Source: Candidatus Woesearchaeota archaeon (lineage in GTDB: Archaea > Nanobdellota > Nanobdellia > Woesearchaeales > GW2011-AR4). Taken from it: a stretch of DNA of 33,745 bases. Where the stretch lies: NCBI GenBank assembly GCA_016184145.1, contig JACPDF010000012.1, positions 1 through 33,745 of the forward strand, read 5' to 3'. Both the position numbers and the translations under genes were made by a program. The notes below the pieces were generated by a model that saw only the letters and a program-made list of their open reading frames with translations, was not told where the DNA came from and ran no database searches. The first letter of the stretch is position 1; every line of letters begins with the position of its first letter. Below are positions 1 through 33,745 of the stretch, piece by piece.

Positions 1-5
1 TAAAA

Positions 6-139
6 GAAAATCCCACCACTAAGGCTGGTGAGACATACCACGTCCCTATACTGAGCGTAGCGAAGTATAGGGTTGTGGTAGGTCGAACGAGGACAAAGCA
101 AAGCTTTGTCCGACAGCCATTGGTAGTGGTGGGATTTTC
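6..139. repeat. Four-stem palindromic element (structured RNA or DNA)
   Basis: A perfect 15-bp outer stem pairs 6-20 with 125-139. Inside it are a short stem (23-27 with 114-118), an imperfect stem (32-41 with 75-84) that encloses a perfect 9-bp hairpin (44-52 with 64-72), and a separate perfect 9-bp hairpin with a 3-nt loop (91-99 with 103-111). The layout is cloverleaf-like. It lies about 45 nt beyond the last stop codon of the minus-strand surface operon, so it could end or protect that transcript, or be a small mobile palindromic element. I see no tRNA or rRNA signature, and no coding region is supported here. Confidence 0.6.
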
Positions 140-184
140 ATACGCATAAAAATAAAGTGAGCAGTAAAAACGTGATAGCATATG

Positions 185-910
185 TCAAGAAGCTGAAGTA
201 GTACTACCCTCTCCGTAAAACCTATCGTTTTGTTTGGCAATATTAATTCTTCCAGCAATTGTCAAATGACCAGTGGAGTCAGCAAACTCCGAACAGCTTG
301 TAACAAGCGGGACTAGTCCTTTTTTAACATCATTATATTTAACGACTAATTTATCTATTGCATCCTCTATAGCTGGAAGATTCTCTGTTGTTTTGACGGT
401 TTCTCCTCCAATTGTACAAAGTGTCCGATTGGGGCCAGCCGCAAGTGGCTGTAAAATAATTTCTTTAAGATTGGGATACTTAATGCGAATAGTATCAATT
501 GCCTTATCAACAATCTCCTCATATGTGCCTGCCGTACGAGTATTGGCTGGTGATTTTCCAATTGTAAGGATAATGCGCTCAATCTGGCTGTATGTTCTTA
601 CTATTTTATCTGTGCCAGGAGTAACAGGATTATTCCAAATTTTAAAATTAGGATCTTGCCAGTTCATGTAACCAGAACCTGTCTCAATACGTGCCTGCCA
701 ATTATTAAGCGTTAAGTAAGGAAACCATTGTATAGTTTGGCTTTGACCAAGAATTTCAGTTGGCATTGCAGATGTTAATGACGAAGGAGTAGGTGTTGGC
801 GTCATTACAACTTCCTTTTGATTAAAAATTACTGTGCACCCCAGTAACAAAACAGACACTAGTAAAAACAAGGAAATATATAGTACTATCCTACTGCATC
901 GTATCCGCAT
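185..910 (-). CDS. Lipoprotein with SGNH/GDSL hydrolase-like motifs
   Basis: A 241-aa protein. Residues 1-24 form a lipoprotein signal peptide with lipobox LLGC (Cys25), so the mature protein is probably lipid-anchored on the outer face of the membrane. A short Thr/Pro-rich linker follows. The rest resembles SGNH esterases: GQS at 55-57 sits where block I (GDS) is expected, LTIGKS (115-120) resembles the GxND region, and D211...H215 resembles the terminal Asp/His block. Several motifs deviate from the consensus, so activity is uncertain. The start at 910 is chosen because it gives a clean signal peptide; upstream in-frame codons would run antisense-like through the previous gene. It overlaps the end of the upstream gene by 20 nt. 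Seven of eleven Arg codons are CGN, unlike the AGR-only native genes, which suggests transfer. Confidence 0.7.
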   Translation of the reverse strand: MRIRCSRIVLYISLFLLVSVLLLGCTVIFNQKEVVMTPTPTPSSLTSAMPTEILGQSQTIQWFPYLTLNNWQARIETGSGYMNWQDPNFKIWNNPVTPGTDKIVRTYSQIERIILTIGKSPANTRTAGTYEEIVDKAIDTIRIKYPNLKEIILQPLAAGPNRTLCTIGGETVKTTENLPAIEDAIDKLVVKYNDVKKGLVPLVTSCSEFADSTGHLTIAGRINIAKQNDRFYGEGSTTSAS

Positions 911-2909
911 ACTGGTTAAAATCTTTAAATATAGCATCCCATTCCCCCCCGGCGCCGTTTGGAGCAGGTTTAAATTCATATTCCCACGGCTCAATATAAC
1001 GAAGGCCAATCTCCTTTGCTTGAGTAAAGACCGTGCCGTAATCATTGTTTTGAAATCGCGTGGTTTCATCAGAGCGGCCAATGACCTGTCCGTAAATATC
1101 GCCAGGGTAAGCTTTGAGAACATCAATAATGCTTGATTGATAGTTAGTCTTGCCAGATATCCACCACATGGCAGCCCCAACTCTATGACCGAGAGAGGCG
1201 TCATTCCAAAGGTCGTTGATAATGCGGCTTGGAACGGTTGAACCGCCATTAATCTCATGCACCTCAAAGGCGATGGCTTTCGTTGGAAACGCATTGGCAA
1301 AGTTCTTGGCCGTCTGTTTGCCAGCTTCTACCCACTTGTCATCCGTGTAGCCGGCATTTTTTAAGGTCGTCATATCCACATACGAAAGATGCCCTTCAAT
1401 ACCATTGGCGGTCATTTGAGAGACATACACAAGTTTGAGCGAGGCATCGCTTCCATATTTATTTCCCAAGGCCTGAGCCAGTTGGTTTAATCTGTCCTGC
1501 ACGGTTGCGTCCCAGAATAGTGGTAATCGGTAACTAGTAGTACCCCTAAACAAATAGGTGATATATGGAGCCTTAAGAGTGTCCATGAGCCAAGCGGGGC
1601 TACCTGGGCCACCGGCACCAACAGCAAGAGAATAGGATTTGCCAGCGTTCTTTACGGCTGTCACTTGTTGGTCAATCTTGGAAAAGTCAAAGACACCTGG
1701 CGTTGGTTCAATATCGCTCCAAAGGGCACGGACAAGAACTCCGCGCACCTCCGAATGAGATAGAACACCAGTACTCCCTGCGCCAGAGCTCGAGAAAATT
1801 CCCGTTGGTTTAATAATTTGACTGGTCGGTGGTGGGGTTGTAAAAGTAAAATCATCAGAGGTAGCTAGATTTCCAGATGCATCTTTTGATTTCACACGGT
1901 AGTGATAAAGAGTCCCTGCAGTAAGACCAGTGAGAGTAACTGAGTGGCTTGTCACCAAAGTCATGACCTCAGAAGTCAAAGTACCATAAGAAATTGTAAG
2001 CCCGTATTCTATTTGAGAAGTAGCAGGCTCACCTGTGTTCCATGGTATAGTAGCGCTTGATGACGTGATGCCTGTTGCAGTAACACTAGATATGACTGGT
2101 GGTGTTGCATCAATAGTAGAAGCAACAGAAAATGTAATAACATAATCATTTGAATTTGCATTTCCAGTTGCATCTTGACATCTTGCATAATAGCTGTATG
2201 TTCTTCCATTAACTAACCCAGAAATTACAGTTGAGTGTGCTGCGCCACCAGTTGTTGAAAATGTGTTAGGCATTGAAGCATAAGCAACATTTGGTGTTGT
2301 AGAATATTTGCAATTTGCATTTTCATCTGTTGTTACTCTCAATGTTGTTGAAGTTGTGCCAGCTGGTGATATTCCTGTTGGTTGGCCGTTTGAGAGTGTA
2401 GGTGGGGTTGTTGGAGTTGGTGAAGGAGTGGGTTTAGACTGAGGAGAAATTGATGTGTGATCTCCCATGCCTTCCATCCTGAGCTTTATCTTTCCTTCTA
2501 TTGCTGGAACGCAGAACAAATCTTCTGCAGATGATATCTTTCCTGCAAAAAATGATTCCTTAACATTGCCGCTTATCAGAAAAACATTCTTATCCAGGCC
2601 TGAATTCACGCTGTCTTCTATTATGGGGTATTTTGTGCCTGAAAGGCTAGGCATACTGGGAAAATTCCTTACAAAGCATACTGCGTTAATATTGTCCGGG
2701 ACTGTAAACTGCTTTACTTTCACGCTTCCAAAATCTAAAGATAAAGTCTTTATTGTATTCTGCAAGTCATTCTTGAACTGTATGTAAGAGACCTGGTCTG
2801 TCTTTTCATTGAAAGCTGATATTGTCCTGTAACCATAGAACAACAGGAAGGATACGAGAAGCAGAGTAACGAGGTAAATAAATACCTGCCCTATCATTTG
2901 CCCTTTCAT
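891..2909 (-). CDS. Pilin-anchored FN3 / glycoside hydrolase-like fusion protein
   Basis: A 672-aa protein. Residues 1-30 look like an archaeal pilin-type or N-terminal membrane anchor (MKGQMIGQVF followed by a long hydrophobic helix). Residues 31-150 are a pseudopilin-like ectodomain and 155-180 a Ser/Thr/Pro linker. Residues 181-262 and 268-358 are two fibronectin type III-like domains. Residues 385-672 resemble a TIM-barrel glycoside hydrolase of the GH42/GH-A type, with a first strand ending VRALWSDIEPTPGVFDFSKI and candidate acidic residues E505 and E549; the catalytic pair is not certain. The start overlaps the upstream stop by 4 nt (ATGA). Arginine codons change along the gene: residues 1-243 use AGR in 6 of 6, while residues 338-637 use CGN in 8 of 11. 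This suggests a foreign 3' part was fused onto a native pilin gene. Family assignment of the barrel is an inference. Confidence 0.75.
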   Translation of the reverse strand: MKGQMIGQVFIYLVTLLLVSFLLFYGYRTISAFNEKTDQVSYIQFKNDLQNTIKTLSLDFGSVKVKQFTVPDNINAVCFVRNFPSMPSLSGTKYPIIEDSVNSGLDKNVFLISGNVKESFFAGKISSAEDLFCVPAIEGKIKLRMEGMGDHTSISPQSKPTPSPTPTTPPTLSNGQPTGISPAGTTSTTLRVTTDENANCKYSTTPNVAYASMPNTFSTTGGAAHSTVISGLVNGRTYSYYARCQDATGNANSNDYVITFSVASTIDATPPVISSVTATGITSSSATIPWNTGEPATSQIEYGLTISYGTLTSEVMTLVTSHSVTLTGLTAGTLYHYRVKSKDASGNLATSDDFTFTTPPPTSQIIKPTGIFSSSGAGSTGVLSHSEVRGVLVRALWSDIEPTPGVFDFSKIDQQVTAVKNAGKSYSLAVGAGGPGSPAWLMDTLKAPYITYLFRGTTSYRLPLFWDATVQDRLNQLAQALGNKYGSDASLKLVYVSQMTANGIEGHLSYVDMTTLKNAGYTDDKWVEAGKQTAKNFANAFPTKAIAFEVHEINGGSTVPSRIINDLWNDASLGHRVGAAMWWISGKTNYQSSIIDVLKAYPGDIYGQVIGRSDETTRFQNNDYGTVFTQAKEIGLRYIEPWEYEFKPAPNGAGGEWDAIFKDFNQYADTMQ

Positions 2910-5900
2910 CTTCTGCCTGATCTCCTGGGGGTTTTTCTTTTTTTTGATATTTTCCTGTGTTTTTTTGCGGATTTCCCAGCGCTTGTAGGCTTTTTTTTAG
3001 TCCTTCCTTCCTTGGCTTTTCGTGATATCAGTTTTAATCTGGCAAAAACATCTTCTTTTTCATGCTTTGGGGGTGCTTTCTCTGCAATATTTTCCTTTGG
3101 TTTTGAAATTAGCTGCTTTTCTGTCTGCTTTTGCCCTTTGCCACCTTCAAAAGCCTCAAACAATTTTTGCCTTTCGCCTTCCTTTTCCTCTTCTCTTCTT
3201 TTGAAAGCCTCTATCGGCTTCTTTGCAGGCGGCAAAGGTCTTCTTTGCATGAACCTTGGCATAATCACTTGAGCAGCTGCTGGTTTTGGCTTGTTTGCAT
3301 AGTTTTTATAATAATAATAGGCCCCATAGCTTCCTCCTATAAGAATCGCTATCAAAACCAATATTAGAATAATTGTGCCAAAAATGCCCTTTGGCTTGCT
3401 TAAAGGATCTAGAGGATCTGTGCCTTTGTCAATCTCTTTTTTATCGCTGGCTCCATCCCCGTCTGTATCCGCATTATTTGGGTCTGTCCTGTAGGTATAT
3501 TCCTGCAGGTTTGTAAGTCCGTCTTTGTCAAAATCTGCTTCAGCGTCTGATGGGTCATTTGGGTCAAGACCTTGCTGCAGCTCCCATTTGTCAGGTATTC
3601 CGTCTTTATCAGTATCTTTTTCTTCTTTTTCAGCCTGCTTTTCCGAGCATTTTCCTGCTGTGCATGCAAGACCAAACTGGCAATCAGAGCCCAAGGAACA
3701 GCTGTTTCCTAACTGGCATTTTACCGGGCATGCCCCTCCGCAGTCTATATCAGTTTCTGTGCCTGTCAGAGATCCATCACTACAAGCCTCGGATTCTGAA
3801 CATGTCCCAAAAGAGCATGAGCCAGATGAGCAGTCAAAATCAATATTGCATTTCCTGCTATTCTCGCATTTTTTGCAATTATTCCCGCCACAGTCTACGT
3901 CTGACTCGTCTTGGTTTTTGACATTATCGGTGCATGTAGCTGCAGTGCATAGATTGTCTTCATTACAAAAACCAGAGGAGCAATCTATGTTTTCAATACA
4001 CATTTTTCCTCCTGCGCACAAATCACATGCGCCGCCACAGTCTATATCAGTTTCCTGCGGATCTTTTATATTGTTGGTGCAGTTAGTGGGCTTCAGGCTT
4101 GGGTCTATTGAAATTCCATCGCTTTCCATGACGCCACTCAAAAGACCCACAATGTTCTTTGCCCTTACCCTGAAGAAATATTTTGATCCTGGCAATAAAT
4201 TAAGACTTGAATTTTTCTTTGTTACCCACACCCATTCGTTCTGTGCAAAGCTTGTTGTCCAGTTGATTACGGTATTTAGTGTTCCGAATTCCTCCAGAGC
4301 GTAATCATAGGAACTTACTCTCGTCTCATTATCATTTCCAAGCCATTTTGCCCTAAGCTGGTCGGTGCGCCATGTGAAATCCGGGTTTTCTGGCAGAGTG
4401 CTTGTGTCATCTACAAGAACCATGAGTGGAGGGGTTGTGTCAATAGTAAATCCTATCATCAATGGTTCGGACCATTCCTGGAGAAACTGGTCTTTGCAAA
4501 TGACGTAATAAGTGTAGCTTCCTGGAGCCAAAACCAATTCTTTGGTGTGGGAATAAGATGGTGGCCCCATAAGGGTGCCTTCGCTCACACTAGGATCGTT
4601 GCTGCTGTACTTGCACTGTGATTTTTTGTTTGTTTCTATTGCGAGAGTTATTGATGTTGTGTTGCTGTAAGCTGGGGTGTGGCTTAATATTTTAATTGGG
4701 AGTGTTATGTCAGAGCTGAAGGCTATCTGTTTAGTGTCAGAAATTAACCCGGATTTGGATTTGCATGCTACAAAATAGGAATATGACCCGTCTTCCTGGA
4801 CTGTTATTTCCTGCATATTTACTCTGCTGAATGAATTATTAACAAAGCCCGGGAATCCCCCTTCCATAAGCCCAAAATCATTTGAATTTGTGCTGTATTT
4901 GCATATTGACTCTTTGTCTGCCTCAACTTTCAATGTGGTTGCCCTTGGGATCTCCACTATAGGATTCGGAAATGCAAATGCGTTATTTATTTTCGGCTTC
5001 TCTGTATCCACACTCAAGTCAAATACCGATATTGTCTGCCCCTGCAAGGGATCGTTGCATCTTACATACAGTTTGTGCACGCTTCTGTCTCCTGAACGGA
5101 TGGCATTGAAAGAGGCTAATTTGTGCTCTGTGCCGCCAGAAGAATCAAATCTGATCATAAAGTCAAATTCTAAATTAGCATCAAGGCTGTGCCTGCACGT
5201 TGCGTCATTGTCAGTTCCGACGACAAGGTCAAAGGTAAAAAGAGGAGCTACTCCAAAAGGAGGGCTTATCAATCTTATTTCCAATGGGTTGGAGTTTACT
5301 ATGAAGCCTGATTCCGCCATCAGGGGATTTCCTGCAAAGTCCCTGGCATTTATGGTTATTTTTTTGTTTCCGTCGGCAATTGTTATTGCTGCCGTATACA
5401 CTATTTTGTCTGTTGTCGTGAAATTGCCAGTCCAGTCCTGCCCGTCTATTGCTATCCTATCTATGTTTACTTTCTTGTTAAATTTTATGGTTATTGTGAC
5501 GGGCAAGGAATCTATCACCGTATTTTCTGCAGGAGTTATAGAGACAATCTTTGGAATTTGATCATCAACTACTATATCTGCCTTGAAGACACTATCCATA
5601 AAAATCCCCTTATCATTCTTGGCATTAAGCTCAAAGATATATTCCCCTGGATTTATCGGCGTCTGGAATGTAAATTCGGCAGTTTTGCCAAGGTTGCTTG
5701 TAAAATCCGGTATTACTGCTATTTCTGTGCCTTTCACTAAAAGGCGCGCGCTTGTTACTATAGCATTTTCAAAAAACTCTACTTTTATAACGGGATTTTT
5801 TGAGTTTGTGTAGTATATATTATCAACAAGTTTTCCGTCGGTTATGTTAAATGTGAAGACAATTGGACCGGAAGAGCCGCTTTGGGCTGTTATCTCTACT

Positions 5901-7924
5901 GTCTTTACCTTGCCTATATTTTTTGCAGGGTCCTGGGGATAATACCTTATGATATTGGTCCCTTGGCCAAGTTCCAAAAGCTTTTCCCCGGTCAGTGTGT
6001 CAAAGAGATATAGGTTGCTTATTATGATGTTATAGCCATTGGTGAATTTCTGGTACGGGTGCCCTGTGCTTCCGCAAGGCTCTTTGCAAAGATATGTCTT
6101 ATAGTCATTTGTTGTTCTCCTTGTAAGGCTTCCCTTGCTGCTTACCTTGTCAAGTATCTCTATTGAGAGTGATTTATACATGCCGCGGTCTATTATTGGG
6201 GCTATAGTTGCATTTGGGGCAAAAACATCCTGCTCGCATTCTGAAGAAGCACAGTCAGCATCATTGTCCGTGTCTGCGTTCTTTTTGCACACTCCGCTAA
6301 AGCTCTGGCATATTTTTAAATTGCATTTATTTGCAACATTATTTATTATATTATTGAACTCATCATGCTGCAAGTTTGTATTGCTGCAGTCTTCGGGGAG
6401 CAGACTAGTGCATGCAATATCGTTGCAGTTTAATGCTTTTTGCCCGTCGTAATAGCATATGCTTGATGGGGTTGAGAGCTTGTCTGCCTTGTCCTTGGTG
6501 CACTGTTCAAAAACTACGCTTGTTGCTTCAGAGCTTTCAAGGCCTTCTGTGCCTGCGCTGTCACACCACTGGCAGTTGTCTGCATTTTGATTGAGGCAAA
6601 CTCCTGTCCCGAGCTCGTCTGATATGGGCTGCCATGCGCAGTTTACCGCATTGCAATTGTTTTTTTCGCAGCTTTCCCTTGACTTGTAGTCATAACATGA
6701 CATCCCCGGATCGCATGCAAAGCAAGAATCAACAGTTGAAATAGACCTGTCATAGAAGCAATACTTATTGTCCTCACAGCTGCTTCTAGTGAAAAACAGC
6801 CCGAACAAATTTGCCTCATCCGGGGTGCAAGAAGATTTTTCAACACAAACAGGGTTGTTGTTTGATATGACACACACCTGGTTGGCATTGCAAACCGTCC
6901 CCTCTATGCCCAAGACATTGGCATCATTGCATAAAAATGCCCTGTTCAGCTTTCCAGAGAAAGTGCTTCTTACATTCTCAAGGAAATTCTGGGTGGAGAA
7001 GCCAGCAAAATTCCTTATAAGATAGTCCTTGTACTGGTTGTAATAGGATTCATGTATGCAGAAATTGTTATTGTCTAACCTGTTCCAGCACTCAAGGTTT
7101 CCAATCGATGCTGTTGCGGTTGCCGTGGGCTTTGCCGTCTGTATGCTGAATGTTGATTCTATTTTGTATGTATAGGTCATATCAAATTTAAGGGAATCAT
7201 CTTCATCAATGAAAATATTTTGAGCCGAAGTTCCGACCAAGGAAAAGTCTGCGCAATTTGTTCCTGCGCACCTATAAATATTATTAGAGACTAAACTGGA
7301 GGCGCATTCATTCTGCCAGCTTAGCCCTATTTTTTTCTGGCCTTTTAAAGGCATAGCTTTCATATTTGTTATTTTTGGTACATAGCTTATGCTGTCGCAA
7401 TCCGCTCCTGAGACCGCAAGGCATGTGCCTCCACTCTCAGCAGTATCAGAGAGGCTTCCACATCCTGAATCAACAGGGAAATCAGCGCATCCATTGCCAT
7501 CATTGTCCGTCATATCATTGCATTGAGGTATATTGCACACTGCATTGCAGTCAGTTTCTCCTGGATGGAATGTTGTACCTGTGCCTGTGCATTGCGCCTG
7601 CGTCTTTATTTGCGAGCTTATATCATAGCAGCAGCATCCCTGCGTGCATTCATTTACCGCATCGCATGACTGCCCTGAAAAAAAGAAATTGCTTACACAA
7701 TTATCGTAATTCTGAGGTCCGGATGAAGAAGTGTCGTAATAGCTTGGGTTAGTGTTTTCCGGCTTGGGGCAGCACTCTGATAGTATAGAAAGCCTTTCTG
7801 TGGAGCATGCTAAAGCGCCTGCGCCAGGGTTTACGCAGCAGCCAACATTACTATCCTGCGCAGCGGTAAGTATAGGAAAAATTATCATCAAAGTTGCAAA
7901 GAGCAAGATTTTGTTGTGTTGCAT
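2906..7924 (-). CDS. Giant Cys-rich surface protein with TSP3 repeats, TM helix and basic tail
   Basis: A 1672-aa protein, probably exported and anchored near its C terminus. Residues 1-22 are a signal peptide. Residues 28-580 are very Cys-rich. Residues about 780-1275 carry several FN3/Ig-like segments, including CKYSSND-type motifs typical of DPANN surface proteins. Residues 1282-1426 hold three tandem Cys repeats, each with the motif DxDCGG. Residues 1437-1503 carry TSP3-type calcium-binding repeats (DTDKDGIPDKWE, DFDKDGLTNLQEY, DTDGDGASDKKE). A single TM helix lies at about 1514-1540. The last ~130 residues are Lys/Arg-rich and predicted cytoplasmic. The start overlaps the upstream stop by one base (TGATG), and the end overlaps the next start by 4 nt. 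The many disulphide candidates suggest a structural or adhesion role. No enzyme domain was recognised. Confidence 0.85.
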   Translation of the reverse strand: MQHNKILLFATLMIIFPILTAAQDSNVGCCVNPGAGALACSTERLSILSECCPKPENTNPSYYDTSSSGPQNYDNCVSNFFFSGQSCDAVNECTQGCCCYDISSQIKTQAQCTGTGTTFHPGETDCNAVCNIPQCNDMTDNDGNGCADFPVDSGCGSLSDTAESGGTCLAVSGADCDSISYVPKITNMKAMPLKGQKKIGLSWQNECASSLVSNNIYRCAGTNCADFSLVGTSAQNIFIDEDDSLKFDMTYTYKIESTFSIQTAKPTATATASIGNLECWNRLDNNNFCIHESYYNQYKDYLIRNFAGFSTQNFLENVRSTFSGKLNRAFLCNDANVLGIEGTVCNANQVCVISNNNPVCVEKSSCTPDEANLFGLFFTRSSCEDNKYCFYDRSISTVDSCFACDPGMSCYDYKSRESCEKNNCNAVNCAWQPISDELGTGVCLNQNADNCQWCDSAGTEGLESSEATSVVFEQCTKDKADKLSTPSSICYYDGQKALNCNDIACTSLLPEDCSNTNLQHDEFNNIINNVANKCNLKICQSFSGVCKKNADTDNDADCASSECEQDVFAPNATIAPIIDRGMYKSLSIEILDKVSSKGSLTRRTTNDYKTYLCKEPCGSTGHPYQKFTNGYNIIISNLYLFDTLTGEKLLELGQGTNIIRYYPQDPAKNIGKVKTVEITAQSGSSGPIVFTFNITDGKLVDNIYYTNSKNPVIKVEFFENAIVTSARLLVKGTEIAVIPDFTSNLGKTAEFTFQTPINPGEYIFELNAKNDKGIFMDSVFKADIVVDDQIPKIVSITPAENTVIDSLPVTITIKFNKKVNIDRIAIDGQDWTGNFTTTDKIVYTAAITIADGNKKITINARDFAGNPLMAESGFIVNSNPLEIRLISPPFGVAPLFTFDLVVGTDNDATCRHSLDANLEFDFMIRFDSSGGTEHKLASFNAIRSGDRSVHKLYVRCNDPLQGQTISVFDLSVDTEKPKINNAFAFPNPIVEIPRATTLKVEADKESICKYSTNSNDFGLMEGGFPGFVNNSFSRVNMQEITVQEDGSYSYFVACKSKSGLISDTKQIAFSSDITLPIKILSHTPAYSNTTSITLAIETNKKSQCKYSSNDPSVSEGTLMGPPSYSHTKELVLAPGSYTYYVICKDQFLQEWSEPLMIGFTIDTTPPLMVLVDDTSTLPENPDFTWRTDQLRAKWLGNDNETRVSSYDYALEEFGTLNTVINWTTSFAQNEWVWVTKKNSSLNLLPGSKYFFRVRAKNIVGLLSGVMESDGISIDPSLKPTNCTNNIKDPQETDIDCGGACDLCAGGKMCIENIDCSSGFCNEDNLCTAATCTDNVKNQDESDVDCGGNNCKKCENSRKCNIDFDCSSGSCSFGTCSESEACSDGSLTGTETDIDCGGACPVKCQLGNSCSLGSDCQFGLACTAGKCSEKQAEKEEKDTDKDGIPDKWELQQGLDPNDPSDAEADFDKDGLTNLQEYTYRTDPNNADTDGDGASDKKEIDKGTDPLDPLSKPKGIFGTIILILVLIAILIGGSYGAYYYYKNYANKPKPAAAQVIMPRFMQRRPLPPAKKPIEAFKRREEEKEGERQKLFEAFEGGKGQKQTEKQLISKPKENIAEKAPPKHEKEDVFARLKLISRKAKEGRTKKKPTSAGKSAKKHRKISKKRKTPRRSGRR

Positions 7925-9183
7925 CAGCTACTTTCCCTCAATACCTTTATTATTTGATAATCCTCTACTTCATTGTCTGTTACACTAACCTTAAAATTTA
8001 TGCTTGGAAACAATAATGTGACTGGAGGCTCCGGCGTTATAGAAAATGATTCACTAGTTATTAAATCTTCATCAGAGTCAAGGGCAATAAGTTCTTGAGG
8101 GCCTAACAAAGTTTCCTTTGTTACTATTGTGAATTCCCCCTCTTCGTCAAGAGCAGGAAGCGAGATTTCTTCAGGCGCTAAGTAAAACAATGCCGGGTTC
8201 CTGTTCTTTCTGGCAAAATAATATTTGTACGGCTGATTGTCAAGGGATGAATCCTTATCGGTGATTATTATCAAGTCATCATTATTATGCGCATCTTTCT
8301 TTAGTTCTACATCAAAAGAACTTATGGTATTATTAAGGATATTAAACTTTATGTCGCCTATATCAGATTCTATCAGATTGCTTATGAAATTATGCAGTTT
8401 CCCCAGCCTGACTTTATGCCTTACTAAAAAATCATTTAATGATGTCTTTTCCCCGCTGACAAGATTTTCTATGACCATATCATATCTCATCCTGAACACA
8501 ACATCATTCTCATTTATACCAACATTTACTTCTTTTTTTCCCTTTATGACAGATATTCCTTGGTTCTCAAATATGGAAAAATCAAGACATTTGTCTATAT
8601 TGTTTTCTGTGTAAGATATAAGCTGCTGCTGCATGGAATTCTGGCCAAATGAGCTGTTAATCGGGGGGAAATTATTAAAACCGAATGCACTTTTGCCTTG
8701 GAAGGTTTCTGCGGCTTTACTTTCATCTGTGTATGGAAATGTTTTCCATGGATAACTGGGTATTGATGGCATGTATTCCCTAACAGGAAATCTTGGCTTT
8801 AGTATATCATAGATAACTTTTGAATTATCATTTTTTATGAAGAAAATCCCTTCATCAGTGCCAGGATAGTCTACTAAAAGCCCTCCTTGGCTTCTGAACA
8901 GATAGCCGCCTTGCTGCCCCAGGAGCTTAAGGCCATTTTTTGATGTTACAGAAAGGCATTCTGTTACAAAGTTTTTCACAGGCTGGACATCAAAAGAGGC
9001 TTCCTTTACATCAACAGTCTCCTGCTTAGATACTTTCTTGGAAGCATACCTGGCCACAAGAATCAAGGATACAGCAACCATCACCATGACTATACCTATT
9101 ATTAGGAATATTGTGATCTGGGTTTTTTTTTGTAGTTTAGAGTTAGCTTTCATCTCCACCTCTTTTTTAAAAATTGACGGCAT
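7924..9183 (-). CDS. Pilin-like single-pass membrane protein, DPANN surface type
   Basis: A 419-aa protein. A basic N terminus is followed by KKTQITIFLIIGIVMVM (residues 19-35) in a single hydrophobic helix to about residue 44, the arrangement of archaeal class III (pilin-like) signal sequences. The remaining ~370 residues are a predicted extracellular domain without a recognised family. The listed start overlaps the upstream stop by one base (TAATG). An alternative Met11 start at 9153 follows a GAGGTG Shine-Dalgarno-like stretch only 3 nt away and gives a shorter basic tip; it is plausible. The position between two Cys-rich exported proteins suggests they form one surface structure. Function unknown. 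Confidence 0.75.
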   Translation of the reverse strand: MPSIFKKEVEMKANSKLQKKTQITIFLIIGIVMVMVAVSLILVARYASKKVSKQETVDVKEASFDVQPVKNFVTECLSVTSKNGLKLLGQQGGYLFRSQGGLLVDYPGTDEGIFFIKNDNSKVIYDILKPRFPVREYMPSIPSYPWKTFPYTDESKAAETFQGKSAFGFNNFPPINSSFGQNSMQQQLISYTENNIDKCLDFSIFENQGISVIKGKKEVNVGINENDVVFRMRYDMVIENLVSGEKTSLNDFLVRHKVRLGKLHNFISNLIESDIGDIKFNILNNTISSFDVELKKDAHNNDDLIIITDKDSSLDNQPYKYYFARKNRNPALFYLAPEEISLPALDEEGEFTIVTKETLLGPQELIALDSDEDLITSESFSITPEPPVTLLFPSINFKVSVTDNEVEDYQIIKVLRESS

Positions 9184-11441
9184 TAGCTTACCCTTAGCTT
9201 TGAGGTAAGGTCATTCCATATAACATCAGGGTTTATCTTTGTAAACTGGGTTCCCTGGGCAAGCACATAATATGTATCTCCTTCCCTGCTACATTTTATT
9301 CCTGAACCTGCATCCTTGTTCTTCTCGTTAAACTCGTCTATGAAGCGGCATATATCTGTGTTGAAGTTTTTGTATTCTATAATAAGGTTATTGAAGCCTC
9401 TGCCTTCCATATTTCCCTTTATTTCCTTACTGCCGCTCTTGCTTATGTAAAGCTTGTTGAATCTTTTTAGGCTGTCGAGGTAAGATGTGTCGAAAGGCTC
9501 CTGTATTGTGGCGCTTATCTTGTTTATTATTGCATCGAAAGGGTTCTTTATGAAACTGATAAAAGTGTCAAGGAAATTTGTTGTCCCTATTGTAAAGAAT
9601 TGCTTGCTATAGATAATGCTGTTAAGCTTCTGGTTGTACCATACCTTGTTGCTGCTGTCGCATGCATGATATTGGCCGTCGTTTATCAAAGCTGGATTGC
9701 AGTCATCGACGCCTATTGTTTTCAGGAATGGCCCAATATCCGCAACTGGCTTGTTTAGAGAAGTTCCTATAAAGACCCCATCATTAAATACCAGGGTGCA
9801 GAAGTTATTGTTATTTTCTGAAGTGACAAGGCTTCCTGCTAACTGCCCCTGAATCAAGTAATTTAGATTATTAAGCGTGTTTTCCGAAGTGTCGCAAAAT
9901 GCTATAAAATCGCTTGTTTTTGCTATATCAATTAATTGCAAAGCAACAAATTTTGTCCTGGATGTCCATTGGCCGTTTTCGCAATAATCATCCTTTATGA
10001 ACTGCTCATTTGTTATACATACCGGATTTTTATCCGGCTGGTTGTTGTCATCAGGATTTCCTGAAGGATTGACAAAGCACTGGTCACTCTCAGGGCAAAA
10101 TCCTCCCGTGCCTTCAGGATTGAAGTTTAAGGAAGCATTGACCCAGTTTCCATCCACACACCTAAAGCCGTTAACTGCCGGAGCATTTGGCTTGTTTCTC
10201 TGGTTTTGTATGCATTGAGCGCCATCCCAGCAGCTTGTTGCAGAGCAGCATTCTGACGGCTGCTGCACATTTTGGAAAGAAACCGGAACCGTGCTTATAT
10301 GGGATTTATCCTGACCGGAAGCAAGCTCCCATTCATTGTTAAAGGAGCAGAAATAAAACTTATTTGTGTCCTGAAAGCAATAATCCTTGTTTTGCACAAG
10401 TTGCTGGCCTGTATGAGTGTCTATAAGGCTTAAAATGCCGCTATCCTGTGCATTACAACCGTAAAACACTCCATCAATGTTTGCTGTATCCTCCATGTCT
10501 GGCACCATATTTCCTGTCAATACTGCTTCCTTGTTCCAGCAGCCTCCTCTGGTGCCAGCTGGGTCGTTATAGTATTCATTAATATCATCTGCTTCGCTAC
10601 AGCATTTAGTCCCTGTCCAGAAGAATCCTGCTCCCTGGCATGATGCCTGATCCTTTACATCAAGATCTGTTGCGAAGGTTTTATCTGAAGCACAGTAATA
10701 GGTTGTTTGTCCTGATTTTACAGAGCCTCCTGATGAAAGCCTTTTCCCATCTGTCTGTGAATTGCAGCTGGCAGAGCCGCAGCATTCTGTCCATGCACCT
10801 TTTCCAGAACTTGTATTGCATAGATATTGATGACCATTGACATCCTTGATTTGAAAGGAATTGCAGAGCAGCCAGTCTTTTCCGTCTGATAATCTTTCCT
10901 CATCATTGCAGCCTATATGGATAATATCTCCTGGATTTGCTTCTGCAGAAAACCAAGTTCCTATCCTGAGATTAGCACTCATAGAGCATATCTGCCTGTC
11001 TATAACTTGGTCAAAGCGCTTTTCCTCAACTATAAGGCTGCAATCATTGCTATCATCGCCACAGCATCCTATATTATCTGTCCATGATGTTCCGCTTATG
11101 CAGCTGCACGCCCCTCCAGATTGATCAGGGTCTGTCTGCTTTAAATCACTCGCAAAACCAGCCTGGCTGCAAGTGCAGCCGCTGCCTATGCATGCACTCT
11201 GGGGCAAATAATATCTGAATTCTTCCGGTGATAAGGAGCCTGCATCTGCCTTGATGTCGCCTGAAGTGTAGCATCCTTGTGTCTGATAGCCGCAAGGCGG
11301 TGGGGGCGGTGGTGGAGGGCCTCCCCCTCCCCCGTCTCCTCCAAATGCAACTGCTGTAGAAGAAAAAAGAACTGCTGAAAAAATTAAAATTGTGGCTATA
11401 TTGAAAATCTTAGAAGCCTTGGCAATGCTCAATACTTTCAT
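9183..11441 (-). CDS. Secreted Cys-rich protein with Gly/Pro tract
   Basis: A 752-aa protein. Residues 1-32 are a signal peptide with a hydrophobic core around residues 13-30. A poly-Gly then poly-Pro tract follows (about 34-49), then ~450 residues dense in Cys, often as CC or CxC pairs, and a Cys-poorer C-terminal half (about 500-752). No enzyme family was recognised. It has no clear C-terminal TM helix, so it is probably secreted or held by partners. Its start overlaps the stop of the acyltransferase-like gene by 4 nt, and its stop is coupled to the pilin-like gene downstream, so the proteins are probably made in concert. Confidence 0.8.
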   Translation of the reverse strand: MKVLSIAKASKIFNIATILIFSAVLFSSTAVAFGGDGGGGGPPPPPPPPCGYQTQGCYTSGDIKADAGSLSPEEFRYYLPQSACIGSGCTCSQAGFASDLKQTDPDQSGGACSCISGTSWTDNIGCCGDDSNDCSLIVEEKRFDQVIDRQICSMSANLRIGTWFSAEANPGDIIHIGCNDEERLSDGKDWLLCNSFQIKDVNGHQYLCNTSSGKGAWTECCGSASCNSQTDGKRLSSGGSVKSGQTTYYCASDKTFATDLDVKDQASCQGAGFFWTGTKCCSEADDINEYYNDPAGTRGGCWNKEAVLTGNMVPDMEDTANIDGVFYGCNAQDSGILSLIDTHTGQQLVQNKDYCFQDTNKFYFCSFNNEWELASGQDKSHISTVPVSFQNVQQPSECCSATSCWDGAQCIQNQRNKPNAPAVNGFRCVDGNWVNASLNFNPEGTGGFCPESDQCFVNPSGNPDDNNQPDKNPVCITNEQFIKDDYCENGQWTSRTKFVALQLIDIAKTSDFIAFCDTSENTLNNLNYLIQGQLAGSLVTSENNNNFCTLVFNDGVFIGTSLNKPVADIGPFLKTIGVDDCNPALINDGQYHACDSSNKVWYNQKLNSIIYSKQFFTIGTTNFLDTFISFIKNPFDAIINKISATIQEPFDTSYLDSLKRFNKLYISKSGSKEIKGNMEGRGFNNLIIEYKNFNTDICRFIDEFNEKNKDAGSGIKCSREGDTYYVLAQGTQFTKINPDVIWNDLTSKLRVS

Positions 11442-12868
11442 TTTCCCTCTTTTTTGAACATTATGGTAATACTAAATATTATAATCAAATAAACTAAAAA
11501 ATTACCATATCTTGTATAAAAGGTTTTATAGTTATTTAAATAAATATCGCCTATTAAAATGTTTTGTTTTTTTGGTTCAATTGAATAAATAACCTTTCCA
11601 AAAGGATTTATTATTTGAGTCAGGCCGTCATTCGTTGCCCTCACCACATATTTCGCGTTTTCTGCTGCCCTTAACTTAGCAAATTGCGCTATAATGTGCA
11701 TGCCTCTTCCGAGGTATTGATTGTTGGACATGGACACGATAAATTGCGAGCCTTGGTTTGAATGGCTTCTTACAACCCACTGCATATTCTCTTCATTGCA
11801 AATTACAACTCCAAATTTTTTATTGTTGTATTGTATTATGTTGGTCTGGTTGCCCTTTATTACTTTTATTTTGTCTGCCAGAAAGAATGGAGACACAGAA
11901 TCATAAGTGTCGAATGTACCATCCGGCTTGAACACAAAAGCAGTATCGGTGTTCGTATCGCCTTCATATTTAAGCGAGCCGATAATTAAAACTTCGTTTA
12001 AATCTACCGAAGTTTTTTGGAGTGTTTTTAATGCATTTTCATTTTTTCTTAAATCTTGTGGTAAGGAGTATTCAGGCCAAATCACCAAGTCTGGCTTTTC
12101 TTTTGACGCTTCTAAAGTCATATTAAGATAAGTGCCCAACACTATATCAAAAGTATGATTTTGCCTCCATTCGAATGAGTAGGGGAAGTTTCCTTGCAGC
12201 AAAGCCACTTTAATCTTATTATCGTATAGAAAATCAGAGTAATTGGTGTATAAGATGGAGAATATAATCAGAGAGGCTAAAAATAAAAGCAAAAAAACCA
12301 ATTTATTATTTTTTTTAATAAAATAGCAGGCAATGACGGAGTTAAAAAGAATTATAAGAAAAGTGATTCCATAGCTGCCAAAATACCACACTAAAGGGAT
12401 TAGAGATGGCTGGAAAATGGCAAAATCCATCCAGTATATTTGTATTGGCAGCAATGAGTAAATCAACAGCAAAAGAATCCATATAACTGGAGGCAACAGA
12501 ACCGCATAATTGCTCTTTATTTTTTTAGAAATCGATGAAACAGCTACCATAAAAAAAATAAAATATAGAGTAAAAACTAAGATAATGCTTACATAAATCA
12601 AACGGTAAAAAGCAGTTTTTAACTCATAAACCCAGCTGAAAAATGCTATGGATGTTATTATTCCATAAATGGCGCTGTATATTATTATTCTCTTGTAATT
12701 CTTAGTGTATGTAAGATATAATAGCGGAACAAAAGCAAACCAAATAAGAAAATAGAGTCCATAAGAAATTAAAATCGACATTATTATGGATAACAATAAC
12801 AAGAAAATTTCAAGGTTTGATTTGGAAAAATCCCAAAACAATTTTAGTTTTTCTTTGCTTGCTCTCAT
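11438..12868 (-). CDS. Apolipoprotein N-acyltransferase-like membrane protein (Lnt/nitrilase family)
   Basis: A 476-aa protein. About seven or eight hydrophobic helices fill residues 18-207, then a carbon-nitrogen hydrolase (nitrilase) domain occupies 219-445, then a final TM helix at 455-471: the Lnt architecture. Visible Lnt features are E266 in VIWPEYSLP (catalytic Glu), C357 in GVVICNEE (nucleophile), and the conserved LRAAENAKYVVRATNDG (399-415). At the usual YDKxxLVPF site, which carries the catalytic Lys, the sequence reads YDSVSPFF (322-329), so the Lys appears to be replaced by Ser324. Bacterial Lnt adds the third acyl chain to lipoproteins; it is uncommon in archaea. Here the operon also encodes a lipoprotein, which fits such a role, but the missing Lys argues for altered or lost activity. 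It overlaps rnp3 by 4 nt. Confidence 0.8.
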   Translation of the reverse strand: MRASKEKLKLFWDFSKSNLEIFLLLLSIIMSILISYGLYFLIWFAFVPLLYLTYTKNYKRIIIYSAIYGIITSIAFFSWVYELKTAFYRLIYVSIILVFTLYFIFFMVAVSSISKKIKSNYAVLLPPVIWILLLLIYSLLPIQIYWMDFAIFQPSLIPLVWYFGSYGITFLIILFNSVIACYFIKKNNKLVFLLLFLASLIIFSILYTNYSDFLYDNKIKVALLQGNFPYSFEWRQNHTFDIVLGTYLNMTLEASKEKPDLVIWPEYSLPQDLRKNENALKTLQKTSVDLNEVLIIGSLKYEGDTNTDTAFVFKPDGTFDTYDSVSPFFLADKIKVIKGNQTNIIQYNNKKFGVVICNEENMQWVVRSHSNQGSQFIVSMSNNQYLGRGMHIIAQFAKLRAAENAKYVVRATNDGLTQIINPFGKVIYSIEPKKQNILIGDIYLNNYKTFYTRYGNFLVYLIIIFSITIMFKKEGK

Positions 12869-13479
12869 AAATTGTATGAAAGATAATTTTTGTTGCTTTG
12901 GTTTTCCATCCCAAGCAGACTAAATAAACTTCTAATATCATGCGGCGCCCTTAACTTATACGGATTTTCTGCAAAAGATGCAATAATGGTTTTAACTTTG
13001 TATTTCCTGCACAGCATTATGTTCTGCATCATCCTTCCTATTATTATTCCTTTATTTTTTGAATTAATTATTGAATTTAATGAAAACCCTATTACAATGT
13101 TTTTGTCATGTGCTAATTTTGCCGTAATATGATCCAAGCCAGAGCCGCGCTGGTGTATAAAATCCTTTTTGCCGTATTCTTCCAGGGAAAAAATCATGTT
13201 TGTGTATGACCTTTCAATAATCTCGCGGCTGTTGAACGGGCTCTTGACTGCAACAAAAACATTTTTATTTTTGAATTTATTAGTTATTTTTTGAATGTTT
13301 CTTTCGTTTGCAAGAATTCCATAATTTATTTTTATATTTGCATCTAATGCTTTCGGGTTTTTTTGCCTCTCCATATATTCATCAAAATTGTAAAGAAACA
13401 ATAATCCTTTGTATCCTAGTTTTCCTGCTATTGAGATAAATTCCTCTTCATTGCTGCTGGGGATTACAATATCAATCAT
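12865..13479 (-). CDS. rnp3: Ribonuclease P protein component 3 (p30/Rpp30)
   Basis: A 204-aa protein matching the archaeal RNase P p30 family, a TIM-barrel-like subunit that assists the RNA catalyst in removing tRNA 5' leaders. Diagnostic segments are HQRGSGLDHITAKLA (109-123), GFSLNSIIN (131-139), and the C-terminal KVKTIIASFAENPYKLRAPHD (161-181). Length is usual for the family. It is the first gene of the surface-protein operon, with a TATA box about 25 nt upstream and no Shine-Dalgarno sequence, so it is probably leaderless. The reason an RNase P gene heads a cell-surface operon is unclear. Confidence 0.9.
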   Translation of the reverse strand: MIDIVIPSSNEEEFISIAGKLGYKGLLFLYNFDEYMERQKNPKALDANIKINYGILANERNIQKITNKFKNKNVFVAVKSPFNSREIIERSYTNMIFSLEEYGKKDFIHQRGSGLDHITAKLAHDKNIVIGFSLNSIINSKNKGIIIGRMMQNIMLCRKYKVKTIIASFAENPYKLRAPHDIRSLFSLLGMENQSNKNYLSYNL

Positions 13480-13497
13480 CTTCTTGAGTTTAATTCC

Positions 13498-13509
13498 AGT
13501 TTATTTAAT
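13498..13509 (-). promoter_or_regulatory. TATA box of rnp3 and the surface operon
   Basis: On the minus strand this reads ATTAAATAAACT. Its centre lies about 25 nt before the rnp3 ATG, which predicts a leaderless transcript for the whole seven-gene operon. Confidence 0.55.
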
Positions 13510-13536
13510 AATTATCGCTATGAGTTTAATATTTAT

Positions 13537-13587
13537 ATTATTTTCTATATTGAAATTTATTGGTTTTTCCATAAGAAACAGAGGAGG
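13537..13587 (+). promoter_or_regulatory. Origin-like motif pair in the rnp3/tbp intergenic region
   Basis: The 19-nt string at 13537-13555 is identical to 25701-25719 in the predicted origin. It is followed by 13564-13587, which starts with the same TTTTTCCATA as the right-hand ORB-like site at 25751 and continues AAGAAACAGAGGAGG. This resembles a degenerate Orc1/Cdc6 binding site and could be a regulatory site for tbp or rnp3. Function is inferred only. Confidence 0.35.
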
Positions 13588-13638
13588 CACACCGTCTGTG
13601 ATATTTATAAAGGAATCCTGCTTTTTAAACATAAAAGT

Positions 13639-13648
13639 ATTTAAATAC
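13639..13648 (+). promoter_or_regulatory. TATA box of tbp
   Basis: TATTTAAATA predicts a transcript start near 13670, leaving a leader of about 36 nt that keeps the GGGGGGTG ribosome site at 13692-13699, 6 nt before the ATG. A second TATA-like box (CTTTATAAAT, 13664-13673) lies closer, but would start transcription inside that ribosome site. Confidence 0.5.
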
Positions 13649-13705
13649 AAGCCCGTTTTTAAGCTTTATAAATCAAATTTGTGATTAGTTTGGGGGGTGT
13701 AAATC

Positions 13706-14299
13706 ATGGCTAAAAAGGTCAAAGCTAAAGCTGTTAAATTAAGCAAAGGAACGAGGGACATCAAGATTGTGAATATAGTTGTTTCTACATCATTGGAGCA
13801 TGATGTGCCATTAGAAAAAATGGCTGCTACTTTAAGCAATACGGAATACAATCCGGAGCAGTTTCCTGGATTAGTTATAAGGATCAAGGAGCCTAAAACA
13901 TCTGCATTGATTTTTAGTTCCGGTAAAGTTGTGTGCACTGGAGCAAGAACCTTGGATAAAGTCGAGGAAAGCATAAAGAAGATAATAAAAAGTTTGGAAA
14001 AGATAAATGTTAGGATAACAGTCAAGCCAAAAATAAACATCCAGAATATTGTTGCCTCTGGCAGCGTAGGCATGGACCTTAACCTTAATGATTTAGCAAC
14101 AAAACTAAGGAATGTTGAATATGAGCCTGAGCAGTTTCCTGGACTGGTGTATAAGCTGCCAGCCACGAAAAGCAGCCCGCAGGCAACATTTTTGCTCTTT
14201 AGCAATGGCAAGATAGTATGCACAGGAACAAAAAGCGAGAAAGAAGTCCATGCTGCTGTTGATGTCCTGGTTGAGAACCTCAAGAAGGTTAAGGCCTGA
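13706..14299 (+). CDS. tbp: TATA-box binding protein (TBP)
   Basis: A 197-aa general transcription factor that binds the archaeal TATA box and recruits TFB and RNA polymerase. It shows the two-fold TBP repeat: residues ~18-105 and ~109-197, each with an EYxPEQFPGLV segment and an FSxGKxVCTG segment. F53/F70 and F144/F165 are the expected DNA-kinking phenylalanines. A basic N-terminal tip (AKKVKAKAVK) precedes the fold. The start is supported by a strong GGGGGGTG ribosome site 6 nt upstream. It is divergent from rnp3 and followed by mcm, which has its own promoter. Arginine codons are all AGR (5 of 5). Confidence 0.97.
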   Translation: MAKKVKAKAVKLSKGTRDIKIVNIVVSTSLEHDVPLEKMAATLSNTEYNPEQFPGLVIRIKEPKTSALIFSSGKVVCTGARTLDKVEESIKKIIKSLEKINVRITVKPKINIQNIVASGSVGMDLNLNDLATKLRNVEYEPEQFPGLVYKLPATKSSPQATFLLFSNGKIVCTGTKSEKEVHAAVDVLVENLKKVKA

Positions 14300-14305
14300 G
14301 CAGAT

Positions 14306-14321
14306 TTTCTTTTTTTATCTT
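14306..14321 (+). terminator. Poly-T terminator after tbp
   Basis: A T-rich run (TTTTCTTTTTTTATCT) begins a few nucleotides after the tbp stop, the usual archaeal termination signal. There is no strong hairpin. Confidence 0.5.
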
Positions 14322-14328
14322 AGTTTGA

Positions 14329-14350
14329 GCACTGGACATCCGCGCGTAAG
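14329..14350 (+). promoter_or_regulatory. Upstream element shared by the mcm and LAGLIDADG-gene promoters
   Basis: This 22-nt element starts GCACTGGACAT and ends GCGTAAG. It matches 31801-31822 at 18 of 22 positions. In both places it lies directly 5' of a TATA box, so it may be an operator or activator site. Confidence 0.45.
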
Positions 14351-14360
14351 CTATTTAAAA
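14351..14360 (+). promoter_or_regulatory. TATA box of mcm
   Basis: CTATTTAAAA is centred about 27 nt before the ATG at 14383. This predicts transcription starting at the start codon (leaderless) and supports the ATG over the GTG two codons earlier. Confidence 0.6.
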
Positions 14361-14382
14361 ACAAGAAAATAATGATGTGATT

Positions 14383-16416
14383 ATGCAAGAATTGGTCAAG
14401 GTTGATGCGAACGAGCAGATAAAGAGGTTTCATGAGTTTTTAGAGTCATATTATTATGCGGAAATTATCGAAAATTTAAGGAAAGACCTTAAGTTTGTTG
14501 TTGTTGATTTTGCCGAGCTTTCTAAATTTGATCTGGATTTAGCGAATGAGCTTTTGGAAAATCCTGAGGATACTATAAAAGCTGCGGAAATTGCCCTACA
14601 GCAGTTTGACCTAGAAGAGATAAACGGGGCAAAGGTAAGGTTTTCTAATCTGCCAAAGAACCAGAGAATAATGGTAAGGAACATAAGGAGCAAGCATATA
14701 GGAAAATTAATGGAAGTCGAGGGTATTGTAAGGCAGAAATCCGATGTAAGACCTCAAGTAACGGCTGCAAGGTTTGAATGTCCTGTATGCGGGAATATAA
14801 TTAATGTATTGCAACTGAATGGCAGCTTCAGGGAGCCGAGCAAGTGTGGGTGCGGCAGGAAGGGAAAATTCACTTTGTTGAGCAAAGAATTAGTAGATGC
14901 GCAGGGGATTGTATTGGAGGAAACACCTGAAAGCCTTGAAGGCGGCGAGCAGCCCAAAAGAGCCAATATTTTCCTGAAAGATGATTTGGTGAGCCCGTTA
15001 AGCGAGAGAAAAACAAATCCGGGCAGCAAGATAGATGTTGTTGGCATCGTCAAGGAAGTTCCTATTATACAAAAAACAGGCACAAAATCAACAAGGTTTG
15101 ATTTAATGATAGAGGCAAACTATGTCGGCTCTGTTGAAGAGACGTTCTATGAGATCGACATAACTGAAGAAGAAGAGCAAAAAATCAAGGATATGTCGCA
15201 GGATCCTGATCTATTCAGAAAACTGATTAATTCTGTGGCACCTTCGATTTATGGCTATGAGAAAGTCAAAGAGTCCCTGTTATTGCAGCTTGTTGGCGGC
15301 GTGAGGAAAGTAAGGAGTGACAAGGTTGTAAGCAGGGGGGATATGCACGTGTTGCTTGTTGGCGATCCAGGATCGGGAAAAAGCGCATTGTTAAAGAGAG
15401 TAAGCACCATTTCCCCAAAAGGGAGGTATGTCAGCGGGAGGGGAGTTTCCGGAGCCGGATTAACAGCAACAGTTGTGAGAGATGAATTTTTAAGGGGATG
15501 GAGCCTAGAAGCTGGCGCTTTGGTTTTAGCTTCGAATGGCATTTGCTGCATAGATGAGATGGACAAGATGACAACAGATGACAGGGCTGCTATGCACGAG
15601 GCACTTGAACAGCAAACCGTCAGCATATCGAAGGCAACCATACAGGCCACATTAATTGCAAGGACTACTGTTCTTGCAGCAGCTAATCCAAAATTCGGAA
15701 GGTTTGACCCTTATGGAGTAATTGCTGACCAGATAAATATGCCGCCTACTTTGATAAACAGGTTTGACCTTATATTTCCGATAAAAGACCTTCCTGACCC
15801 GGTAAGGGATGAGAAGCTTGCAAGCCATTTGCTGGTGCTGCACCAGACTCCGGACCTGTATGAGCCAGAACTGTCAACAGAATTTTTAAGGAAATATATT
15901 GCTTATGCAAAGCAAAAAATAGTCCCAAGGCTTAGTGATAGGGCTTTGCAGGAAATAAAGGAATTTTACCTTGCAATGAGAAGCAGCGGAAGCACAGATG
16001 AGGGCATTAAGGCAGTACCGATATCCGCCAGACAGTTGGAAGCGCTGGTAAGACTTGCAGAGGCTTCTGCAAGATTGAGATTAAGCCAGGAAACCACAAG
16101 AGAGGATGCAAGAAGGGCAATCGAACTTCTGGAATACTCCTTAATGCAGATTGGCCTCGACAAGGAAACAGGAAAAATAGATATTGACAGGATTGCTACA
16201 GGCATATCAGCATCACAAAGAAGCCACATACTTGTCGTAAAGGAAATCATAAACGAGCTTGAGAATAAATTAGGAAAAACAATCCCCATAGATGATATTG
16301 TTGAGGAGTCAAAGCTCAAAGGTATTGACGAGGAAAAAGTTGAGGAAGTCATTGAGAAGCTCAAGAGGGTTGGTGAGGTATTTGAACCTCGTAGGGGCTT
16401 TATAAGCAAGATATAA
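14383..16416 (+). CDS. mcm: MCM replicative helicase
   Basis: A 677-aa ATP-driven 3'-5' helicase that unwinds DNA at the fork as a hexamer. The N-terminal domain carries a zinc site (CPVC at 133-136, then CGC at 155-157). The AAA+ core has Walker A GDPGSGKS (327-334), Walker B CCIDEMD (388-394), the MCM-specific NRFDLIF arginine finger (R460), and sensor segments around AANPKFGRFDPYG. The C terminus (about 600-677) is a winged helix ending in GEVFEPRRGF. The length is normal and there is no intein. ATG 14383 is preferred over GTG 14377 because the TATA spacing fits leaderless transcription. It is followed by an OB-fold gene with a similar winged-helix tail. Confidence 0.96.
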   Translation: MQELVKVDANEQIKRFHEFLESYYYAEIIENLRKDLKFVVVDFAELSKFDLDLANELLENPEDTIKAAEIALQQFDLEEINGAKVRFSNLPKNQRIMVRNIRSKHIGKLMEVEGIVRQKSDVRPQVTAARFECPVCGNIINVLQLNGSFREPSKCGCGRKGKFTLLSKELVDAQGIVLEETPESLEGGEQPKRANIFLKDDLVSPLSERKTNPGSKIDVVGIVKEVPIIQKTGTKSTRFDLMIEANYVGSVEETFYEIDITEEEEQKIKDMSQDPDLFRKLINSVAPSIYGYEKVKESLLLQLVGGVRKVRSDKVVSRGDMHVLLVGDPGSGKSALLKRVSTISPKGRYVSGRGVSGAGLTATVVRDEFLRGWSLEAGALVLASNGICCIDEMDKMTTDDRAAMHEALEQQTVSISKATIQATLIARTTVLAAANPKFGRFDPYGVIADQINMPPTLINRFDLIFPIKDLPDPVRDEKLASHLLVLHQTPDLYEPELSTEFLRKYIAYAKQKIVPRLSDRALQEIKEFYLAMRSSGSTDEGIKAVPISARQLEALVRLAEASARLRLSQETTREDARRAIELLEYSLMQIGLDKETGKIDIDRIATGISASQRSHILVVKEIINELENKLGKTIPIDDIVEESKLKGIDEEKVEEVIEKLKRVGEVFEPRRGFISKI

Positions 16417-16426
16417 ATTGTGTAAA

Positions 16427-16436
16427 ATATTTAAAC
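16427..16436 (+). promoter_or_regulatory. TATA box of the OB-fold gene
   Basis: ATATTTAAAC is centred about 29 nt before GTG 16461, so the gene can be transcribed on its own, probably leaderless. Confidence 0.5.
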
Positions 16437-16460
16437 TTCATTTGTTTTTTCTTTCGCAGG

Positions 16461-17093
16461 GTGTGGATTTTGGAGCTTGGAAGTTTACAAAGGAGGCATA
16501 TTGCATATAAATTAAGAATAAAGGATATTCTTAGTTCCAGGTATATAAAAACGGACGGGGTTAATCCAAACTACCTGCAGATAAACAGCCAGGAAGTTTT
16601 AAGACTCAATGTCATAGGGGTGGTGGTGCAGAAATCGGATATGGAAAACTATTCCGGGATTGTAATAGATGATGGCACAGGGAAAATATCGGCAAGGGTC
16701 TTTGAAAATAATTTTTTGCTGAACAATGTAAATGTAGGGGATGTTGTGCTTGTTATCGGAAGGCCGAGAGAGTATCTTGAGGAAAAATACCTGCTTGTTG
16801 AGATAGCGAAGAAAATTGATCCTTTATGGGCAAAAGCCAGGAAGCTGGAATTAAAGGATTTTAATTTGCAGGATAAGGATGATGTTAAAGGGGATGAGGG
16901 TAATAAAGAGATTTTCGATGAAAGCCAGAAGAGCAGAATCCTCAAGATAATAAAGGAGCTTGACAAAGGGGAAGGCGTTTCCATCGATGACTTGCCTTCT
17001 GCCCTTGGGAATGTTGATCAGATTGTTAATGTTCTTTTAAGGGAAGGGGATGTTTTTGAAGTCAGGCCAGGAAGATTAAAGGTGTTGGAATAA
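16461..17093 (+). CDS. OB-fold / winged-helix single-strand DNA-binding protein, RPA32-like
   Basis: A 210-aa protein. Residues 9-28 (LQRRHIAYKLRIKDILSSRY) resemble the start of archaeal RPA-family proteins. Residues ~47-117 form an OB-fold (RLNVIGVVVQKSD ... SGIVIDDGTGKISARVF ... VGDVVLVIGRPRE), which suggests single-strand DNA or RNA binding. An acidic linker (133-155) leads to a C-terminal winged helix (155-210), the layout of RPA32. GTG is used as start because the TATA spacing fits; a TTG at 16470 is also possible. It follows mcm by 44 nt, so a role at the replication fork is likely. Its last 25 residues resemble the end of MCM. Confidence 0.75.
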   Translation: MWILELGSLQRRHIAYKLRIKDILSSRYIKTDGVNPNYLQINSQEVLRLNVIGVVVQKSDMENYSGIVIDDGTGKISARVFENNFLLNNVNVGDVVLVIGRPREYLEEKYLLVEIAKKIDPLWAKARKLELKDFNLQDKDDVKGDEGNKEIFDESQKSRILKIIKELDKGEGVSIDDLPSALGNVDQIVNVLLREGDVFEVRPGRLKVLE

Positions 17094-17098
17094 AATTT

Positions 17099-17950
17099 TT
17101 AGAATAACAAAGGAGTCACATAAACCTCCAAAAATGCCGCTACTATAAGGAATGCCACTGAGATAACTAGCAGTTCCGAGACATCGAATACTATGTGGTG
17201 GAATTTTTTGCTCTTGTAGTGCTTGTTTATTACAGCAACCGATATAATTCCTCCAGCTAAGCCGCCGTAGAAATATGCTATTATCTCCGGTATGCCGTGG
17301 ATTGAATACCTCAAGAGGCCTAGGGATGCAACACCAAAATAAGCTGAAAATTTTGTGAAACCTACAGTGCTGGCGTACTCGCTTATATTTGACCTTATGA
17401 AGTTTCCAATTGCTGCTCCGATGACAGAGGCGTTCCATGTCAAAATGAAAATCACCCCTGCACCATAGATGAAAGCGAACAAAATCGCAAAGAACAAAAC
17501 TTTGATGTTATTGAGGAGTATTTTTAAGAAAGTTGAAAGCTGCTGGAAAGCATTCCCGGAAACCTGATTGTTTATTGCCTGTATTGTCGTAGTCTGCTTA
17601 TCAAAAACCACATTTAAAGATTCGGGTGGCAGAAAAATGTACCATACCACAAATGAGATAGTAATGCCAAAAAAAAGAAACATAAGGAAAACTATGGCTT
17701 TGTTGTGCTCCTTCAAAAGGTCCGTTTCTTTGCTTATCACCAAATCTTTTCCCTCCTCTAATTTCATCGTGGCATACACGATAGGAATAGCAGCCATTAC
17801 TGTAAGGAAAACCATTATCAGGCTTGTCTGGTCCCTAAATATCCATAATGAAAGAAGTATTGCTATAGAAGAATAGGCAAAGCCTATGAAAAACATCTCC
17901 CATGGCCTTTTTTCAGCGCTTAATGGGTTAAGCAGGGATTCGAGCACCAT
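17099..17950 (-). CDS. SpoIIM-family (stage II sporulation M-like) membrane protein
   Basis: A 283-aa integral membrane protein with six or so hydrophobic helices, and the family hallmark HGIPEIIAYFYGGLAGGIIS in the C-terminal half. Archaeal members are common, but their role is unknown; in bacteria SpoIIM helps peptidoglycan remodelling, which does not apply here. A Glu/Lys-rich loop lies at about 65-82. A TATA box 27 nt before the ATG predicts a leaderless transcript. It is convergent with the OB-fold gene; the stops are 5 nt apart. It is divergent from aIF2-beta across the 100-bp repeat. Confidence 0.8.
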   Translation of the reverse strand: MVLESLLNPLSAEKRPWEMFFIGFAYSSIAILLSLWIFRDQTSLIMVFLTVMAAIPIVYATMKLEEGKDLVISKETDLLKEHNKAIVFLMFLFFGITISFVVWYIFLPPESLNVVFDKQTTTIQAINNQVSGNAFQQLSTFLKILLNNIKVLFFAILFAFIYGAGVIFILTWNASVIGAAIGNFIRSNISEYASTVGFTKFSAYFGVASLGLLRYSIHGIPEIIAYFYGGLAGGIISVAVINKHYKSKKFHHIVFDVSELLVISVAFLIVAAFLEVYVTPLLF

Positions 17951-17971
17951 AAAAATATTTCTTGGCTGTGA

Positions 17972-17982
17972 GTTTATATATT
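17972..17982 (-). promoter_or_regulatory. TATA box of the SpoIIM-family gene
   Basis: On the minus strand AATATATAAAC, centred about 27 nt before the ATG at 17950; leaderless spacing. Confidence 0.55.
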
Positions 17983-18081
17983 TTTTTAATTAAACAGGTA
18001 GGTAAAGCCAAGTTATATGTGTTTTAAGTTTTTAACCCACCTTAGATGATTATTTTATGTTGTTTCTTATTTTTTAATTCC

Positions 18082-18181
18082 GTTCGCCTTCGGCTCACAA
18101 AGTATAGTGAATTGCATGCGAGGAAGCTCGCATGATCGCTTCCATCTCGAAGCCTCGCTCTCTAACATACGCTCGGCTTCA
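18082..18181. repeat. 100-bp dispersed repeat, copy A
   Basis: Identical over all 100 bases to 28153-28252, in the same orientation. It contains a perfect 8-bp hairpin with a GAAG loop (18115-18122 with 18127-18134) and a 6-bp stem (18149-18154 with 18175-18180). It fills the leader just before aIF2-beta, ending 26 nt before the ATG, and lies between divergent genes. It could be a small mobile element, a structured leader RNA or a regulatory DNA site. Confidence 0.85.
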
Positions 18182-18207
18182 AATAATGAGCAAAAATACC
18201 AAGTCAT

Positions 18208-18621
18208 ATGGAAGATTACAAGAAGCTATTGGAGGAAGCAAGGAAAGAACTGCCTGAGCATGTATTCCAGAAAGAAAGGTTTGAGCTGCCAAAAGTAAAG
18301 GGGCATATACAGGGCAGCAGGACTGTGATAAGCAATTTTTTGCAGATAGCAAATGACCTGAGGAGAGAGCCAGAGCACATGCTCAAGTTTGTATTGAGGG
18401 AACTTGCCACACCTGGTGAGATAAAAAAGAGCGGCAGCGTCATTGTGGGCTCAAAAGTTCCTGCATCGAGGATAAATGACAAGATAAAGCAGTATGCAAA
18501 CACTTATGTTTTCTGCTATGAATGCGGCAAGCCAGACACGAAGATAGAGAAGGAAGGCAGCCTGAATTTCATCAAGTGCATGGCATGCGGCGCAAGGCAT
18601 TCAATAAAATCTAAGATTTAA
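18208..18621 (+). CDS. eif2b: Translation initiation factor aIF2 subunit beta
   Basis: A 137-aa subunit of the aIF2 heterotrimer that delivers initiator tRNA to the ribosome. An N-terminal helix contacts the gamma subunit, the central alpha-beta domain includes GSRTVISNFLQIANDLRREP (36-55), and a C-terminal zinc ribbon has C103, C106, C124 and C127. Length is typical. The ATG is supported by homology; there is no visible Shine-Dalgarno sequence. The leader is mostly the 100-bp repeat. The last 11 nt overlap the convergent membrane-protein gene. Confidence 0.95.
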   Translation: MEDYKKLLEEARKELPEHVFQKERFELPKVKGHIQGSRTVISNFLQIANDLRREPEHMLKFVLRELATPGEIKKSGSVIVGSKVPASRINDKIKQYANTYVFCYECGKPDTKIEKEGSLNFIKCMACGARHSIKSKI

Positions 18622-19234
18622 TTGTTTGTTTATTAAAAATCAGATTCTTAACCGCTTCGTTGATGCCTGTAGCGTAACCTACTGAAATTGAGAAAGTTAT
18701 TGACCAATGATTTACATAAATGTAATGGCTAAAATAAAAAATTACCATTAAAACGGCTGAACCAAATAAAATTTCTGAAAAGTTTGCATTTTCGTCCTGA
18801 ATTGCTTTTTCATTGAGTATTCCAAATCTAAATAAAAAAAATAATAAAAAGACATTGAGAAAGTTCCATATCGGAAAAACTAACAAAAATCCTGATGAGG
18901 TGCTGATTAGGTGAAAACTTGCTATAATACCTGCCCAAACATTAATAAAAACTATAAAGAACAGCATCATGGATTTTTGTATTCCTGTCTTGGGTTTAGT
19001 GGTAAATGTATGGTATATTGAAAAAAATAAGCCTGACAGAATAAAAATCAATATTAAGATACTTCTAAAATCAAAGTCGTGAAAAATAAAATCTTGTATA
19101 TCTATTCTCAAGTCGGCTGATACAATATATAATAATATAAAAGCCAATGCTGTTAAAAATAATGTATCCTCGCTATAAGATGGAACAAGTTTAAATTTAA
19201 ATAATTGTTTTTTAACTTTTGCTGATAATTTCAT
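18611..19234 (-). CDS. Polytopic membrane protein, function unknown
   Basis: A 207-aa protein with five or six hydrophobic helices (about 25-40, 58-75, 87-107, 112-135, 155-172) and a basic N terminus. No family was recognised. It starts 12 nt after the DP2 stop on the same strand, so it may be co-transcribed with cdc6-dp1-dp2, but nothing in the sequence ties it to replication. The coding region is very AT-rich compared with its neighbours. It overlaps the 3' end of aIF2-beta on the opposite strand. Confidence 0.6.
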   Translation of the reverse strand: MKLSAKVKKQLFKFKLVPSYSEDTLFLTALAFILLYIVSADLRIDIQDFIFHDFDFRSILILIFILSGLFFSIYHTFTTKPKTGIQKSMMLFFIVFINVWAGIIASFHLISTSSGFLLVFPIWNFLNVFLLFFLFRFGILNEKAIQDENANFSEILFGSAVLMVIFYFSHYIYVNHWSITFSISVGYATGINEAVKNLIFNKQTIKS

Positions 19235-19246
19235 GGTTAGTATTTC

Positions 19247-22200
19247 TCAAAACCATCTTCCCAAGCCTTCCTGCTTTTCCTTTTCCTTGCCAAAGAGGCT
19301 TTCTACATTTCTTTTTGTAAGCTCTAAATTCTGTTTAAGGTAGGATGGTAGGTTGTATTTGTCAGCGAGGGATATGGCAGGCTCAAGATATTTTATTATA
19401 GAGCCCTCGGATATTGTAAATATTATTTTGCCGCTGCATTTAAGGCACTTGCCAACCAATGGCGGCCTTCTGTATTTCTCATTGCATGTGCTGCATCTAA
19501 ACTGCTGCATTGAGAATTTTCTTAAGTTCCCCCTTATATCCCTTATAAGATGCTTTTCAATTACCAGCCTTGCGACATCTGACGCGTCCACTGCCCTTAT
19601 TTTATCTGCCAGCTCCATCTGCCCAAGAAGCTTCTCTTCCATTGAGGGAAGTATCTTGTAAGCCGAGCATCTCACTCCTGCGTTAATATTGGAGACATCG
19701 TGCGTAAAGCCAAGGTTGTAATATTGCTCTTCTGCGTCAAGTGCATCAAGCTTCTTGGAAAATTGCTCAATCTCAACTTCCCATGGCTTCTTAAAGTTCA
19801 TGCATGCCTCGTAAAACTCAAGCGGGTAGCGCTTTGCTGTGTCCAGATCAAAAACCATATCATCCACCTCAGCAGGTATTAATTTTGATGTCAAAACCAA
19901 GGGAGCATCTTGTGTTGAGCCCCTTGTGTCAGGCAAATATTGTTTTGAGAAATTCAGCAGAGCATCCATAAGCAGCATTATAGATGCTTCATCGCCATCA
20001 CAATCCCTTCTTGTCGCTGCGTGAAACAAGGGATGAGCGAAAAATCCCTGGGTCTTGGAAAAGCCTATTACCCTTCCCACTACGGCCGCAGAAGTATGAG
20101 GAGCTATTACAGCTACCAAAGCGCCTGCAATGTCTTTTTCTGATTCGAACCTGTAGAATCTGCCCTGCTTGTAAAATTCCTGCAGCATCTCATCAATAAA
20201 AAATGAGATATTCAGGAGTATTTTGTCTGCACCAAGCTCCGGGCTTTCATTGCACGAAGGCAGAATCAAATCCTGCGGCAAAAGCTCAAGAATCTGGTCG
20301 TCATTTTCCAGGTCATTATTATAAATGTCTTTTTTATAGCCGAGCTCTCTTAGTTTCTCTATGGAGGTTTTTATTTCTTTTGGCTTAAAATGTGTTATAG
20401 GAAGCTGGGTCATGTCATACCTTATTGTGCCGTCTTTATTCACACACACATCATATTTTGCCCTGAAGAGTCCTTTTATGAAATGCTCCGGCATATGGTC
20501 CTTGTTGGCTGTTCCCCTCACACCCTTTATCAAATCCGGGTATGTCTTTATGCTGAGTTTTTTAAGGAAATTATCAAACATGGTTTTTATGTCAATCTGC
20601 TGCGCCATGTACGTTGCAGCGCTGCCATGCCTGCATTTTTCATCATTTAGTATGCCGCAGTCGCGGCAATAATACCTCTTATCTGTTTTTTTGCTGCATA
20701 CCTCGCAAATACTAAAGATGGTGTTTTTCCTGCATCTGCTGCAGGAAAATATTGGAAATTCGGCTGTGACTTTGCTTGTCTCAATTGCGCTCTGAAAAGA
20801 CCTTAATCTTCCTCCTTCGTCCCCTATAGGGAAAAGAACGTGAGGGCTTCCAGTAAGCTTCCTCATCTTGGCTTTTTCGGGCCTGCCCATCCTTGCGCCT
20901 ATAAAAATCCCTGATTTGTCCCTTATTTTTATATCAGAAATCTGGTTTATAAGAAATAATGTCCCTTTATTTTCTTCTGGCTTTATAGCGGTAATTTCCT
21001 CCCTGCTGGAATCTAAATTAAATATCTCAGAAATTGTGTAAGCATCGTCTTTTTCAATCACAATGAATTCGTTGTTTGCCACTATGTGCGGCGTTCCCAT
21101 GCTGCTAAATATATTTTTCAGCTTTTCGTCAAAAGGCAATACTAGTTTGGATGCTTCTTCTATGAGCTTTGGCTTCTGGTCTGACAGCTTATTGAAAAGG
21201 TAAAAAAAGTCTTCTGTCTGGATAAGGCTCCAGTGATAAGTGTATTTTGGGTGCAATGGAACGTTAAGTTTTCTTGATATAGTAAATGCCTGTTTCGCGC
21301 TTATGTTTGTTCTTATTGGGTTCTTGAAGAGTTTTTCCAAGAAGTCTTTTTCCATCTCCAGGTGCAGCGCCAATTTTTCAAAGTCTAGCGTGCCAAAGGT
21401 ATCTACAGTCGCTTTTTCAAGTTCCAAAGCCCACCATTCCTCACAATAACCTGGCGGGACTAAGGTATGGGCTCGGTTAAAAAAATCACCATAACTTATG
21501 AGAATGTCCCCTAAGAATAAAATTTCCTTGATTTCTTTTGCGAGAGCTTTTGCAAGTTTTGCGTCATTAAGCCTTATTACGCTGTCGTCATTAAGCCTCA
21601 CAATCGGGCCTTCAATGCTGTCGCATACTGTGATAGCGGTTGCTTTTCCCGGGCGCTCGAGCTTTAACTGGGTTCCTGTGGCTATGTAGCGGTTCAGGGT
21701 GTGCATTGTTGAGGGATGTATTGATGTGGAGGAGTAGCCTGAAACCCTGCTTCTTCCATATCTTAACCTAAATCCGCCGGCTGCCAAGGGATGAGTAAGT
21801 ATCGGCCTTCCCGCAACAAGGTCTTGGATGTATGTATAAACAGGGGCGATTTTGCCTTCTGTTTTATCATCCTGTGATTTTGCCTTTTTTTGTAGAAGTA
21901 GGAAATTTTCAAGAAATGACCAGTTCTTCAAGTCAAAGTCTTCGCTAAGAGTGGTTATTATCTTGTTTATTTTTGATGCCTTTTGCGCCAAGCATTCCCC
22001 CAAGACAAGGCACGGCCCGCTTCTTATCTTGTTTGTCTCTATCCTTTCCAGATCCTTGTAGTTGGATACCTCTATTTTTTCAGAGGAATCTCCGTCTATC
22101 TGCACCGGCAGGTTTCTTACGAGAAATTTTATCTCTTCCTGGCTTGGCAGATACTGCAAGTTTGTGATGCGCTCATGATAGTCATATAGCTCCGTTGCCA

Positions 22201-22765
22201 TCCTTTTGACCTCGTATTCTGTTGGGTCGTAAGGATAATAGCCGGAATTTTTCCTCACATAATCCGCTATCACCACTGATAACGCTCCTGCCGTGCCGCC
22301 TGCGCTTCTTATAGGGCCGGAGTACATCAGGCAGAAATATTCTTTGCCATCTTTCCTTTTTTTTATTTTTAATTCAACAAAGCCTTCCAGCGGGCTTGAG
22401 ACAACACCTAAAGTTAAGTACGCCAAGCCAACCCTTATTCCAGATTCCATTGCCTTTATTTTGCTGTCAAATTTGCAGAATTTTTCGTTAACAACTTCAA
22501 TGGCTATTGAAAGCGCTACCCTAAAGTCCAATTTGCCGAATTTTTTTTCCATATCCTGGATTCTTTTTGCCAAGCCGGAATTTATAATCTCTGGTGTTAA
22601 TGCTCCTATAATCCCCTCTACTCTCTCCGCCATGTTTTTTGCGAGCGGAATGCCTGCCTCATCCTCAGGATCATAGCCGAGTTTTCTTGCCTTGTTTGCT
22701 GTTTTGTAAACCAAATCAACTTTATTTTCTATTTCCCTGAAATACGCTTTGATGTCTGGCACCAT
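19247..22765 (-). CDS. polC: DNA polymerase D large catalytic subunit (DP2)
   Basis: A 1172-aa catalytic subunit of the archaeal replicative polymerase D. The active-site segment RRDCDGDEASIML contains D921 and D923, the metal-binding aspartates of the double-psi beta-barrel core. Zinc sites are seen at CSRC...CEVC...CRDCG (675-703) and CSTC...CLKC (1091-1110). The N-terminal region carries SGPIRSAGGTAGA (149-161). No intein interrupts the active-site region, although inteins are frequent there in archaea. The last eight residues QEGLGRWF form a PCNA-interacting (PIP) box. It starts one nucleotide after the DP1 stop (TAA-A-ATG), so the two subunits are coupled. Confidence 0.96.
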   Translation of the reverse strand: MVPDIKAYFREIENKVDLVYKTANKARKLGYDPEDEAGIPLAKNMAERVEGIIGALTPEIINSGLAKRIQDMEKKFGKLDFRVALSIAIEVVNEKFCKFDSKIKAMESGIRVGLAYLTLGVVSSPLEGFVELKIKKRKDGKEYFCLMYSGPIRSAGGTAGALSVVIADYVRKNSGYYPYDPTEYEVKRMATELYDYHERITNLQYLPSQEEIKFLVRNLPVQIDGDSSEKIEVSNYKDLERIETNKIRSGPCLVLGECLAQKASKINKIITTLSEDFDLKNWSFLENFLLLQKKAKSQDDKTEGKIAPVYTYIQDLVAGRPILTHPLAAGGFRLRYGRSRVSGYSSTSIHPSTMHTLNRYIATGTQLKLERPGKATAITVCDSIEGPIVRLNDDSVIRLNDAKLAKALAKEIKEILFLGDILISYGDFFNRAHTLVPPGYCEEWWALELEKATVDTFGTLDFEKLALHLEMEKDFLEKLFKNPIRTNISAKQAFTISRKLNVPLHPKYTYHWSLIQTEDFFYLFNKLSDQKPKLIEEASKLVLPFDEKLKNIFSSMGTPHIVANNEFIVIEKDDAYTISEIFNLDSSREEITAIKPEENKGTLFLINQISDIKIRDKSGIFIGARMGRPEKAKMRKLTGSPHVLFPIGDEGGRLRSFQSAIETSKVTAEFPIFSCSRCRKNTIFSICEVCSKKTDKRYYCRDCGILNDEKCRHGSAATYMAQQIDIKTMFDNFLKKLSIKTYPDLIKGVRGTANKDHMPEHFIKGLFRAKYDVCVNKDGTIRYDMTQLPITHFKPKEIKTSIEKLRELGYKKDIYNNDLENDDQILELLPQDLILPSCNESPELGADKILLNISFFIDEMLQEFYKQGRFYRFESEKDIAGALVAVIAPHTSAAVVGRVIGFSKTQGFFAHPLFHAATRRDCDGDEASIMLLMDALLNFSKQYLPDTRGSTQDAPLVLTSKLIPAEVDDMVFDLDTAKRYPLEFYEACMNFKKPWEVEIEQFSKKLDALDAEEQYYNLGFTHDVSNINAGVRCSAYKILPSMEEKLLGQMELADKIRAVDASDVARLVIEKHLIRDIRGNLRKFSMQQFRCSTCNEKYRRPPLVGKCLKCSGKIIFTISEGSIIKYLEPAISLADKYNLPSYLKQNLELTKRNVESLFGKEKEKQEGLGRWF

Positions 22766-22766
22766 T

Positions 22767-24347
22767 TTATTTTCCGAACTTCAGCATTTTTACCTGCCTC
22801 GTCTGCAAATTTACAATCGGAACGCGGCTTGGCTCAGGATGATGACCAACTTTCTCCTGGTAAGCCGTCTTGCTCTGCCAGCAGCTTCCTGAAATCAGAG
22901 TAATGTTCCGGTAGTTTGATGCTGCTGCCTTATGAATATGGCCTGAAACAAAAAAATCAGGAACCTTGTTTATGAATAATGGGTCAAGTTTTGAATCTGG
23001 TGTGTATAAAGTTGATGTATGGGCTGGCGCTAGGTGCCTTTTTTGCAGCAAAAATTTCATTATTAAATCCGCGCGGTCATAGCCGCCATTAGTCCTTATT
23101 GATTCAACCTCGGCAACATAGTAATCAAACGAGTAGCCATGGTAAAGCAACACATCAAATCCTGGAAAATTTTTAGATGAGTCTATATTGACCCAGGCTG
23201 GGTTGGATGTCATTATTGCATTTGGCAGGCTGTAAAGCGGCTCTGCAAAATCTTTGTATATTGGAAACTGAGGCTCTGCAACCCTCATTGCGTCGTGGTT
23301 TCCGGGGCAGATGATCAGCTTTATGTGTTTTGGTATGCTACTGAGGAGGCTTGCACATTCATTGTACTGATCTTTTATGTCTTTTATTGTAAGCTCTTTT
23401 TCCTGGTCTGGGTAAACGCCGCAGCCATCGACTAAGTCTCCTATTATGAAGATGTATTTTACTTTTGATGCTATATGCCGCTGGGTTTCGCTGCCAAGAT
23501 CCTGGTTTATCCACCTCAAGAAGCGGTTGAAGTCTTCTCCAAGAAAATACCTTGAGCCAACATGCAGGTCTGAAAGAAAAATAGCATATGATTCATCTTC
23601 TGCCTTCTTTATCTCTTTTGATACTGGTATATCTGGGCAGAAAAGATTGTTTGCAAATATTATATTTTCCCCGTTCACCCCAACAACACCAATAACCTCG
23701 TCAAGGACGATGTCTTTTGCAATCATGAACAGGGAGGGCTTTGTCTTGTTTACAATGACTCTTGTGTATGCTGTGTCATCTTCAATTGCAAGCATATAGT
23801 TACCATTTTTGGTCTGCTGCTTGTCTCTCACCATCCCAACGACTGCTATCTGCTCCCGGTCTTTTTTGTTGAGGAGCCTGCTTATTGAGATTGCGCCCTG
23901 CAGCTCCTGCCTTTGCTTCAGTATTTTCTCAATTGACTTGAACCTGACATTAAAATAGTCTATGAAATCCTGGGCTTCCTTTTTCCCGGGCTCACTTTTG
24001 TAAGAAAAGATGACTTTTATCTTGTCATCCTGCTCCTGGGCTTCTGTTTTTTGCAGCAGAGGCTTAACAATATTTTCATAGCCGGATTTGCCTTTCTTTT
24101 CCAAAATGACATCATATTTTTCCAGCTCCGGCCAGTTTAGTTTTGCTGGCTGGGGCTGGCTTAACAACTCTTTAATCTTTTCGCTGAGGACTGTTATTTC
24201 CTCGTGCCTTGCATTCTCAATTAAACTGCATACTTCTTCAAAGAACTTGTCGTTGTTAAGCTGTTTTAATAGTTCTGAGCTCAGTAAAAGGCCCTTTTTT
24301 AGAAAAAAGCTTACAATATCTTTCTTTTTTGTCTCTAACTCTTGCAT
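22767..24347 (-). CDS. polB: DNA polymerase D small proofreading subunit (DP1)
   Basis: A 526-aa exonuclease subunit of polymerase D. An N-terminal helical region (1-60) and a variable linker lead to an OB-fold (about 160-240) that binds DP2. A Mre11-like phosphodiesterase domain fills 250-490 with all expected metal ligands: D260 and H262 (SDLHVGS), D304 (GDLVDG), N350-H351 (PGNHD), H403, and H470/H472 (SGHIHK). So 3'-5' proofreading should be active. It starts 2 nt after the cdc6 stop and is followed immediately by DP2, giving the cdc6-dp1-dp2 order common in euryarchaea and DPANN. Confidence 0.95.
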   Translation of the reverse strand: MQELETKKKDIVSFFLKKGLLLSSELLKQLNNDKFFEEVCSLIENARHEEITVLSEKIKELLSQPQPAKLNWPELEKYDVILEKKGKSGYENIVKPLLQKTEAQEQDDKIKVIFSYKSEPGKKEAQDFIDYFNVRFKSIEKILKQRQELQGAISISRLLNKKDREQIAVVGMVRDKQQTKNGNYMLAIEDDTAYTRVIVNKTKPSLFMIAKDIVLDEVIGVVGVNGENIIFANNLFCPDIPVSKEIKKAEDESYAIFLSDLHVGSRYFLGEDFNRFLRWINQDLGSETQRHIASKVKYIFIIGDLVDGCGVYPDQEKELTIKDIKDQYNECASLLSSIPKHIKLIICPGNHDAMRVAEPQFPIYKDFAEPLYSLPNAIMTSNPAWVNIDSSKNFPGFDVLLYHGYSFDYYVAEVESIRTNGGYDRADLIMKFLLQKRHLAPAHTSTLYTPDSKLDPLFINKVPDFFVSGHIHKAAASNYRNITLISGSCWQSKTAYQEKVGHHPEPSRVPIVNLQTRQVKMLKFGK

Positions 24348-24349
24348 TT

Positions 24350-25558
24350 TTATGACAAAGACAGTTCATCTTCCAGGATTTTTTTTGTCAGAGGTATTGC
24401 AGAGGAGGAAACAGATAATGAGATATCCCTTGTCCTCCCATACCTTCCTTTTGATATTGTTTTTGTGTTTAATATCCCCATCAACTCAAATTCCCTTATA
24501 ATATCCGAGACCCTTCTTTGGGTCAAAGGCCTTAAGCCTATCTTGAAACATAATCTTTTATAGAAGTCATAAATTTCACCGCTATATGCATAAGGGTTGC
24601 TGGATTTTATTGATATTATGGACAGCAAAACTGCCTGAAATTGCTTGGGCTGCGTCTTGACTACATCAAATATCTTTTCTTTCTCTAACTTGTCTTCTGC
24701 CTCGTCTATGTGCGCAAGGGAGATTGTTTTGTGCCTTGCCCTTTCAGCTATCTCAGCGGCTACCCTTAAAAGCTCGATTGCTTTTCTTGCGTCTCCATGC
24801 TCTCTTGCGGCGTATGCAGCGCATTTCTCTATCACCCCAGTTTCTATTATATTTTCCTTGAATGCCCTTGATGCCCTTTCTTTGAGTATATCTTTCATCT
24901 CCAAAGCGTTGTACGGGGAAAAGAAAACATCTTCTTCTGACAGGGAGGACTTAACCCTTGAATCAACATTTTCCATGAAAGTTGTATTGTTGGAAATGCC
25001 AAGTATTGCTATCTGGGATTTCTTAATATCCTCATTTATCCTTGTGAGGTTGTAGAGAATGTTGTCTCCGGTTTTTTTTATTAACTGGTCTATCTCATCA
25101 AGGACAAGCAGGATGGTGCTGCTTTCCTTTTCAACACTGTCATAGAATATCTTATAGACCTCATCTGTTGGCAAACCCGTTGCTGGTATGCTCCTACCAA
25201 AGAAGCTGGCAAGCTGGGCTAACAGCCTGTATTCTGTGTCTGCCATACGCTTTAGCTTGCAGTTTGCGTAGATTATCTTTAATGGTATTTTTCTTTCTGT
25301 GGCTATCTTGGCCATGTTGTCTGTTATATGTTTTATTGTGAGTGTTTTTCCTGTTCCGGTGTTTCCGTAAACAAATAAGTTGGATGGCTTTTCATGTTTT
25401 AGCGCAGGAGCAAGGATATTTAGTATCTGGTTTACTTCCTTGTCCCTGTGTAAAATGTTTTCGGGTATAAAAGAAGAAAGTAAAACGCTACGGTCAATAA
25501 ATAAGGATTCCCTAACCAGGAATTCCTCAAAGAAGGCAGAAACACTCTTTTTTTCCAT
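24350..25558 (-). CDS. cdc6: Orc1/Cdc6 origin-recognition and helicase-loading ATPase
   Basis: A 402-aa AAA+ protein that binds the replication origin and loads MCM. Walker A is GNTGTGKT (65-72) and Walker B is LVLDEID (151-157); a sensor-2 region is at HGDARKAIELLR. The C-terminal winged helix (about 300-400) includes LRPLTQRRVSDIIREFELMG, which would contact the ORB elements. It is the first gene of an operon with both polymerase D subunits. A palindromic TATA box 27 nt before the ATG and an ORB-like site just upstream of that suggest autoregulation. It is the only Cdc6 in the window. Confidence 0.96.
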   Translation of the reverse strand: MEKKSVSAFFEEFLVRESLFIDRSVLLSSFIPENILHRDKEVNQILNILAPALKHEKPSNLFVYGNTGTGKTLTIKHITDNMAKIATERKIPLKIIYANCKLKRMADTEYRLLAQLASFFGRSIPATGLPTDEVYKIFYDSVEKESSTILLVLDEIDQLIKKTGDNILYNLTRINEDIKKSQIAILGISNNTTFMENVDSRVKSSLSEEDVFFSPYNALEMKDILKERASRAFKENIIETGVIEKCAAYAAREHGDARKAIELLRVAAEIAERARHKTISLAHIDEAEDKLEKEKIFDVVKTQPKQFQAVLLSIISIKSSNPYAYSGEIYDFYKRLCFKIGLRPLTQRRVSDIIREFELMGILNTKTISKGRYGRTRDISLSVSSSAIPLTKKILEDELSLS

Positions 25559-25578
25559 AAAATTCCAGAAGAAATAAA

Positions 25579-25590
25579 GGTATATAAACC
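25579..25590 (-). promoter_or_regulatory. TATA box of cdc6-dp1-dp2
   Basis: GGTATATAAACC, centred about 27 nt before the cdc6 ATG (leaderless). The left ORB-like site starts only 8 nt upstream of it, so Cdc6 binding could repress its own operon. Confidence 0.6.
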
Positions 25591-25597
25591 TTTTGTT

Positions 25598-25775
25598 CCA
25601 CTCCCAGAGGTAGATTTCCTATGGAGATATTTCGTGTTTTATTTTTTGTTGTTGTTTTGTCGTCATTATTTTTTTATTTTATTTTTTCGTTTTATTATTA
25701 ATTATTTTCTATATTGAAAAATAATATATAATAAAACAAAATTATTTTTATTTTTCCATAGGAAGTGGTGGGGTG
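25598..25775. other. Probable replication origin: two inverted ORB-like sites around an AT-rich core
   Basis: The left site (25598-25626) reads on the minus strand CTCCATAGGAAAT... and ends in GGGAGTGG. The right site (25754-25775) reads on the plus strand TTCCATAGGAAGTGGTGGGG and ends TG. Both share TCCATAGGAA, in inverted orientation, with their G-rich ends pointing outward. The ~127 bp between them (25627-25753) is almost only A and T, fitting a DNA unwinding element. The adjacent gene is cdc6. Archaeal origins characteristically have inverted ORBs flanking an AT-rich element next to orc1/cdc6. Prediction only; no skew calculation was possible. Confidence 0.75.
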
Positions 25776-25825
25776 TCTGTTTGCAAAATTATGTTTTTGT
25801 TATTATATAGTAATAAAAACAGTAA

Positions 25826-25836
25826 GATTTAAAAAC
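25826..25836 (+). promoter_or_regulatory. TATA box of the broken TrmB-like gene
   Basis: GATTTAAAAAC centred about 27 nt before the ATG at 25858; leaderless spacing. Confidence 0.5.
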
Positions 25837-25857
25837 ACCGATATATTACTTTACTAT

Positions 25858-26488
25858 ATGTTAGTGGACCAAGAGACTATTAAAAAAATAAAGTCGTTGG
25901 GTTTGAATACCTACGAGGTCAAAATATGGACTGCTTTGCTTTCAAGAGGAGTAAGCACCGCAGGAGAGCTTTCTGACATAGCTAATGTACCAAGATCCAG
26001 ATCATATGATGTTTGTCTTGGAAAATGTCAAGGAGCAGATAGAGAAAAACACAGAAAAGCACATATCACATATCTCTGGCTCTTCTTTTAATAATATGAT
26101 AAATAATCTGCAGGAAGTGTATGAAGGCGCTGTTGGAACCAATGAAGAGGTAGTTGCCGTCCTAAAAGGAAAAAACACACAAAAACATATTAGTTTTTTG
26201 TTCAAAAACACAAAGAAAGAGATTTTGCTCTCATCTTCCAGCGCAAAAGAGCACTTTGATCTTTTGGAAAACATAAAAAATAAACAAAAAAACATTGAGG
26301 TAAGGGTGATTAGCGGCAAAGAACTTTTAGCTGGGAACAAAGGCGCAATACCTAGGGTTTGCATTGTTGATGAAAATGTTGTAATATTCCCTGTTGACGC
26401 AAAAGACACCCATCCTGATTATGATGTTGGCATATGGGTAAAAAACAGGAATATAGCCCGCTTTTTCAAAAAGCTGCTTTCTGATTAA
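25858..26488 (+). pseudogene. TrmB-family transcriptional regulator, frameshifted with missing wing region
   Basis: The first frame encodes a TrmB-type helix-turn-helix (MLVDQETIKKIKSLGLNTYE... VPRSRSYDV, 52 residues, to 26013) and runs on to a stop at 26091 in nonsense. The homologous remainder continues from about 26012 in the +1 frame (FVLENVKEQIEKNTEKHIS ... FFKKLLSD) as the usual coiled coil and effector domain, ending at 26488. Intact relatives normally have about 25-30 more residues (the winged-helix wing) at the join, so the simplest reading is an internal deletion that also shifted the frame, perhaps at a short TTGGAA microhomology. An assembly error is the alternative. The promoter is intact. 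Confidence 0.7.
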
Positions 26489-26505
26489 CCTTTAAGGATA
26501 CGAAA

Positions 26506-26518
26506 AGTATTTATATAC
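26506..26518 (+). promoter_or_regulatory. TATA box of the 63-aa membrane protein gene
   Basis: AGTATTTATATAC predicts a start near 26538 and a leader of about 30 nt. The GAGGTGA ribosome site (26558-26564) precedes the ATG by about 5 nt, so this mRNA is not leaderless. Confidence 0.55.
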
Positions 26519-26569
26519 CCTTCTTATTAACAAACTTTAATTAGTTATTCATAAAAAGAGGTGAATATA

Positions 26570-26761
26570 ATGGCTTTTGGCGTTCAGGAGATAACCCTTG
26601 CTATAATTGTGGGAACTTTGGCCGCTATAGTCTATTCCTTAAGGGTGCTTGTTCTTATGGAAAGAAGGATTGCAAGGATAGAAGGCCACATAGAAGCGGT
26701 TGTGAATAAAGTAATGAGGGAAGAAGTCAGGATAGAAAAGTCTCTGAAGAAGAAAAGATAA
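26570..26761 (+). CDS. Small single-pass membrane protein
   Basis: A 63-aa protein. Residues 6-30 form one hydrophobic helix (ITLAIIVGTLAAIVYSLRVLVLM). The rest is a charged amphipathic helix with many Arg/Glu/Lys (RRIARIEGHIEAVVNKVMREEVRIEK), ending KSLKKKR, so it is probably a membrane-anchored coiled coil facing the cytoplasm. The start is set by a clear GAGGTGA site; an upstream in-frame GTG lies inside that site. Its stop directly abuts the stop of the convergent hjc gene. No family was recognised. Confidence 0.65.
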   Translation: MAFGVQEITLAIIVGTLAAIVYSLRVLVLMERRIARIEGHIEAVVNKVMREEVRIEKSLKKKR

Positions 26762-27151
26762 TTATCTGCTTATCAGCTCCTCGAACAGCAAGCCCTCATT
26801 TTTTGCTGTTTCTGCGCTGGCCATAAAACCCTTTTTTGTTTCTTTAAGATCCTCTATTGATATAAAATACCACTCATGGCCCTTGAACTTTACTGCTGTC
26901 CATGGCTCTGCGCCAAAAACATCAGCAAATTTCTTTAACGCTTCTATTTCTTTTTTCTCAAAGTATTTTTTCTGGTCTTTTGTTGTTTTGCATTCTATGG
27001 CCAGCCTTCTCAGCTTATTGCTAACAAGAACATCAGGAGAAGGGTAGCGATTAGAGCCTGAGCCAGCTATTCTTAAACATGCCCATTCTTTGGCCCAGAA
27101 CATATGGACTAGCTCCCGTTCAGCATTGATTCCTTTGGATTTTAGGGACAT
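26762..27151 (-). CDS. hjc: Holliday junction resolvase Hjc
   Basis: A 129-aa endonuclease that cuts four-way DNA junctions in recombination. It has the Hjc pattern KGINAERELVHMFW (6-19), RIAGSGSNRYPSPDVLV (27-43) and AIECK (51-55); D40, E53 and K55 are the PD-(D/E)xK metal and catalytic residues, and E11 and S31 are the other conserved positions. The start at 27151 is chosen because a GGGTGG site lies 6 nt upstream; an extra upstream ATG (27169) would add six residues. It follows RNase Z closely on the same strand, so the two are likely co-transcribed. Confidence 0.9.
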   Translation of the reverse strand: MSLKSKGINAERELVHMFWAKEWACLRIAGSGSNRYPSPDVLVSNKLRRLAIECKTTKDQKKYFEKKEIEALKKFADVFGAEPWTAVKFKGHEWYFISIEDLKETKKGFMASAETAKNEGLLFEELISR

Positions 27152-27172
27152 GCTAAACCACCCACACATTTT

Positions 27173-28063
27173 CTATAGGTTAATCTTCATAAAATCTTCT
27201 GCAGTAATGACGTTGTCAAAATAAGTCCTGGCTTCATCTTCAAGGTCGGATGTGTTTTTATAGCGGGCGCTGAAATGAGTCAGTATTAATTGCTTTGCAT
27301 TACTCCTGTTCGCTATTTCCGCGGCCTGTTTTGAGGTCATGTGACCATGTTCAATGCTTTTTTCCTCTAAGTCTGATGCATAGGTTGCTTCTGAGATTAA
27401 AATATCAACATCTTTTGCAAGCTTATATGCTCCTTTGCACGGCACAGTGTCTGTGATAATTGCTACACTCTTTCCTTCTACAAGGCTGGTTGCCTTTTCA
27501 ACATCTATCTTCTTTCCTTTCCACATTATGCTTTTTCCGTCCTGCAATTTACCTAACAAAGGGCCTTCAGGAATGCCGAGCTTTTTTACAAAACCAAGGT
27601 TAATTTTTCTCTTGCCCTTTTCCTCAAACCTGTAGCCCAAAGTCTCTATATTGTGCTCTAATTGCTCTGCCTCAAGAATAAAGTCATCATCCTCAAAAAA
27701 CTTTCCTGATTTTACTTCATTTACTTTTATCTCAAACTTTTGGTCAAAGCCAAAAACCTCAAACATCTTTTCTATAAGCCTTTTTGTCCCTTTCGGGCCG
27801 TATATATTCAATGTTTTATTGCAGCCAGAGGAGCTCATGCTTTGCACCAAGCCAGGAAGGCCAAGAACATGGTCGCCGTGCCAGTGGCTTATCAATATTT
27901 TTGATATTTTTGTTAATTTGATGCCTGCTATCTTAAGCTGCCTTTGCGTCCCTTCCCCACAATCAACTAGAATATTCTCAGAGCCGTAGCTAAGCAAAAT
28001 GCTGCTGTGGTTTCTTTCTTTCGTTGGCACCATAGATGAGGTGCCTAAAAATATTATCTGCAT
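27173..28063 (-). CDS. rnz: Ribonuclease Z (tRNA 3'-end endonuclease)
   Basis: A 296-aa metallo-beta-lactamase-fold enzyme that removes the 3' trailer of tRNA precursors. The zinc motif SHWHGDH (59-65) and the typical N-terminal FLGTSSMVPTKERNHSS (5-21), a late EHGHMTSKQAA, and LTHFSARY are all present. Length fits the short RNase Z form. Its TATA box is about 27 nt upstream, predicting a leaderless mRNA. It is divergent from endA across the second 100-bp repeat copy, so two tRNA-processing enzymes share an intergenic region. Confidence 0.95.
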   Translation of the reverse strand: MQIIFLGTSSMVPTKERNHSSILLSYGSENILVDCGEGTQRQLKIAGIKLTKISKILISHWHGDHVLGLPGLVQSMSSSGCNKTLNIYGPKGTKRLIEKMFEVFGFDQKFEIKVNEVKSGKFFEDDDFILEAEQLEHNIETLGYRFEEKGKRKINLGFVKKLGIPEGPLLGKLQDGKSIMWKGKKIDVEKATSLVEGKSVAIITDTVPCKGAYKLAKDVDILISEATYASDLEEKSIEHGHMTSKQAAEIANRSNAKQLILTHFSARYKNTSDLEDEARTYFDNVITAEDFMKINL

Positions 28064-28085
28064 TTTAACAAAGCAATATTTATCT

Positions 28086-28096
28086 CATTATAAACC
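28086..28096 (-). promoter_or_regulatory. TATA box of rnz-hjc
   Basis: On the minus strand GGTTTATAATG, centred about 28 nt before the ATG; leaderless spacing. Confidence 0.55.
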
Positions 28097-28152
28097 TTTC
28101 ATTTTAAATCATAGACAAAATAAGAAAAACACATTACTTTATTTTTCATTCG

Positions 28153-28252
28153 GTTCGCCTTCGGCTCACAAAGTATAGTGAATTGCATGCGAGGAAGCTC
28201 GCATGATCGCTTCCATCTCGAAGCCTCGCTCTCTAACATACGCTCGGCTTCA
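28153..28252. repeat. 100-bp dispersed repeat, copy B
   Basis: Identical to copy A at 18082-18181 and in the same orientation, ending 16 nt before the endA ATG. It keeps the 8-bp GAAG-loop hairpin and the GAAGCC/GGCTTC stem. The bases before it differ between copies, so the shared unit starts here. Part of it can be read through as an upstream in-frame extension of endA, but it is not likely protein-coding. Confidence 0.85.
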
Positions 28253-28268
28253 TTGCTTTCTTCTTGAA

Positions 28269-28847
28269 ATGACAAAAGCAAAGAAAAAGGAAATAGAGAA
28301 GAAAGAAGCAAAGGAAGAAGGCAAAACCATAAGGGCTAATTTTGAGGCAGACAAAGTCCTGACAGAAATATCCAATGAATCAAAGGAGCTTTATGACCAA
28401 AGCAGGTATGGTGCTTTGCTGGAAAACGGAAAAGTGCAGCTTTCTCTTATAGAAGCTTTTTATTTAATGGAAAAAGGCAAGATTGATATTTACAAGAGCA
28501 AGAATAAAAAATTTACACCAGAAGAATTTCTTAGGAAAGCACGGAAATTAGAGTCTAATTTCTGGGTTAAGTTCTGTGTTTTTAAGGATATCAGGAACCG
28601 CGGTTATATAATAAAAACCGCCTTGAAGTTTGGCGCGGATTTCAGGGTTTATGACCGCGGCGTAAAGCCAGGAGAGGATCATGCCCGCTGGGTGGTTTAT
28701 CCTGTTAATGAAGGAAGCACTTTAACATGGCATGAGTTTGCGGCAAAGAACAGGGTAGCACATTCCACCAAAAAAAGACTGTTAATTGGAGTTGTGGATG
28801 AGGAAGGGGATGTTAGCTATTGGGAATGTAGATGGATGAGGCCCTAA
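28269..28847 (+). CDS. endA: tRNA-intron splicing endonuclease
   Basis: A 192-aa enzyme that cuts bulge-helix-bulge motifs in intron-containing tRNA precursors. The catalytic triad is visible: Y128 (FRVYDRG), H138 (GEDHARWVV) and K168 (HSTKKRLL). The N-terminal region (about 25-95) is the typical EndA N-domain. Length fits the homodimer or homotetramer forms. A short basic tip (AKKKEIEKKEAKEE) precedes the fold. The ATG at 28269 is chosen because upstream in-frame codons lie within the dispersed repeat. Confidence 0.93.
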   Translation: MTKAKKKEIEKKEAKEEGKTIRANFEADKVLTEISNESKELYDQSRYGALLENGKVQLSLIEAFYLMEKGKIDIYKSKNKKFTPEEFLRKARKLESNFWVKFCVFKDIRNRGYIIKTALKFGADFRVYDRGVKPGEDHARWVVYPVNEGSTLTWHEFAAKNRVAHSTKKRLLIGVVDEEGDVSYWECRWMRP

Positions 28848-28861
28848 ATTTTCATCAAAAC

Positions 28862-28871
28862 ATATTTAAAA
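28862..28871 (+). promoter_or_regulatory. TATA box of the winged-helix/FEN-1 operon
   Basis: ATATTTAAAA centred about 28 nt before the ATG at 28894; leaderless spacing. Confidence 0.5.
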
Positions 28872-28893
28872 TTGGCTTCTTTACAGCTTCTTT

Positions 28894-29901
28894 ATGACAG
28901 CTAATGATGATATACTAAATCTTGTGAAGCAAAAAGGGCCCATCTTGCCGGCACAAGTGTCGAAGCACATAAAAGACAATATATTAATGACTTCTGCAAG
29001 GCTTTCTGAGCTCCTGTCAAATAAAAAAATAAAGATATCAAGCATCAAGGTTGGTGGCTCGCCATTATACTATGTTGATGGGCAGGAAAGCAAGCTGCAG
29101 AATTATGCTGATAATTTGGGCAGCAAGGAAAAAGAAGCGTATAATCTTCTTAAGGAGAAAAAGGTTCTGAGGGATTCGGCTTTAGAACCGGCAATAAGGG
29201 TGGCTTTAAGGATTATAAAGGATTTTTCCATACCTTTGCAGGTCAATTACGACAACAGGACAGAAGTATTCTGGAAATGGTACCTTGCGCAAAATAATGA
29301 AACACAGGAGATAATAAGGCAAATATTATCAAAAAAGGAAGAAATTGTTCAGCAAAAAATCCAGGCAGAAACACAAAAAAAAGAAATCACCAAGGAAGAT
29401 GCAATTCAAAAAGAAAGCATAGCTAAAAAATATGAAACACAATCAACTACACAAAAGCAAGATACAACAGAAAAACAGGATGAGTTAATTCAAAAAACAG
29501 CAGAAACCACAGCAAAAACAGGAGAGGACACTGCAAAAAAACCAGATATAAAAAGAGAGCAGGCAAAAAAGCCCGGGCAGACTATAGATAAAAATTATTT
29601 ATTAAACAAAACCAGCAATTTTTTTAATAGGAATAAGATAAACAAGATAGACGAAAAAGAAATAAAGAAAAACTCAGAGATGGATTTTATTGTTGAGCTG
29701 GAAACATCGATAGGAAAGGCAAAGTATTTCTGCAAGTCGAAGAACAGGAAGAAGGTAAATGAGTCTGACTTAAGCACGGCCATGATGCAGGCGCAGTCGA
29801 AAGGGCTACCATTGATTTTTGTGACTACTGGAAAGATTTCCAAAAAAGCAAAAGAAATGCTAAACACGGATTTCAAGAACATAATATACAAGGAGATTTG
29901 A
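28894..29901 (+). CDS. Winged-helix protein with C-terminal nuclease-like domain
   Basis: A 335-aa protein, not a family I can name. Residues 1-62 look like a winged helix (PAQVSKHIKDNILMTSARLSELLS). Residues 65-130 hold a second alpha-helical region. Residues 140-230 are low-complexity, rich in Lys, Gln and Thr, and likely a disordered linker. Residues 262-335 (DFIVELETSIGKAKYFCKSK ... DLSTAMMQAQSKGLPLIFVTTG) resemble the restriction-endonuclease fold, with acidic residues around E268/E270 and the CKSK segment in place of the usual ExK. Which residues are catalytic is unclear. The stop (TGA) is followed directly by the FEN-1 ATG, so it probably works with FEN-1 in DNA repair or replication. 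Confidence 0.6.
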   Translation: MTANDDILNLVKQKGPILPAQVSKHIKDNILMTSARLSELLSNKKIKISSIKVGGSPLYYVDGQESKLQNYADNLGSKEKEAYNLLKEKKVLRDSALEPAIRVALRIIKDFSIPLQVNYDNRTEVFWKWYLAQNNETQEIIRQILSKKEEIVQQKIQAETQKKEITKEDAIQKESIAKKYETQSTTQKQDTTEKQDELIQKTAETTAKTGEDTAKKPDIKREQAKKPGQTIDKNYLLNKTSNFFNRNKINKIDEKEIKKNSEMDFIVELETSIGKAKYFCKSKNRKKVNESDLSTAMMQAQSKGLPLIFVTTGKISKKAKEMLNTDFKNIIYKEI

Positions 29902-30933
29902 ATGGGAGTAGCATTTAAAGATCTGGTAATATCAAAAGAAATAGAGCTGGATTTTCTTAAAGACAAGATAATACTTCTTGATGCCTATAATGTGCTGTAC
30001 CAGTTTCTGACTACAATAAGAGGAAGAGACGGAACTTTGCTTATGGATTCTAAAGGCAATGTAACCTCCCATCTTGTCGGCTTGTTTACAAGGACTTCAA
30101 ATCTTATGCAGAGAGGAATAAAGATTGCTTTTGTCTTTGACGGAACGCCTCCGGAATTAAAGCAGAAGACAGCAGAGCAAAGGAATCAGCTTAAGATTGA
30201 AGCAGAGAAAAAATATATGGAAGCAAAAGAGAAGGAAGATGTCGAGGATATGAAAAAATATGCTTCAAGGATGACAAGGCTCACAAAGGATATGGCTGAG
30301 GAGTCAAAAAAACTAGTTGGTTTCTTTGGGCTTCCTGTTGTGCAGGCGCCTTCCGAAGGAGAAGCGCAGGCAGCTTATATGATAAGCAAGAATAAAGGCT
30401 TTGCTGTCGGCAGCCAGGATTTTGATTCTTTGATTCATGGGGCAACAAAGCTTGTAAGGAACCTATCAATAGCAGGAAAAAGAAAAAAAGGGAAGACACT
30501 GAGCTATGAGGCGGTAAAACCAGAGCTGATAGACCTTTCAGAAAACCTTAATATTTTGGGAATAGACCAGAACCAATTAATTGCGTTGGCGATGATAATA
30601 GGAACTGACTATAATCCTGGAGGCATAAAAGGCATAGGCCCAAAGAATGCCTTGAAATTAGTCAAAAAACACAAGACGGATTTTGATGAGATGTTTAAGG
30701 AAGCGAAATGGAACGAGCATTTTGAGTTTCCATGGACAGACATTTATTATTTAATCAAGAAAATGCCTATAACAGATGATTATGAATTAAAATGGAGTAA
30801 TGTTAATGAAGGGCATTTGTATAAGTTATTGGTTGACGAGCACGATTTTTCAGAGGAAAGGGTAAAGTCTGCTCTGGAAAAGTTCAGTAAAGGGAATGTT
30901 AAAAAACAGCAAAAATCGCTTTCTGATTTTTAA
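29902..30933 (+). CDS. fen: Flap endonuclease 1
   Basis: A 343-aa structure-specific nuclease that removes 5' flaps at Okazaki fragments. Acidic metal ligands are all present: D27 (LLDAYN), D80 (FDGTPP), E152 and E154 (PSEGEAQAAY), D173 and D175 (SQDFDS), and D236 (GTDYNPGG, in the helix-hairpin-helix region). The C terminus reads QQKSLSDF and stops one residue short of the usual QxxLxxFF PCNA-binding motif. An AAGGAG ribosome site precedes the ATG by about 6 nt. The upstream partner is coupled, and the Trm5-like gene follows after one base. Confidence 0.96.
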   Translation: MGVAFKDLVISKEIELDFLKDKIILLDAYNVLYQFLTTIRGRDGTLLMDSKGNVTSHLVGLFTRTSNLMQRGIKIAFVFDGTPPELKQKTAEQRNQLKIEAEKKYMEAKEKEDVEDMKKYASRMTRLTKDMAEESKKLVGFFGLPVVQAPSEGEAQAAYMISKNKGFAVGSQDFDSLIHGATKLVRNLSIAGKRKKGKTLSYEAVKPELIDLSENLNILGIDQNQLIALAMIIGTDYNPGGIKGIGPKNALKLVKKHKTDFDEMFKEAKWNEHFEFPWTDIYYLIKKMPITDDYELKWSNVNEGHLYKLLVDEHDFSEERVKSALEKFSKGNVKKQQKSLSDF

Positions 30934-30934
30934 A

Positions 30935-31771
30935 ATGACAAATAAGCTCAGGGATTTGCTAAAAGGAAAATTAACACCGGAAGAGCTTAGTATCATCCCA
31001 TCTTCTTATGATATTGTAGGCTCTATACTAATATTTTCAGATTTTCCAAAGGAACTGGCAAAAAAAGAAAGAATAATAGGAGAAGCCCTATTGAAACTGC
31101 ATAAAAGCATCAAAACAGTCTGCAAAAAAACAAAAAAGTATTCCGGTAAATACAGGCTGCCAAAATTAAAAATAATCACAGGAGAAAAAATAAAAGAAAC
31201 AATCCACAAGGAAAACAACGCAAGATTGAAATTGGATGTTGAAAAAGTATATTTTTCCTCCAGACTAAGCACGGAAAGGAAGAGGATTTTTGAGCAGGTA
31301 AAGAAGAATGAGGATATTTTAGTTATGTTTTCTGGATGCGGTGTTTATCCAATAACAATAGCAAGGAATGCAAATGCAAAAGAGATTTATGGTATTGAAA
31401 TCAATCCAACTGCACATAAATATGCATTGGAGAATCTAAAATTAAATAAAATTGATGGCAAAATAAAATTATTTTTAGGGGATGTTAAGAAGATTTTGCT
31501 GAAAATAAACAAGAAATTTGACAGGATACTGATGCCGCTGCCTAAGGGGGCAGAAAATTACCTGGATTTAGCATTAAGCAAAATAAATAAAAACGGGATA
31601 ATGCATTTTTACACTTTTTCTGAAGAGGGTAAATATGAGCCAATTATAAAAACAATAAAAAAAGAATGTGAAAAACAAGAAAATAAATGTAAAATATTAA
31701 GGATTGTAAAATGCGGGCAGTTTTCTCCTAGAATTAATAGAATATGTGTTGATTTCAGGGTTTACTGGTAA
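30935..31771 (+). CDS. Trm5-family tRNA (guanine-N1) methyltransferase-like protein
   Basis: A 278-aa SAM-dependent methyltransferase. The SAM loop reads MFSGCGVYPI (about 131-140), an acidic motif EINPTAH follows at 155-161, and the active-site region MPLPKGAENYLDLAL (200-214) matches the Trm5 MNLP-type pattern. Trm5 makes m1G37 next to the anticodon and, in archaea, contributes to wyosine formation. The N-terminal domain is shorter than in full-length Trm5 with a D1 domain, closer to the Trm5a/c types; the exact subtype is uncertain. The start is the ATG one nucleotide after the fen stop; an earlier in-frame Met would lie inside the fen end. Confidence 0.82.
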   Translation: MTNKLRDLLKGKLTPEELSIIPSSYDIVGSILIFSDFPKELAKKERIIGEALLKLHKSIKTVCKKTKKYSGKYRLPKLKIITGEKIKETIHKENNARLKLDVEKVYFSSRLSTERKRIFEQVKKNEDILVMFSGCGVYPITIARNANAKEIYGIEINPTAHKYALENLKLNKIDGKIKLFLGDVKKILLKINKKFDRILMPLPKGAENYLDLALSKINKNGIMHFYTFSEEGKYEPIIKTIKKECEKQENKCKILRIVKCGQFSPRINRICVDFRVYW

Positions 31772-31784
31772 GGTATAATTAGTC

Positions 31785-31797
31785 TCTATATTGAAAA
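31785..31797 (+). repeat. Third copy of a short intergenic motif
   Basis: TCTATATTGAAAA here matches the core of the 19-nt string found at 13537-13555 and 25701-25719. It lies 4 nt before the promoter element shared with mcm. Confidence 0.4.
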
Positions 31798-31800
31798 TAA

Positions 31801-31832
31801 GCACTGGACATTTGTGCGTCAGATTTATAAAC
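31801..31832 (+). promoter_or_regulatory. Promoter with mcm-like upstream element, before the LAGLIDADG gene
   Basis: 31801-31822 matches the mcm element (14329-14350) at 18 of 22 positions and is followed by the TATA box ATTTATAAAC (31823-31832). Transcription would start near 31855, giving a leader of about 110 nt with a 6-bp hairpin TGATGA/TCATCA (31851-31865) at its 5' end. Confidence 0.4.
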
Positions 31833-31962
31833 TAGAATTCGCTAATTTTTTGATGATTTTCATCATTTAAAATCTCCAAAATTGTCTCAACTGCCAAATT
31901 AAACCTTTCGCTTTTAGCAAAAGTCTTTTACGCAGTTTCAACCTTAAAAGATATGATTTAAA

Positions 31963-32973
31963 ATGATTTCAAAAAATAACAATCAAAAAATTGAATCGAA
32001 AGCTGAAAAAATGTGTAAATTAATTGAAGCTAATCCTGATTCAGTATTTAATCTTAGAAAAATTTGTCAGATTTACAATTCTAATACCCTAGATAGAATT
32101 GAACCTCTAAGAGCTAGTACTATTATATCAAGGTTATACCAGAAAGGTAAACTTACAAGAACTAAAACTCAATTGAAAGGAGGATATCTTTATTCTTCAA
32201 ATAATAAGGATAAATTAAATTCTATTTATGACAATTATCTGTTACCTTATGATTTTGAAAATAGAGGGGAAATTATCAAACTCCTAACAAAAAATAAATT
32301 TGAAATTTTAAGAACTGACCAGGAGATTAGTAATCATAAAGATATTAGTGCTTTTTTGGCTATGAACGTTGCTTTCCTTATGTGTGATGGCCATCTCAGA
32401 AAAAATCTTCAACAAATTAATTATTTTTTTAATCAAAAAGATGACGCAGAGTTATTCAAGAAATATTTTTTATCAGTTTTTAATGAAGAAAAGCTTTCGC
32501 TCACTCACCATTCTTCTTGTTTTAGGATAGGTATCTGCAATAAAAGTTTAGCTATGCTATTTAATTCTTTAGGAGTTCCTACTGGAAATAAAGTATACAA
32601 GCCTTTTTTAGTTCCGGAGTGGATTTATTATGGGCCAGACAATATAAAACTGACATTTCTGTCTACTATCTATGGTAATGAAGGTTCAAAGCCTCAAGAT
32701 AATAAATTTAGGATTCAGTTTGTATTATCCAAAACTAAAGACTTTGTTCCAAACTTGCTCGAATTCCTGAATCAAGTAAGGTCAATGCTAAACCATTTTG
32801 GAATATCAACTTCCCATATTCAGCTAAGAAAGCAAAAAGGGAGGGCTTTTTGCGGCAGATTTTATATAAAAGGAAAAGATAATTTGATTAAGTTTTATAA
32901 TGAAATTGGATTTTTGTATGCTTCTGAGAAGCAAGAAGTCTTAGAATCACTAGTTCTAAACGGAAAATCTTAA
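31963..32973 (+). CDS. Free-standing LAGLIDADG homing endonuclease-like protein
   Basis: A 336-aa protein. The N-terminal ~85 residues resemble a helix-turn-helix (ASTIISRLYQKGKLTR). Two degenerate LAGLIDADG motifs follow: AFLMCDGHL (137-145, catalytic-type D142) and TFLSTIYGNEGSK (231-243, catalytic-type E240), about 95 residues apart as expected for a single-chain two-repeat enzyme. Both acidic residues are kept, so cleavage activity is possible, but it could also be a DNA-binding regulator or maturase. It is not inside an intein or a recognised intron. The coding region is AT-rich. No Shine-Dalgarno site is visible; the ATG is the first in frame. Confidence 0.7.
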   Translation: MISKNNNQKIESKAEKMCKLIEANPDSVFNLRKICQIYNSNTLDRIEPLRASTIISRLYQKGKLTRTKTQLKGGYLYSSNNKDKLNSIYDNYLLPYDFENRGEIIKLLTKNKFEILRTDQEISNHKDISAFLAMNVAFLMCDGHLRKNLQQINYFFNQKDDAELFKKYFLSVFNEEKLSLTHHSSCFRIGICNKSLAMLFNSLGVPTGNKVYKPFLVPEWIYYGPDNIKLTFLSTIYGNEGSKPQDNKFRIQFVLSKTKDFVPNLLEFLNQVRSMLNHFGISTSHIQLRKQKGRAFCGRFYIKGKDNLIKFYNEIGFLYASEKQEVLESLVLNGKS

Positions 32974-32998
32974 AAAGTTAGCTCTATTATTCTAATAA

Positions 32999-33071
32999 GT
33001 GCGCGATGAATGAGATGAACACCCTCTAAGGCAAAAGCCAATGAAGAACGGAAAGTAACTGATGAGCGCAC
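32999..33071 (+). ncRNA. Possible C/D-box-like small RNA
   Basis: A terminal 6-bp stem pairs GTGCGC (32999-33004) with GCGCAC (33066-33071). Inside are GCGATGA (33003-33009, one mismatch to the C box RUGAUGA), a central GGC-AAAA-GCC hairpin, and CTGA (33059-33062) as a D box. The inner C' and D' boxes are poor, and the C box overlaps the stem, so the assignment is weak. It lies in a gap between two genes that does not look coding. Confidence 0.3.
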
Positions 33072-33085
33072 AACTTCTTTTGGAT

Positions 33086-33098
33086 AATATTTAAATAC
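33086..33098 (+). promoter_or_regulatory. TATA box of the PH-like membrane protein gene
   Basis: AATATTTAAATAC centred about 27 nt before the ATG at 33119; leaderless spacing. Confidence 0.55.
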
Positions 33099-33118
33099 TA
33101 AAATGGAGTTGTGATATT

Positions 33119-33625
33119 ATGACTATAATTTGGAGGGATAGATATTTTTTTACAATTCTTGTGAATATTTCTTGTTTAGTATCTTTGATATATACACTAA
33201 TTGTAATAATTAAAAATTTCAACGCAGAGTTTTTTATGAATTTGACAATCATCACCTATATGTTTTATTTATTAATCATACTCGTCTTTCTTAATTCACT
33301 TAGGATGAAATTAACGTACCTTACAAATGAAGGAATTAGAATTGAAAATACCCCAGATAGCCAATATATAACAATAAAATTAAAACAAAAACCACGATTC
33401 TTTAGATGGGAGGAGATAGAGTACCTTAAAATAATTGGTAGACATCAAGGTCCTTATGGTTATATGATTAATCTATTAATCTTAAAATCAAAATCAGGTA
33501 AAAAATATGAGTGCTGGATATCCAAACCTCAAAAATTTATCAACAAACTTTCAGAAATAAACAAAAAGAATTTATTAACAAAAGACTCCAGATTCTGGAT
33601 TTTTCAAGAATTGCATAAGATATAA
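33119..33625 (+). CDS. Membrane protein with bacterial-PH-like C-terminal domain
   Basis: A 168-aa protein. Two hydrophobic helices lie at about 10-32 and 40-60, separated by a short turn. The C-terminal ~100 residues show a beta-rich pattern (LTYLTNEGIRIENTP ... FFRWEEIEYLKIIGRH ... INLLILKSKSGKKYECWI) like bacterial PH or DUF-type membrane-associated domains. Function unknown. It is AT-rich, like the LAGLIDADG gene before it, and has its own leaderless-type promoter. It is convergent with the gene at the window edge. Confidence 0.6.
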   Translation: MTIIWRDRYFFTILVNISCLVSLIYTLIVIIKNFNAEFFMNLTIITYMFYLLIILVFLNSLRMKLTYLTNEGIRIENTPDSQYITIKLKQKPRFFRWEEIEYLKIIGRHQGPYGYMINLLILKSKSGKKYECWISKPQKFINKLSEINKKNLLTKDSRFWIFQELHKI

Positions 33626-33642
33626 GAATTATAAACGAACTT

Positions 33643-33745
33643 TCACCCAAACATATTCATATAATCCTTGCCTTCTGCAGCCTCTTCTGTCCTTACCTTG
33701 TCTATGGCTTTTACCATGTCTTTTCTGGTCACTTTTGTCCTCTCT
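33643..33745 (-). CDS. C-terminal end of a gene running off the window, possibly AAA+ ATPase
   Basis: Only the last 33 codons are present, in a frame open to the edge: ERTKVTRKDMVKAIDKVRTEE...YMNMFG then TGA. The pattern VTxxDMxKAIxKV resembles the final helix of AAA+ proteins of the PAN/Cdc48 group, but the terminal HbYX motif of PAN is absent, so the assignment is tentative. The real gene continues beyond 33745. Confidence 0.45.
   Translation of the reverse strand, partial: ERTKVTRKDMVKAIDKVRTEEAAEGKDYMNMFG

Follow-up and report, generated by a model that had tools for sequence, protein, structure and literature searches.

A predicted ORB-type replication origin beside cdc6 in a Woesearchaeales archaeon, with a conserved palindrome in its core and a candidate palindrome-binding protein

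The cdc6 locus and the elements upstream of it

The window, i.e. the whole stretch of DNA analysed, is one complete contig (C4, 33,745 bp) of the genome G000 (1.016 Mb in 38 contigs, 97% complete). The closest matches of its Cdc6 were found in Candidatus Woesearchaeota MAGs (92% identical), and among solved structures the nearest are the Sulfolobus Orc1-1 (2qby_A) and the A. pernix Orc1 (2v1u_A). The gene order is RNase P p30 (-), tbp-mcm-OB protein (+), SpoIIM (-), an eIF2-beta type gene (+), DP2-DP1-cdc6 (-), the predicted origin, a broken TrmB-like gene (+), Hjc (-) and a tRNase Z-like gene (-). The TrmB-like regulator gene adjoining the origin (25858-26488) is disrupted, with a frameshift or a deletion around 25985-26091; a TrmB-like gene is often seen at the equivalent place in related origins. 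Elsewhere in the window a LAGLIDADG-type endonuclease gene match (31963-32973) lies near FEN1-like and Trm5-like genes, and a 1672-aa protein with TSP3 and Ig-like matches (2906-7924) is probably a surface protein. The features were the following:

13541-13556, no strand: second palindrome copy, TTTTCTATATTGAAAT, next to the ORB of tbp-mcm, at this place in the closest relatives only
13567-13586, + strand: single ORB TTCCATAAGAAACAGAGGAG upstream of tbp-mcm, 13 of 14 consensus positions
13706-14299, + strand: tbp, TATA-binding protein
14377-16416, + strand: mcm, replicative helicase
19247-22765, - strand: DP2, DNA polymerase D large subunit
22767-24347, - strand: DP1, DNA polymerase D small subunit
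24350-25558, - strand: cdc6/orc1, initiator, 402 aa
25563-25582, + strand: third ORB-like site TTCCAGAAGAAATAAAGGTA, 12 of 14 consensus positions
25579-25588, - strand: predicted cdc6 TATA box TTTATATACC
25598-25626, - strand: left (cdc6-proximal) ORB-like site CTCCATAGGAAATCTACCTC with displaced G-rich tail CTGGGAGTGG, 9 of 14 consensus positions, dyad core exact
25627-25753, no strand: A+T-rich core, putative duplex-unwinding element, 127 bp, 88% A+T
25705-25720, no strand: central palindrome TTTTCTATATTGAAAA, 15 of the 16 letters of TTTTCTATATAGAAAA, midpoint element and candidate protein-binding site
25754-25773, + strand: right (cdc6-distal) ORB TTCCATAGGAAGTGGTGGGG, G-run outward, 12 of 14 consensus positions, the genome's only full match to TCCATAGGAAnnnnnGGGG

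A first-pass annotation of this DNA had described two inverted copies of TCCATAGGAA directly upstream of cdc6-dp1-dp2. Both copies are exact and lie where it had put them, at 25616-25625 (-) and 25755-25764 (+), and the neighbouring genes are indeed cdc6 (- strand), then DP1 and DP2. The 10-mer occurs just 6 times in the genome, and in combination with GGGG at the ORB spacing just once, at the right site. The G-rich tails said to point outward from both copies were canonical at the right site, while the left site has CTC at the canonical place of the G-run and GGGAGTGG a few bp further outward. This left-site variant is common to the nearest relatives: in G000, G001, G006 and partly in G004 the proximal ORB has lost its canonical G-run and carries a conserved CTCTGGGAGTGGAA farther out, while the rest of the order retains the G-run. 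When the inverted pair was compared with the common ORB motif TCCA[CG]T[TG]GAAA[TC][GA]AAGGGGT (PMC4164010), the right site matched in full and the left one in the dyad only, both sites being well formed in most relatives.

The stretch between the two sites has the 127 bp that had been estimated and is the most A+T-rich window of this length in the contig, although at 88% A+T the wording "nearly all A/T" was too strong. The left site had also been said to abut the cdc6 TATA box; this had to be corrected, since the left dyad is ~27 bp away and it is the third ORB-like site that touches the TATA box. This third site, absent from the earlier annotation, is situated between the TATA box and the ATG of cdc6 and is directed towards the core, it overlaps the edge of the TATA box and the predicted transcription start, and its position of -11 to -16 from the ATG is kept in most orthologues. 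The conservation of an ORB over the cdc6 start makes an autoregulation of Cdc6 more likely.

Conservation of the ORB sites and strand skew

The regions upstream of cdc6 orthologues were gathered from about 60 relatives of the order and from sister orders of the class. An ORB with at least 12 of the 14 consensus positions was found upstream of cdc6 in 95% of the 59 order loci and in 94% of the 18 sister-order loci, the background rate being 0.3% in 2000 windows of 600 bp each from four relatives' genomes. ORBs in both orientations were present in 64% of the loci and in 0 shuffles. Genome-wide, 41 exact strong ORBs were detected in 59 genomes versus 1 for the reversed control, and the coordinates of the strong ORBs were mostly at cdc6 or upstream of tbp. 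The conservation next to cdc6 on which the first-pass annotation had staked its origin reading was confirmed across the order and the sister orders.

Near-identical ORBs in direct-repeat arrays were seen away from cdc6 in two genomes (G050:C29:114356-114628, upstream of tbp, and G056:C28:21259-21345). A distant Cdc6 paralogue (G000:C17:54588-55640), ~30% identical, is widespread in the order; it was considered as a second initiator with an ORB origin of its own and was rejected, as neither ORBs nor the palindrome were found upstream of it in the relatives read.

The ORB beside tbp-mcm is found upstream of tbp in most family members, in a fixed orientation and at a similar distance. The module 13541-13586 could possibly serve the control of tbp-mcm by Cdc6 or be the remnant of an origin. 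A second origin or its remnant at this place, so that two origins would bracket the replication gene cluster, would agree with the joint occurrence of palindrome and ORB there in the nearest relatives and with the arrangement in G007, where an RNase P p30-like gene, which in the window flanks the tbp-mcm site, adjoins the cdc6 origin. We consider this improbable, since there is one ORB without an inverted partner and the palindrome is absent from this place in most relatives; together with the fixed orientation and the similar distance, these features fit promoter control better.

Strand asymmetry was followed as GC3 skew corrected for gene orientation, because the plain GC skew mainly reflected gene orientation (r 0.73-0.93). 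The genome of the window itself is in 38 contigs, and the sampling was done in relatives, at spaced stretches. In the single-contig genome G044 (1.30 Mb; 40 stretches) the skew turned at 781 kb (bootstrap 754-858 kb), with cdc6 at 764 kb and the sign change falling between two sampled stretches, those at 754 kb and 787 kb; the opposite extreme was at 139 kb, roughly half a genome from the turn. In G053, with cdc6 at 394 kb, the turn was located at 409 kb (400-437 kb), an agreement to about 15-40 kb. In G047 there was no sign change, only a step in strength near cdc6, and in the genus neighbour G001 neither a sign change nor anything significant was seen. Thus the skew check proposed by the earlier annotation, as run in relatives, came out in favour of the origin in two genomes and without a sign change in two; the turns in relatives support the origin and do not prove it.

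The ORBs, the palindrome and the A+T-rich stretch could also be nothing but the regulatory region of cdc6, with Cdc6 as an autorepressor. The overlap of the third ORB with the cdc6 promoter, the single tbp-mcm ORB that exists without an origin layout and the two relatives lacking the skew signal would suit such an explanation; however, an inverted ORB pair whose G-runs point outward and which encloses the most A+T-rich window exceeds the needs of autoregulation, and a skew turn does coincide with cdc6 in G044 and is close to it in G053, so that we regard a locus without any origin as very improbable. The site is intergenic, it adjoins an Orc1-1-type initiator gene and an A+T-rich region is present between its ORBs. 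As judged from these sequence features, 25563-25773 is very likely the chromosomal origin of this Woesearchaeales archaeon, in agreement with the reading of the first-pass annotation, and as far as sequence can tell it is a member of the Orc1/Cdc6-ORB origins of the oriC1 kind. In this respect it is an ordinary Orc1-type origin of an unmapped lineage: no mapped origin of Woesearchaeales or of the sister orders was found in the open literature searched.

The central palindrome and a candidate binding protein

The palindrome, likewise missing from the earlier annotation, is the most conserved element of all. Its form is TTTTCTATATAGAAAA, with A/T alternatives and in many cases an extension to ATTATTTTCTATATAGAAAATAAT, and it is conserved better than the ORB. 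An unbiased word count was led by its pieces (ATATAGAAAATA in 31 of the 59 loci, 0.00 in shuffles), and 35 exact copies of the 16-mer were counted in 59 genomes, compared with none of its reversed control. In 34 well-formed origins the relative position of the palindrome between the two ORBs was 0.53 (sd 0.11), and it stays midway although the two ORBs may be as little as about 100 bp or more than 600 bp apart; the window's own copy is at 0.34 of the way from ORB to ORB. This conserved palindrome has apparently not been described so far.

Being A+T-rich, symmetric and located within the unwinding core, the palindrome might act as a DNA structure, a cruciform or an easily melted hairpin, instead of a protein site. 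This is hardly credible, since it is the letters that are conserved and not the symmetry alone, a reversed palindrome of equal composition is absent, asymmetric variants occur, and the presence of the element follows one gene family.

The other copies of the palindrome are numerous, and most of them are intergenic. Since it has many copies outside origins, a role at the origin cannot be its only role. In many family members it is found upstream of gyrA (behind scpB), gyrA having been named from its translated start. Between these two genes it precedes the start of gyrA by about 100 bp, both in the genome of the window (L104, G000:C8:38900-41300, contig position 40064) and in most of the related genomes read (loci L313, L323 and L334). 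A function as scpB promoter site was rejected because the palindrome is downstream of scpB and upstream of gyrA, and a generic promoter motif was rejected on the basis of 4 sites in 1.2 Mb of background. In the complete relative G044 three palindromes are present within 2.7 kb upstream of cdc6 (L255, G044:C1:760276-765700; positions 680, 2093 and 3422), of which the last one alone lies between the ORBs.

By following these other copies a candidate for the binding protein was found. In the genome of the window it is encoded at G000:C37:51578-51892 (-), has 105 aa, and is preceded by the palindrome 39 bp before its start. Among 30 relatives from the family and the order, 29 had a copy with 12-15 of the 16 letters at -34 to -53 of this gene, mostly just upstream of a TATA-like box, and the distance of exactly -39 recurs in several other genomes, including those of sister orders. 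A palindrome in the promoter of the gene itself is typical of DNA-binding proteins that regulate their own expression. The family of ~105 aa has a winged-helix-like sequence pattern; it had no match in Pfam and NCBIfam and no significant match in the PDB. Small size, winged-helix-like character and the pattern GYEIYK...RSIYYHLKKG...wing recall the PadR-type regulators; the only regulator-type PDB matches, which include PadR (6abt, 6abq) and PerR, are weak and not significant (E 0.16 and 0.22), and with neither a Pfam nor an NCBIfam match the assignment to the PadR family was rejected.

In the sister orders, as read from the coordinates, the winged-helix-like gene shares the strand of cdc6 and is immediately upstream of it, so that the origin lies between the two; the gaps from this gene to cdc6 are 0.4-2.0 kb in 21 sister-order genomes of 13 families. 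It was found 3.3 kb downstream of cdc6 in two genomes and on a different contig in four, and it is not adjacent to cdc6 in one divergent family (f40). The origin palindrome was present in 20 of the 22 genomes having the gene versus 0 of the 17 lacking it, a co-occurrence that rests on few independent events as the absence of the gene is clustered on the Cdc6 tree. Among 20 origins collected after the idea had been formed, the palindrome was present in all 11 from genomes having the gene and in none of the 9 from genomes lacking it, two of the latter nine upstream regions being short. In three MAGs of the order (G042, G046 and G049; 91, 90 and 78% complete) the palindrome was present and the gene was not detected. 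Taken as a whole, these data make it quite likely that the ~105-aa winged-helix-like protein is the partner that binds the palindrome.

Next to a genuine origin, the palindrome could simply be the operator of an ordinary transcription factor, winged-helix or other, that acts on cdc6 and other genes and has no replication role. That the winged-helix gene and gyrA, and in close relatives tbp-mcm too, have the palindrome in their promoters, and that most other copies are intergenic, would be expected from such a factor. At the origin, however, the palindrome is situated well away from the cdc6 TATA box and remains at the midpoint while the ORB distance varies, and in the sister orders the winged-helix gene is encoded beside the origin, which together render a pure operator rather unlikely. 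The sites at gyrA and tbp-mcm would make the protein a regulator, or one of the nucleoid type, that has a role at the origin as well, similar in this to UBP.

Proposed mechanism and comparison with known systems

The explanation that we find likely overall, from sequence and its conservation, is an ORB origin with a midpoint palindrome bound by a self-controlling winged-helix-like protein. Cdc6 would bind the two inverted ORBs and bring MCM to the A+T-rich core between them. By the third ORB over the cdc6 start Cdc6 probably represses its own operon, and the single ORB upstream of tbp-mcm may extend its control; the two sites point to a second role of Cdc6, in the regulation of genes for replication and transcription. 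The small winged-helix-like protein would bind the core palindrome and also control its own gene, and the protein-bound palindrome might serve to mark the middle between two MCM hexamers, or to hold it, by analogy with the Sulfolobus ucm/UBP. This MCM-spacer role is a doubtful part of the model. Nearly an even chance, and not quite that, is given to the wider proposal of a class-wide DPANN origin system, in which the ~105-aa winged-helix-like family, so far undescribed, would bind the midpoint palindrome, control its own gene, link gyrase expression to replication and act as an independently evolved counterpart of UBP in the loading or separation of MCM.

The 2025 paper in which UBP was found at Sulfolobus origins closed with the question of whether analogous origin proteins exist in archaea that are more divergent (PMC12141716). 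A concrete candidate motif and gene family is offered here for a large uncultured lineage, and predicted origins are supplied for dozens of Woesearchaeales and sister-order genomes.

Pyrococcus abyssi, according to the portion of the report cited here, has a single oriC, located by skew and experimentally confirmed, which like the present one is beside cdc6 and other replication genes; that portion mentions neither a central palindrome nor a linked small DNA-binding protein (PMC4010727). In the oriC1 of Haloarcula hispanica, too, the ORBs are two in number, inverted and provided with G-strings, and a further inverted repeat within them acts as an enhancer, but its repeat is G-rich and directly inside each ORB, while here one A/T palindrome is found at the midpoint (PMC3936714). 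The Sulfolobus oriC1 shares inverted ORBs around an A+T-rich element and a sequence-specific motif midway, and the 11-bp ucm motif, like the palindrome, has many other chromosomal sites, mostly intergenic; over 300 sites are given for UBP, which is described as confined to Desulfurococcales and Sulfolobales (PMC12141716). Both proteins are small, UBP having 111 aa (PMC12141716) and the present candidate about 105 aa. Mutation of ucm in Sulfolobus was shown to prevent firing of the origin at normal cdc6 expression. UBP, however, is a beta-hairpin saddle protein bound to DNA as a monomer, whereas the candidate is winged-helix-like and its site palindromic, and binding was shown for UBP and is predicted for the candidate. 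The ucm-like geometry, a conserved motif midway between the ORBs inside the unwinding element, is seen here as well. By this analogy, and claiming no membership of ucm/UBP, we infer that the origin works like the Sulfolobus oriC1 with ucm/UBP by means of a different protein.

Follow-up and report, generated by a model that had tools for sequence, protein, structure and literature searches.

The window considered here, that is, the whole stretch of DNA that was analysed (33,745 nucleotides), is an entire contig from a host genome of 1.0 Mb belonging to the Woesearchaeales. The gene under study, hereafter called X, is a plus-strand ORF (28894–29901) of 335 aa ending with a TGA stop codon that directly adjoins the fen ATG at 29902; its position immediately before FEN-1, given in a preliminary description of this DNA, is correct. 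The main features of the locus are the following:

27173–28063, minus strand: RNase Z-like metallo-beta-lactamase gene, divergent from EndA (profile match; cluster c4, present in 59 of 100 loci).
28203–28847, plus strand: EndA, tRNA-splicing endonuclease, upstream neighbour of X (profile match; linkage counts).
28865–28870, plus strand: TTTAAA, a TATA-like hexamer at position −29 relative to the first codon of X, likely the leaderless promoter of an X-fen unit (hexamer and related loci).
28894–29901, plus strand: gene X, encoding a 335 aa protein with tandem winged helices, a linker, and an apparently inactive PD-(D/E)xK domain (ORF, homologues, AlphaFold2 model).
29902–30933, plus strand: fen, flap endonuclease 1, with its start codon against the stop codon of X (TIGR03674, 409 bits vs. 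a cut-off of 352).
30896–31771, plus strand: Trm5/Taw-type tRNA methyltransferase gene, downstream neighbour (profile match; cluster c3, present in 63 of 100 loci).

Upstream of X, the minus strand also carries a gene for the Hjc resolvase, which was considered as a possible relative of X; no kinship between the two was seen. Elsewhere in the window, two overlapping ORFs in different frames (25765–26091 and 25985–26488), the first of which has a partial TrmB domain (profile positions 2–42 of 68), are likely a single TrmB-like regulator gene split by a frameshift; a TrmB gene is found near X in other loci too (cluster c9). Downstream of the methyltransferase gene, a stand-alone ORF (31963–32973) with a LAGLIDADG_3 domain (6.7e-6) is possibly a homing endonuclease.

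X is a genuine conserved gene, with homologues in most of the genomes examined. We count it as real because a homologue is found in 53 of 59 relatives and in 221 of 236 phylum genomes, a sample drawn at a completeness limit of 80 and including many members of the window's order. In our class sample of 141 genomes, X is present in 111 vs. 136 for fen, and the genomes where it is absent or very divergent belong mainly to two families (f38 and f44); as some lineages devoid of X keep fen, FEN-1 can, as a rule, do without X. A contig scan provided the loci used below, namely the best 80 of 375 relatives, a set skewed toward close relatives, with 78 of the 80 titled Woesearchaeota, Nanoarchaeota, Nanoarchaeia, or simply archaeon. 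Contigs titled Methanosarcinales and Candidatus Aminicenantes (L062 and L075) carry an X with 41% and 37% identity, respectively, to that of the window; both are probably mislabelled assemblies. Among viruses, 19 pattern matches to X were obtained, none of which was confirmed as a homologue, and a Foldseek search of X against viral models was headed by winged-helix proteins or uncharacterised ones. An apparent gene fusion in two loci (L045 and L026) was discarded, the long in-frame extension running antisense through another ORF and looking spurious.

An independent observation concerns FEN itself: in four genomes, a second, short FEN-like gene accompanies the full fen (L142 1020–1910, L145 974–1822, G172:C9, and G184:C6). 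Those of L142 and L145 code for 296 and 282 aa, the TGA within the L142 match being an ordinary ORF end, and the matches of these second genes omit FEN family positions 82–122, which we take to be roughly the helical arch.

As the preliminary description had it, X cannot be placed in a known family by sequence: neither Pfam nor NCBIfam gives the window protein a match over cut-off, no PDB sequence matches it in a meaningful way, and our literature search found no publication on it. An AlphaFold2 model was built from an 80-sequence alignment, made of 79 of the 80 loci plus the window (L065, whose ORF is open at its 5′ end, was left out), and reached a mean pLDDT of 86.7. From N- to C-terminus, it shows a pair of winged helices followed by a long helix, then a disordered linker, and finally a PD-(D/E)xK domain; these parts are listed here with the codons of the putative active site:

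28894–29088, plus strand: winged helix 1, residues 1–65 (AlphaFold2, pLDDT 95–98; structure comparison).
29122–29286, plus strand: winged helix 2, residues about 77–131 (AlphaFold2 secondary structure; tandem matches).
29293–29433, plus strand: long helix, residues 134–180 (AlphaFold2).
29440–29580, plus strand: disordered linker, residues 183–229, pLDDT below 50 (AlphaFold2).
29596–29898, plus strand: C-terminal restriction-endonuclease-like domain, residues 235–335, with a degenerate catalytic motif (models, structure matches, alignment).
29683–29685, plus strand: D264 codon, the probable equivalent of the aspartate in PD (D in 49, E in 30, and another residue in 21 of 100 homologues, including N in 11).
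29728–29736, plus strand: F279-C280-K281 codons, at the presumed place of E-x-K in active enzymes (no D or E at 279 in 100 homologues).

The double helix-turn-helix region and the long disordered linker proposed earlier are, thus, both recovered, as two winged-helix units and a low-confidence stretch. Residues 1–65 of the predicted model adopt a winged-helix fold, with many chains aligning about 60 of these residues at an rmsd from 1.1. PKZ Zalpha (Z 10.6, rmsd 1.4, 59 aligned) is followed at little distance by MarR/ArsR-type chains, so that winged helix 1, as modelled, is about equally similar to many DNA binders of the Zalpha, MarR, and ArsR types; the Zalpha likeness is one of fold only (profile match with an E of 0.077). 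SelB and TFIIIC TauB chains align with the tandem of winged helices over residues 1–132 and 1–151, with large rmsd; the tandem also has matches in the Pol III factor RPC62 and an RNA polymerase III initiation-complex chain. All VIA structure matches given here were drawn from the top 1000 Foldseek chains.

The C-terminal segment, previously described as restriction-endonuclease-like from residue 262, does have this fold in the predicted structure but begins earlier, at about residue 235. In the full-length model, it runs as a-b-b-b-a-b-a-b from helix 235–246 through strand 330–334; modelled alone, residues 230–335 give a pLDDT of 89.3 and the elements H E E E H E H E, in which the a-b-b-b-a-b core of the PD-(D/E)xK fold is present. 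The best VIA match among the top 1000 Foldseek chains is EndoMS (5gkj_B; Z 10.7, 94 aligned, 2.8 Å), other matches being NucS (2vld_A, 9.8), AF1548 (9.5), AspBHI (8.8), RPB5 (8.4), and a splicing endonuclease (8.3); Foldseek itself ranks MspJI first (1.0e-4), then AspBHI (3.5e-3). At the profile level, Mrr_cat (PF04471) matches 21 of the 80 C-terminal domains and NA-iREase1 (PF22722), an “inactive restriction endonuclease” family according to Pfam, 14 of them, at E up to 1 in both cases (best 4.8e-5 and 7.9e-5, respectively). For the window's own domain, NA-iREase1 is the top profile match (0.0014), and its scores lie under the gathering cut-offs of both NA-iREase1 (19.1 vs. 27 bits) and Mrr_cat (15.0 vs. 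21 bits). In another locus (L138, 1474–2922), we observed a gene combining a signal-like N-terminal stretch and, by eye, a likely membrane helix with an Mrr-like C-terminal domain whose motif is seemingly degenerate too.

Having the fold of a nuclease does not make X an active one. The catalytic residues of EndoMS are given in the accessible text of PMC7343888 as D165, E179, and K181; we infer that they correspond to D264, F279, and K281 of X, a register deduced from strand order and spacing. We scored 100 homologues, 80 from the order-heavy alignment and 20 from the rest of the class. Position 279 is occupied by Y in 57, F in 35, L in 6, A in 1, and V in 1, so that none of the 100 has D or E at the place of the catalytic glutamate, and K281 is present in 77; the D/E/K triad of NucS/EndoMS is not kept in these homologues. 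With the (D/E)xK motif disrupted in this way throughout the family, X is very unlikely to be able to cleave DNA, contrary to what its earlier qualification as nuclease-like could suggest, and its C-terminal domain looks, from its sequence, like a pseudo-nuclease. Other positions are retained: an E or D at 262 in 97 of the 100 homologues, K285 in 99 with R in the remaining one, and D292 in all; this retention is compatible with either a rebuilt site or a binding surface.

The linkage of X and fen was counted separately inside and outside the order. Genomes without a match for either gene of a pair were left out of the denominators, the genomes outside the order are a sample, and a genome in which X is split over two contigs (G122) was counted as unlinked to fen. 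With these rules, 18 of the 24 Woesearchaeales genomes possessing both genes have X and fen on one strand and at most 1.5 kb apart, vs. none of the 85 such genomes elsewhere in the class. For EndA upstream of X, the same strand and distance limits give 22 of 24 genomes in the order and 35 of 83 outside. Among the 80 loci, fen starts at most 300 nt downstream of X in 65 of the 72 with enough downstream DNA, and EndA ends at most 300 nt upstream in 49 of 71; the 63 loci testable on both sides divide into 37 with both neighbours, 19 with fen only, 6 with EndA only, and 1 with neither. Counted over 100 loci, the neighbours are EndA (81), fen (75), the Trm5-like gene (63), and RNase Z (59); outside the order, they include the Hef repair protein. 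The EndA neighbourhood of X is, thus, wider and probably older, and fen probably joined it in the window's order.

One has to keep in mind that much of the region is a conserved block, so that the adjacency of X and fen taken alone is moderate evidence, and that the ancestral role of X need not involve FEN-1, given the lack of linkage in the 85 genomes elsewhere in the class. The suggestion of a partner in flap processing or repair, therefore, rests on context in one order: it holds up with respect to fen linkage in the Woesearchaeales, well beyond this single genome, and does not extend to the rest of the class, EndA and RNase Z being other neighbours of X. FEN-1 is among the archaeal replication genes whose context was studied in PMC2643942, and the terms splicing endonuclease and NucS are absent from the accessible part of that text. 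A second EndA subunit was also considered and rejected: of 39 relatives, 34 yielded an EndA, in every case only one. In five genomes of family f38 devoid of X (G064, G094, G101, G108, and G120), two short adjacent EndA-like genes replace the one longer EndA and look like a two-subunit splicing endonuclease; we draw no link between this pair and the absence of X, as genomes of f44, mostly devoid of X, have one EndA.

How X and fen are transcribed can be approached through the TATA-like box. A TATA-like hexamer starts between −32 and −25 before X in 54 of 78 loci (the 80 loci without L065 and L093) vs. 0 to 14 in other intervals of the same length, and a Markov control gave a mean of 6.6 and a maximum of 14 in 200 runs. 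In loci outside the order, the hexamer precedes X in 13 of 20. Of 56 fen genes lying close behind X, 12 are preceded by it, compared with 10 and 9 for the two intervals closer to the start of fen, hence without a sharp peak. In 51 of 73 loci, X and fen are separated by −5 to 20 nt, and in 27 by exactly 1 nt. Given this leaderless-type promoter in front of X and the usual contact between the two genes, fen is probably transcribed from the X promoter; promoter and gap pattern together probably reflect a leaderless transcript starting at X and running into fen.

Our best reading, to which we give a probability of roughly 0.45, is that X is a non-catalytic nucleic-acid-binding adaptor, near-universal in the phylum, that acts with FEN-1 in the Woesearchaeales; fold, broken motif, spread, linkage, and promoter pattern are computed, and it is from these that we infer binding, partnership, and function. 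The winged helices would bind double-stranded or branched nucleic acid, and the dead nuclease domain, held on its tether, would be a second DNA- or protein-binding module, catalytically inactive nuclease folds serving as binding modules elsewhere. In the Woesearchaeales, X and FEN-1 would be produced from one transcript, and X may help bring FEN-1 to flap substrates or to a replication/repair site; outside the order, X would do the same basic job on DNA (or RNA) without fen co-transcription. A bolder version, which we regard as unlikely, would make X a phylum-specific fork/flap scaffold: a nuclease with an EndoMS/NucS-like fold would have given up its catalytic activity, retained or remodelled its hold on branched DNA, acquired the two winged helices, and, in one order, entered the FEN-1 transcription unit, where it would recruit or gate FEN-1. 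If true, X would be the archaeal counterpart of systems in which a catalytically dead nuclease subunit directs an active one.

Two main rivals have to be weighed against this adaptor. X could instead be part of the EndA and tRNA-maturation block, as a winged-helix RNA-binding factor or an auxiliary of the splicing endonuclease, its co-transcription with fen being incidental. EndA linkage, which exceeds that of fen both in the order (22 vs. 18 of 24) and outside it (35 of 83 vs. 0 of 85), speaks for it, as does the recurrence of RNase Z and the Trm5-like gene near X; SelB is an RNA binder, and its tandem winged helices are among the VIA matches (Z 10.0, but with an rmsd of 7.7). The promoter box that X possesses downstream of EndA in 54 of 78 loci implies, however, that co-transcription with EndA is not required; moreover, fen stays beside X in the 19 loci without adjacent EndA, f44 genomes without X keep a single ordinary EndA, and a repair protein, Hef, is among the neighbours outside the order. 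All in all, we find this explanation rather doubtful.

The other main rival, improbable to a similar degree, places X among the general transcription factors or the chromatin proteins, with its winged helices on promoters or double-stranded DNA and its C-terminal domain as a protein–protein module, as in RPB5. The resemblance of winged helix 1 to MarR/ArsR/Zalpha-type DNA binders, the presence of RPC62, the RNA polymerase III initiation-complex chain, and TFIIIC among the tandem matches, that of RPB5 among the C-terminal ones (Z 8.4), and the near-universality of X in the phylum would all fit such a role, but the Z-scores are middling and non-specific for a common fold, and the window protein has no above-cut-off match to any regulator family. 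The replacement of a missing TFE-alpha (PF02002) by X was rejected: TFE-alpha-type matches exist elsewhere in 53 of 59 relatives, the window's own genome included, so that X is no stand-in for TFE. The least likely alternative is an active nuclease with a rebuilt site, in which the acid at 262, lysines 283/285, and the invariant D292 would replace the lost glutamate: active-site residues have migrated in some restriction enzymes, and the conservation of 262, K285, and D292 exceeds the needs of a decaying domain, but the canonical E is gone in all 100 homologues, 264 is D in 49 and 281 is K in 77 of them, the nearest named family in Pfam, Mrr_cat aside, is inactive, and D292 may merely cap helix 290–303.

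The archaeal phylum concerned is very large and has hardly been cultured, and the tiny genomes of its members contain few dispensable genes; X, an unnamed gene, is found in almost all of the genomes sampled from it. Were X the FEN-1-steering dead nuclease of the adaptor reading, it would be an archaeal pseudo-nuclease guiding an active nuclease and a first handle on flap processing in these reduced organisms; even should the link to FEN-1 prove incidental, the X family can be tested on the basis of its domain model, its conserved residues, and its promoter.

Among known systems, the C-terminal nuclease domain of EndoMS/NucS (PF01939) has the same predicted fold as residues 235–335 of X, with the VIA scores of 10.7 and 9.8 given above, and NucS acts on flapped DNA, as reported in the accessible text of PMC7343888. 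Unlike NucS, X has Y, F, L, A, or V at the glutamate position and winged helices in place of the N-terminal half of NucS. Sequence kinship between the two received no support, an apparent local likeness being lost both in hhalign (probability of 1% over 23 columns) and against a shuffled control (pairwise scores of 27.86 vs. 27.84, with five NucS sequences only). X is no simple substitute for NucS either: NucS has a gene of its own in 31 of 141 genomes, among which are 13 of the 24 from the order, all 24 of which have X. Mrr_cat (PF04471) and NA-iREase1 (PF22722) show weak profile likeness to the C-terminal domains of X, and their partner domains differ. The N-terminal (jaw) domain of RPB5, matched by the C-terminal domain of X at a Z of 8.4, is a non-catalytic member of the PD-(D/E)xK fold; RPB5 differs from X in being an RNA polymerase subunit with another C-terminal domain and no sequence match. 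Finally, MspJI and AspBHI, the best Foldseek matches of the C-terminal domain of X, are active modification-dependent enzymes with an SRA-like DNA-reading domain, and it is in the place of this domain that X carries its tandem winged helices.
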